DNA of 64,000 nucleotides from Ailanthus altissimus (taxonomy: Eukaryota > Streptophyta > Magnoliopsida > Sapindales > Simaroubaceae). The position numbers and the translations under genes are program-made. The DNA lies in NCBI GenBank assembly GCA_946807835.1, contig OX327702.1, positions 4,216,001 through 4,280,000 on the forward strand, written 5' to 3'. The notes beneath the pieces were generated by a model, which ran no database searches, was not told the DNA's origin, and saw nothing but the letters and a program-made list of their open reading frames with translations. Positions 1-64,000 of this stretch are shown here, piece after piece. Position 1 is the first letter of the stretch. The number at the start of each line of letters is the position of its first letter.

Positions 1-440
1 GCAACTCCTCTGTTGAGGATGCATATTTTATCCTTTGGAAGTATTTATTATTTGATGATGTTCTTTTACTTTTACTACAAAGTGAATCCCTCTTGAAATA
101 TGGAAGATCCTATAAGCTCAAACTTTAAGATTTAAAGTCCTTATGGAGGGATTCACTTTTGCTTTTACTACAAAGTGAATCCCTCTTTGGATTGTTGCTA
201 TGCATTATGACTTTAGAGAGCCAATACAAAACTTGCCTCTAACTTCTAGGTTCTGCACCACTGAATTCTAGTTGTTGGCCTAAATGCCGATATATAAATC
301 AGAGTTATGAGAATGGAGTTCTTAATGTGTTTCCTAACTTCTAGTATAGAATCCTAAAATTTTTATTGGATATTTGTTATATGTTAAGGCTTGCTTCCTA
401 AGGGTGTGATAAACCTTACAACGAAAGCTTTGGCATTTTC
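1..440. other. Non-coding left edge with a short direct repeat
   Basis: No gene is visible. A segment reading tttactacaaagtgaatccc occurs twice, near 70-96 and 160-186, separated by about 90 bp. From about 380 onward the text begins to resemble a very degenerate unit of the 132-bp tandem repeat that follows. Confidence 0.5.
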
Positions 441-840
441 TTTAAATGGCTTGGATGCTATGACCCGTCTCCACTTGATAAAGCTTTATATCTTAAGTTT
501 GGATATAGTTCTCTATATAAAAGAAGCTGGGGAATATTTTCCCAAGTTTTAGCTTGATGGCTTCTATAAAATACCTCCCTAACCCAGATGCTATAACCCG
601 TCCTCACTTGATAAGGCTTTACTTCTTAAGTTTGGATATAATATTATGTATAGAGAAAGGCTGACAAGGTCTTCCCAAGTTTTACTCAATGGCCTCTACA
701 AAATACCTTTATGGCACGGATACAGTGACCCAACGCTGCTTAATTGGGCCTTACTTCCTAAGGTTAGATATATTGCTTTATATAAAGGAAGCTCGATGAG
801 GTCTTCTCAAGTTTTAGCTCGATGACCTCTATAGGGTATC
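440..840. repeat. ~132-bp tandem repeat, left part (about 3 units)
   Basis: Corresponding points of successive units fall near 454, 587 and 719, so the period is 132-133 bp. Each unit carries the sequence around 'gatgctatgacccgtctcc', a 'taagtttggatata' block and a 'gatggcctctataaa' block. Units differ by scattered substitutions. The array stops at 840, where Copia element A begins, and resumes at 5644. This is a minisatellite or small satellite, not coding. Confidence 0.8.
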
Positions 841-1558
841 TGTTGAAGCAAAAGTACACAAATAAGCAAAATCACCCAAGCAATATATGCAGAACAAGTA
901 ATTAAGGAATAAAGAGAGAAGGGGTAGAATAAGAACACACAAAGAATTACGCGGTTCGGCAACTTGTCTACATCTATGGCGGATCAAGATCATACTATTC
1001 TCTTATTATGAATCACAAGGCACTCATAAAGTATGCCTCTTACAAAAAGATCACAAAGAAAATTCTCTCAGTCACTCTAGGGATTTTCTCTCACAAAAAA
1101 CCACAAAGATTGATGATGATCACTAAGATTTCTCAACCTATCACAAAGATTGTACCTTTATCACAAAGATGTGTTTACAAGCCAATTGATAGCCTTTATA
1201 TAAGCTTTGGGACATCCTAGGTTTATCCTATACGTGTGGGAGTTGTATTAGGGAGTCCTGGAGCAAGTGGGAGATGAAATATAAAAATTTCCTTATTTCG
1301 GGATATTGTTCCCGTCTTCAGCGCCGCGGTGCTGGCATACCCGTCTGAGCACTGCAGCGTTCGTCGCCTGACACCGCGATGCTCAGTTACTGGATTAAGC
1401 GCTGCGGCGCCCACGCCTAGTTGCCGAGGCACTGGTGTTTGGTGTGCCCTTCTTCATTTTTTGCCTCCTTTCACATCCGTCTTCGATCCGTGCACACCCT
1501 ACGCATTTGGCTTACTCTCCAAATCATATCCCGATGATTTTCAATCAATATTCTCACA
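841..1558 (-). repeat. 3' LTR of Copia A
   Basis: Begins tgttgaagc and ends ctcaca in window orientation, which gives TG...CA ends. It matches the repeat at 4938-5643 over its whole length, with many substitutions. It contains a GC-rich block (about 1320-1430) rich in gcgccgcggcgct-like words, in contrast to its AT-rich surroundings. Confidence 0.92.
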
Positions 1559-1570
1559 AATCCCCTCCTT
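1559..1570 (-). other. Polypurine tract of Copia A
   Basis: On the minus strand the bases read aaggaggggatt, directly before the 3' LTR. This is the expected primer for plus-strand DNA synthesis. Confidence 0.85.
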
Positions 1571-1627
1571 GATTCAAAATCAACCACAAAGCAACTCGAT
1601 CTCTTATTTTCGCTTCTTTGGTCACCC

Positions 1628-4600
1628 TCACAAAGTAGCGACTCCGGTTAAGTTCTTGTATAGGACAAACTTAACCGAGGTCAGTGACTTAGTCAATATA
1701 TCAGCAGGGTTTTCAGATGACGCTATCTTTGTTAGACTAACTTCATCACTTAAAAAAATCTCTCAAATGTAATAGAGCCTCACATCAATGTGTTTCGACC
1801 TCTCGTGGAACACTTGATGCTTGTTTAGGTGTATAGCACTTTGGCTATCACAATATATACTGGTGTTCACATCTTTACTAGTCAATACCTCCGTACATAT
1901 GCCTTTTAACTACACGGTCTCCTTGATAGCTTCACCAACAGCTATGTACTCTACCTCTGTGGTAGAGAGTGCAACCACATGTTGTAGAACTAATCTCCAA
2001 CACACACTACACCCAAACACTGTGAATATGTAGCCCGTTAACGATCTTATCTTGTCTAGATCACCTGCATAATCTGAGTCTACGTACCTTCTTACCATTT
2101 CATTGCTGTCTTCATCCCTCTTATATATCAACCCGTGATTTGACGTCCTCTTGAGATATCTCATAATTCACTTTATTGCAAGCTAGTGATCTTTATCCAG
2201 ATTTGCCATGTATATACTCACCACACTCACAGCCTATGCTATGCTTAGTCTTGTGCAAACCATTGCATATATGATGCTCCCCACAGTGTTTGCATATGGT
2301 ACTTTACTCATCTGTAGTTTCTCTTCTTTAGATGTTGGCGACTGTGCTGTTGAAAGTCTAAAATGCATAGCCAAAGGAGTAGAGATAGCCTTTGCGTTGG
2401 ACATACCAAACTTCTCCAGAATTTTAACTATATATCGCTGTTGGGACAAGAAGATAACATCTCTTCTTTCCCTCATAATATCTATACATAAAATTCTCTT
2501 TGCTGCTCTCAAATCCTTCATTTCAAACTCGCCACTTAACTTCTTCTTGAGCTTCTGTATTTTTTTCATATTCTTGCATGCGATCAACATATCATCGACG
2601 TATAGAAGAAAATACATTATCCCATAACTTATGTTCTTGAAGTACACGCATCTGTCATACTTGCTCCTACTAAAGCCACAAGCCATCATAAACTCATTAA
2701 ATCTCATATATCACTGTCTAGGTGATTGCTTTAATCCGTAAAATGATTTCTTTAGCAAACAAGCATAATCTTCTTTGGGCACAGGTTCTTCTTTCTCATC
2801 TTCTTGGGATATTATCAGCATCGTCATCTCATCGAATGTCACGTCATGACTTATGATACTCCCTGGTAGTGTCAAGTCTTTACACCATACCTTGTATCCT
2901 TTAACTCCTTTGGGATATCCTATGAATACCCCTTTGATAGCTCTAGGCTCCAACTTCTCCTCCTTAACATGTACAAAGGCAGGGCAACCAAATATTCTGA
3001 GATGGTCATACTTCAGAGGATTGCCAGACCATTTTTCTTCTAGCGTATTAAAGTCAATTGTTGATGAGGGACTTCTATTGATCAAGTAAGCTGCAGTCAC
3101 TACAACTTCTCCCCAGAATGTCTTGAACATCTTTGCATTGGTAAGCATGCATCTAACCCTTTTAAGTTGGGTCCTGTTCATTCTCTCAGCTATACCATTC
3201 TGCTGTGCTGTTGATCTTACTATTCTATGTCTTGCAATCTCATGCTTGGCACAAAATCCATCAAACTCTCTGTTGCAAAATTCGAGGCCGTTGTCAGTCC
3301 TTAGCCTCTTTACCCTTTTGCCAGTCTGATTCTCAATAAGAACCCTCAAAGTCTTGGATACTTCAAAGGCTTGATCCTTGCTCTTCAACACATAGACCCA
3401 TAGCTTCCTCGAATAGTCATCAATTAAGCTGAGAAAATACCTGGCACCACCACGAGTAGCTGTCTGAGCTGGTCCCCAAAGATCTGAGTGTATATAGTCA
3501 AAAGTCCCATTAGTCTTATGCTTGCCAGTACTAAACCTTACCCTACGTGTTTTCCCAAGCACACAATACTCACAAAATTCTAAGGGCTGGAACTTATCTT
3601 CTCCAAACGCTTTTTGACTGAATAACTCCTTTAGGTTTCTCTCGCCTAAGTGTGCCAGTCTAAGATGCCACAATTTGGTTTGCATACTCTCATCATCTAC
3701 AGAGAATAGTGTAGAACCACTTATGACTTCACCCTTAAGCACATAAACCCCTTTGCGCTTCTCTCATCTCATCACCACCATGGAACCTTTCAAAACTCTT
3801 AAAATTCCTCCGTCTATCCTGATGGAACACCCATTCTGGTCTAAAGTCCTTAGTGAGATCAAGTTTCTCTTCAAGTCAGGAACATACCTAACATCTGTCA
3901 ACTCTTTCACTCGCCCATCATATAGCCTAATTTTAATACTATAAATTTCCATCATTTGACATGCAATGTCATTACCCATTAAGACCTTACTACCACTAAT
4001 AGGCTGAAAATTTGTAAACCAAGACTTGTGTGGACACATGTGAAAAGTACAACCAGAATCAAGAACCTATTGTTCAGAGTTCTTACCATCAGTAGCGATG
4101 AGTGTCTCTGCGCTGTTATAGCTATCACTATAGACAAGCGCAGCATTCGCTTTCTTCTTGTCTTGTGTTCTCTTCTCAGGACAGTCTTTTATGAAGTGCC
4201 CCTCTTGCTTGCAGCAATAGCACTTCCTAGGAGTCTTAGACTTCGACCTTGAGCCTTTTTTCTTCCCATCTCTATATGAGGGCATTCCTCTTACAGATAA
4301 TCTTTCTGCATTGCCCTCGGTCTACTTTCATAATAACTTTGAGTTTAATGATGATTTCACATCACTCATCGTTAAACTCTCTCTGTCATAGAGTAGCGTA
4401 TCAACAAAACTCTCATAGCTCTTAGGGAGTGAACACAACAGGATATTTGCTCTATCTTCATCTTCTATCTTGATGTTGATAGACTCAAGATTAAGGATGA
4501 TCTTATTAAAGTTGTCTATATGATCTTTCATCGGCGTCCCATCTGACATGGACAGCTGATACAGCTTCTTCTTTATATGTAATTTGTTGGCCAACGATTT

Positions 4601-4906
4601 CCTCATATAAAGAGAGTCAAGCTTCTTCCAAAGACCTATTGCCGTCGTCTCACCTGCTACTTCCCTCAGTACTTCATCGTTCAATGACAGAACGATTGTG
4701 CTATGAGCTCTTTCTTGAATGTCCTTTCTTTCTGCTTTATCTTTAGATGACTCTAGCTTCTTTTCTTCATCACTAAATGGAGCTGCAGTCTCCTCTAATG
4801 CCGAACCAAGCCTTTGGCTCACTAACAACGTCTTAACCTTCATCTTTCACAAATTAAAGTCATTCGTACCGTTGAATTTCTCTACCTCATACTTGGGTGT
4901 GGCCAT
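1628..4906 (-). pseudogene. gag-pol polyprotein remnant of Copia A
   Basis: Starting from ATG at 4906, one reading frame carries all Copia domains in order: gag (about 4906-4330), a CCHC zinc knuckle (C-x2-C-x4-H-x4-C near 4200), an aspartic protease with DSG near 4050, and an integrase (3742-2790). The integrase has H-x-H/C-x2-C zinc residues and the D, D (in RTDNG) and E catalytic positions. Reverse transcriptase with YVDD near 2590 and RNase H (2164 to about 1640) follow. The frame is kept throughout and is broken only by in-frame stops, for example near 4848, 4065, 2708 and 1910. The N-terminal half of reverse transcriptase is missing: integrase C-terminal text runs straight into the YGLKQSPRQ block. 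Family polyproteins are usually about 1,300 residues; about 1,090 codons remain here. Confidence 0.92.
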
Positions 4907-4915
4907 GTCTACTTA

Positions 4916-4934
4916 GAACCAAGCTCTGATACCA
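4916..4934 (-). other. Primer binding site (tRNA-Met) of Copia A
   Basis: The minus strand reads tggtatcagagcttggttc, complementary to the 3' end of plant initiator tRNA-Met. It lies 3 bp inside the 5' LTR. Confidence 0.92.
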
Positions 4935-4937
4935 GTT

Positions 4938-5643
4938 TTTTGAAGCAGAAGTACACAAACAAGCAAAATCACCCAAGCAATATATGTAGAACAAGAAATT
5001 AAGGAATAAAGAGAGAAGGGGTAGAAGAAAAACACACAAAGCATTACGTAGTTCGGTAACTTGCCTACATCTACGGCGGATCAAGATCACACTCTTCTCT
5101 TATTATAAATCACAAGGCACTCATAAAGTATGCCTTTGACAGAAAGATTACAAAGAAAACTCTCTCTGTCACTCTAGAGATTTTCTCTCACAAAGAACCA
5201 CAAAGATTGTTGATGATCACTAAGATTTCTTAACCTATCACAAAGATTATACCTTGATCACAAAGATTATACCTTGATCACAAAGATTATACCTTGATCA
5301 AAAAGATGTATTTACAAGCCAATTGATAGCCTTTATATAGGCTTTGAGACATCCTAGGTTTACCCTATACATGTGGGAGTCGTATTAGGGAGTCTTGGAG
5401 CAAGTGGGAGATGAAATAAGGAAGTTTCCTTATTTCAGGATACTGATCCCTTCTCCAGCGCCGCAGCGCTCAGTTACTGGATTCGGCACCGCAGTGCCTA
5501 TGCTTGGTCACCGCGGCGTGGCGCCTGGTGTGCCTTCTTTATTTTTTGCCTTTTTTCATGTCCGTCTTTGATCTGTGCACACCCTACACACTTGGCTTGC
5601 ACTCTAAATCATATCTCGATGATTTTTAATCAATATTCTCACA
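4938..5643 (-). repeat. 5' LTR of Copia A
   Basis: Partner of 841-1558. It contains a perfect 20-bp triplication (5241-5300, unit caaagattataccttgatca) not expanded in the other LTR, and a GC-rich block at about 5455-5530. Confidence 0.92.
5241..5300. repeat. 20-bp x 3 perfect tandem repeat inside LTR
   Basis: Three identical copies of caaagattataccttgatca. The copy in the other LTR of the same element has fewer units, so the expansion happened after insertion. Confidence 0.9.
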
Positions 5644-5945
5644 GTACCTCCCTAGCCCAAGTGCTGTGACTAGTCTCCATTTGACGGGACTTTACTTTCT
5701 AAGTTTGGATGTAGTGCTTTATACAAAGGAAGCTCAGCAAGGTCTTCCTATGTTTTGGCTTGATGGCCTCTATAGAGTGCCTCAATAGCCTAAATGCTGT
5801 GACCTATCTCCCTTTAACGGGGCCTTACTTCTTAAGTTTGGATGTAATGCTCCGTACAAAGGAAGCTCGATGAGGTCTTCCTAAGTTTCGACTCAATGGC
5901 CTCCATAAAGTACCTTCCTTGTTAAGATGTTGTGACTTAAGTTTA
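5644..5945. repeat. ~132-bp tandem repeat, right part
   Basis: Equivalent points fall at about 5660, 5792 and 5925 (period 132-133 bp). The sequence is homologous to 440-840. Together the two parts show an array of at least six units interrupted by Copia A. Confidence 0.8.
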
Positions 5946-5958
5946 GATCAGTGCTAAT

Positions 5959-8075
5959 GTTCAGCAATATCTAAAGAGTTGGAGCATTTTTCTGAAATGG
6001 AACAAAGACCTTAGAATATATTAATAATGATATAATTACAAAGGGTTGCAAATGGTGCTAGAAAATGTCATTATGTAAGTATGTTATAAAATACTATATT
6101 CTTGGTCTATTTTATCGATGTAAGTCTATCGATAAAATCCTAATATATAGATTAGTGTATGTCGATATTTGAATGGTTCAGATAGTTAAGATTAGCAGAC
6201 TATAAGATTAGTAGAAGCTTGTATAGGTATAGGGTATTCAGTGAAGACTAAATACTTAACAGACTCGTGGAGACCTCTAATAGAAATTTTATAAAACCGT
6301 CAATGGAAGCTCTTCTCGAGTTGAATAGTTTTTATGGTCCTTTAACCTGAGCCACGGTGGGCTTATGAGTGATCCACCGTACTTTGGTTCCACATATGTC
6401 AGAAATCTTTTATGGTCTAACCATTATATGTTGTTGGGTATAGTCTAATACTTATGAGTCTGATGTACGTAGATATAAGATTCGTTAGGTCACATAAGTG
6501 AGTTGTATATCTAGATGCTTCAAAATTATATCTCAGAAAGTCTTATGGCCATAAACAATAAGCCCAAGGAAAAAGTTTTACGTGAGGTTAAATAATATTG
6601 TAAAAGTGTTTACTTATATTGTTTATTGAGATACGAATCTAGAGATAAGTTCACAGGTGAGCAAATAAAAATTTGATTGTAAGAATCTATATCTCTGCCC
6701 TTCTAGGATATAAGTGATAGAAGGATTATAAGAATATGGTTAATCTCAGCTTGTATGGTTTAATGTGTCGTTCTGTAATATTCGTAACTTGTGTGTGGGG
6801 CATCGTTCATGAACTTGCAAAAATATTCTGTAAGACAAACGAGTATGAATTTAGGGAGTCTCACAATATGAAGTGTACTTATTAAACACTAGGGTAACAA
6901 ACTAAATCAAATGGTTTAATCCAGGAGATTTTTGGAAGTAGGATTATTTTAATGACCTCTTTGTAAAGTAAAAAATATAATTTGCAAATGTTGCAAATAT
7001 ATCATTTTTTTGCTAGAAAATGTACTTTTGACACATGTTATTAAACTATTGACTCTTGTATTAATTAGATATTATTTTATTTAAATAAACATATGATGTT
7101 TATTATATTATTTTTTAAGGTATGTATTAAACACTTGTCTTGAATAGACATGTGATGTTTATTATATTATTTTTCATGTGACATGTGTTGGACACTCATC
7201 ATAATGGATTAATTAAATAATTAAAGTTTATTTTCTTGTCTTACATTGTTAAGACAAAATATGTATTTTAATATATTATTTTAACTGATGCTTGGGCCAT
7301 TAAGAGAATATTTATCTTAGTTTGAATTATTTATTTAAAAATATTTACATTGAAATGCTTTTAATATTTATTAATATAGTCAAATAAGAAAAATGTTTCA
7401 TTTTGTTAATTTTGAAGAGACAAAATTGGGCCAAGCACTTATTTAATGAAATAAGTATTGTTTTGGTATTTATTAATTCATTTGTAAAAGCATTATCCAA
7501 TTAAATAAAAGAATGGGCTTTTGAAATAATTCTTTTATGGAAAAGAAAGGTAAAGACATGTGTATTTTTCACTTGAGTAATTTTTGCATAAGGTTTATGT
7601 AAAAGAGAAGTGAAAATTCGGCCAAGGGTTCTTTGCACTCTTTGGAAGATATCCAAACATAACAAACACCTCTCCATCTTTTTCTTTCAAGTAAGACTTG
7701 GTAGGAAAAACAAAACGCAAAAAGAGTTTTGTTTCAAGAGTGAAAATAGAGAATTTATTTGCTTAAAGAGTTTAAGCATAAAAACAAAATTCCTACACCA
7801 TAATTTAAGCTACCATTCTAGCTACTCTAATCCCATTAGGTTTTGAAGATTAGAATTGTTCAAGGAATCACTTTAAAGTGAGCTTTGGGAAGTTTTAATC
7901 ATCACCTAATCGTCAGCAAAAGTATGTTTCGAATTACTATAATATTTTGATTCGGTTTAAATTGATGTGTTTATCATATTGAGAAATTTGATTTCTTAAT
8001 TCAGCTGCACATTTTGTATGTATGACATATTTATTACATTGTGATGAACACATTTCACATAGATTCACCTTATAA
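5959..8075 (+). mobile_element. LTR copy related to Copia F (probable solo LTR)
   Basis: This stretch aligns in order with the LTR at 59584-61495. It shares a similar start (tgttcagca against tgttagcac), the 'tatcgatg..gtct' block near 6113, and a long block around 'ggtgggcttatgagtgatc' near 6355-6400. The same order of AT-rich and purine-rich segments follows. I see no primer site or gag-pol after it, which suggests a solo LTR or a truncated copy. The right end is vague (7930-8075). Small ORFs inside it have no family features and I do not consider them genes. Confidence 0.6.
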
Positions 8076-9517
8076 TAATAGCACTTAACAGATATAACCA
8101 AAAGTAAATTAATATAGACGTTAAATTTGAGTTGGTTGATCTGCCAAAAATTCGTCAATAATCTCTTACTTACTTCAGTTGCCTTTGCTTCTCTCTCTAA
8201 ACTTACTCTCATTATGCTCAAATTGCTCTATATGCTTGTGTTGTGTGTCATTTTAAAGGCCGAAACAAGTGGTCTTTATATAAGGAGTAATTAGAGTCTT
8301 GGAGTTATTGTTTTTGTTAGTTTAAGAAATGCCAAACTGCTAGGGAGAAATATCTTTTTCGCTACAGTGCCAACAAATCATCATAGTGTCACTACTCTAC
8401 TATTGCGGTGCTTTTACTATTAATTGAGATCTCTTGTTGCACTCGCGTTACTGAAGCGACAAGTTCTTCACAATTGGGGCAGAAAGTATGTTGACGCTGG
8501 GGTGGTGACTTACAACTTTGAATCTCTTGCATTTTGGTCCCTGTTTCTCCTTTTGTTCCTAAAACTTATAGTTATGCTCAAATTTATCAATTTTTATCGC
8601 TCAAGTCTAATCCCTATAAAATAAACATTTAAGTACATAAATAGCCATTTATTTTCATAAAAATAAATAATCCCTAAATTAAATAGGAATAAATATATGA
8701 TAATTATACCCTTATCATCATCATGATTATTAAGTCATGAAGGTCTTTGCTTCAATTCTTTTATTTTCTTTCATCTCATTTTTTTTTCAAATCTGTTTTT
8801 TTTTTAGTGAATAGTTGCTTGCAAGTTGGCTTTTTGTTCAAGCTTTCCACAGTTAGCGTCACTGAAGTTTTCGGTTTGGAACCTTAAGAAATTACCAAGG
8901 TACCTTTGATCCTTCTCGGGAATTCTAATAACACCATTGTCTTTCTTAAATCTTGTCTTTGACCACTTCTTGAATTCTTAAATAACATCATCCTCCTACA
9001 AAGAAAAATACTTCGATGCTTAAGTTAGTGTTTGATCTAAAAGAATGTGCTATGTTCGGGGAGTTTAGGCAAGCAAGAGGTAAATTGATTTGCTATAAGA
9101 TGCTCTTAGAGAGTACTAAAAGGTTTCAAGAATGCTATGGCTATTATGAGTTGAATTAATTCAATAAATCATGAGAAATCTTATGCTTAAATAGTAGTGG
9201 AAGTAAATCCGTAATAAGATTTGAGTGTGTGTAAACAATGCGTAATATGAAATGAATAGAGGGAATAAAATCAAATTCTAGATCATAATCATGATTGGAT
9301 TTGTTAATCACAGCTAAAAGAGTAGTGAAAATTATAATTCAAATCTAATTCCTCCTTTTCTGCATATTTTTTTTCTTATTTAGGAAAAATCTTAAAAGAA
9401 TAGGTTGAGTTTACTTATTTATTAGATTGTGAGATCAAGGTTTGTCATTTTTGATAACCTTGAGTTTTGTGTCAGGATGTATCAAATTTGACCTTGCTCT
9501 GGGTTAATTCTTAAAAG
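8076..9517. other. Intergenic, one weak candidate exon
   Basis: No intact gene is seen. On the minus strand, about 8995-8890, a stretch bounded by a tttgtag acceptor and a cttg/gtaatt donor reads as a hydrophilic peptide containing KKWSKTRFKKDNGVIRIPE, with one stop near its start. I do not recognise the protein. It may be a decayed exon. Confidence 0.35.
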
Positions 9518-10029
9518 AAAAATGTCATTTTAGTATTTAATTTTATAAATATAAATTAATTTAATATTTTATTTTTTAATATATATTATGTTAGTCTTTA
9601 TAGAGACTTTTTTATAATTTTTTATTATTATTTTTATTTTTAAACAATTATTCTTACAGAGACTAACATAATATATATTAGATAAATAAAAATTAAGTTA
9701 ATATATATTCATAAAATCAAAACTAAAATATCATTTTTCTATTTTAAAATAAAATTCTCATGGAATTTTAATAGTAACTACTTTAAGTGGTGCGCTATAA
9801 AAAAATAAAATAAATTGGAAGTGATGTGGGTTGGTAGGACCTATTCAATTACGGACAAACACCCTGCAAATTCCTTTTTATTTACACAGTTTTCTGCGTG
9901 AAAGTGTTTACTGATCTAAGAAATCATCATCTATTTTATCTTGTAACTTGGTACTATAATTGAGATGCAGAGCGTTAATCTAACCAGAAAAACCAGAAAA
10001 AAAATTCCAGTTCAGAGATTCTCATAGCA
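9480..10029 (+). promoter_or_regulatory. Upstream region of the LRR receptor kinase gene
   Basis: A W-box core (ttgacc, 9488-9493), the usual binding site of WRKY factors, lies just before the MITE. An AT-rich 'tttttatttaca' near 9876-9890 could act as a TATA element. Neither is proven. The start at 10030 follows agcaatgaag, a fair plant start context. Confidence 0.35.
9518..9739. mobile_element. Fold-back MITE upstream of the receptor kinase gene
   Basis: An AT-rich inverted repeat with arms of about 90 bp: the left arm starts aaaatgtcattttag and the right arm ends ctaaaatatcattttt. The inner arm parts ttatgttagtctttatagag and agagactaacataa also pair. This is the structure of a non-autonomous inverted-repeat transposon. 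It ends about 290 bp before the start codon at 10030. Confidence 0.75.
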
Positions 10030-13000
10030 ATGAAGAATACTGAAATTTCGAATGCAGCATTTTTATTTTTCTTCCATTTGCTTTTTCTAATTGACTTTCA
10101 CTTCCATTTTTCCCATTGTGCCAAGCTTGGAAACGAAACAGATAAACTTGCTTTGATCGCTTTCAAAAGTAAGGTAGTTGATGATCCCTTTGGAGCCTTG
10201 AGTACTTGGAACGATTCCCTCGACTTTTGCCAGTGGCAGGGCGTCAGTTGTGCCCATAAACATCGAAGGGTCAGAGCACTGGATCTGCATGAACAGAATT
10301 TGACAGGTACCATTTCTCCTCACATAGGAAACTTAACATTCCTTAGAGCTATCAATCTTCAACAGAACTACTTTTATGGTCAACTCCCACAAGAATTTGG
10401 CTGCTTGTTTCGGCTACGATCCATCATATTCAATCGTAACATGTTTCAAGGAGAGATTCCTGTCAATCTTACTCGTTGTTCAGAACTCAGGATTCTCGAC
10501 TTAGTCGTGAACAAACTTGTAGGAAATATTCCTTCTGAACTGGGCACTCTGTCAAAGTTACGAGGACTTGGACTTGCTAATAACAATCTAACTGGGTTTA
10601 TCCCTCGGTCACTTTCAAACATCTCGGTTTTGCAGCAGCTTTCTCTATCAGAGAACAGTCTCGGTGGCAACATCCCCGTGGAGCTCGGCCAGCTGAAGCG
10701 GCTAAACATGTTCCAAGTCTCTGTAAATTTCTTAACAGGTTCCATTCCTATCCAGCTCTTCAATATCTCCTCGATGGATTACTTTGCCGTAACAGAAAAC
10801 CAACTTGTCGGAGAAATTCCACCTCACATTGGATTTACACTTCCTAATGTCCGTATTCTTCTCATGGGGTCTAACATGTTTACTGGGAAATTACCTCATT
10901 CAATGTCTAATGCAACCAGACTTCAACAGATATCTATTGGATTAAACTCTCTTATAGGGTCGGTACCTGAAAATTTGGGAAGATTGAAAAATCTCACGAT
11001 GCTTAGTTTAGACAGAAATAACCTTGGAAATGGAAAGGGTGATGACCTTAGATTTCTCACTTCTTTGGTGAACTGTACCTACTTAGAAGTACTCAGCCTA
11101 AGCATGAATAATCTAAGTGGGATATTGCCTAATTCCATTGCAAATTTCTCATCCCATCTTACTTATTTATATATGTCAGCGAATCAGATATATGGCACCA
11201 TCCCAACTGGCATTGGGATTCTAAAAAGTTTGATTATAATTGCCTTTGAGGAGAATTTTCTTACAGGAAAAATTCCAACTTCTGTTGGAAATCTCCGGAA
11301 ATTACAAGTATTGTCTTTGTTTAGAAACAAATTCTCAGGAGAAATTCCTCCATCTCTTGGGAATTTAACCTTCTTGACAGAGCTCAGTTTACAACGAAAC
11401 TCCTTACAAGGAAGCATACCTTCAGCTTTAGGAAACTGCCAGGAATTACAAACATTGGATCTCTCAAAAAACAATCTTTCTGGTACAATACCTAGTCAGG
11501 TTATTAGTCTAACTTCATTATCAACAGGGCTGGACTTGTCTCTCAACCAATTAACTGGTCCCATACCAATGGAAGTGGGCAGCCTGAAAAGTATTCGAGC
11601 GTTAGACTTATCGAAGAACAAGTTATCAGGTGAAATTCCAAGTTCACTAGCTGGTTGTGTTAGCCTGGAAAGCCTATGTTTGAGTGGTAATTCCTTTCGA
11701 GGGCCTATCACCCCATCTTTGGGTTCTTTAAAAGGTCTTCAAGAGCTTGATCTTTCACTTAACAACTTTTCTGGAAAAATCCCAAATTTTCTTGATAACT
11801 TTCTCTTTCTGCAAAGCTTGAATCTTTCCTTCAACAATCTAGAGGGAGAGGTACCAAAAGAAGGGATCTTTAAGAATGCAAGTGCAATTTCAATCATAGG
11901 AAACAATAAACTTTGTGGTGGAATCCGAGAATTGCATTTACACAGTTGTCAATCCAGGGCTTCCAGGAATTTTTGGCAACGACGCACTTTCAAAATCTTG
12001 ACAGTTTCCTTGAGTATTTGTTTACTTTCACTGTGTGCTCTAGTAATACTCCGTTGGCAGAAGAGAAAAAGAAGAAGTGACGCTTTGATTAATCCTCCTA
12101 TGTCAATGGAGGATATGCATTTGAGGATTTCTTATGCAGAGCTCCTAAACGTTACAGATGGATTCTCCTCTACCAATTTGATAGGCACTGGAGGCTATGG
12201 TTTCGTGTACAAAGGCAGTCTCGGTCCCAAAGGAACAACAATTGCAGTGAAAGTGCTAGATCTTCAACAAAGGGGAGCTTCGAAAAGTTTCATAGCTGAG
12301 TGTGAAGCCTTGAGGAGCATCCGACATCGTAATCTTGTAAAAATAATCACCTCTTGCTCAAGTGTGGATGCCAAAGGCATTGAGTTCAAGGCTTTAGTTT
12401 ATGAGTTCATGCCTAATGGGAGTTTAGAGAAGTGGTTACATCATAATCAAGATGAGCAGAATCAGAGGGCAAACTTGAAATTGATGCAAAGGCTGTGCAT
12501 AGCCATTGATGTAGCTAATGCATTGGAGTATCTTCATCATGGGTGCGACACACAAATTGTTCATTGTGATCTTAAGCCAAGCAACGTTTTACTCGACAAT
12601 GTAATGGTTGCCCATGTTGCTGATTTTGGGTTGGCAAGGCTCCTTCATCATAATACTCCAGATCAAACCAGCACAAGCAGGGTAAAAGGATCTATTGGTT
12701 ATTTAGCTCCAGGTAACCAATCTCATATCATAATTAAAGTGAAAACATTTAAGTATATTTAGTCAATTTTAAGCATCTTATATAAATGTTCCTGGCTAAG
12801 GAAAAATGCTTAATGCACAGAGTATGCCGCTTTGGGTGAGGTTTCAACATATGGAGATGTGTACAGTTTTGGCATCCTGTTGTTGGAAATGTTCACTGGC
12901 AGGAGACCAACTGATGACATGTTTAAGGAAGGCCTTAATCTTCACAGCTTTGCAAAGATGGCTCTTCCAAATCAAGTAGCAGAAATAATCGACCCAACCA

Positions 13001-13206
13001 TGCTTGAAGAATCACTTGAAATGCAAGATGACATTGTCAAGGAATTGCGACCAGCCTTGAGAATCAAAATTCAAAATATCTTGGTGTCAATATTGACGGT
13101 TGGAGTCCTGTGCTCGGCAGAGTTGCCGAGGGACAGAATGCTGATCAAAGATGCCATCAAGGAATTGCAAGAAGCCCAAAAAATGATCCAGGCATTCAGA
13201 TCATAA
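10030..13206 (+). CDS. LRR receptor-like kinase, subgroup XII (EFR/XA21 type), two exons
   Basis: Exon 1 is 10030-12712, the intron 12713-12820 (gt...ag, 108 bp) and exon 2 12821-13206. Splicing restores a GAG codon and gives about 1,022 residues. The order is: hydrophobic signal peptide (about 1-30), LRR N-terminal cap (about 35-85, starting ETDKLALIAFKS), some twenty leucine-rich repeats to about 620, and one membrane helix (about 656-676). A kinase follows with glycine loop GTGGYGFVYKG (719-729), Lys741, HCDLKPSN (845-852), DFG (865-867) and APE completed at the splice junction. The catalytic Asp is preceded by Cys, so this is a non-RD kinase, typical of pattern-recognition receptors. Family knowledge places it at the plasma membrane sensing a microbial ligand; the ligand is unknown. 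The intron position is the conserved one for this subgroup. No lesion is visible, so it looks functional. Confidence 0.95.
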
Positions 13207-13308
13207 GAGAAGCTCCATTGTTTTGACATGGTTAACAATTTTGTAAAAGGGCTTCAGCAAAGTGTTAAAGATTCTGGAAATAAAAGTTGGCATATTTCAT
13301 TTGTCTTT

Positions 13309-13314
13309 AATAAA
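13309..13314 (+). terminator. Likely polyadenylation signal of the receptor kinase gene
   Basis: An aataaa about 100 bp after the stop codon, with a second, weaker gaaataaaag near 13277. Confidence 0.55.
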
Positions 13315-13589
13315 ATCCAGAATAAGACATTTTGCTTCTAAGGTTGGAAATGACTTGATAAATGTTATTGTTGATTTGGTCTAGCAAGGCTGCAATGTTT
13401 GTTATGTGTTGCCCTAGCTCACAGCATCACACTTCATGACTTCTAGCAGTGCTATTTTGTCAATTTCTCGGCATTTGACAAACTGAAGAAAGTCTAGCAT
13501 ATTTCGGGAGCATGTTGCTCCTTCCACTTACTGCATGTGCCAGTTGGTTTTTCATAATTAGTTGGCTTGTACACGTGACATACACGGAG

Positions 13590-14733
13590 TGGAGGAAGCA
13601 TCAGACCATCACCTTTTCCTCTTTCAGATAATCATATTCTCTTATAGTTGTGAGTCCCTATAGCTAACAATCTTTACTCTGTAATCTGACTTTACCGCCT
13701 ATGCTCTGCTATATGAACTTCAACCCAAACTCTGATACCAGTTTGTTTAGGATATCAAGCCATGCTATTCAATTTAACACCCTTATGGCATCAACTAAGC
13801 CATGACCTTGATACCTTTTTTATTTTATGCGCAGTGAAAAATCATAACTCACACCATAAGTAAGAACATATAAAATCAACACACCAATAAAGATAAAGAA
13901 AACAAACCAATTAACAAAATACAAGATATACATGGTTCGGCCCAAAATTGTCTACGTCCACGGAGGATCCATGATTCAGCTTCTTATTATTGAAATAGAT
14001 CACTAAGTATCTTCTTACATCATCAATGATCCCACAAGACCCCTTAGTATCTCCCATAGAGACCTCTAAGTATCTACCTTTGATCACTATGACTACCCAA
14101 TACCTCTTAGTATCTCCTCATAAGAGATTTTTACAAGGAACACAAGAATAGCCCGAGCATCTAAGCCAAAAGGATCTATGGTGTTTCTTTTGTTCACTTA
14201 AGAACTAAAAGAAAACACTCCTCAAAGGTTACACCTTAATACACCACGCACTTAGTGCCTACTTAGCTCATCTATTCTCTCTTATGGTTACATCTTAAAA
14301 CCTTAGATACTTGCATTTCTCTTGTGTTTAGAAGAGTTTATATAGTGAATAAAATACCCTTAGAAACCCTAAACCTATTTGGAATAAGAGTTCTTATTTG
14401 TAGAAATCTTAATCTCACTTAAAAAAGTCAATTGAGGCAAAACAGAAAATATCCTAAAGTTGCCATGTGAAGAGTAACTATCCAAATGGTAGCTGATGAA
14501 TAGTACCACCGCGAACAGTACACCCCTGATGAACAGTAACTGCCGTAAACAGTTCCCCGCACAACAATGCTCATTGTGAACAGTGTCACCTCATAAACAG
14601 TATTCATTCTTTTTGCTTCCATTTTGCTCCTCCCTTATACACCCAATGCGTACTTGACTTCATAATAACTCTCTTCTTAGTATTTATCTCAATTCTTGTC
14701 TATACAAAATTGTTGAATCACTAATTTTCAACA
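13590..14733 (-). mobile_element. Truncated LTR element of the G family (LTR plus ~150 bp interior)
   Basis: The LTR spans 13744-14733, minus orientation, and is homologous to the LTRs at 35412-36345 and 37460-38446. Directly left of it (about 13725-13740) the minus strand reads tggtatcagagtttggg, a tRNA-Met primer site. About 150 bp of interior (13590-13725) match the start of the interior of element G (from about 36348), then the homology stops. The other LTR is missing; the receptor kinase gene lies there instead. The LTR contains clustered actgttca/tgaacagt words (14480-14600). An ORF at 14428-14622 is part of the LTR and not a gene. Confidence 0.85.
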
Positions 14734-15040
14734 CAATCAAATACTTAAAAACAAATTTGGTATGATTATTAAAAGGGGACTTGAATTTGACTTGTTGAAT
14801 AATTATGTCAATTTTCTCAATCTAAATTCAGTAAATTCTTAAACAAAGTAGTGTCTTAAATAAATTGAACAAATTTGATTATTCAAATAGTAATGCTTTA
14901 TAAGCGAATTAGAATACTAAAACACAAATTTTACGCGATTATTAAATAGGTGACACAAATTCTACTTTTCTAATAATCTATACTAAATAGGTGACAAAAA
15001 TTCTATGTCTAATAATCTATCATTTTTTAATCTAAATAAA
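14734..15040. other. AT-rich intergenic sequence
   Basis: No gene. A 'taggtgaca.aaattct...taataatctat' unit occurs twice in tandem near 14945-15025. Confidence 0.5.
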
Positions 15041-15560
15041 ATAAAACTAAAAAAAGAGCAGCTAGCCACTGCTTCCACAGTACTGCTAGGTTGCCAGTTG
15101 ACCGATTGACCGACCAATATTGACCAACGGTGAATTGACTCGAAGTGGATATCAACAGACTTATAATTTTGCGATCTACCTAATGATTGAGTTATTTTCG
15201 TTAATGGAGCATTGGAGCAGTGCTAAAAGTAAAGAGAAAAGTGGCAGCCATCATAACGCTGTTATTAAATGGTGACACTTATGAGTGCGTCTCCACCATA
15301 ATTAGAATATCCACCGATAATTTACTTTTATAGAGGTGGTGGTGCACCTTCAATCGCCACCGTTTAACAACTAAGTTATAGTAGCTGCCACTTTTCTCTT
15401 CACTTTTTAGCACTCCTTTAAAGCTTGGATGATGAAAACAACCCCACCATTAAGTACATTACAAAATTTTTAAGTTTAGTGATATCCATTGCGAGTTAAT
15501 TTGCCACCACCGATGGCAACAACTACCATTGACCGACAACTAGTTGCTCCCTCTTTTAAT
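15040..15560. mobile_element. Long inverted-repeat element, copy 1
   Basis: The two halves are reverse complements. agtgctaaaagtaaagagaa with aagtggcagc near 15218-15250 pairs with gctgccacttttctcttc and actttttagcact near 15380-15412. Outer parts (gttgaccgattgaccgacc and accattgaccgacaacta) pair too. It may extend further outward into AT-rich flanks. This looks like a non-autonomous fold-back or Mutator-like element; I see no coding capacity. Confidence 0.65.
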
Positions 15561-16745
15561 TTTAAAATTTTTAGTAAATTTATTTTAAGAAATGTTAATT
15601 AAAAAATAATTGTAAAGTGACGCATGTCATTGTAAACATATTATATTATGATAAATATCATTTTATTTTATATTTTTATATCAAAATTTAAAAATAAGCC
15701 AATTATATTATAACACGTGTTATTTGTAAGTAAATTAAAAATTAAAATGATAAAAGAAAAAACTCTACAGATTTTTGTCCACTTATTTTTTATGGGTAAA
15801 TATGAAAAAAAAATTGTCATTTCACTATACAAATTAACGAAAATTGTTAAATGATAGTAGGGCTGATAAAATGAATATACAAATCAAAATTTGTGTTGAA
15901 TACAATAAAGATATAACAAAGTTGTAGTAAATTTACATTCAATTCACACGATAATTCGAATCAAGAATTCAGATTACATTTGTTTTTAAATGAATTATAT
16001 GAATTCGATTTGTTTTATTTGTATTTAACACAAATAATTTTATTCTTGTAATCTAATCTATAATTTGATTCTTTCTTTATTTTTTAAATGTTAATTATTT
16101 TCACTTGTAGTTATATTTTATTTATTATGAAATTAATAAATTATATATTTTAAAAATTCTTAAAATATATGCTTTACATGAATTTTAAATAAATTTATGT
16201 CTTATTCAATTTGTCTAATTCGTGATGCAAAAAGTAGCGAATTATAAGCAAATCGATGAATTAAGAAGCCAAATCATATATCCAATTTGCGTACTAATTC
16301 TCATATTTAAATATGATTAGTTGATTATATGAATCAATTATTTTTATCATATATGCAAAATTTAAATTGATTGTGTGAATCAATGAATCATTATTCATAT
16401 TATTAGCTTTAGCTGATAGAGGACTTAATAATTTTGAAACTATGAGGATGTATTAGTCCAATTTCTAAAACCTTACGAGTTTACCTGTCCTTTTTCCTTA
16501 CCCATAGAGTTTATTTAAATATAAAAAAAATAATAATTGAACCTCTAAATTTTCATTAAAAAGACTAATACAACTTTAACGTTTAAAAATAGATAAAAAG
16601 ACCCTTATCAGGTGGTGATTTTCTTGCAATAGTTAAATGACTTTTTTACCACTTCAAATAAAATTTAAACATACTTAATAACACGTGACATATTTTTATT
16701 TACTCATATTTTAAATTATTTTAAGAAAAAAATCAAAATAAATTA
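15561..16745. other. AT-rich spacer between inverted-repeat elements
   Basis: No gene. Words such as ataacacgtgttat and ttttttacccatag-like stretches recur in opposite orientation (about 15700-15800 and 16490-16690). They may be outer arms of the neighbouring elements. Confidence 0.4.
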
Positions 16746-17310
16746 AATAAAACAAAAACTAAAATAAAAAGCAGGCGACCATTGGTCACAATAATTACCA
16801 TTGGATGGTCAACTAGTTGCTAATAACCTTTGTCAGATGGTCAATTGGTCGCTAGTGATTAATGACAGATTGACTCAAAATTAATATTACTGGACTCAAA
16901 ATGTTATGATCCACACAACAATGAGTTTTTTTTTTTTGTTAATAGAGCATTAGTAAGGTACCAAAGTGGAAAGAAGAGCAGCAGTTTCCATAATACAACT
17001 GTCAAATAGTGACGAGTGAAGGTGTATCGCCACTTTCATTAGCTAGATCACTGACTAGAGACTCTAATTGTGGTAGCAGTGATACTCCACTTGTTGCTGC
17101 TTGACAGCAATGTTATAATGGTGACAACTCATCTCATAACTTTTGGCACCTCTTCGGTGCTGTATTAAAAAAGAAAAATACTACTATTACCTAGACTACA
17201 AAATTTTAAGGTTGATGATGTCAAAGTTTTTACTAACCATTAATGGTTGCCCTTCTATTCGATAATGGCAGTGGTTGTCATTGGTGACCAGTTTTTTTAC
17301 TTTTATTTAT
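16746..17310. mobile_element. Long inverted-repeat element, copy 2
   Basis: Related to copy 1. It shares 'ttaatagagcatta', a 'gcagtttccataatac' arm that pairs with 'gttataatggtgac', and the outer part 'ggtcaactagttgctaa'. The same family name-defining segment 'ttttggcacctcttcggtgc' recurs in a third, partial copy at 22440. Non-coding. Confidence 0.6.
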
Positions 17311-17660
17311 TTTAATTTTAATTATAAAAAATAAAACTAATAGTATAGTGACAAGTATTATTTGTAACTTATTATATTATAAAAAATGTAATTTTTTATA
17401 ATTTTTATTAAAAAATAAACTATAAGCCAATTAAATTATGATATGTGTCAATTAAATTAAAAATAAAAGAATAAACCATCTTAGATTTGTTGCTTATGAG
17501 TTTCACATATTTACGCATAAAAAAATTGGGACAAATCTATGGTGAATTCTATTTTGTTATCATTTTAATTTAATCTTAAGTAACACCTATTAAATATATA
17601 ATTAGTTTACTTTTTAGTTTTAATAAAAAAATATAAAATAATACATGGCATAATATAATG

Positions 17661-17767
17661 TGATAAGGGCATATTTGTCATATATATTTTTATGTTTTTA
17701 TTTTAATATTTTATTATTTTATGAGAATAGATTGTAATTTATGTTCATTATTGTTATTTATAGGGCC
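17661..17767 (+). repeat. 5' LTR remnant of element D
   Basis: Matches 20948 onward for about 107 bp, up to 'gttatttatagg', with few differences. The rest of the expected 1.45-kb LTR cannot be found here. Confidence 0.75.
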
Positions 17768-17780
17768 TTAAACGCATTTA

Positions 17781-18107
17781 GCGCGGTAGCGATAGGAAAT
17801 TCGAGTCAATACCGCCCTTGTGGTACATACTCTACCGCGCCAGCAGAAATTCCAATAGGCATTCCAAAATAAGCCCCTAGTGCTATGGCTACAAATAAGT
17901 ATCACTGCAGTGCCCAAAACATCGCCCCAGCGACAGGTTACAGCGCGACAGCAATAAAAATCTTGAGTCAATACTGCCCCCACAGTACATACTCTACCGC
18001 GCTAGTGGAAATTCTAGTAAGCACCCCAAGAAAGCCTCCAGCGCTGTAGCAACATAAAATTATCACGTCAGCGCTAGTACGTCGCTCCAACGGTAGAGAC
18101 TCAGTGC
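17781..18107. repeat. GC-rich 163-bp tandem duplication in element D
   Basis: Unit 1 starts at 17781 (gcgcggtagcgatagg) and unit 2 at 17944 (gcgcgacagcaataa). Shared landmarks include 'gagtcaatac', 'acatactctaccgcgc' and 'gaaattc.a.ta'. It is rich in agcgc words, unlike the surrounding AT-rich DNA. Small ORFs here are not genes. Confidence 0.7.
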
Positions 18108-18412
18108 TGTAGCGAAAGTTCAAAAAGGATTCTAACCATTGCGTCAGTTCAGCACGCCCGTGATAAAAGGCGCATCGCTCGAGCGCCAGAATAGTTACAA
18201 AAAATTAATGACGTGCATTATAATGCTGGAGCAACGCAAAGATTATCGCCTCAATGAAAAATGTCGCTGGTGCTATAAGTCGCGTACTGCGGCGGAGCTA
18301 CAACAGGTTCAAAAATAAAAAAAGGACGTGAAACAGGTAAATGATCCACACTAATTTCCTTATAAATTTTCACTTACTATTTTTGTGATTCAGTCTTATC
18401 GAAGAACAATCT

Positions 18413-19130
18413 ATGGCTCCAAAAAAGTAATGTACTATAGTAAGCAGTAGCAATACTTATGATGTTACTCAGTTCACTTCAACTAAAACACAAGCTCGAT
18501 ATACAGACATGGTTCTCAAAAAGGAATTTATCGCAAAAAAGAAGTTTTGATTTAAAAAACTTAAATATTCCAAGTATTGGGGACATGATTCGAGAGCATC
18601 ATTGGGAACAATTCTGCATATAGTCAGAGCACAACATAGTTTCCATTGTACGAGAGTTCTACGCCAATGCAAGTGAGCTAAACAACTATGGGCGGGTATT
18701 TTTTTGCGGCAAAAGAGTAGAATTTGATCCCGCAACGATCAATGCTCATTTTGGTCTACCAGCAGATATTGAAGACAATATAGTAGAACTTAGAGATCAC
18801 CCAAATTACGAGGAGATCATCACTACCTTATGTACACTGGGTACATAATGGCATGTAACCAAATGATCTACCCATGACACTCATGTCTCGCCATATACAT
18901 TTATAAGTCAAAGCCTAGTATAGCTTCCTTGCAGCAAAACTCATGTCGATCTCTCACACTAGTGACATCATCAAACTCCGCACCATCTACCTGTTTACCA
19001 TCATGACACATTTACCAATCGACATTGGCAACATCATTTACATAGAAATTATGGCATGTTCTCGCCTTAACAAAAAATTATTTTTTCCTTCATTGATTAC
19101 AGCTTTATGCGCATGAGCCAGCGTTATTTG
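18413..19130 (+). pseudogene. 'Putative plant transposon protein' ORF remnant of element D
   Basis: From ATG at 18413, and best seen in one frame from about 18630 to 19125, the translation shows VREFYAN, then GKRVEFDPATINAHFGLP. After a stop it continues with SHTSDIIKLRTIYLFTIMT and LFFPSLITAL. This order is characteristic of the 'putative plant transposon protein' domain carried by many plant non-autonomous Gypsy-type elements. Its biochemical role is not known to me. At least five in-frame stops break it, so no product is expected. No protease, reverse transcriptase or integrase follows. Confidence 0.8.
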
Positions 19131-20947
19131 GGACTAGTGGAAGAAATGACATGCTCCAGCTGCCGTTATATCTATGCCTATCATTTGCCAAATAATTGCT
19201 GCTAACCCGCCTCTTCTTGAGTCCCCTCGTCGTCCTGTTGCTGCCGTTCGCCTTTTACTTATCCATTAACGCTTAACTCAACTGAAGACTTGCATTACTT
19301 CTCACGAGTGTACGACTAATGCTACTTAGAGGTATTTAATCCAATGAACCCAGGCTACTGTCACATCCTTTGGAATCGATCCTTCGACTCTACCACTGCC
19401 TCTGGTGATCCCCTCACCTTCACCATCGCCAAACATTGATTTGGAAGACCTTCTCTTTGACCCCAACGATTTTGGATGGCTATTTTCACAGGGAAGTTTC
19501 TTAATTTTTGTTCTTTCTTCACATGGGAGCCATGTTTCATTTTAAATTTGGGGGCAAATATTTAGTGTTGCTCGCTCTTTATGTTTAGTGCTACTCCGTA
19601 TGTTTTATTTATTACCATGTGTAAAAGAAAAAAGTAATGAAGTAATATTTTTTTTATTTCTTATGTGTTTCTTCTTTTATTTTTATTAGGTTTTGTTAAG
19701 ATGATCATTAGTTTATGATAAGAAAAAAAAAATACATGGCTGAATTTATTTTTTACAAATCTATAGGGAATGATAGATACTTGAGATAATTTTAGTTATC
19801 TAAATTTAAGAACAAGTTCGACCTTATTTATAATCACCATTCTTTTTAGCACTTTATAAGATAAATAGTTATAACTATTATTTAGAGATACTTATGCTTT
19901 AGGGAGTACACCATAGTCTTAAAGACTGATACTCTAGAACTTGTCTTTAGTTACTACTTGAGGCGAAATCTTAAGAAACACATGAATGAAAAAATAACAT
20001 TAGGCCATCTTTGGACCGATTAAGCCTTTCTAACCTACCTTTAATTGTATATTGATCCCCAATACCCTATTTTGAGCCTAATTATCCATTCTTTGGTTTA
20101 ACCAAATTACAAGCCCAAGACTTAAAGTTTACTTATCCAGAAATTTACTCGTAACACCAACACCATAAACCTTGCATTTGCTTAGAAATACTCTTGAAAG
20201 AAAAAAGGTTGTGGTGATATGAAAAAAATAAGTTTGGTTGGTATTTGTCAATCTAAGTTTGGAGGTATTCAAATTCAAAGGAAAAATAAAGAGAAAGAAA
20301 AATACCCTCAGTTTAAGAAAAAGAATAAATTCTTTGAAAAATAAAGGTTGAAAATAAAGATGGGAAACACAATAAGTTTAGGAGAAGAGATAATAAAAGG
20401 AAAAGAAAGATCAAGAGGTTTCTAGGTAAAGTCTAAGTGTTCATGGTATGACTAAAACCTAAAATGTTTATCCTTTTATCCCACCTTGACCTTAGCCTTA
20501 CGTTACAAGTTAAGTAAAGTTCTAAAAATATCCCTAGACATGTGATTTTCTACATTAGTAGAGAGTGGTAGTAAAAACAAGCCTATGAAAGTGTCATTAT
20601 ATAAATCAAATGCCGAGACATCATATTTCATGTACCAATTAAAGTATAAAGTAGATCAAAGTATAGTTTAGCTATTGCTTGCTACTTGTACACACACACA
20701 TAGTGATTGTCTATGAGAAAGAATGAGGGACTAAATGAAGATAATTTAGACTGTTAATAGTTATTTATCTACCTTAAGGATTTGCGTCATTTCATCAGCC
20801 TTTGAGACAATGATTTTGATCATCTTACTAATCTAGCATATTTTGTTTTGTTTTCTTTATTTGTTATTTGAGTCAAGTATAACCTTTTGTTTCTCTCTCT
20901 TGATTTTATTGCTTGAGGACAAACAAGTGTTTAAGCTTAGGGGAATT
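19131..20947. other. Interior of element D without recognised coding sequence
   Basis: Near 19540-19555 a 'ttaaatttgggggcaaat' purine tract resembles a second polypurine tract. The rest is AT-rich with no supported ORF. Confidence 0.5.
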
Positions 20948-22399
20948 TGATAAGGACATATTTGTTATATATTTTTTCATATTTTTATTTTGATATTTTA
21001 TTATTTTATGAGAATAGATAACTATTTATGTTCATTATTGTTATTTATAGGTACTTAAATGAAATTTAAAGAAAGAACGTAAAAGGAGTAAAAATAGGGA
21101 CTAAAATGTAAAGTTTTCAAAATATGGACCTGTCGCCCCAGCGTCACGAGGATTTTTTCCTCAGCGCTGAAACAGTGATCGAAATAAGAAAATCAGAAAA
21201 GATGACCTGTTTAAGTCACGACTAGTGCCCCATCGCCAAACAGTTATTGTACCAGCGACAGGCCAACGCTCCAGCGCCAACATCTCACTGCTCTAGAGGT
21301 GAGGCCATTTACATACAGCGCCCTAATAACAACGGCGTAGCGCCCCAGCGGTAATGCGAGTTTTAATTCGACGAGAATTGAGATTTATAAGCTCATATTA
21401 ATCCCTATAAAAGGTCACTCATCCCCAAACTTTAAAAACCACCCAAGAACAATTAAAGAACACTAAGAATATAGAGCACAGGTCTTAGAGAGCAATTGGA
21501 GATTAATTAAAGCAACCATAAAGAGAGATTCATGGTGTTCTTCGGCATCAAGAGTATCTTAGGCAGCGCAATTATGAGCAATTCAACGTCTATATCAGTT
21601 TGCTATTGATTGTATCATGATTTCTTATTATTTTTACTGCTGTTCTCTTGTAGACATAAACTAAATTTTCTATTCTAGGGTTAATACTTGAACTCAATAT
21701 TTGTGCTTAATTGCCTTATCTTTTCAATATTTAATAAACTTAGTTCTTTGTTATTCAAATTACTTATTCTTAATGCTGCAATATATCTGACCAATATATA
21801 GTGAATGAATTGGTAATATTTTTTATAAACTCAAAAGAGAAATCATGATATCTAGACCTAGGTAATTTGATGCATAATTGTAGAGTAACATTCAATATTG
21901 TATATGCATATTTCAATTTAGGATAGGAATATACATAATTGGCATGTATGATCAATAAGACTTAATCTTAATGAATCTTAATTTATTACAAGTACCATTG
22001 GAATATAGGTATTTAGTAAATTAAGATATACTTGCATGACCTTGGAAGAGGCTTATAAATACATTAGTGTCTTGATCAATAACAAAGACTAAGTAAGTTA
22101 AATATTAGAAGATTAATTATTAGAAAGCATACTGAATGATAGTATTGATCCTAGGTTTTCTCTATATTGCTATCACCTAAATCTCTTTATATTGTATCAT
22201 TGTTTTTATATTTTCTATATTCATTTTTAGATTTTATTTTATTTTCTAAATAATTATTAGAAAGATATAATTTTAGTACTTGATTAGAAAGTAAGAATTA
22301 TCCCTGTGGGTTCGACATCTAACTTATTAAATCCCTTTATTACTTGTTACGATAGTGTATACTTGCGTTTAATTTTAAGATATAAGAAAACTCGAATCA
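20948..22399 (+). repeat. 3' LTR of element D (1,452 bp)
   Basis: Starts tgataaggac after a purine tract and ends ...ctcgaatca before the taatg duplication. It contains a GC-rich agcgc block (21125-21350), a 'tccctataaaaggtcac' promoter-like TATA region near 21400 and a 'ccctgtgggttcgaca' block near 22303, typical of plant Gypsy LTRs. Confidence 0.85.
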
Positions 22400-22404
22400 T
22401 AATG

Positions 22405-22720
22405 TTATAGTGACTTGTGTCACTGCGTAATTGACTTTTGTAATCTACTCATCTCTTTACTTTTGGCATTATTTTGGTGCTCCATTGATAAAAATCACAT
22501 CACTATCATACGAATCATATAATTTTGAGTCTATTAATATCAACTACAAGTCAATCCACCACCGACCAAACAATAGCTATAGCCACAAACAGATTCAACT
22601 ATTAATAAGTTTGTGGAGGAGATTATAGTGTTATTAAAACAATAGTTGTCATCAAAGTAGTATTTTATCAAAATTTTAAAGGTGATAGTGTCATCTTCCC
22701 CCTGCCTATTCAATATAGGT
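22405..22720. mobile_element. Inverted-repeat element, copy 3 (partial)
   Basis: Matches the right half of copies 1 and 2 (for example 'cttttggcattattttggtg' followed by 'ctccattgataaaaatcac' and 'tcaactacaagtcaatccac'). Element D lies immediately left of it, so D may have inserted into this copy. Non-coding. Confidence 0.55.
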
Positions 22721-23155
22721 ATTTATTTTGTTAGTGGAGACTCAACTTTGATTTGATCTTCCTAAAAGAGTTTGTATTATGCAACTCCTCAATCAGAAGC
22801 AGTCGTTAGGTCGAGAAATGTTAATAGTATGCATTCTTTGTCTATTCATACGTTGATTTAGAGATGCTTTGAATAGCAAGGAAGCCAGTCAACTAAAAGT
22901 TGCATGATCTAATTGTACACTTTGTTTGTGCACATATAGCTAGTCGTTTTGAGAAAATACTTATCTCACTTTATTGTTTCGACTTTTATGTAGTAAAAAT
23001 TACCGCAAAACAAAACTTGTGTTATTGGTTGCCAAAATCAAATGCAATAATTATATTAGTCAATCAATTGATAATTATCACTTGTCAATTAGTAGTTAAT
23101 TTTTTTTTATTAATGTAATAATAAGTAATTATACACTATCAATCAACAATGAATA
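22721..23155. other. Intergenic, nothing recognised
   Basis: AT-rich, with small ORFs lacking any family feature. Confidence 0.5.
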
Positions 23156-23250
23156 CACTACAAGAAAATCAATTTTTTGCGACTGCAAAGTAGCCATCGC
23201 ATACACAGGCATCATAAATTTTGCAACGATTTTTTAACCATCACAAAAAG
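23156..23250 (+). mobile_element. CACTA transposon left end
   Basis: cactacaagaaaatcaattttt is the typical CACTA terminal repeat, followed by the subterminal words 'tttgcgac' and 'agccatcgca' that recur at 48305 and 51770. A matching right end was not found before 23994. The AT-rich stretch to 23988 may be its interior or host sequence. Confidence 0.6.
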
Positions 23251-23988
23251 ATCTATTTAAAACAAAAAAAATTACAACTGTATACAATAGCAACAATTTT
23301 TTGATAATTATTTGTATATATAAATTAAATAAAATATTTAAATAATCAAAATTACTTATATTACAAAATTATCATTCAAAATCTTAAAAATAAAGCAATA
23401 TCAATAAAATGTGCAAATAATGTTATTAAATAATCAAAATTATTTATATTACAATATTTTATATAATATTTAATCAAAATTGTTTACAATATTTCATCTA
23501 AATTCTTAACAAATAAGTTTAGTCCTTTATTTCTTTCAGCTGATTCCTTTAAACTCCGCTCAACTTTTCTCTTCAATTCCATCTCTATTTCTTTTCTTTT
23601 TTTTTTTCTGTTCTTTCCAACATATCACTACTTGTCGTCAAACTTCTTTCTATTGAGGGCCTCGATAGATCGTGCTGCATCATTACTTATCTTCTTTTCT
23701 TTTGAGAACCTTTAGCAAACCCTAAAATAAAATGAAACAAAAGTGAACCCTTAGCAAACTCAAGAATAATTGCATTCTAATGCTAAGACATTATATTATC
23801 TTCTTTTCTTTTGAGAAAAATAAATAAAAAAAAATAGAAAGAATGACAGAAAGAAAAAGTGAAGAATCCATTCAGTAGAAAAAGTGAAGAATTCATTCAG
23901 CCTTCAACAACCATTTCTTAAAACCCAAATGGTTTTAAGCTTGCACTGTATTAGTAAAGATACCATTTAAATTGACTGGAAGAGTAAC
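23251..23988. other. AT-rich sequence next to the LOG-bearing element
   Basis: On the minus strand, about 23989-23936, an open frame ends with DVTLPVNLNGIFTNTVQA and a TAA. It could be the tail of a host gene whose other exons lie at 33313-33550, across the retrotransposon. This is only suggestive. Confidence 0.3.
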
Positions 23989-23993
23989 ATCAG

Positions 23994-26711
23994 TGTAGTA
24001 ACCAGTATCCACGACTGGTAAGAATAATTATTTATATATGTATAAATATACGTATTTTATTTGTATGTTGGTGATACTTGATTTATATATTGTTATTAGT
24101 AGTGTTTGTATAGGTTAAGGTGATACTATTAGTATTGGGTTTATTTGTATGACTTTAGATTTGTTTTAGGGACTAAATTGTTATACTTTGAAAGTTTTGG
24201 GGGCAAATTTGTAAATACCAAAAATTAACCACTTAGTATAAAAATACACTTTTAAAAACCCTAATTTACCATTTTTAGGTCGAGCTACCCATTTTAAGAG
24301 AGAGAAGAGAGAAATAGAGGAGAGAGAAAGAGGAGAAGAAGAAGAAAAAGAAGAAGAAATTGGAATTTTGAATTTCAAGAGGTATATCATACGTATTTCT
24401 CAATTTATTGGTATTAATTAAGTTAATTCCTTTAAGTTTTAATTTCTGAAAATATTTATAATTGAGGATTTGTTGTGTATTTCGTAAGATCATATGAGAA
24501 TTGATGATGATCTATAAGATAGTTTGATAAATCATGATGAATTGTAGAATTTCTGCTAGATAACCTCTTGATCTAGGAATTTTATAAATTGTTGTGATTC
24601 GATTATGGTTTTGAATTTTGAGTATATGAAATTAGACATGTTTAGGATCATCTGAGACTTTGAATCGATTCGAAATTCCAGATATTGAATGATTTGTGAA
24701 TTTACCAAACTGACCCTGAAATTCTGGAAATTTCCTATGTAAACAGTATGATACAGTGACGAACAATGTTTGTCCTACTGAATGATCTTCAAAAATTACG
24801 AATTTGTGGAATATGATAATTTTATATGTCTAATATGATATACTCAGAATTAAGAATTTAGATCAATGTTGTTGAAATGTTATGATTTTCTAAAGTATAT
24901 CCGCTCATTACAGTATTTGATTAACAGATTTTTAAAGTTATGAAATAAAATAGTTTTAAAATACTTTTGGCAGTTATTTGGAAGCCAAATATTTATCATG
25001 GACTGAGATATGTGTCAAGAGTAATTATGTGATAGTTTTATAATTTTTGAGTTAGTATATGATTTTATAAAATTGGGAGATTGAATACTGTTCAGTAAGT
25101 ATCTTGATCCTGTCAGGTTTGTAGTTTGAATTCGATGGTGTGTATGGAATGGATTGTGTAGGAATTTTGATATAATATTCATATATAAGAAGTATATATG
25201 AGTCAAGAATGATATATTCTGATTTCGGAGTAATTGGACATCATTTGATGTATTAGAAAGTTTTTTTAAGTGTAAGTGGTCAGAATGACAGGTTTTGAGA
25301 AACCAAATATTTAGATCAAATTTTATGTGATAAATGCATTGTGTATAATTTTGTAAGCTATTTAAAGCATTTTGTGTGAATTGTGAGGCTTATGAAAGGA
25401 TTAATCTCCATTGATAGGTTAAGGAGATTTAAGCCTTGTAGCTGAAAGTGTTAAGAGGTAAGTATACTAGACTTTTTATTGAAATCACAATAAACATAGT
25501 AATTGTTTTGTATGATTTTGTAAATGTGGTTAGGAATATGTTTATGTTATGTTAAAGTATATTTTGATATGAAATGTAAAGATATGTATTTATGAATGTG
25601 AGCATGGACATACATGACATACATGTGTTTTTGAAAGTGAGCTTTCAAAATAAGATATGTTTAACAAAGAAAGCTTTTGAAGTGTAATATGTCCATGAGA
25701 AATATTTTGTGTTTTGAGGGTACTTGAACTCACTGTTAACTTAGTAGGCATTTTATGTGATTTGTGGAGCCTTTATGTGTGGCCTTTCCTTCGGGATTGG
25801 TATATGTTATGTGTTCCGTATGTAGGGAGGATCCTATTGGTACCTAAAGGAAGTGTGAGTCATCACATTCGTGTGGTGGCGTATTGGTACATGTGAGAGG
25901 ACTCACCGATGATCAGGGTGAGGGTTTGGCTTTTACCTTCGGGCATAAGCGTTATATATGTGTGATTTAAAGACCTCACTTGTACTATTCCTCTCATACG
26001 GTATGTCACCTACGAGTGACATTTGGCTCATTATGTGATATGTGATATGTAAGTCCTACTAAGTAGTAGTCGAGTAATGGTATTCCTATTATGTATTTTG
26101 AAAGAATGTGTAAGCGCTTACATGATATGTGATTTGATAAGATTATGATTTTGATTGATCACAGCATATCATACATATGCATTGTGTACATATATGTATT
26201 TGTATTTGATATATGAAAAACTAGTATGCTTACTGAGTTTTATACTCATTATAGTTTATGGTGATTTCAGGTAAATAAGGTACATGTGTGCTTAGCGGAT
26301 TTGGCAAGGCTTCTGCTGTTCCTTGGGTTCTCTAAGTTGTTAGGTTACTAAGTGTTTCATTTGGGGACACGTGGGATAAGATATTTGATTTGTCCCTAGT
26401 GAATAAATACTTATGTATTATTTTATTGTGTGTGGTTGGATTTAGTTTAAGTTTCACCAAGTGTAGTAATGGATTGATTTTAAGTAAGAATTTGCAATGA
26501 ATATATTCTGGGCTTCCGGTAATAAAGTTGCTACTGGTGACGTAGTAGAGTGTTAATCTCTGAGAAAACTCTGCGTATCTCCGGTTTACTAATTGTCCCA
26601 GTCATAATTCAATTACTATAATTCTGAAAGAAATTAAAATGAATGTTTAAGTATTATTGAATGAATGTAAGTGATGTCGTGTGTCAGATCTTTTGGGTCT
26701 GGGGCGTGACA
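23994..26711 (+). repeat. 5' LTR of the LOG-bearing element
   Basis: Starts tgtagtaacc, ends ggggcgtgaca. Differences from the 3' LTR that I saw include the sites near 24215, 24692, 24715, 25033, 25366 and 26696. A purine-rich stretch of about 70 bp (24295-24360) resembles the leader of other LTRs in the window. ORFs within it (for example 24181-24493 and 25714-25896) occur identically in the 3' LTR and are not genes. Confidence 0.97.
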
Positions 26712-26719
26712 GCTTTTAT

Positions 26720-26733
26720 TGGTATCAGAGCTA
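26720..26733 (+). other. Primer binding site (tRNA-Met) of the LOG-bearing element
   Basis: tggtatcagagcta, eight bases after the LTR end; complementary to plant initiator tRNA-Met. Confidence 0.92.
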
Positions 26734-27096
26734 AGATATGATTCTGTAGACTTTTAAGTGTCGAGTCAAGGGAACCGAGCAGATGCCAAATCCTTAGGAT
26801 TGTATTTGTAGCTTTGTTGTGTAAAAGTTTGACATATTCCTTAAATTTTGTATGATTTTGTGAAGATGACACAGTATCCAAGAGCTGCTAAGATTGTTGT
26901 TGTTGTGGATAATGGTACCTTGTGGATCTTAATGTTACCATTTAGATTTTCTTTTACGTTATGACTAATATGCTTAGTAAGAGTGATGTTGAATATCTTA
27001 TAATGATAATTTGCATGTGATAGAGCAAATTGAGATAATTTTCTCAATGACAAAATATAGAGAAGTAGAGTATTGAAGACATCAATTGAAACAACT
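26734..27096. other. Leader region between primer site and LOG gene
   Basis: No domain is seen. A short frame beginning atgacacag at 26866 is where gag would start, but it shows no gag features and soon ends. Confidence 0.4.
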
Positions 27097-27102
27097 TTTA
27101 TT
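27097..27102 (-). terminator. Possible polyadenylation signal of the LOG gene
   Basis: aataaa on the minus strand, about 110 bp past the LOG stop codon. Confidence 0.5.
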
Positions 27103-27210
27103 GAAAAGGAAAACAACAACACAACAACAATAGCAGCAACAAAAATACAATAGAGGCTACGGAGTGAGATTTAAGTCTATTTTGCGCTTCTTCTGACTGT
27201 CATGAGTAGA

Positions 27211-27810
27211 CTAATCTAACTGATGCAATGTTGGATTAGACAGAGGAATAAAAGACTGCAATTGATCAATCAGTTGATCAACAGTTGGAGCTGAAATAAG
27301 AATCCGTCGTGCTAGAAGTGGGATGAATTGTGTTCCCGCTGCATAGTCAAGAAAAGATATCAACCCGTCGTAAAAACCATTAACATTTAACAAACCAATG
27401 GGTTTTTGGTGGATTTGTAATTGTGCCCATGAGACAATTTGAAAAATTTCCTCCAAGGTCCCGAAACCTCCTGGTAGAGCTATGAAAGCATCCGCATGCC
27501 TAAGCATTTGAGCCATTCGCTCATGCATAGATGAGACTTGTAACTCATCCCCAATTGTTTTTCCTACAACATTTTCAATAGCTAGAGGTTTTGGAATGAT
27601 ACCCAAAACTCGACTACCTTTATTGTGTGCAGCTTTTGCCACAGACCCCATTAACCCTCGGTTACCTCCTCCATATACTAAATGTGTATTTCGCTCAGCT
27701 AATACCTTACCAAGATTTTCTGCAACTTTTGTAAACTCTTCAGTATTCCCAGGGTTGGATCCACAAAAGACACAAATTTTTGTGAATCGACGAGCTGAGG
27801 TTTCCTCCAT
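27211..27810 (-). CDS. LOG-like: Cytokinin riboside 5'-monophosphate phosphoribohydrolase (LOG type), intronless, inside an LTR retrotransposon
   Basis: LOG enzymes cut cytokinin ribotides to active free cytokinin and ribose 5-phosphate in the cytosol. This copy has 199 residues from ATG at 27810 (context aacaATGG); an upstream GTG at 27822 in the same frame is less likely. It shows CVFCGS (13-18), YGGGNRGLMG (46-55), MHERM (95-99, holding Arg98) and the family signature PGGFGTLEE (113-121, ending in Glu121). Arg98 and Glu121 are the catalytic pair as I recall it. Usual plant LOGs have 'RK' where this has 'RM', and 'GGGS' where this has 'GGGN'. Length is close to the family's, and there is no stop or frameshift. 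Plant LOG genes are normally split by several introns; this one has none, so it derives from an RNA copy. It lies antisense to its host element. Confidence 0.93.
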   Translation of the reverse strand: MEETSARRFTKICVFCGSNPGNTEEFTKVAENLGKVLAERNTHLVYGGGNRGLMGSVAKAAHNKGSRVLGIIPKPLAIENVVGKTIGDELQVSSMHERMAQMLRHADAFIALPGGFGTLEEIFQIVSWAQLQIHQKPIGLLNVNGFYDGLISFLDYAAGTQFIPLLARRILISAPTVDQLIDQLQSFIPLSNPTLHQLD

Positions 27811-27870
27811 TGTTATGCTCACCCTACTCTTTGAATATTTTTGAGTTTGTATAAGGATGCTATAATAATG

Positions 27871-27878
27871 TATTTATA
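27871..27878 (-). promoter_or_regulatory. TATA box of the LOG gene
   Basis: The minus strand reads ctctataaataca, a classical plant TATA box, about 60 bp upstream of the LOG start codon. It suggests a promoter independent of the LTR. Confidence 0.65.
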
Positions 27879-28401
27879 GAGAAACAAATTGATAATAGCT
27901 GTGGAGCATATGTGTAAGGATGTTCAAGTATATATTTTTCTCGATTCTTGTGAGGTAAAAAAAAAAAAGAGAATGAGTTTTACTTTATCATTTTATAAGG
28001 GATAATAGGTCGCAAAATCTTGAATAAATATATGTTGATATGTAAGTGTGATAAAAATTGTGTCGGAAGCGTGATGAGTTAGGTAAGATAATTAAGAAAA
28101 GTCAATAAAGGCCTATTTTATGGATTTAGGGACTTTGTCGTTTTGGCACTAATGGCCGACAATACATCTATGACTTGAAGACTTTTTGAGCGAACAATTG
28201 GACTTTGGACATGAGGCTAAATTAACTTTATTAATTTCAAGGATTTTTGTGATCTTAACATTGATTTTTGGATAGATTAAAAGCAGATATGAAGAAAGAT
28301 AAAGCACACTTGACATAAAGATAAAGCAGTAGTCAGTCTCTCTTTGATGTGATAGAGCAACACGGATTTAGTTTTTGTGAAAATAGAAACAGCAATGTAG
28401 G
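27879..28401. other. Spacer between the two antisense genes
   Basis: Would serve as LOG promoter and as 3' untranslated region of the upstream antisense ORF (aataaa on the minus strand at 28227-28232). No coding features. Confidence 0.5.
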
Positions 28402-29562
28402 TCAAAATGAGTCTCCTTGGTCGCTTTCATCTGTGTCATATCCGTGAGAGAGGAACTTATGGAATTGTTGTTCCCATGCATTGAATGAGGGCTCTGGCTG
28501 AGTGGAATGTGGGTCTACCATATCTTGATCTTCTCCAGGTGAACTGGTCTGGATGAGGGATGTGCTGGCTTCCTCTTGGATTTGGGTATCGGTTGGATAA
28601 GGTTGGGAGTCTTGAAAGAGAGATAAGTCAAGATTGGGTTGGTGTTGGTCAGGTTCTGTCGGGACAATTGGCTGAGATTGAGTAGGTTCTGTCGGGACAG
28701 GTGGCTGAGGCAATTGGTGAAGGTTATCGATTTCTTGTCTGTATCTGACATAATAAGTCATGTTTGGGATATGGTGATGGTGGGTAGAGTAATCTGTATT
28801 TCTATGATGAGAAAGATGATGTTTTTGTCTTTTTCGGGATTTGTGTAGATTGGCAGAATTCAATTCTTCTGCAAAGTCATCTTCAACCTGTTCCCAAGGT
28901 GCAGCATCTTTTGGGGAGATCCAAACAGACGGAGGAATTATCTGATTTTCCTGAGCAAGAATTCTTTCAAGTTCTCTCTTTTGTTGGATTACTTCTTCAG
29001 GCTAGAGCTTAATTGATCCCTTTAGTGAAAGGGTAAAGGTGAGGTAATCCTTGACAGTGGGGTAATAATGGATTTCATAATCTGAAATAATCATACCCTT
29101 TCGTTGGAGAAGTAAAACAGACCAAAGATGTTGTCTAGGGACTGCAGCATTTGTGTTGTTTGCAATCATGTGTTGAAATTTAGTTATCCACCATGTCTTT
29201 GGGTAAAACCATTGGAGAAAAATCAGGGCTGGATGATCTTTATCACATTTTTCTAATTTTTGGACGGTTCTAAGTAATGGGAATTCCATGGCGATTGTAT
29301 ACAGATCCAATAGGTACCATAACAAGTAAAGGACAGATTTGGACCATTGGGAAAATGGGAAAAAATAGTGCAGGTGAAAGAAAGGGTATTCCAAGTTGAA
29401 CGAAGGGCCACCAAGAACTGTGAGGCCGTGTTCTTGGACTGCCAAGATGGCGTAGTGTCTGATGAATTCTTTGGCACGGGAATAGAGTGTTCTGGTTCTG
29501 ATTAGGTCTGGAAATTGAGGTGGAGTAAAAGGAACAGGAGGAGTTATGATAATGGGATTCAT
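28402..29562 (-). CDS. Unrecognised antisense ORF of the retrotransposon, interrupted by one TAG
   Basis: From ATG at 29562 a frame of 387 codons runs to 28402 with a single in-frame TAG (29002-29004) after residue 186. The first part is rich in aromatic residues (for example HLHYFF, WYLLDLYT, WFYPKTWW), which suggests a folded domain. After the TAG comes a charged stretch, then a His-rich segment (HHLSHH, THHHH). A twofold repeat around PTEPTQSQPIVPTEPDQ and an acidic tail (DTDESDQGDSF) follow. I do not recognise the family. It is transcribed in the same direction as LOG and upstream of it. The TAG could be a recent lesion or a site of read-through; if it stops translation, the product is 186 residues. 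Antisense extra ORFs are known from several Gypsy lineages. Confidence 0.6.
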
Positions 29563-29624
29563 TATGAAGATGGTAAGAGGGTTGGTTTTCTTTATTGCTA
29601 GAAAAGTGATTATGAGATTTAGGC

Positions 29625-29632
29625 TATTTATA
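29625..29632 (-). promoter_or_regulatory. TATA box of the antisense ORF
   Basis: The minus strand reads ctctataaatagcc, a near-ideal plant TATA box, about 65 bp before the ATG at 29562. Confidence 0.65.
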
Positions 29633-29639
29633 GAGTTTT

Positions 29640-30441
29640 GTGAAAGAAAAGCAATAATCGTTTTGTCCTTTTCTTTTACGTGGATGACGTTAAAGGAATA
29701 GTTGAAAAACCATATTTGCCATCGCAGTAATTGTGCTAGTAGAATCTTTTCTGTTTGAAACTGAGCATATTAGAAGAAAAAAAAAAGCAGACATGTCAAT
29801 CTCAATGAGAAAATGATGTCCAATAAGGTGGACTATTTTTTTTAAGAGTTAAAGTAAGAGATATAATGTTAAGATCTATAGTTTAAGAATCAGTTGAACT
29901 AAAGGTCTTTTTATTAAAGTTGATTTTTGATCGTTTAAGATAATGCCTTCAATATTCTGATTTGAATGACAACTTAGTTGCGTAGAAATGCTACATTTTT
30001 TTTAATGATATCAAGGTAGTGAATGATATTATGACGTATGAGTATATGTTGAAGGGATTAAAATTTTCAGAGGAGTTAAGAATTTTATTTAAGAGATTAG
30101 TATGGGTATTCTACATCTATATTATTCTTTAATGAATAAAATGTGAAGTGTATAGATGCACATTAAATATTGAACGAATAGGAGAAAAGAATAAAAATAT
30201 GTGTGTATAATTTTATAAGTCCATAATGTGTGTCATGTGTTTATTTTATGGATGAATGTTTCGTACTTCTCTCACAGACTAAGTTATGAGCAAATCTTAT
30301 ATACCAAAAAGATTGCTTTGTAAATGTTTTATGAATAAACCATACTGTTGAAAAGACAACTTGGGAATGAGAATAAGAAATGAGATTTAAGTATCCTCAT
30401 ATGTTTGCTCAAGTCATGAATTTCGAGGACGAAATTCTTAT
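29640..30441. other. Non-coding interior before the polypurine tract
   Basis: AT-rich; contains degenerate sequence in which I see no pol domain. The last 40 bp (atttcgaggacgaaattctt) resemble the sequence that follows integrase in Tekay-type elements. Confidence 0.45.
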
Positions 30442-30454
30442 AAGGAGGGGAGAA
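30442..30454 (+). other. Polypurine tract of the LOG-bearing element
   Basis: aaggaggggagaa, ending one base before the 3' LTR. Confidence 0.88.
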
Positions 30455-30455
30455 T

Positions 30456-33173
30456 TGTAGTAACCAGTATCCACGACTGGTAAGAATAATTATTTATATA
30501 TGTATAAATATACGTATTTTATTTGTATGTTGGTGATACTTGATTTATATATTGTTATTAGTAGTGTTTGTATAGGTTAAGGTGATACTATTAGTATTGG
30601 GTTTATTTGTATGACTTTAGATTTGTTTTAGGGACTAAATTGTTATACTTTGAAAGTTTTGGGGGCAAATTTGTAAATACCAAATATTAACCACTTAGTA
30701 TAAAAATACACTTTTAAAAACCCTAATTTACCATTTTTAGGTCGAGCTACCCATTTTAAGAGAGAGAAGAGAGAAATAGAGGAGAGAGAAAGAGGAGAAG
30801 AAGAAGAAAAAGAAGAAGAAATTGGAATTTTGAATTTCAAGAGGTATATCATACGTATTTCTCAATTTATTGGTATTAATTAAGTTAATTCCTTTAAGTT
30901 TTAATTTCTGAAAATATTTATAATTGAGGATTTGTTGTGTATTTCGTAAGATCATATGAGAATTGATGATGATCTATAAGATAGTTTGATAAATCATGAT
31001 GAATTGTAGAATTTCTGCTAGATAACCTCTTGATCTAGGAATTTTATAAATTGTTGTGATTCGATTATGGTTTTGAATTTTGAGTATATGAAATTAGACA
31101 TGTTTAGGATCATCTGAGACTTTGAATCGATTCGAAATTCCAGATATTGAATGTTTTGTGAATTTACCAAACTGACCATGAAATTCTGGAAATTTCCTAT
31201 GTAAACAGTATGATACAGTGACGAACAATGTTTGTCCTACTGAATGATCTTCAAAAATTACGAATTTGTGGAATATGATAATTTTATATGTCTAATATGA
31301 TATACTCAGAATTAAGAATTTAGATCAATGTTGTTGAAATGTTATGATTTTCTAAAGTATATCCGCTCATTACAGTATTTGATTAACAGATTTTTAAAGT
31401 TATGAAATAAAATAGTTTTAAAATACTTTTGGCAGTTATTTGGAAGCCAAATATTTATCATGGACTGAGATATGTGTCAAGAGTAATTATGTGGTAGTTT
31501 TATAATTTTTGAGTTAGTATATGATTTTATAAAATTGGGAGATTGAATACTGTTCAGTAAGTATCTTGATCCTGTCAGGTTTGTAGTTTGAATTCGATGG
31601 TGTGTATGGAATGGATTGTGTAGGAATTTTGATATAATATTCATATATAAGAAGTATATATGAGTCAAGAATGATATATTCTGATTTCGGAGTAATTGGA
31701 CATCATTTGATGTATTAGAAAGTTTTTTTAAGTGTAAGTGGTCAGAATGACAGGTTTTGAGAAACCAAATATTTAGATCAAATTTTATGTGATAAATGCA
31801 TTGTGTATAATTTTGTAAGCTATTTAAAGTATTTTGTGTGAATTGTGAGGCTTATGAAAGGATTAATCTCCATTGATAGGTTAAGGAGATTTAAGCCTTG
31901 TAGCTGAAAGTGTTAAGAGGTAAGTATACTAGACTTTTTATTGAAATCACAATAAACATAGTAATTGTTTTGTATGATTTTGTAAATGTGGTTAGGAATA
32001 TGTTTATGTTATGTTAAAGTATATTTTGATATGAAATGTAAAGATATGTATTTATGAATGTGAGCATGGACATACATGACATACATGTGTTTTTGAAAGT
32101 GAGCTTTCAAAATAAGATATGTTTAACAAAGAAAGCTTTTGAAGTGTAATATGTCCATGAGAAATATTTTGTGTTTTGAGGGTACTTGAACTCACTGTTA
32201 ACTTAGTAGGCATTTTATGTGATTTGTGGAGCCTTTATGTGTGGCCTTTCCTTCGGGATTGGTATATGTTATGTGTTCCGTATGTAGGGAGGATCCTATT
32301 GGTACCTAAAGGAAGTGTGAGTCATCACATTCGTGTGGTGGCGTATTGGTACATGTGAGAGGACTCACCGATGATCAGGGTGAGGGTTTGGCTTTTACCT
32401 TCGGGCATAAGCGTTATATATGTGTGATTTAAAGACCTCACTTGTACTATTCCTCTCATACGGTATGTCACCTACGAGTGACATTTGGCTCATTATGTGA
32501 TATGTGATATGTAAGTCCTACTAAGTAGTAGTCGAGTAATGGTATTCCTATTATGTATTTTGAAAGAATGTGTAAGCGCTTACATGATATGTGATTTGAT
32601 AAGATTATGATTTTGATTGATCACAGCATATCATACATATGCATTGTGTACATATATGTATTTGTATTTGATATATGAAAAACTAGTATGCTTACTGAGT
32701 TTTATACTCATTATAGTTTATGGTGATTTCAGGTAAATAAGGTACATGTGTGCTTAGCGGATTTGGCAAGGCTTCTGCTGTTCCTTGGGTTCTCTAAGTT
32801 GTTAGGTTACTAAGTGTTTCATTTGGGGACACGTGGGATAAGATATTTGATTTGTCCCTAGTGAATAAATACTTATGTATTATTTTATTGTGTGTGGTTG
32901 GATTTAGTTTAAGTTTCACCAAGTGTAGTAATGGATTGATTTTAAGTAAGAATTTGCAATGAATATATTCTGGGCTTCCGGTAATAAAGTTGCTACTGGT
33001 GACGTAGTAGAGTGTTAATCTCTGAGAAAACTCTGCGTATCTCCGGTTTACTAATTGTCCCAGTCATAATTCAATTACTATAATTCTGAAAGAAATTAAA
33101 ATGAATGTTTAAGTATTATTGAATGAATGTAAGTGATGTCGTGTGTCAGATCTTTTGAGTCTGGGGCGTGACA
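30456..33173 (+). repeat. 3' LTR of the LOG-bearing element
   Basis: Same length as the 5' LTR, 2,718 bp, with about six substitutions and no length difference noticed by eye. Followed directly by the atcag duplication. Confidence 0.97.
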
Positions 33174-33312
33174 ATCAGTAAGTAGAAAGCTAACTAATTT
33201 TAATGTATTTTCAAATAACCTAAGCATCAGCAAAATTCATAAAATCTGACGCTAAATCTATCATGAAAGAACACACAATGGAGTGACCAGAACATGGAGA
33301 GTATAGACTTGC

Positions 33313-33550
33313 CTGCAAAATTTTCACTTTTTTACGCAAATACTCAACCAATTTTGTTGTATGCCTAACTTGAAGCTCTGTCTTCATTTCCTCAAGAACA
33401 GCTTCCTGGATTAACAAACAAGGTAAAAGTAGATAAATAGGCAAAAGAAAATTAAATATTTTAGTAAAATATGAATTTGCATTTTGATAATGAAGATGTT
33501 GTGACCATACCTCCAAGTACTGAATAAGTTCTGAAGTATCACACTTTGAA
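33313..33550 (-). pseudogene. Two candidate exons of an unrecognised gene
   Basis: Minus-strand exon 33405-33313 (93 bp, 31 codons, no stop) begins after an atccag acceptor and ends before gcaagt, a typical GC-type donor. It encodes a charged helix, EAVLEEMKTELQV then TKLVEYLRKKV. Another short exon (about 33550-33512), ending before gtatgg, reads CDTSELIQYLE in a phase that joins smoothly. Together they look like a coiled coil. A possible C-terminus lies beyond the LOG-bearing element at 23989-23936, so that element may have disrupted this gene. The family is unknown to me. Other parts are not visible. Confidence 0.45.
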
Positions 33551-34440
33551 ATAGACTAATAACTTTGTTAGATGAAAGTTATTTCGCTTTCAACTTTTTA
33601 ACTACATTATGCATCTCCATATTGATTATTTGCGTTGATCACTTATTCTTATTTACATTTGTCATTTGATTTGCCCTAGAAAATCTCAAGTGCTATCCTT
33701 ATTCACCCACAAAAGACTTGGTCACATTCTGCCTGTGACAACTTCATGGCTCCCTTTCCCATGTTCCCAGGCCCATTAGTCCTGGCCCTCTTTCTTCTTC
33801 TAATTTCTTTTGGATAAATAAATCTAGGTCACCTTACCCCCTCAAACATTCTAGATATTAAGCAATAAAGGAACCATTCCGCAGAAAGGACATGGTACAT
33901 GAATAAAGTTTGTAATCTTCGTGGAAAGGACTGAGGGGGTGAGGTAGAACTTTAGAAGGGGGGAAAAGCAGAAGAAAAGAACTCACTGTTTTAGGCAATT
34001 TCCTATAAAAAATCTCATTAGCTTTCATCATGTGATGGCTGTTTCAATATTTCAACTAATTGACTGAAATAGTTACCAGTTGACAGTGAAGTTCCTTCGC
34101 AAGTCTCTAGTAAAGGTCGCAGAGAAAGCTCTGCAGATATAAAGAGGAAACATATTAAGATGGCCCTTCAAGGTCTGATAACATGAATCAACATGTAAAA
34201 GAGAAACTTCATCAAAATATAAAAGTGCACTACAATTTATCAACTTGAAATGACCTATCCTAGGATGAAGAACTAAGAAAAGAGGCTATCCCAAGTAGTT
34301 TACTATTGCTATTCAATACATCATGTTATATGCCATGTCCATTTGTACTGGAGAAACCAGCTACAATGTTCTCTAAATATTTAAATAAAAAATAGATGAG
34401 ACCATAAATATGCCATTAACTGGGCAAACCAATTAAAGCT
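33551..34440. other. Intergenic, nothing firmly recognised
   Basis: A minus-strand stretch at about 34130-34080 sits between a tctgcag acceptor and a ctg/gtaact donor and is open in one frame, but it has no family signature. It may be another exon of the unrecognised gene. Confidence 0.35.
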
Positions 34441-34574
34441 AACATGGGCAATATAATATTATTTGATATTATAAATTAACATGGGCAGTATAATATTATT
34501 TGATATTATAAATTAACATGGGTAATATAATATTATTTGATATAATAATATAAAAAAACATGGGCAATATAATG
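34441..34574. repeat. 37-bp tandem repeat, about 3.5 units
   Basis: aacatgggcaatataatatt recurs at 34441, 34478, 34515 and about 34557 with few changes. Not coding. Confidence 0.85.
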
Positions 34575-35220
34575 TAGACCATGAATATTATTAATTAACG
34601 TCGAACTGCAATTATAGCAAAAAGCAACAATATGATCTGTAAAAGTCAAGCATCAATTGATTAAAATTAAAACTAAAAACAAAGTAACCTTGTCCAACAT
34701 GCAGCCAGCAAATAGATAAAAGATGAAACTAATAAAATATGTAGTGGGATTGAGTATGAAGAGAATGAAAAGGGGGGCAAACAAATACGATAACAAAATT
34801 ATTAATAAAATATGAAAGTATAAGAGAAAACTATAAAACATATATGTAATAAGTATGAAGAGAGTAGAAAGAGTGGCAAATAAATGCAAAGAATTAAAAT
34901 TATAATAGTGAACAAGTTGTCATTAAAAAATTGTTCATTGAAGGCAAAGAATTAAACATAAAGGGTTAAAATGGAAATACCATTATAATGCACATATCTT
35001 GAACATGAAAGAAACCACTAAAATCATTCAATAGACCAGTAAGTAACCCGCCAAACAAAGTTGTATACTCACATGTAAAGAACAATTAGAAAATTTTCAA
35101 AAAATCAATATCTTGCAGATAATATCACCACAAACACCACATCTACGTTAAAAATAATAAAAAGTCCTTTTTGAAAAAAAAATAGAAAAAAAGTTCTAGA
35201 TGATAAGTTGAAGGAAGAAC
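34575..35220. other. AT-rich sequence, nothing recognised
   Basis: A minus-strand ORF at 34653-34889 is a low-complexity hydrophobic translation of AT-rich DNA and is not supported as a gene. Confidence 0.45.
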
Positions 35221-35411
35221 TTCATAGAAAACTGATTGGCCATGACAGGTGAAGATTCACATGTTCCAGGAACAATCTGCCATTGTTTGAAAGTCGCCTC
35301 TAAAACCTCTTGATATGTTACCACTTCTGTGAAATAAACAAAGATGGACAACCTTCAGATGTAAAGAAATAAGTAGTAAAAGAAAATTAAAATGATAGTG
35401 GTGATATACTA

Positions 35412-36345
35412 TGTTGAAACTTAGTGATTCAATAATTTTATATGGGTAAAAATTGATATGAATACTAAAAAAAGAGTTATTATGAAGTTAAGTACGCATT
35501 GGGTATATAAGGGAGAAGTAAAACGAAAAGTAAAAAGAATGAGTACTGTTCATACAACACACTGTTCACGGCGAGTATTGTTGCCCGTGGGGTACTGTTC
35601 ACAGCAGTACTGTTCGCCGGTAACTGTTTGCGCGGTTACTATCTACATGGCTACTTTAGGGTATTTCTTATTTTGGCTCAATTGACTATTGGATTAGGAT
35701 TCTTATTCCAACTAGGTTTAAGGTTTTTAAAGGTATTTTATTCACTATATAAACCCTTTTAAACACAAAAAAAAGATAAGCATCTAAGATTTTAAGATGT
35801 AACTATAAGAGAGAATAGAGGAGTTAGGTAGGCACCAAGTGCATGGTATACTAGGGCGTAACCTTTGGGGAGTATTTTCTTTTAGTTCTTAAGTGAACGA
35901 AAGAAACAACTAGATCCATTTGGCTTAGATGCTCGGGCTATTCTCGTATTCCTTGTAAAATTCTCTTATGAAATGATATTAAGAGGTCTTAGAGAGTTAT
36001 GGTGATTAAGGGCAGATACTTAAAGGTCTCTATGAGAGATACTAAGAGGTCTTGTGAGATCATTGATGATGTAAGAAGATAGTTAGTGATCTATATCAAT
36101 AATAAGAAGTTGGATCATGGATCCTCTGTGGACGTAGGTAATTTTGGGTCAAATTATGTATATCTTGTGTCTTATTGATTGATTTGTTTTCTTTATCTTT
36201 ATTGGTATGTTGATCTTATATGTTCTTACTTATGGTGTGAGTTATGATTTTCCGCTGCACATAGAGTAAAAGAGGTATCAAGGTCGTGGCTTAGTTGATG
36301 CCATAAGGATATCAAATTGAAGTGCATAGCTTGATATCCGTAACA
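35412..36345 (+). repeat. 5' LTR of element G
   Basis: tgttgaaac...ccgtaaca. Contains a cluster of actgttca words (35545-35640). The ORF at 35458-35685 lies within it and is not a gene. Confidence 0.88.
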
Positions 36346-37459
36346 AATTGGTTTCAAAGCTCAAGTTAAAGTCTAGATTGCCGAGCATAGGTAGCAATGT
36401 TATATTGCAGAGCAAAGATTGTCAACCACGAGGACTCACAAATATAAGGGAAAAATAATAGGGAATATGATTATCTGAAAGAGGAAAAGATGATAACCTT
36501 ACGGGGGAGTTTTTTGTGGTAAGGATCACTCTTGAAGAAAAAGAAAAGAAAACTGTTAAGAAGATGACGTTATCTAGTAACTAGTTAGAAGAATCATTCA
36601 GATTGAACACAAAATAAATATGGTAAAAGAAGAACAATCAAGGTTAAAGGGAAGATCTAAAAGGTGTCTAGGGCACTCAAAGGGATAGTCTTAAATATAG
36701 ACAAAGATAGAAGAAAGGTGAATTTGCAAGTCTATTGGATGACTAGGTAAAGACCTTGATTGCATAAGAGCTTCTGAAGGAATAAGTGTCTGATGGATGA
36801 ACTATTTTTTGGATCTAGGGTAGTATTTTCATATGAGTCATGGAGAATCGTTATTTACCAATTGGAGAAATAAGGCTTATAATAAGTTACAGGGAATTGA
36901 TAGAATAAGAATGAGACTACATAGTAAAAAAGACAAGGGAGGGACTAGGTATGAGATTTCATTCATCATCTCATGAAGACCCAGTGGACTTGGGATTGTT
37001 AGATCGAAATAGGGAGATTCATGGAAGACAGAAGGAAGGAATACTAAATAGGAAGTAAAAGGATCAGGGAGTGATAAGCATAGAGGGAGGCTATGTTCTT
37101 GAAAAAAAGTGCTTTGAATGGGATCAACATAAGGTTGTTGATTTGAAACAGACCATAAAGTAGCTTTTGAATTATATTACTTTATGGCAGAGATCGAAAA
37201 AAAATATGTGGAAAGAGTAGTAATTGCGAGAATGTGTTTTCACCATTAAAGGATTGTGGTCATTGTGTCTTTGAGATATGGAAAATCACAACATTGAACT
37301 ACTCTAAACATCAGCATTCAAGAATCTTTAGAGACCGTAGTTGCAAGAGCCTTAGTTAAGTCTGGGACTTAACTTATAGACAATGCTAGTAAACATTGGT
37401 CAAGGAGAAGTGACGATGATTAGTTTCATGGAGAGAGATTTTAAATCAAGGAGGGGATT

Positions 37460-38446
37460 TGTTAGAAATTAGTGATTCAACAATCTTGTATAGAAAAGAA
37501 TTGAGATGAATACCAAGAAGAGAGTTATTATGAAGCTAAGTACGCATTGGGTGTACAAGGGAGAAGCAAACCAGAAAGCAAAAAGAATGAGTACTGTTCA
37601 TGTGACACACTGTTCACAACGAGCATTATTGCGCGCGGCGAATGGTACTGTTCATGAAAGTGTTCATTGGGTACTGTTTACATCAGTATTGTTCATCAGT
37701 AACTGTTTGTGCAGTTACTATTCAAGCGACTACTTTAGAGTATTTTTTGTTTTGGCTCAATTGACTTCTTTTAGTAGAATTAGGACTCCTATAAGTAAAG
37801 ACTCTTATTCCAACTAGGTTTAGGATTTTTAAGGGTGTTTTATTCGCTATATAAACCCTTCTAAACACAAGAGAAAGACAAATATCTAAGGTTTCATGAT
37901 GTAACCATAAAAGAGAATATATGGGCTAGGTAGGCACCAAGTGCGTGGTGTACTAGGGTGTAACCTTTGGGGAGTGTTTTATTTTGGTTCTTAAGTGAAC
38001 AAAAAAAATACCATAAATCCTTTTAGCTTAGATGATTGGGCTGTTGTTATATTCCTTGTAAAAATCACTTATGAGAAGATATTAAGAGGTTTTAGGGAGT
38101 CATGGTGATTAAGGGTAGATACTTAGAGGTCTCTATGGGAGATACTAAGGGGTCTTGTAGGATCATTGATGATGTAAAAAGATACTTAGTGATTTATATC
38201 AATAATAAGAAGCTAGATCATGGATCCTCTATGGACGTAGGCAATTTTGGGCTGAACCATGTATATCTTGTGTCTTGTATATTAGTTTATTTTTTTATCT
38301 TTATTGTGTGTTGATCTTATATGTTCTTACTTATAGTATGAGTTATGATTTTTCGCTACGCATAGAATAAAAAGAATATCAAGGTTGTTGTTTGGTTGAT
38401 GCTATAAAGGTGTCAAATTAAAGTGCATGCCTTGATATCCGCAACA
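37460..38446 (+). repeat. 3' LTR of element G
   Basis: tgttagaaa...ccgcaaca, about 50 bp longer than the 5' LTR and clearly diverged from it, so the insertion is old. ORFs at 37506-37817 and 38102-38314 belong to the LTR. Confidence 0.88.
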
Positions 38447-38989
38447 CACTATATACCCCATTCCTCTGAGTGGCACTCCTTATAATGCTGATGGCTTACA
38501 GCTTATTCGGGTGAAAGGGTCAATAGGTGCTTTCTGCACAGAACAAAGAGGCAGAATTCAAATTCAGAAATCAAGTTTGATTGCTATACTCACTCATTTC
38601 TATATTAAGAGACTAAAATACTTGAATCACAGGGAAAAATCAACGACCAATATATCTAGAAAATTAAGCGAATTACCCTTTCATGAGAGGCCTCTTCCCT
38701 AACATAGGACCATAACCGTATGCCAAGTCGAACCTACATATTATATTCGGAAACAAATCAAAAAATCGACTGCATTGAGCAAACAAATCTCTTTTAATAA
38801 AGGAAAGGGCATGAATAAAAAGAAGTAGAACTGATTGTCTCTAGGATCAACCAAAGAAGTAATTTACCATTTTAATGGCTTCCACAAATGTAACACTGAA
38901 TTCTTTGAGTATATTAGCATGATTGTTTAATCACCTTCTCCAAGCCTACTCGGGCATGGCAGCACTATCAAACTCAAATTGCAGAGGAG

Positions 38990-39850
38990 TGCAAGGCAAA
39001 ATTTAGTTCTGGTGACATTAGAAACTAATACCAAGTTTGTAAGAAGGGAGCAACAGGAACAAAACGGGAAAGGAAACAAAGAAAAGGGATGTCATACTTC
39101 TATTTATTCAGCTCAAAAGAGAGAAAGAAGAAGGTTATTACCTTCTATTGCTTAGAGTCCTCAAGGAGGAAATGACTAGAAATGATTACTTGTTGATTTT
39201 GACCATTAGATCCCTATCTGTTGACTTGTACATATTTATCCATTTTTATAAACTTTTTCATTACCATTATAAGCTGGTTCAATTGAAATAACAGTTGCTT
39301 TTTTATAAACTTGAAATTGGTATTCAAATCTATAGATCTCTATTGATGCCTCCAATCTCTAATTTTTTCAAAAAATATGACAGCGATTCTTGGAGAAAGT
39401 TATCAAATTAGAGAGAAGACTAAAACTTACAACGATGCTAATATCCTAATCCATGTTTATCATCGGCATGGTAATTAATAGACGTCGCCGATGTGGATAA
39501 CTACGAATATTTCTCTGCATCACTTTAACCAAACATAATTGATTTCTATTTCAAATTAACAAAATTTAAACATAAAATTATGCCAAATTTTCATCATCTT
39601 AAGTCTAAACTTAATTTTTTACGACAGCTTTAATGACTGTTGTAGACAATATCACAAAAGACATGTTTTTTTTTTGTAATAACACATCAAACTGTCAGAT
39701 CAATTAAATTATAAATTTTATATCTCAATTATGTAAATATATTATCACTAATTAATTATGTTGTATTACTCTTCTAAGTTTTTATCATTCTGTCTACATT
39801 TGTTCTTATACATTAGTTCAAAGTTCATAGTTTCTCGTGCACAAATTAAT
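38990..39850. other. Intergenic, nothing recognised
   Basis: AT-rich; the 5' end of the GBA2-type pseudogene probably fades out near its left edge. Confidence 0.4.
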
Positions 39851-39854
39851 CAAT

Positions 39855-40140
39855 ACAGCCTAAGCAATAATAGTCTGAGGGAGGATATTGTCAAATTTCA
39901 TTGCTAATTTAACATCCCATCTTACATATTTTTATTTGTCATCAAATCGGATATCTTGTGCCTTCCCAACAGCCACTTGGAACCTAAAAATTTTGATCTT
40001 GTTGGCTATTGAGGAAAACCTTTTCACAGGAAAATTCAAAATTTTGTTGCATATTTCCGAAAATACAAGTATTACGCTTGTTTAGAAACAGAATTTCAGG
40101 AGAAATTCTTTCTATCTCTTGAGAATTTAACTTTCTTGAC
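39855..40140 (+). pseudogene. LRR receptor kinase fragment
   Basis: About 285 bp are homologous to the LRR region of the receptor kinase gene (roughly 11,110-11,380 there). It shows SNFIANLTSHLTYFYLSSNR and, after a frameshift, sequence equivalent to FRNKFSGEIPPSLGNLTFL. Both ends are abrupt. There is no signal peptide, membrane segment or kinase part. It abuts the LTR of Copia B at its right. A truncated, dead relative of the 10030 gene. Confidence 0.82.
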
Positions 40141-40152
40141 ATACCAAAAGAT

Positions 40153-40582
40153 TGAACAATTATCCATTATAAAATCCTGATCAAGACTATTTCATTGCTA
40201 GGAAAATGAGAAAAAGTGAAGGAAAGTAAGAGAGAAGTTTATGGAATTGAAGATTTTATTTTATACTATCAAAAAATGAAGATGCAAGCTGAATTTATAC
40301 ATATTATAAATAAAGATATATACACTCTCCCTATAACAAACTTTTGAGGGGAAGAAACTAACTACAATAACACTAATAAACTTAATTCCACGTCAGCAAA
40401 TAACAAACTTAATTGCCACCTCAGCTCTTCCATGACAACTCAATAATAAAGTATCCAAAAACACTTTTAACATAGCCTCCAAAATAGAATTAACAGCTAG
40501 AGTCTGGAATACTTCATTCCAGCAGCTGATACACTTCAAGTTTTATTCCAGCAGCTGATACACTTCAAGCTCCATTACTTCA
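40153..40582 (-). repeat. 3' LTR of Copia B
   Basis: In minus orientation it starts tgaagtaatggag, right after a purine tract (gaggggggatat, minus strand, 40583-40596). It contains a 'ttccagcagctgatacactt' direct repeat (about 40518-40570). The left end at 40153 is estimated. About 430 bp, a usual size for the Ale/Retrofit lineage. Confidence 0.7.
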
Positions 40583-40683
40583 ATATCCCCCCTCAAGTAG
40601 ATGATAAAGGAGTGATCAGAAGCTTAGATCTGAGATGAACAAATAATAATGGTTTGGTGAGAATATCATGAATTTGATCAGTA
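40583..40683 (-). pseudogene. Copia B pol C-terminal fragment, separated by an insertion
   Basis: The minus strand from 40680 reads DQIHDILTKPLL and then LRSKL, the conserved end of Copia polyproteins. The preceding part (KYIKIHFIREKM...DNQLD) lies 13.5 kb away at 54300-54240. The fragment ends in the polypurine tract. Confidence 0.85.
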
Positions 40684-41164
40684 CACTATTAAAAAAAAAC
40701 TTTATTGATACAAATTTTGTAATTAAAATATATCATTATTAAAAATTTATGATAAAATCTATCACAAATTTTATATTATCAATAATTTATGATAGATTTT
40801 ATCACAAACAAAAAAATTATATTTACAATCACAAATTTGTGATACATTTTATCACTAATCCGTGATACAATGTATCAGAAAATAAATAGCATATTAATGA
40901 TAGATATGTTTTCATATTATTTAATAAAAACTTATTAAATTTGATGTGAAAATTTAAAACGATGTCATTTTTTAATTAAATTTTTTATCACAAATTTGTA
41001 ATACATTCTATCACAAATTAACGATATATTGTAAATAGCATATGTTAATGATATATATGTTTTCAAATTATTCAATAAAAATTTTATTAAATCTAATGTG
41101 GAAATTAAAAACAATTAAATGAATTTTCTATCACAAGTTTGTATTTTCTTATTTATGTTATAAA

Positions 41165-42060
41165 TGGTCCAAAACCAAATTTAATTTCAATTACGTTAAA
41201 TATTATAATTTCTATTCTAATTTTAATTTTAATTATGTTAAATATTATAATTTTGATTCTAATTTTAATTTTAATTAAATTAAATGTTATAATTTTGATT
41301 TCAATTCAAATTTCAATTACATTAAATGTTATAATTTTAAATTCATATTTAATTTCAATTACTTTAAATATTATAATTTTGATCCCAATTTTAATTTCAA
41401 TTATGTTAAATATAATAATTTCAATTCTAATTTTAATTTTAATTACATTAAAAGTTATAATTTCAAATTCGATTTTAATTTTATTACGTTAAATATTATA
41501 ATTTCACATACGATTTTAATTTTGATTATGTTAAATGTTATAATCCCAATTGCAATTTTAATTTCAATTTCAATGTTATAATTTCAAATCCAATTTTATT
41601 TTTAATTATGTTAAATTTTATAAATCTAAATCTATATTCAATTTTAATTACATTAAATATTATAATTTCAATTCTAATTTAATTTCAATATGTTAAAAGT
41701 ATAATTCTAATTTCAATTTGAATTTCAATTATGTTCAAAGTTATAATTCTAAATCCGGCTTCAATTTTAATTTAAGTCAAATGTTATAATTTCAAATCTA
41801 ATTTCAATTTCAATTATGTTAAATGTTATAATTCTGATTCCAATCTAAATTTCAATTACGTTAAAAAGTTATAATTTTAAATTCGATTTCAATTGCAATT
41901 TCATTAAATTTTATAATTTTAATTTTAATTACGTTAAATCTTATAATTTCGAATCTAATTTTAATTTTAATTACATTAAATATTATAATTTTAATTCTAA
42001 TTTAATTTTAATTATGTTAAATATTATAATTTCAATTCTAATTTTAATTTTAATTATCTT
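41165..42060. repeat. 42-bp minisatellite, about 20 units
   Basis: Equivalent points at 41191, 41233, 41275 and 41317 show a constant 42-bp period (for example ttacgttaaatattataatt). Units differ by substitutions. Because 42 is divisible by three, long frames stay open (41139-41492 reads as a 14-residue Ile/Leu-rich periodic peptide), but this is a by-product, not a gene. Confidence 0.9.
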
Positions 42061-42580
42061 AACGATATTGTTTATGGGATAAACAATATTTCAAATCCCC
42101 CAAAAAATAACGTTTTGGGGTTAGAAATAAAGAAGCCCCAAAACACTATCGTTTTGAGTTTATAAGACAACAAAATCGAGATTTGTTAAGCTCATACAGC
42201 AAAGTCTCCTTCTATTTGATTTTTATTTGGATACTAGTTTAGGTTTCTGAGATGATGCAATTCAAATACCAATTTTGTCATCATTTGGTAGAATATTATG
42301 GTTGTGAGATGGGCTTGTATCTGTGCCAACTTGCAAGGAAATGTAATTAAAATTTTGAAAAATCATTATAAGTGTTTACATTAGGAAAGCAAACGACTAG
42401 ATAAACATTATTGTAAAATAGTTGCATTTGTCAAGTAAGTGGATTTTTAATGCTCATGTGAATTGAAATATTTTGAGGTATTTGTACATAAATGACTTTT
42501 GTGTGGATTGTTTATACATGTTCTGCAAAGTGCTTTATTTTACCTCAAATTCTATTTTGAGACTTTATTTTATTTGATGA
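42061..42580. other. Interior of insertion E with small inverted repeats
   Basis: cccaaaaaataacgttttgggg and agccccaaaacactatcg (about 42100-42160) form short inverted repeats around 'cgttttgg'. No gene. Confidence 0.4.
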
Positions 42581-42585
42581 TTTGA

Positions 42586-43289
42586 TGTGGGAGTATTAAA
42601 TACATAGCGGAATACATAAGATCATATAAACAAAGCAATGAAGTAGATAATTCAATTAGTCAAGTAAAAACAACAAGCTAATCAAGAGTTAAGTAATGTG
42701 CAATAGAGAAAATGCAAAAATATACAATATCAAGACACAAAATATGCAGTTTAGCAATGTGTTTACGTCAACGGTGGATCAAGGACCTAAGTCTCTCTTC
42801 TTTGATGCTTGATTACAAGAAAATAGATCAAGGAATGATACAAATCAAGTTTTGAGCCTAGAGTTTGTTGTACAGTATTTTTCAAGTGTATTTTCGAGTT
42901 CTCTCTCAACTCTAGGCATAATGGGGTATTTATATGAAGTTCAAAATACTCAAGCCTTCAAAATACTCAAATTTGAATTTGGGGGGGGTCAATGAACAAT
43001 ACCATGAATAGTGCATAAACAGTACTAGCCCTCGACACTGAAAATTAGCGCCGTGGCACTATACATTATGTCATCCAGCAATGTAGCGCTGGAATCCAAT
43101 ATCGTAGTGCTCAAGCCTAGAAATAGGCTTCTTATTTCCTGTACTGTCCCCTGCCTTTTATACATTTTTTCATTTGTTTTTAACCCTTTTCGAGCTTGTT
43201 TTTAGCTCCAACTTAATTCTGAATTGTTCCCGAATTTCTCTCAAACATAACCATCACATTAAACATGATTTTGTATCACAAAATCCACA
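42586..43289 (-). repeat. 3' LTR of Copia C
   Basis: tgtgggagtatta...aaatccaca. Contains an agcgc-rich block (43040-43110) and a homopolymer of eight or more G near 42980. Diverged from its partner. Confidence 0.9.
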
Positions 43290-43369
43290 AATTCCATTCA
43301 AAATCACTCTAACAACTCCAAGAGAGCAATCAAGGATTCATTATATCCACATCACAATCTTAATTGTAA

Positions 43370-46350
43370 ATTATGATTCCAATTAAGTCCATATCCAACC
43401 TGAACTTAACTGCGGGCATCAGCTTAGTCAACATATCAGTAAAATTCTCCAACGTCAGAATTTTACATAGATTAATAATGTCACTTTGTACAGTTTCTTG
43501 AATGAAATACATCATAACATCAATGTATTTCAATCCTTCATAAAACACCTGATTTTTGCTTAGATGTATGACACTTTAGCTATCATAATGCCCAAAAGTA
43601 TTCACTTTATTTATAGCAAAAAGTTTAGCACATATACCTTTCAATCATATAGCCTCCTTGATTGATTCTCCTAAAGCTATATACTCGACTTTGGTAATTG
43701 ACAGTGCTATAACATGTCGTAATACTAATTTTTAGCATACGTTACATCCAAATATCGTGAAGATATACCTAGATAACGACCTTTTATTGTCCAGATCACT
43801 TGCATTATCGATATCCACATAACCCTTTACCATTTTACCACTTGAGCCAACCCTTTAAATAGCAAACCATAATATGACATCCCCTTTAGATACCTAAGTA
43901 TCCATTTGACGGCCATCAAATACTCATTTTCAAGATTAGACATGTATCTACTTACAACACTCACCGTTTATGCTATATTCGGCCTTGTGCAAACTATAAC
44001 ATACATGATAAAATTCCACAACACTAGCATACGATACCTTAAGCATTTGTAGTTTGTTTTCTTCAACTTGTGGTGAATGAGATGCCAACAGTTTGAAATA
44101 CATTGCCAATGGAGTTGACATAGTTTTGGCATCCCTTATTCCAAACCTATCAAGAACTTTAAGTATATACCGTTGTTGAGACAAGAAAATAACACCACTA
44201 CCCATTTACTATATCCATATCCAAATTTCTTTTAGCTAACCCCAAATCTTTCATTTCAAACTTATCACCCAACTGATGTTTTAGCTTATGTATCTCTTCT
44301 ATATTCTTATATATAATTAACATATCATTAACATATAGAAGAAGATATATACACTTATTATTTTTCAATGCTTTGAAGTACACGTATTTGTTATCCTTGC
44401 TCATTGTAAAGATACAATGAAACATAAAATCATCAAATCTCATATACCATTATCTCAAAGATTGCTTCTGCTTATATAAAGACTTCTATAGTTAACAAGC
44501 ATAATCTTTTTTGTTGATTCTTCAAAATCTTTCGATTGTGCCATGTATATTTCTTCTTCAAGCTCACCATGAAGAAAATATATCTTTACATCTATTTGTT
44601 TAAGATGTAAATTCAGATTTATACACATGGATAATAAAATACAAATGTTTTACAACAGTAGAAAGGATTTCATAGAATCAATCCCTTCTTTTTGTGTGAA
44701 GCCTTGTGCAAAAAGCTTAGCCTTAAACTTTATAGACTAAACACCCAAAACTCCCTCTTTAACCTTGTAAACTTATTTGTATCCAACTAGCATCTTGTTC
44801 TTTGGTTTCACTACCAATTTTCAGGTCTGATTCTTTACAAGAGAATTGAACTCCTCTTCTATAGGTTACTGTCATTTAACACAAGTTACACTCTTTATGG
44901 CTTCATCATATGACTTCAATTCATCATATTCTATAGTGTAAGCAGTGTTAAACGCATAGGTTATCAAATCTGCATGTGTATACCTGCTCGGTTATCGAAC
45001 AACTCTTCTTTGTTTGTCTCTAGCTAGTTCGTACTCTTCAAGTTTAGTTTCAGGAGTACTACACTACAGTGATGCAGTTTCGAAGGAAATTTTAGGTTCT
45101 TGTTCTTCATGTACTTTATCATTAAAGTACTGAACCATGTGAGTGTTAGGTTTCAAATCATGTACCATTTCATAATGTTCAGGTTCAAATTCAAAAACTA
45201 AAGTTGGCACATTTTTTGGTGTCTTCAAAACTAAATTCGGATTGGTTTCTAATAATGTAGATTCATTGAATGTCACATCCATACTAATGACACTCTTGTA
45301 TGGATTAAGATCAGTACACCATACCTCGTATCCATTAACACCTTCTGGATATCCAATGAATATCCCTTTCAAGGCTCTTGGTTCTAGTTTGCCTTACTTG
45401 ATGTGTACAAATACGGGGTATTCAAATACTCTCAGGTGATCATATTTTTTAGTACTCCCAAACCATTTCTGTTTTGGTGTCATAAAGGCTATAGCTGAGG
45501 AAGGACTTCGGTTTATTATGTAAGCCATTGTTATTACAGCATTCCCTCAAAATACCTTAAACAATCTCGCATTTATTAGCAAGCACCTTACCTTTTTCAA
45601 GTAATGTTCAATTCATTCTTTCTACAAGTTCATTTTGTTGTGGTGTGTACTATATCGTTTTATGCCTTGTAATTCTATGCTTAGTACAAAACTTATCAAA
45701 CTCAGTGTTACAAAACTCAAGACCATTATTCATCCTAAATCTTTTGATTTTCTTACCTGTTTGATTCTCTATAAGTGCTTTCCATTTCTGGAATGTTTCA
45801 AGCACCTGTTCTTTGCTCTTCAACACATAAATCCATAACTTCTTTAAATAATCATCAATGAATGACAGAAAATACTGTGCACCACCATGAGTGACAGCTT
45901 GTACAGGTCTCCAAAGGTTATAATGTATATAATCTAGAGTGCCATTGATGCTGTGTTCACCTGTGTTGAACTTAACTCTATGAGCTTTACCAAGTATACA
46001 ATGTTCACAAAACTCTATTGGCTAGATCTTATCCTTGCTAAATATACCTTGATCATACAACTCTTTAAGACCTCTCTCACCTAAGTGCCTTAACCTTAAA
46101 TGTTACAACTTGGTTTATATATTCTCATTATCAATAGAGAAAGATGCAGAATCAATGATAGCCTCTCCATTCAACATATATAACTTGTGTTTACGCTCAC
46201 CTTTCATTACAACCATTAAATCCTTAATTACTTTCAATGTACCATTCTCACCCTTAAATGTGCAATTAGATTGATCAAGCATGCCTAAAGAAATTAAATG
46301 TCTTTTGAGTTCAGGTACATGCCTCACATGTAACAAAAAAATAAACTTAG
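43370..46350 (-). pseudogene. pol remnant of Copia C
   Basis: Read on the minus strand. A protease C-terminal region (near 46330-46200, HVPELKRHLISLG) is followed by integrase (about 46100-45000, with a zinc-binding start and the C-terminal GIFIGYPEGVNGYEVW). Reverse transcriptase (44443-43948, YVNDML in place of YVDDM, then FLSQQRYILKVLDRFG) and RNase H (to about 43370, DMLTKLMP) come next. Several stops and frameshifts separate the pieces. The Asp-to-Asn change in the reverse transcriptase YVDD motif alone would abolish activity. Confidence 0.88.
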
Positions 46351-46379
46351 ACACCCAATAACAAGCTGTGATACTTATT

Positions 46380-47061
46380 TGTATGGGTATTAAACATGCA
46401 GCAAAATATGTAAGATCGTACAAACAAAGCAATGAAGTAGATAATTCAACTAGCCAAGCAAGAACAATAAGCTAATCAAGAGCTAAGTAATATACAGTAG
46501 AAAAAATGCAAAAATATACAATACTAAAACACAAAATACGTGGTTCAGCAATGTGCTTATACCCACGATGGATCAAGGACCCAAGTCTCTCTTATTTGAT
46601 GCTTGATTATAAGGAAATTGATCAAGAAATGATACAAATAAAGTTTTGAGCTCTATAGTTTGTTGTACAGTGTTTCTCAAGTGTATTTTCAAGTTCTCTC
46701 TCAACCCTAAGCAAAATAGGGTATTTATATGAAGTCTAAAATACCAAAACCTTCAACAAAAAAAACTCAAATTTTAAATTTTGGTGTAAATGAACAGTAC
46801 CATAAACAGCGCCAGCTTGCAACGTTGAAAATTAACGTTGTGGTGCTATACATTCCACCAGTTAGTGCTAAAGCTGTAGCACTCAAGCTTAGAAATAGGC
46901 TTCTTATTTTTTGTGCTATCATTTGCCTTCTGAATACTGTTCCATTGGTTTTCGACTCATTTCGAGCTTGTTTTCGACTCTAACTTGATTTTAAATTATT
47001 TTTGAATTTATCCCAAATATAAACATCATATTAAACATGATTTTGGATAATAAACTCCACA
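46380..47061 (-). repeat. 5' LTR of Copia C
   Basis: tgtatgggtatta...aactccaca; partner of 42586-43289, with the tttga duplication immediately after it. Confidence 0.9.
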
Positions 47062-47066
47062 TTTGA

Positions 47067-48279
47067 GTTAATCTATCTTATGTCGGGTGTACTGGTAAGG
47101 ATAGATGGGTTTGATTTTAAGTCAACAAGCTAAGAATGTTTCCAATTACCAGCTTGAGTTGCCAAGCTTATCTATTCTACAACCCTGCTTTGTACTTCTA
47201 TGTGATGGTGTTCTTACCCCATGTATCTTAAGTTTGTATAAATTTCTAGAAATAATTGTCAAATTTCACTTACAAAGAAAGAATTTTTCATGCTGTTAGC
47301 ATGGCATCATTTGTACAAATGTATATCCATTCTATTATGTTCCATCATCGAGGGTATTAACAGTACAAATAATATACCTCTATATAATTCTTTTCTATTT
47401 GGGGTTTTTTTTTTGTTTCATGCACTTGATTGCATAATCAAACAATGGAGTGAAATTTCTTCCTTTCTTTATAGTTTAGGGCAATAACTTAAGTGAACTA
47501 AAAGAACAATGATATAGTTCTAAGGATATCTTTTGCTGGTAGTTGAAGTTGTTAATAGAAAGATTTTGCATGTTTCGTGGATTCTTTAGTTCTAAGGAGA
47601 TCTTTTGCTGGTCACTTCTTCTGTTGATTTCTTTTCACTCATGCATAGATTTGTGGGATTTTGTTTGGTGTAGAAATGATCATTAATAATTTACTTTGCT
47701 TATTCTGGCACATGGGATTTTGTTTGGTGTAGAAATGATCATTAATAATTTACTTTGCTTATTCTGGCACATGATAAGTACATACCAACAGTTTGATCTT
47801 TGAAGATTGTAACTATGGTCATGTATATTCAGCCAAATAAAGAAAAGGGTGAACTAAAAAGAAAGTAACAAAAAAAAGCACCAAATTTTAACCCTTTTGA
47901 TGCTTTAAACTGATGTTATGAGACAAAATTTCAATGTTATCTTCATCTTTATCTCACTTTAGTGGAGTGCTGCTTTTGAAAAGAGATTTTGACCACTTTG
48001 TTCTCCTGCTAGACATTGCATGTTCTCAAGGCATAGGTTCTGAATGTGTAGCCTCTCATCATAGCCCTAAAAATATGAAATATAGGAGCACAAAGGCTTT
48101 TTCCATTGTTGATGATCTTGATTTAAATTTCACCTTGCTGTGCTTTTTATTTTATTTTGTGAAAAGAACTTGCACTTAATCTTAATGTATGTCAAAAAAA
48201 AAATCAAAATAATTATTAGGTCCAATAAAACTTTTTAGTCATTAAAAATTTATAATTACCTATAAATTTGAGTGGTAAG
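47067..48279. other. Interior of insertion E, no recognised gene
   Basis: Several short plus-strand ORFs (47105-47299, 47290-47487, 47934-48179) show no family features. A perfect 59-bp direct duplication is annotated separately. Confidence 0.4.
47655..47772. repeat. 59-bp perfect tandem duplication
   Basis: gggattttgtttggtgtaga starts at 47655 and again at 47714; the units appear identical, so the event is recent. Confidence 0.92.
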
Positions 48280-48350
48280 CACTACAAGAAAAAGGGGCAT
48301 TTGCGACTCATCATTCGATGGTTTAATTAGCCGTCACAAATAAACAATAA
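48280..48350 (+). mobile_element. CACTA left-end fragment
   Basis: cactacaagaaaaaggggca followed by tttgcgac and 'agccgtcacaaa', as at 23156 and 51042. No matching right end nearby. Confidence 0.55.
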
Positions 48351-50640
48351 AAACCCTTCTTCACTCAGTAGTAGAGTGCGGGCTTTTTCAGTGTGCAGTC
48401 ATGCGTTTTATCCTCCCCAAAGTTAGTGTATATTTTTTTATTTATTTTTCTTATCAAATAAATTTCTAATTTGATAACTTGATATGCGATGTTAGTGGCT
48501 CTACTCCTCGATTAAGGTTTAAAGGTAAGCTTTTAAGTTTTTGGTTAGCATTTCTTCAATTGTTGTCAATTTGTGGTTATGGTTCTTCATAAAATTTCAT
48601 CATAAGTTAGGATTTTTGAAATTATTGATAATCAACATTAATAAGTCATGTTCTTATTAGTTGCTACCAGATATTTTCTTTCATTTAGCTAAATGATTCT
48701 TAAATTTCCATTTGATTTTGACTATGTTTAATTTTCATCATTTCAAATGCTGCTGCAGTTTCTCATCTGTAAAATTAATACAGAATTGTTCAAAACTACA
48801 AAGTAGTTCTTGATTTTAGGGTTATCTGATCATGCCTTCTGTGTGCTTTTCACAAAATTATGGTAGATGTCTTAGCTTAGCTTGTTTGCAGTTTCTCCTA
48901 TCAAACAAACCAATCTTGAGCGTGTGCTTTTGAACTAACCTTCCTATTTTTTATGAGGATAGAAATGTTTGACCTTACTTTCTTATTTCTTACAAAATTT
49001 AAATTTTAGGTACTAAAAAGTCATTATATATGATTATTAATAAAAGATTTATGAGAACACTTATCATGTAAATGCTTCAATTAATTGCTTTTCATCTGCT
49101 GATATGTCATATGTTTCAGGTGCTTTGGTTGTCTGGCTTGTTGCCTCCCTATTTATTATAAGCCTGACTTTTGTCCTTTGTTAATTTCTGTTCCTTTTCT
49201 TTTTTAGATATGAACTTTATTTTTAAATTCTCTCGCATTTATTAATGATTCTTAGTTCTTGTAGGATATTACTGGTTGGTAAAGCTTTCATTTAAGATTA
49301 AGTTTCTATTCTCCTTTTGTGTTATATTAATTATTTGAATTTAAGATATCATTGAATATTTATCTTGTTGATATCTGCTGTAGAGAGATACCACTACTCA
49401 ATTTTTTTATGAGAAGCATTTGGGTTAGCTAATAGATTAACAGCATCATGTCCTCCCAAAGGTGTTGCTCATTAAGTCAATGAATATAGGGACAATGGAG
49501 GAAGAGTTGAAAGCACGAAGCCTGAAAAAATTTCAAACATCTATGAATGGCTTTGCTTTTATTTTCTACACCATCCATATAGAGTAAAGTAATATTTTCT
49601 ATCCTATTGTCTTTCCACCGAGAATTAATTCCTGCTGCTCAACCACATGACTTGCTCACAAATTTGGGTTTGAATATGTATTTGGTTTATAGAAATACAG
49701 ATCTTTATTACATAAGTTGACATACTGAATCAGAATTGTCAGTGTACCATGGATATAACTATTTTAATTATTCATATATCACTAGACTGCTATTGATTAC
49801 ACGGAATTGTCTATTTTCCGTTTTTGATTCACATAATTTCTCATGTAATCTCACATATTATAAATGTTACGCCCTCTGCATTTCAGCTTGATAAGTTTTC
49901 TTGTGGTTTGATACCTCGAATTTGCTTTTAAAAATTTCATGAATTATTTTTTATTTTTACTATAATTAATGAAGTGATGTTCATTTTGTAAATTGTTTAA
50001 TTGCAATGGTATGTAGTGTCTCTATGCTGTTAGGTTGATTTTTATTAAATTGTTTAATTCTATAAATTTTTGATAGGTTGAATGTTTTTAAATTTCATAA
50101 ATTGTTTAATTCCTTAAACTATTTTTCTTTTACATAGGTTATGGATTTGCTTCCGAAACTTCCTCATGTGATTCTATGGCACATCTAAATGTATGTTACA
50201 CCTTCACAACTTTTTTTTGATATATTTGAAGTATTTTGTTGGTCATTTTTTAAAATATATTCTATAAATTGGTATATAGAACAAAAATGTAGGATTTAAG
50301 TTCTATTAAAGAGTCCTATTTTTGTTGGCATTTCACTAAAATTATCTTTGCTTAATATATTTTTTAAGTTTGTCAAGTGAGATGTTAATTTTGTGGCTTA
50401 CATATTAACTAAATTTTTTTTTTAAACTGTTGATTATGTTTCAGTTGAGGTTTTACCCACATTTATTTTAAAAGTTAAAAGTTCTAATTGTTCTCATCAA
50501 TAAAGTGATTCATCATCTTTTATTTATTTATTTGAAAAAAGGGAAAACCATATCATTCATGCAACCTAACGCAAATGTTGTTGTGTAATTAATCAGAATT
50601 TTCTTCTGTCTCGTTTGTTTGAATTGTGTTAATTTATGTA
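48351..50640. other. Interior of insertion E, intron-like AT-rich sequence
   Basis: T-rich text with many possible splice sites but no exon I can tie to a family. Confidence 0.35.
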
Positions 50641-50651
50641 ATAGAAGAAAC

Positions 50652-50885
50652 CTCAATGATTCCTTTATATTTAGGTTTCATGTGGGAGGCTATGATTAGT
50701 TTAGTGGATAAGATTAGTGGGATTATTGTTGTCTTTAGATTAGAACTAAAATGGGTAGTGTCAAATATGAAGCCTCAACGATCCCTCTGGTCTTTAAGTT
50801 TCACTTGGGAGGCTATGTTTAGTTTAGTGGATAAGATTAGTGTAATTGTTGTTGGCTTCAAATTATGACTAAAATGGATAGTGTT
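50652..50885. repeat. ~121-bp tandem duplication
   Basis: Units start at about 50652 and 50773 and share 'gggaggctatg.ttagttta' and 'gtggataagattagtg'. An ORF spanning both (50626-50868) repeats the peptide FMWEAMISLVDKIS / FTWEAMFSLVDKIS; probably a by-product. Confidence 0.8.
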
Positions 50886-51041
50886 ATATATGTATTAGAG
50901 GTATGAAAAATAATGGTGTGTAGTAATTTCTTTGTGAGGGTTTTTTTTTTACATTTCAATAGGATTTTTTATTTTTAATAGTAGCAGAGATCCGATTGTA
51001 GGATGGTTGTAAGATAGTCGATAAATAGGAAAGAGAGTTAA

Positions 51042-51868
51042 CACTACAAGAATAGGGGTTTTTTACGACTTGTGTTATAACGGCCATATTAGCTGTCGCA
51101 AAAAATTAAATGAACGTTTATCTCAGTTGTCTAATGATGAACAAACAAAAGTTGCAATAGATCAAATATTTATTGATATGATGGGACGCGATAGTCATAG
51201 ATATGCTAAAACTTATGAGCATGGCCCATCACCATCAGATATTGCACAATAAAATTTAACAAAACAATGAATAGGTAAAAGTAAAGTTAGATTATTTAAA
51301 ATTCAGTTATAATGATCTTCAAGGTAAATATACAGTTCTACAAAATCAATGTGATGAGATGCATTCAATGATGTAACGATTTTTTTAATAATCATGAGTT
51401 TTAGTTGTCTACTAATGATCAGGTATGAATTTTAATTTAATATTAATTTTTTACTTGTAAAATCACATTTAAAATATTAATATTTTATTTATAAATTTAA
51501 GATGCTTTCAATGCGCACCAATCATACAAAAATTAGATAGAAGTTAAAAAGTTTAGAATTGTTATTAACATATTTTAAATGTTATTAATACATTTTGCAT
51601 GGTCATATTTGAATGTTATTAATATATTTTTGATGGTATTGTAATATATTGATTTAAAATATTAAATTAAAAAAATACGATAAGACTTTTTGTTATTGTA
51701 ATATATTTGTTTAAAAACTGAAAATTTTAAAAAAATTTAAAAAGAGATAGACTTTTTTGCGACAACTAATTAGCCATCGCAAAATTTTATGACGGTCGCA
51801 TATGCTACAACTTTTGTAAACTTTTTGCCGTCGCAACGCCGTTACAAAAGGCCTTTTCTATTGTAGTG
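51042..51868 (+). mobile_element. Small CACTA deletion derivative
   Basis: Left end cactacaagaataggggttt; right end, reversed, cactacaatagaaaaggcc. Inner subterminal words tttttgcgac, agccatcgca and gccgtcgca occur near both ends. 827 bp long, non-autonomous. Flanking triplets taa and aaa resemble a 3-bp target duplication with one change. Confidence 0.85.
51070..51252 (+). pseudogene. CACTA transposon protein remnant (Transposase_24-like)
   Basis: A 60-codon open stretch contains LSQLSNDEQTKVAIDQIF, then MMGRDSHRY and GPSPSDIAQ. This resembles the region near the end of the plant 'Transposase_24'-type protein of CACTA elements. It lies just inside the left end of the 827-bp element, so everything else of the protein has been deleted. 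It is probably inactive. Confidence 0.6.
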
Positions 51869-53860
51869 AAACATTGTGTTATTTTCATTAAAAGAAAAAA
51901 AGCAAGATGTTAATATCTAGCTAATATCTTTCATTCTTTATATCCTTCCTCATTTTGCTTTTGCTATAGCGAAAAGTGTTCCCTCTCTCTCGTCTCATCT
52001 CATCTCTATCCATATATTACAGTGTTGTTGTTATTAGATAAATATGCGTGAAGCCATTTTACTAATTATCATTTTTAAAAGAAAGTTCAAAATATGTTTT
52101 GCTTTAAAACAACATCTTGTCTCCCACCTTAATAATTGATTTTGGTTTTTGCCCTTCCTTTGTTCTCCATCTCTCATTTTTCTCTTCCTTTATGTAAAAA
52201 ATATTATACAAATGACTTAATGTGATTGTACATCGTTATCAAAAGGAGAAAATAATTTCCACTCACACACATTTTTAATGCATATTATTTTCATCAAATG
52301 AACTATATCAAACACTTTAATGCATAATATAATACTTGCAGAAGCGTGCCATCAACATTGCACATTTATTTATTATTTTTTTAAAACAAACATTGCACAT
52401 TTATTTATTATTTTTTTAAAACAAACATTGCACATTTATTAATATAAAGAGACCTGTTCATTGCATATAAGTTGTCTTCTCCTTAGAATAAAAACAATAC
52501 TCTAATTTGCAGCAACATTATTCATTTATCTGTTGTAAATATTTATCTCAATACCTGGTTCGTGGGTTGCAAGTTTAACTGCAAACAAAAAATATGAAAA
52601 TCTGTTGTGCACTAATAATGGCTTGTATATTGACTGTCAAAGTATTTATTCATTGTTAATCAAATGGACTACATGCAGGTTCTATGTTTGTTATCATGTT
52701 GGGTGGAAGATCCAAATTCTGAAGCTTACAAGGTTAGCCCACTTTGCAGCCTGTTTCATGTTTTTTTTTTTTTTCTGTGCTACAATTTGGGATTACATAT
52801 TTCAAGGATTTCAGGTTTTTTTTATTTTTTATTTCTTCTAGCTGTTTTATTTCCATGTGAGTTTTGATTCTTTTGGCTGTTTTGTTGGGTAGTTCTGCTT
52901 TTGTCACTTTTTAAAAATGAATTTAAATAGTTTAAAGGGTTTTTTTTAATATAATTTGTACTTTTAGAAACACACAAAAATGAATCTAAATTACCAAATA
53001 AACAAAGAAAAATTACTTGAAATACTTTCTCGATAAGCATCTAATAAGTGCTCTTTTATAAATATATTTTGAAATTAAAAACAAGAATACTTTAATAGGA
53101 TATATCTTAATTTATAGAGAGTAGTTGGACAGGGCTTGTAAATGGAACATTGTTATGTAAATAAGATTTTAGCTTTTGTTTCTTCTAAGATATGAATATA
53201 TGCCAAGTATATAACTCTTGCACTCATTATTTTGTATCTTATTCTAATTTTATTTTTCAACATTGTACTAAAACATAATAACTAACTTGTAATTTATTTA
53301 TCTTGAAGGTGACACTAAAAACATATACAAATATGCCCTGATACTATGTTTTTTGTGATTGATACACTGATTTTATTTATTAACTTCATGATCGAACTTC
53401 GTTTAAAATGTACTACTTATAATGTGATGGAACCTTTTTTATGGCACTTGAAATTTCTTTTAGGCATTTTGTGATGTATTACTTTTATGTTATTTTATAT
53501 TGGACGGAACATATTTATAGCTCTAATTGTTAGAAGTTTTACACTATAAACTAAGTTGGATGTTGAATTTTATGTATTAATATTGGAATTACAGTGTGAT
53601 TGACATTTGTAATTATGGTGTTGTATATTGTTATAGTTTATGATTATGATGTATTTCAATTTATGGATAGATGTTAGAATTTGGTTATTTGAATATTTAG
53701 ATAATATTGTTTATTGAATATTTTAATTTTTGTAATATATATTTATGTATTTATTTATATGAATATAATTTAAATTCATGAAGCCTACAAATTGATTATA
53801 AAATATAATTAATGAAATTTAGTTTTCATCTAACATGAATTCATAATAGATAATATATAG
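51869..53860. other. Interior of insertion E, no recognised gene
   Basis: A 35-bp repeat occupies 52354-52443. A possible plus-strand exon, about 52677-52730, lies between an atgcag acceptor and an aag/gttagc donor and includes CWVEDPNSEAYK. It slightly resembles CACTA protein text (VxDP), too weak to assign. Confidence 0.35.
52354..52443. repeat. 35-bp tandem repeat, 2.5 units
   Basis: aacattgcacatttatttat begins at 52354, 52389 and 52424. Nearly perfect. Confidence 0.9.
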
Positions 53861-53864
53861 TCAA

Positions 53865-54230
53865 ATAGATATTTATCACGAATTCGTAATAGACATCTAT
53901 CACAAATTCCTAATAAATTATATACTTTGATGAGGTCATATTATTTTCATGCGACGTCAGCCTCATAACATCACAGTTACATCATCTACCATACTAGGTG
54001 CCAAATTAGCATCCACATCATCGTCCACGCTAACAATATTTGCCATATAAGTTTTGTATACATAGGACAAATCACAATATAGTGATAGATATTTTCTATC
54101 ACAATATTAGAAAAATTCTATCACAAAATTCATTTATCATAGATTTGTGATAGAATTTTTCTATCACAGATTGCTGAGGTATCTTTTGGTAATAAAAAAC
54201 TTCTATCACAAAACATGGTTTGTGACAGTA
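53865..54230. repeat. Right subterminal repeats of insertion E
   Basis: Repeated 'ctatcacaaa' and 'tttgtgatag' words in both orientations, mirroring 40730-41030. Such arrays bind the transposon's own DNA-binding protein in CACTA elements. Confidence 0.65.
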
Positions 54231-57130
54231 ACATTTTATCACTAACATCCAACTGATTATCTACCATTTTCTCCCTAATAAAATGAATCTTGATATACTT
54301 AGTTCTTGTATAAAAGACAAGATTAAGAGCTAAAGCTTAAGCACTTCGGTCATCACATCAATGTACGGGAACCCTTTGAACAGAAAAATGAAGCTCCTAA
54401 AGCTAGTTCTTAATCCAAAGAAGTTCAAAACATTAAATAGTAAGGGCTCTATATTTAGCTTCGGTGCTAGATCTGACAACAACATTTTGTTTCTAAGGGG
54501 ACCAGAAACCAAATTCTGATTCAAAGGAGTGCAATATCCTCTAATAGACTTTCTATCATTGGAATCACATTCCTAATCAGCATCTAAGTATGCTGTTAAA
54601 GTGATTGAATCCCTTGAAAATAACTCAAGACCATAATTTAGAGTATACTGCAGATACCTCAAAAATCTTTTGCATGCCTTCCAATGCTTCAGAGTTTGTG
54701 CAAACATGAATTTTTTTAATTTGTGAATTACAAATGATATCATAAGCCTGGTGAGAAGCATATACCGAAGAGTTCCTAACAAACTTCTGTAAAGAAATAG
54801 GTTTTCAAACAACTTGTCATCATCTTTTAACAATTTTTTACCAGTGTTCATGGGTATTGTACACTATTTATAATTTTGCTTATTAGCCTTTTTCAACAAT
54901 TCTGATATATCTTTAGTTTGAGAGATTTGCAATCCAGTGCCAGTAAGAGTTACTTCGATACCAAGGAAGTAATTGAAATCTCTAAGATTTTTCAAGACAA
55001 AAGTTAAACCAAGTTAACTAATAAAAATTTCTAATTATTCTGAAACATATCCAGTAATAAGTATGTCATCAACATAAATCAAATGTCCATTTGAATGTAT
55101 AATAAAAAGGGAAGAATCTGATCTTGAGTTTTGAAAAATCCACTATAATAAAATATTTATGAGTTTGTCATACCATGCTCAAAGAGCTTGTTTTAAACTA
55201 TAAAGAGCTTTTCCTTAGTTTTCTAATATAATTTGGTTTTAACAGTATCAACAAACCTTTTAGGTTATAACATATATATTTCCTCTATTAAATCATCATT
55301 TATTATTGATGACTATTTATCTTATTAGCCATTTGTTCATAACAACTAGGCTAAGAACAATCTTCACAGTTGAGGTCATGACAACTAGACTAAATGTTTC
55401 AAAAAATTAATCCCAAGGGTTTGTAAAAATCCTTTGGCAACCAATATAACTTTGTCATTGGCAATGGTTCCATCAGGGTTGTATTAGACCCTAAAAATCC
55501 ATTTATTACTGATCTTTTTTGTTACTTCTATACTAGGAACCAAAAACCAGGTTTGGTTTTTCAGAAGTGCTTGATATTCTTCAATCATTGTTTGTCTCCA
55601 TTTTGAATGCTTTAATGCTTCATTAACTATTTTGGGTTCTGTGTTAAATTCATAACTTTGACTCAAATAAGCTTTGGTTTAAAGAGACCATTCTTAGACC
55701 TTGCGATTATCTGATGAGTGGATACTGCTGTTGTATGGATATGTGTGGTTTCTAGTGGAGGTGAATTGATAGAGTGTTAACTCTAAATAGGAGTATCTGA
55801 AAAAGAATTGGTTAATGATGTGAATGGCATTTTGGTTGGTGGATTTTGAAATTAATGAGTAGATTGGTGTGCTGAAGACTAGTCTGTAGCTGAAGAAAGT
55901 GAACTTGCTATTGGAATCATTCTGCTACTACCATTAGATTATGTTAAATATTTGAGAGAATAAGAATTTCTAAAGTAGATTTGAGTGGAGTGTAGGTATA
56001 TCAGTGACAGTAGTTTAAAATGGAGCAAATAATTCAACATAAGGGAAATATTTTTCATTAAAAGTGACATGTCTTGCAACATTTATCTTTCGAAATGGAT
56101 GCATGTACTTATAACCTTTATGAGCTAGACTCTAACCTATAAAACACACTTGTTAGTATGAAAACTGAACTTATGTCTGTTGTAAGGCCTTAATAAAGGA
56201 AAGCAAGTACACCTTGCTTTAAGAACTCATAATCTGGGGAATTTTTATATAGTTTTTAATATTGTAAGCAATAATTAATTGTTGTTGTTAGAACTATATT
56301 TATAAGGTAAGAAGTAATGTGAAAGGCTTTTCACCAAAAATGAAGAGGTTTTTTGGCTTAAGCTAGGAGAGTGAGGTTAGTCTTAATAATGTGCTTATGC
56401 TTTCTTTTCAATAATCCATTTTGATGGTGTGTGTGAGGGAAAATCAATCTAAATTGGATACCATTTTATTTCAAGTACTTAGCAAAGGTTTTAAATTCTC
56501 CCCTAAATCTGATTGAAGAGCTAAAATGAGAATTTTGAACTATTTTCAACATGTTTTTGATACAATGTAAAGGTATTTAGGGCCTCTAACTTGGGTTTTA
56601 ATGAAAAAATCCAACTATACTAGGTATGGTCATCAAAGAAATTGATATAGTAGTTATAGCCATCTAATGTCTCATGTGGTGTTGTCCCTAAATATTTGTG
56701 TAAATTAATTCTAATGGCCACTTAGATATTAAAGCGACATAAGGAAAATGTAGTTTACGCAATTTCCAATTTAACATATATCACAAAATAATCAATTTGG
56801 TATTTTATTGCAAGCACATAAGCTATTAAAATTTTTCAGTATACCTTTTAGGATTAGAGGACTTGAAGGACCAAGCCTAAAATGAAACCTCTAGTTTTCA
56901 GGACTTAAAGATTTTAGGTTTTATGATACAAAGGAAGAACAAGTTGAGCCATTTGCACCAGATTGACTCTTATTTATATTACACAATAATGCTAGTTTTA
57001 TAAGCTGGGAAAACAAATATAAGGGTTTGACAAGTTTATAATAAAGATAGGCTTCTTGAGTACTAGAATAAAAGCTTGGCAACATCTTACATAAACCTTC
57101 CCAGCCACTCCTCGCAACAGCAACATCATA
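54231..57130 (-). pseudogene. Copia B pol remnant (RNase H, reverse transcriptase, integrase)
   Basis: Minus-strand pieces, from right to left. Protease end and GKVL motif (near 57100), then integrase (about 56900-55990). Reverse transcriptase starts at about 55666 (EYQALLKNQTWFLVPS, NKWIFRV), with the LTRLMISF and HWKACKRFLRYLQYTLNYGL blocks at 54851-54573 and LTAYLDAD. The tail is IHFIREKM at about 54270. Stops and frameshifts are frequent. Motifs fit the Ale/Retrofit lineage. The last residues lie at 40683-40590, beyond insertion E. Confidence 0.85.
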
Positions 57131-57197
57131 TCTTCTTGTTCTTTACATAGCAACAACTAGAATAAAATTAAAAAGATGAAATTATCTGCACTAATTT

Positions 57198-58815
57198 TGT
57201 AATACACGTGTTAGGCATGAGGTGAATAATGCTCGCAGTTGAATGAAAATAAAATAATAAAATAATGAGAAGTTTGGTAAATAGATTACTGAGTAAAGAC
57301 AGTAACACGTGGGGCATGGTGGCATTGTGAGGAAAATAAAATAAAAATTAAAAGCAAGTGGCTCCATTTTATTGGCCAAGTGCGCAGTGGACTCTAATAT
57401 ATATAGAAGCAATGAATTACTCCTTTTTTTTCATTTGTTAAGTCAAGAAAAAAGAACGAAAATAAAAGGGAAAGAAAGAAAACCAAAAAGAGAGAAGAAA
57501 GAAAAAAAAAGGAAAAAGGAAAGGAAAAAAAAAGAGTCATAGAAGAATAGAAAGAGAAAAAGAGAGAAATACAGGAAACAAGTTTGGGTAGTTAAATTTA
57601 TATCTAATGATGCAGCAGGTAATAGTTTTATAAAATTAGAATATTGATGTGTTCAGTTTTTATGATACATATCAGTATTAATGACTTATTTTTACACCTT
57701 ATCATATAAGAGGTATATTGATAGTTGGCAGACCCTAGATTCTCGATCCAGTTCAGGATTAACACACTTTTGTGAGTAGATAATTATATATATGTTTTAT
57801 ATAATTTTAATATAGTAGTTTTGATTTAATTACATGTTATCGGGTTTCTTTTTATCCATAAATTATTTTAGACAGATGAATAATTATGCTAATTAGCTAT
57901 ATTTAGAAATATTTTCAAAGTTTATTATAGTATAATTTATGATTATGTTAAGTACAAAAATAATTATTTTAGAATAATTATGCTTCCTCGATATTCTATA
58001 GTAGTTTTTGAATCATCAGATGTGTACCCCTTCCCTTTAGTTTAGTTTGCTTTGCACATACGTTAGACCAGTTTAGTTTGCTCTGTTTAAGTGATGCAAC
58101 ATTCCTCTAGGTTAGATCAACTCAGATCTCCCACTCTGCTTGTGCGTGAGTTACTCCGTCAGGTTAGACCAACTTTTTTCCAGGTACAAGTTTGGTGTAG
58201 TTTTTAGTATATATGCATTACATTTATTCTCAGTATTATGTTATAGCACAGATTTCATGACAACTTACGCTTCCAGATTTCTAGATTCCTTGTATTATGT
58301 TATGATTTCAACTTCAGTATAAATTTTATGATAGCTTATGCTTTCAATATATGTTTTATGATTTCAACATCAGTATAAAATTTATGATAGCTTATGCTTT
58401 CAGTATAAGTTTTATGATTTCTCAGTACACAGTTTTATAATTACTTTATATTATAGATTGTATGTGTACATTACATATAGTTTTATTTATTATTAAATTA
58501 TCATTAAGAATCTATTATTTATAATACATATAAAGTATATATTATTTTCAGATTATGTCTACTCATTAAGCTACAAGCTCATATATATTTTTTTTATTTT
58601 CCCTTGTTTTTTCGAGGTTGACTCAAGAATTCGTTCAATGTGATACAATCTTCACATTTGAGGTTAGCTCACGACATGTATAGCTATACGAGTTGTTATA
58701 TTTTGTATATTATTGTATATGTATATATTTTTGTTAAGGCATTTAGCCTTATTATATCAAATGTAATGAGTATAAAGCATGTTAGTTGTATGTTATCACG
58801 CCTAAAATTTTGACA
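57198..58815 (+). mobile_element. Probable solo Gypsy LTR inside Copia B
   Basis: Copia B protease/integrase sequence on the left and protease/gag sequence on the right are separated by about 1.6 kb. That segment starts tgtaatacacgtg and ends aattttgaca. Like the LTR of the LOG-bearing element it has a purine-rich stretch (57430-57560) and a 'tttcagattatg' block near the end. No clear 5-bp duplication (aattt against cactt), so the limits are uncertain. ORFs in it are not supported. Confidence 0.5.
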
Positions 58816-58829
58816 CACTTAACAACGTT

Positions 58830-59385
58830 TTGGTTATAGAAGGCACACAAAGCATGTTATACAGAGCAGTAAAGTACTAGGTTTTGTTCTTAAGTATGAA
58901 TCACTAACATTAGTTATATTAAGGCCTTGACCATTACTAATGATCAATTGATCCATATTTGAATAATTGCTTTTATTGTTGAGATTACACTCATTAAAGG
59001 TCAAATGATGAGTTGCACTAGAAATAAGATACCAACCTTATAATGGTGGTCATTCTTATAATGCTGATGTTGAATAATATGCAGCTCTGCTCATTGGTGC
59101 TCCATAATTTCTAGGCCTTTGGTTTCCAGGAAATTGATTCTTAAAACCACCTCTATTATAAGTATGGTCTCTCAGCAGGTAATCACCAATGAATCTATAA
59201 TAACACTTAGGTGTTAAAAAGCTCTTATATCACATAAATCTAGCAAATAAGTTTCACAGTACCTGTTCCAAAATTTTTTCTTCTACCTTACTGTTCTTGA
59301 CCTCTTCTTTTATTACCCCCAAAGTTTTCTCTACCATTTCTAAAGCTAGAATTGAAACCAATATTGTTATTGTTAGAGTCAATAC
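58830..59385 (-). pseudogene. Copia B gag/protease remnant
   Basis: Minus strand. Gag C-terminal region (59385-59040) with NNNIGFNSSFRNGRENFGG-like text and GGFKNQFPGNQRPRNYGAP. The protease region (about 58985-58870) reads DQLIISNGQGLNITNVSDSY. The zinc knuckle is badly decayed. The gag N-terminus and 5' LTR are missing; the sequence stops near 59390. Confidence 0.8.
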
Positions 59386-59583
59386 TTACGTGTCATCCTT
59401 GAATGTATATATACTTGTGTATTTATACAAGTTTACATTCCTATTAAATCGCTAATACCATTTATATGTTACTATGCAATATAACATTACAGACATTGTA
59501 AGACCTGAAAGAGTTTAGATCAGATTTAAAGGAGTTTAGATAAGGGCTCATAGTTAACTATGCTAAGAGATATAAATGCTAAA
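59386..59583. other. Junction between Copia B and Copia F
   Basis: AT-rich, unassigned. Contains a 'aggagtttagat' near-duplicate (59508-59540). Confidence 0.4.
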
Positions 59584-61495
59584 TGTTAGCACAGTTAAGT
59601 GTTAACTTGTTATAATACTCAGCGAAAATCCAAGAGTTAGAACCTTATATGTAATAGGACATAGACCTAGGAATATACTAGTAACTGCATAGTTGCAAAA
59701 GTTGCAATCGGGTGCCAAAAAATGCTAGTTGTGTAAGTATGTTGTTGATTAATTATCCCTGATCTATTTCTATCGATGCGGGTCTGTCAGTGGATACCTT
59801 TTATATATAGATCAGCATATGTCGTACCTATAGGGTATAGATGGTCGTTCCTTGTCGACTGTGAGTTTGGAGCTCGTATTGACATATGGGTATCCAATTA
59901 GGACTAGATATGGGACAGACTCACAAGGGCCTCCGATAGACACCCTATGTAAGCCATTAATGGAGGGTCATCTAAAGTTGAGTAATATACATGGTCCTTT
60001 AACCTGAGTGCCATGGTGGGCTTGTAAGTGATCTACCATACTTTGGTTCCACGCATATCACAGACTTTTTATGGTGTGACCGCTGGGTGTCGCTGGGTAT
60101 GGTCTGATACTTATGGAATCTAATGTGTATATATATGAGATCCGTTAACTCGCATAAGAAGTTTGATATCCAAATGCTTCATGACTGTATCTCGAAATTC
60201 TTGTGGCCACAAGCATTAATCCCAGGAAAGAATTTTCGATAAGGTAGAACAATATGGAAAAAAGGAGTTTGCACATATTGTTCAGTGAAATACAAGTCTG
60301 GAGATAGGAAATGGATGAGCACTAGGGGATTTGACAGTGATGATCTATATCCCCGTACATCCAAGATATCATGATGGAAGGACTATACATATGCGTTGTA
60401 ACCTCAGCTTGCATGGTTCAACACGGTGATTTGTAATATCCGTGACGTGTGCGTAGGGCATTGCTCACGAACTCATAGAATAGTTTCATTTGATGAATCG
60501 AGTGTAGACCTAGGGAGTCCCGCAATATGGAGTATACTCATTGTGCACTAGGGCAACGTGCTAGATTAAATTATTTAATCCAGCAATATTCAGCACTATC
60601 ACGGGAATGCATACATGTCTATATTTAAATGTTAAATACAAAAATTAGTCAATAATTGTTATTTACTAATTGTATAATGACACATGGCACATTGTGGACC
60701 CTCAGTTGAGTTTATCCAAGTGTGGGATTTGGTGGGACCCATTAGAGAGTAAACTTAGTAACCATTCATGAGGGGCAAAATATTCATTTCATATAATGAT
60801 TATTAAATTGTTAAATAATCATTAATCTCTCTTTATAATATATTATTATATATTATTTTATATATAATAATATTTTATTTTGGTGCCAATAGTTGGCACC
60901 TATTATTAATATTATATTATTATTTATTATTATATAATATATTAGATATAAATAGAGAGAGAGATGTGCTTTGTATTTTGGTGGGTGTGTGGTCGAGAGA
61001 AGAGAAATGGAGAAAGAAAGAAGAAAGAAATTGGAGCGAATGAGGAGAAGAAGAAAAAGAAAAAAAATGAAAAATAAAATTGTTTCATTTTTTTCTATGG
61101 TTCCAATTGAAGCAACGGTGAATTGCTTCAAATTTTTTATTTCTTATCCTTTTAGAGAAAATGATGAAAATACACACACCTGGCCATTTTGGGTTAAGAG
61201 TTAAACCCAATGTTGGCTATAGGGCTATTATTCTAGCTCATCAAACCTACCGTGTTGGTGATTAGAACTGCCCATGAGTTGGTCTTCATCTGAACTCTGA
61301 CGAAATAATTGTATAACGTTACATGTTAAGGTGAGTTCTTGACCCTGCTAATATATTAATGTGATTAATATATTTATTCATTGTGTTTATTACATGTTTT
61401 TACGCTTCCGCCACGTACAATATGTATGTGATATATATTTTAGGCAATAGACATAATTACACATGCATACAACCACATATATTAGATCCATGACA
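59584..61495 (+). repeat. 5' LTR of Copia F
   Basis: Starts tgttagcacagtt (start chosen by comparison with 5959) and ends gatccatgaca, four bases before the primer site. Includes an AT-rich hairpin region (60840-60955), a 'gatataaatagagagagag' TATA-like start of the purine-rich leader (60945-61060) and a small ORF at 60971-61204 that is part of this leader. Confidence 0.75.
60882..60900. other. Perfect GC hairpin in an AT-rich inverted repeat
   Basis: ggtgccaa-tag-ttggcacc: an 8-bp stem with a 3-base loop, flanked on both sides by complementary AT-rich stretches, so the full cruciform could span about 100 bp. Confidence 0.85.
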
Positions 61496-61499
61496 AGAA

Positions 61500-61515
61500 T
61501 GGTATAAGAGCCATT
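61500..61515 (+). other. Primer binding site of Copia F
   Basis: tggtataagagccatt; one base differs from the tRNA-Met complement tggtatcagagcc. Confidence 0.82.
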
Positions 61516-61589
61516 TAGAATATATTTAGGTGTAGTTTGAGTGAATGGATGCAAAAGGCCCGATGTAAATGGCGCATTTTAAATGTTGA

Positions 61590-61870
61590 AACGGGTATGC
61601 CAAAAGAGGGTGTACTGGACGCTGCTGCGCCAGAGGGCTGGCGCCGCATCGCTGGGGGTTCAACCACCCAGCACTGCAGCATTGAAGGCCTGGTACTGCG
61701 GCACTGGGATTTCTTTCTCCCAGTGCTAAGATGCTAGCGAGCCCGCACTAGAATGCTGAGTTTCTGGAATTCGCGCCCTAGTGGTGAAGCGTGAGCGCCG
61801 CAGCGCTGAGGTCAGTTAGCGCCACAGTGCTAAGGGTTTGACCACCCAACGCTGTGGCGGGTACTGTTAA
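61590..61870. repeat. GC-rich block with agcgc/gcactg words in the leader of Copia F
   Basis: Contains ctggcgccgcatcgctgg, cccagcactgcagc, agcgccgcagcgctgagg and cacccaacgctgtggcg. Similar words occur in LTRs of Copia A, Copia C and element D. A short ORF at 61537-61737 lies in it and is not supported as a gene. Confidence 0.6.
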
Positions 61871-61921
61871 CAGCTACAGTAATCTTGATCAATGTTTCAA
61901 AATTAATTTTACATGTGTAGA

Positions 61922-62014
61922 TTTATGAGATGTAGTGATAAAAATTATCAATCTACATTATAAATCGGGGTTTATGAGATGCAGTGATAAGAGTTATCGG
62001 TCTGCATTATAAAC
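61922..62014. repeat. 49-bp tandem duplication
   Basis: tttatgagatgtagtgataa at 61922 and tttatgagatgcagtgataa at 61971. Confidence 0.85.
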
Positions 62015-63094
62015 TAGAATTAATTTTTTTATGTTGGTAACCACAATGGGAGCCCTACTTGTGAGGATTAGTTGTGCATACATAGAAAAATTAATTAATT
62101 GAGAATCAACTTACCTAGGAGAATGAAGACCAATGATAGATACAAAAATCTCTCTTAATCAGATTGAAGAATATTACATTATGAAATAATATATTATTCT
62201 GATCCGTCTTATCAATATAGTCTTAGATAAGTCACGTCGACCATTTTTCAATATTGTTATAGCGTGAGGGACTTGGTCGGTTGGGCTTGAACTATACCGA
62301 TAAACATGAGATGAGGCAACTATATGCGAAAGTATTGCTCAATAATGCTATAACTTGAGAGTAGTATTGATAGCATATATTTGATCATTGACAAATTAAT
62401 TTGGAATACACTTACCTAATATTGCTACAGCGTGAGGATAAGGTGTATTCAGGATCAAGTGGTAAGAGTTGCATGAGATGCAATTGACAATTATTGTCTA
62501 CCTGTTGGGTTTATAAAGGCCATTATTGCTATAGTGCGAGGCCCAAGTAAATTTTAATAGGATCTATTTCCCGTTATATAGTTTAAAAGAGTTTAAACTA
62601 TCATATTTCTGTTTGAGAGATTACAGGGATTATGTAAAGCAGTAGGAGAGAGTTTTAAATCGAAAATGTATAATTAGTATACCCATAATTTAAAATGTTC
62701 TATTAACGATTTAATGACCATTCTGCTTACATCTCCTGTTATTTAGGCCTGTAAAGTCTAATAGCCACTATGAACCAGTTGGTGTGCATAGTTGATGTAA
62801 TCCAACTTAATAGTACGAGGATTTACTTTGATCAGTGGATGAATCTCAAAAATATTCTGAATTAAAAAAAATTTAGATTTATTGTTTATCAGAGTTTACC
62901 ATAAGGTAATTCTGATAACACCTCTCTAGAGGATTGAATAGATGGGGTATAACCTTCTTTTTGCTCAGGGTGCTTCATCTTCTACTTCAAGTATATCTGG
63001 TGAGACCAGATGTGTGAGAAGAAAAAGATGAGGCTGATACCCAAGACAACTCCTCAAGAGGCAATATTTATCCAAAGATTAACAAAAAAAAGCA

Positions 63095-63960
63095 GTATAG
63101 ATAGGAAGTGTTTTCACTACAATAAGGTTGGGTATTAGAAATCCCTCTACCCTATAAACCTTATCATTGTCAGGAAGACTCCTATAGGTTTATGCTTGAT
63201 AAACATAGACATTTCTAGGGCATGTAATGCAAGTTTAAGTTGGATCTGAGATACCATACATCCCTCTCATATCTACAATATGTTGCAGGGATTGAGAGAG
63301 ACTAGAATGCAACAGCTTGTAGAAGTAATGTTAAAGGTAAGAAATGGTGATTTCTTACAGGTTTAAGTTGTTGAACAACTAACTTACTTCTTATATACAA
63401 TACAATAGTTATATTACATAATTAGTATAATATCTAAAACATCATTTGATATATTGTGTCCCTTCTTGTGCTTGATAGTGAAGGATATCATATGAATATT
63501 AGGAATTGTTCCTTATATTCATGTGATGTGAATGATATTTTATTAGTCTATGGTATATAAGTTTTGGTCATTTAGGCATGAGACGCTTATCAGTCTGGTT
63601 AAGGATGGTTAAATTCCTAATTTGACTATAAAAACTTAACCAGATTATGAATAATGTATTCACGGAGATGACCAAACATACCAGAATGTACATTACATCC
63701 CTTCGATTAGATCAAGGTAGTGAGTACATTAATAGCAAGTTTCTCGTTTGTTTAAGCAAAAATGAGATTCTCACTCACTATAGTCCTCCGAGTAATCTAC
63801 AACATAATGATGTTTTGGTGAAAAGGAATCAGACTTTATTAGATATGGTCCGATAAATAGTGAGTGTTCCAATCTATATCTGTGAGAATATGCTCTAAAG
63901 ATAGTTGTTTATTAATTAGAGTTCCATCAGAAGCTATTCTTTCTATTTCGTATGAGGTAC
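63095..63960 (+). pseudogene. Copia F gag-protease-integrase fragments
   Basis: Near 63106 KCFHYNKVGY is a decayed CCHC knuckle (second Cys replaced by Tyr, His replaced by Tyr), followed by a stop. Around 63285-63370 LVEVMLKVRNGDFLQV matches the protease segment. At 63575-63610 RHETLISLVKDG matches the integrase start. 63647-63856 reads TSLRLDQGSEYINSKF and RNQTLLDMVR, the integrase core with its second Asp. The rest of the core and the catalytic Glu region are rearranged. Many stops; not functional. Confidence 0.75.
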
Positions 63961-64000
63961 AGAAAGGAATGAAGCCGTATCTTAAATAAGTTAAGACTTG

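What the first reader, a model, noticed from the sequence alone, without database searches (positions are those of the whole stretch)
23994..33173. LTR retrotransposon carrying an intact, intronless LOG cytokinin-activating gene
Seen: two 2,718-bp LTRs, a perfect atcag duplication, primer site and purine tract enclose a complete 199-codon LOG-type ORF on the antisense strand, with the catalytic Arg98 and the PGGxGTxxE signature ending in Glu121. No gag-pol is present. Known: plant LOG genes normally have several introns and release active cytokinin. Inference: an LOG mRNA copy was captured by the element, which then spreads a hormone-activating enzyme with each insertion. I know of no described retrotransposon with such cargo. 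It could influence growth of the tissue where it transposes.
Basis: partly seen in the sequence, partly recalled or inferred. Interest (0 to 1): 0.92.

Follow-up and report, generated by a model that had tools for sequence, protein, structure and literature searches.

The report
Retrotransposon family carrying plant hormone-enzyme-like genes
A plant genome holds hundreds of copies of a jumping DNA element that carries, in reverse, a gene resembling the enzyme that switches on the growth hormone cytokinin; selection seems to have kept the gene's protein, but its binding pocket is altered and this particular copy is cut short, so whether it still makes hormone is open.

Summary
In detail: 2,718-bp LTRs (6 mismatches), ATCAG duplication, primer site, purine tract, antisense LOG-type ORF. 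It is one copy of a large family. A 32-bp LOG active-site pattern (at most 1 mismatch) has 776 places in the 939-Mb source genome; 30 of 30 fetched LOG loci are collinear with the window element; 8 of 9 tested copies have perfect, different target duplications. Of 29 other copies picked by a noncoding probe, 29 carry LOG and 22 keep a 217-codon frame. The window copy stops 18 codons early. LOG (pN/pS 0.42) and a second antisense ORF (0.33) show purifying selection. A conserved basic, LxLxL-type tail is unexplained. New variant of a known kind.

The parts
23989..23993 (.). target-site duplication ATCAG, left
23994..26711 (+). 5' LTR, 2718 bp, TG..CA
26720..26731 (+). primer-binding site TGGTATCAGAGC (tRNA-Met type, recalled)
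27097..27102 (-). AATAAA behind LOG
   Evidence: also in 30 of 30 fetched LOG loci
27157..27210 (-). stretch that in relatives encodes the last codons of LOG (basic + LxLxL-type tail); lies behind a stop codon in this copy
27211..27810 (-). LOG-type ORF, 199 codons here (217 in relatives); Arg98, Met99, PGGFGTLEE 113-121
27872..27878 (-). TATAAAT, 68 bases before the LOG ATG
   Evidence: within 100 bp upstream in 30 of 30 loci
28402..29562 (-). second antisense ORF (ORF2), one in-frame stop (29002-29004) in this copy; relative P0122 of 397 aa, 89% identical; no Pfam family above cut-off
29627..29633 (-). CTATAAA, 71 bases before the ORF2 ATG (looked at in the window only)
29638..29739 (-). remnant resembling the C-terminal end of a caulimovirid RNase H
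   Evidence: only PDB hit 8r0s 'Enzymatic polyprotein' (a caulimovirus RT-RNase H by recall), E 0.0025 here, E 2e-4 in copy L107
30442..30455 (+). polypurine tract AAGGAGGGGAGAAT
30456..33173 (+). 3' LTR, 2718 bp
33174..33178 (.). target-site duplication ATCAG, right

Best explanation
This is one recent insertion of a high-copy, non-autonomous Ty3/gypsy-type LTR retrotransposon. Its gag-pol is replaced by an antisense two-gene module, ORF2 and a LOG-type gene, each with a TATA-like signal in front. Shown: repeated transposition with the cargo in place; a purifying-selection signal on both cargo proteins; two further intronless, multicopy LOG types in the same genome, one of which shares sequence behind LOG. 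Inferred: the LOG was taken over from another LOG-bearing retroelement (Athila-like by a motif I recall), not from a host mRNA; the family is moved in trans by an unseen autonomous partner; and the LOG-type protein is an accessory protein of retroelements that acts on the host cell. The most likely activity is a LOG-fold nucleotide phosphoribohydrolase with an altered base pocket. I put a role in freeing cytokinin in dividing cells and a nuclear, non-cytokinin role at about equal odds. The window copy itself, which lacks the tail and has a broken ORF2, is probably a decaying copy.
For: LTR search of the own genome: 40 of 7,670 candidates scored, 45 matches over many contigs. LOG search: 150 of 6,212 candidates scored, all 150 full length at 98-100%, 149 without a stop, 9 pairs (counted by eye) 6.5-6.7 kb apart as in LTR-internal-LTR arrays. 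776 places of a 32-bp LOG pattern at most 1 mismatch, control 0. 30 of 30 LOG loci collinear with ORF2 on one side and 5' UTR and LTR end on the other. 8 of 9 perfect, different TSDs, the ninth in an array. LOG intact in 22 of 29 other copies picked without regard to LOG. pN/pS of LOG 0.42 (0.27-0.66) over 14 pairs, of ORF2 0.33 (0.25-0.50) over 11 pairs, against 0.71-0.95 in a simple neutral simulation on LOG. 3' flank of LOG aligns over about 130 nt with L137/L139, score 95 against a maximum of 37 in 300 shuffles. LTR-end divergence 8 in 3,851 bases over 9 copies.
Against: The autonomous partner was not found (the primer-junction search did not complete). Copies were chosen by similarity to the window or to P0001, so they are the younger part of the family. 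Among public relatives recent copies evolve almost neutrally at conserved columns: row-unique changes 0.91 of even expectation, nearest pairs 0.73 against 0.05 in a Massilia control. ORF2 is open over 380 codons in only 11 of 30 loci. How selection could act on a trans-acting cargo of a non-autonomous element is unexplained. The Athila assignment of the other LOG types rests on a recalled motif and 840 bp behind one locus of each. No activity, localisation or expression data.
Confidence: 0.75

Rival explanations
1. Neutral hitch-hiker: LOG and ORF2 do nothing for the element and are intact only because the family is young.
For: Low LTR divergence; the window copy and 7 of 29 others are broken in LOG, and ORF2 is open over 380 codons in only 11 of 30 loci; recent changes among public relatives are nearly neutral.
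Against: pN/pS 0.42 and 0.33 with bootstrap intervals below the simulated neutral range 0.71-0.95; LOG less diverged (0.0140) than the noncoding DNA before it (0.0205) and behind it (0.058) in the same pairs; between-lineage ratio 0.17 at conserved columns, from pairs that are not independent.
Confidence: 0.15
2. One reading: an LOG mRNA was captured by this element, which now spreads an active cytokinin-activating enzyme with each insertion.
For: Intronless ORF; catalytic Arg and Glu kept in 106 of 114 plant rows; stable passenger.
Against: TATA-like and AATAAA signals travel with the gene; other intronless LOG types exist in the same genome; 3' flank shared with one of them; pocket lysine replaced, where in CgLOG alanine at the AMP-site residues, Ser19 apart, almost abolished activity (PMC4979012, section 6 read).
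Confidence: 0.2
3. The antisense module was picked up from an endogenous pararetrovirus (caulimovirid): RNase H end, ORF2 and LOG lie on one strand in that order, so ORF2 and perhaps LOG are genes of a virus-like element.
For: The stretch directly before ORF2 matches only chain 8r0s (caulimovirus RT-RNase H by recall) among 177,635 PDB sequences, E 0.0025 and 2e-4 in copy L107. Recombination between caulimovirids and Ty3/gypsy elements has been proposed (PMC10377300, passages seen).
Against: 34-residue match only; no Pfam family and no PDB hit for the neighbouring frame; no ORF2, LOG or remnant relatives in viral contigs; LOG's 3' flank fits another retroelement-like locus. The order may be pieced together from two sources.
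Confidence: 0.2
4. Artefact: a host LOG gene misassembled into, or hit by, an LTR element.
For: None beyond the single window.
Against: 30 of 30 collinear loci and different TSDs.
Confidence: 0.01

Closest known systems
YgdH (LOG) domain in Citrus sinensis, C. clementina and Populus trichocarpa LTR-retrotransposon consensuses (PMC9289625, section 12 read; it cites Steinbauerova 2011, not held; from recall that paper reports LOGL4-like extra ORFs in two Athila-like elements)
   Same: A LOG-family protein carried as cargo by plant LTR retrotransposons.
   Different: Those consensuses were found by their reverse transcriptase, so they carry pol; here the element has no gag-pol match, LOG is antisense with its own TATA-like signal and sits beside ORF2. 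The orientation of LOG in those elements was not seen.
AlkB-type m6A demethylase in Phalaenopsis Ty3/gypsy elements (PMC9289625, abstract and passages seen)
   Same: A host-type enzyme fixed as an extra ORF in an LTR family.
   Different: Large (25 kb) Tat-type elements with gag and pol and a different enzyme; activity shown in vitro there, not here.
Plant LONELY GUY enzymes, AtLOG3 (PDB 2a33) and AtLOG8 (1ydh)
   Same: LOG domain, PGGxGTxxE motif, catalytic Arg and Glu.
   Different: This family lost the pocket lysine, is intronless and multicopy, and its relatives have a basic LxLxL-type tail (the tails of AtLOG3 and AtLOG8 were not in the alignments seen).
Gene-transducing plant LTR elements such as Bs1 (named in PMC13317346, passages seen)
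   Same: Host-derived coding sequence inside an LTR element.
   Different: Bs1 carries gene fragments (title of a cited paper); here a whole ORF with a selection signal in hundreds of copies.

Membership tests
LTR retrotransposon | paired LTRs with TG..CA, PBS, PPT and 5-bp TSD | tested here: met
   TSDs of other copies
LTR retrotransposon | multiple independent insertions of the same structure | tested here: met
autonomous LTR retrotransposon | gag and pol domains | tested here: not met
   no such Pfam match in 14 distinct internal pieces; not all of the 31 ORFs were given
Tekay/Del chromovirus lineage | RT/INT phylogeny and chromodomain | not testable with these tools
   no pol found in the element; tRNA-Met-type PBS agrees but is common (39% of plant elements, PMC6317226 passage)
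LOG cytokinin phosphoribohydrolase | LOG/TIGR00730 domain and PGGxGTxxE motif | tested here: met
   motif complete in 96 of 114 plant rows
LOG cytokinin phosphoribohydrolase | catalytic Arg and Glu | tested here: met
   R98 and E121 in the window; both kept in 106 of 114 plant rows
LOG cytokinin phosphoribohydrolase | adenine/prenyl-pocket Lys (Lys100 of CgLOG) | tested here: not met
   Met99 in 29 of 29 frame-aligned family copies, window included; Met/Ile/Leu in 104 of 114 plant rows, Lys in 13 of 13 outside sequences
LOG cytokinin phosphoribohydrolase | NCBIfam equivalog NF058542 cut-off (300 bits) | tested here: not met
   124.5 bits; the model is made for prokaryotes, so the yardstick for plant proteins is unsure
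LOG cytokinin phosphoribohydrolase | activity on cytokinin nucleotides | not testable with these tools
   needs an enzyme assay
LOG-bearing LTR retrotransposons of Citrus and Populus | LOG/YgdH domain inside an LTR element | tested here: met
LOG-bearing LTR retrotransposons of Citrus and Populus | element identified by its own reverse transcriptase | tested here: not met
   no RT match here
caulimovirid-derived element | recognisable caulimovirid pol | tested here: inconclusive
   34-residue RNase H-end match only; no Pfam match

The most novel reading that the evidence does not exclude
Plant retroelements have turned LOG into a protein of their own. In several plant orders the retroelement-type LOG group keeps the catalytic pair, mostly replaces the adenine-pocket lysine by a hydrophobic residue (104 of 114 rows), and carries a conserved C-terminal tail, a basic stretch followed by LxLxL (LxLxL in 83 of 89 full-length rows), which resembles a nuclear signal plus a TOPLESS-recruiting EAR motif (motif names recalled). 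It would be a nuclear accessory protein that tunes host transcription or silencing, or converts a different nucleotide, in the element's favour, passed between unrelated retroelement families.
Probability: 0.3. Interest if true: 0.9.

Novelty: new variant of a known kind. Interest (0 to 1): 0.68.

Why it matters
If the cargo protein works, hundreds of mobile copies of a hormone-type enzyme sit under selection in one plant genome, with two further intronless LOG types beside them; a seed plant has a median of 12 annotated LOG genes (PMC11305333, passages seen). That would make a non-autonomous retrotransposon more than a silent parasite and give a direct test of what host function retroelements gain from cargo. 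It also warns that LOG gene counts in annotated plant genomes may be swollen by retroelement copies.

Tried and rejected
Rejected: misassembly or a single chance insertion; capture of an mRNA directly by this element. Viral relatives: viral-contig scans gave none; phage records hold only distant LOGs, 22 records, all under 60% identity. Genome contigs gave 45 loci, by title bacterial, some used as outgroup and control. ORF2: a first protein search with its 186-aa piece found nothing, the second one relative; no Pfam match above cut-off and no PDB match; a useless AlphaFold model (mean pLDDT 38.8), so no fold search was made. The PF00646 hit is in another frame and below cut-off. The 1,235-place count (3 mismatches) was set aside for the copy number because at 3 mismatches the pattern also fits the L137 sequence shown; the 1-mismatch count is 776. 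Rows dropped: 7 of 120 proteins (double-domain, truncated or fused) before the tree and column counts; L127 (frameshifted); 5 of 27 copies; 3 of 30 loci had no recognisable ORF2 start. The tree is the quick one; the careful search did not finish.

Not answered: counts of the two other LOG types and of LTR-primer junctions. Host LOG genes with introns were not reached: the 150 scored hits to AtLOG3 are all full-length single-exon loci, 16 of them with one stop (counted by eye).
Full report
What is there. The element at 23994-33173 is as described: two 2,718-bp LTRs with 6 mismatches and no gaps, TG..CA ends, ATCAG on both sides, TGGTATCAGAGC at 26720 and a purine tract before the 3' LTR. The LTR divergence of 0.22% gives about 0.09 to 0.44 million years at assumed rates of 1.3e-8 to 2.5e-9 (rates chosen by me). 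The LOG-type ORF (27211-27810, minus) matches PF03641 and TIGR00730 and its best PDB relative is 2a33, At2g37210, named AtLOG3 in PMC4979012. It is longer than the longest ORF of all 500 shuffles.

The window copy is not fully intact. Relatives read 18 codons further, ending in a tail such as KKRKIDLNLTP; here a stop comes first. The domain match itself, residues 11-186, lies before that stop.

Copies in the source genome. The own genome (939,062,666 bases, 37 contigs; organism not named) was reached. A protein search with the closest public relative P0001 scored 150 of 6,212 candidates; all 150 are full length at 98-100% identity, 149 without a stop, and 9 pairs lie 6.5-6.7 kb apart, as expected of LTR-internal-LTR-internal-LTR arrays (pairs counted by eye). 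The 30 loci fetched from the head of that list are all collinear with the window element from ORF2 through LOG to the 5' UTR and LTR end (three of them lack about 1.8-2.5 kb of the window's LTR), with TATAAAT within 100 bp before LOG and AATAAA behind it in 30 of 30, and an exact primer site in 25 of 30. Of 9 copies whose ends were fetched, 8 have perfect 5-bp duplications, all different; the ninth lies in an array. Of six further LTR loci examined, four are solo LTRs with their own duplications. A 32-bp pattern of the LOG active site has 776 places with at most one mismatch and 0 in the reversed control; at three mismatches it has 1,235, which can also take in the L137 type.

Is the cargo maintained? 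To avoid choosing copies by their LOG I used the noncoding DNA between ORF2 and LOG as probe (1,269 candidates, 40 scored). All 29 other copies fetched carry LOG; 22 have the full 217-codon frame. Over 14 independent pairs from 29 frame-aligned copies (window included, one frameshifted copy left out), pN/pS is 0.42 (bootstrap 0.27-0.66), and differences per site are 0.0140 in LOG, 0.0205 before it and 0.058 behind it. For the first 186 codons of ORF2, 11 pairs from 22 of 27 copies give 0.33 (0.25-0.50). A simple neutral simulation on LOG gives 0.71-0.95. So both proteins show purifying selection, although these are the younger copies and many are decaying: ORF2 is open over 380 codons in 11 of 30 loci.

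Relatives elsewhere. After 7 rows were dropped, 114 plant rows (window included) form one group apart from AtLOG3/AtLOG8 and 11 bacterial LOGs in a quick tree (SH-aLRT 97), with species-wise radiations. Nearest pairs in this group differ almost as often at columns conserved in outside LOGs as elsewhere (88 of 461 differences against 120.5 expected, p 2e-4; Massilia control 2 of 142 against 37.1), while lineage majority sequences differ little there (ratio 0.17, pairs not independent). That is what one expects of amplified copies around constrained source lineages. Gene structure and genomic context could not be seen for these proteins.

Origin. With AtLOG3 as query, the 150 scored places in the same genome are full-length, single-exon LOG loci, most in two classes by open-frame length (250 and 253 codons, against mostly 238 in the window family), 16 with one stop. 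One locus of each class was read: L137 is 95% identical to P0003 and 74% to the window, L138 99% to P0077 and 63% to the window. Both end in the same kind of tail. Both continue into a shared region with the motif CATT(A/G)AGGACAATG..GGGGGGAGGATAG, which I recall from Athila elements; no LTR or pol was seen there. About 130 nt behind LOG in the window align with L137/L139 (score 95 against a maximum of 37 in 300 shuffles); the match to L138/L140 is weaker (42 against 32). The simplest reading is that LOG moved from one retroelement lineage into another. On the other side, the stretch before ORF2 resembles the C-terminal end of PDB 8r0s, a caulimovirus RT-RNase H by recall (E 0.0025 in the window; 2e-4 in copy L107), so part of the module may be of pararetroviral descent.

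What the protein may do. Catalytic Arg98 and Glu121 are kept in 106 of 114 plant rows and the whole PGGxGTxxE motif in 96, but residue 99, Lys in 13 of 13 outside sequences, is Met, Ile or Leu in 104 of 114; ten rows, six of them Xanthoceras, keep Lys. In CgLOG the equivalent Lys100 lines the adenine and prenyl pockets, and alanine at the AMP-site residues, Ser19 apart, almost abolished activity (PMC4979012, section 6 read); the effect of Met, Ile or Leu is not known. The tail contains LxLxL in 83 of 89 full-length rows (85 of 114 in all), against none in 14-residue windows of the rest of the same full-length proteins. Cytokinin activation is therefore possible but not to be assumed.

What is known. 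LOG (YgdH) domains in LTR-retrotransposon consensuses of Citrus and Populus are in print (PMC9289625, section 12 read, citing Steinbauerova 2011, which is not held). Searches of the open library (lists capped at 10-20 rows) showed no paper, among the titles and abstract starts seen, on a non-autonomous LTR element with antisense LOG, on selection on such cargo, or on the altered pocket and tail. That is no proof of absence, since most subscription papers are not held.

Noticed in passing
G000 (source genome), e.g. L137/L139 and L138/L140: Two further intronless, multicopy LOG types besides the window's; 150 of 150 scored AtLOG3 hits are full-length single-exon loci, two pairs about 10.8 kb apart.
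   Followed up: partly
L048, L049, L052, L053: Solo LTRs of the same family with their own 5-bp duplications.
   Followed up: yes
L056, L058, L075: LTR size variants: the match jumps over about 1.8-2.5 kb of the window's LTR.
   Followed up: no
window 843-5643 and 42593-47061: Two Ty1/copia-type elements about 70% alike in their inner part; the first on the minus strand with gag, integrase and RT pieces and a Met-type primer site at 4923; the second judged by DNA similarity only.
   Followed up: no
window 10030-13206: LRR receptor kinase gene, kinase part split between two frames, perhaps by an intron.
   Followed up: no
window 35412-38450 and 13637-14738: About 1-kb repeats 80-84% alike, two in the same orientation with a primer-site-like match (2 mismatches) at 36349 directly behind the first: looks like a small LTR element, plus a third copy inverted.
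   Followed up: no
window 41155-42062: Tandem array of short degenerate repeats.
   Followed up: no
L107 94-300 and the stretch before ORF2 in other copies: Caulimovirid-like RNase H end, better kept in some copies than in the window.
   Followed up: partly
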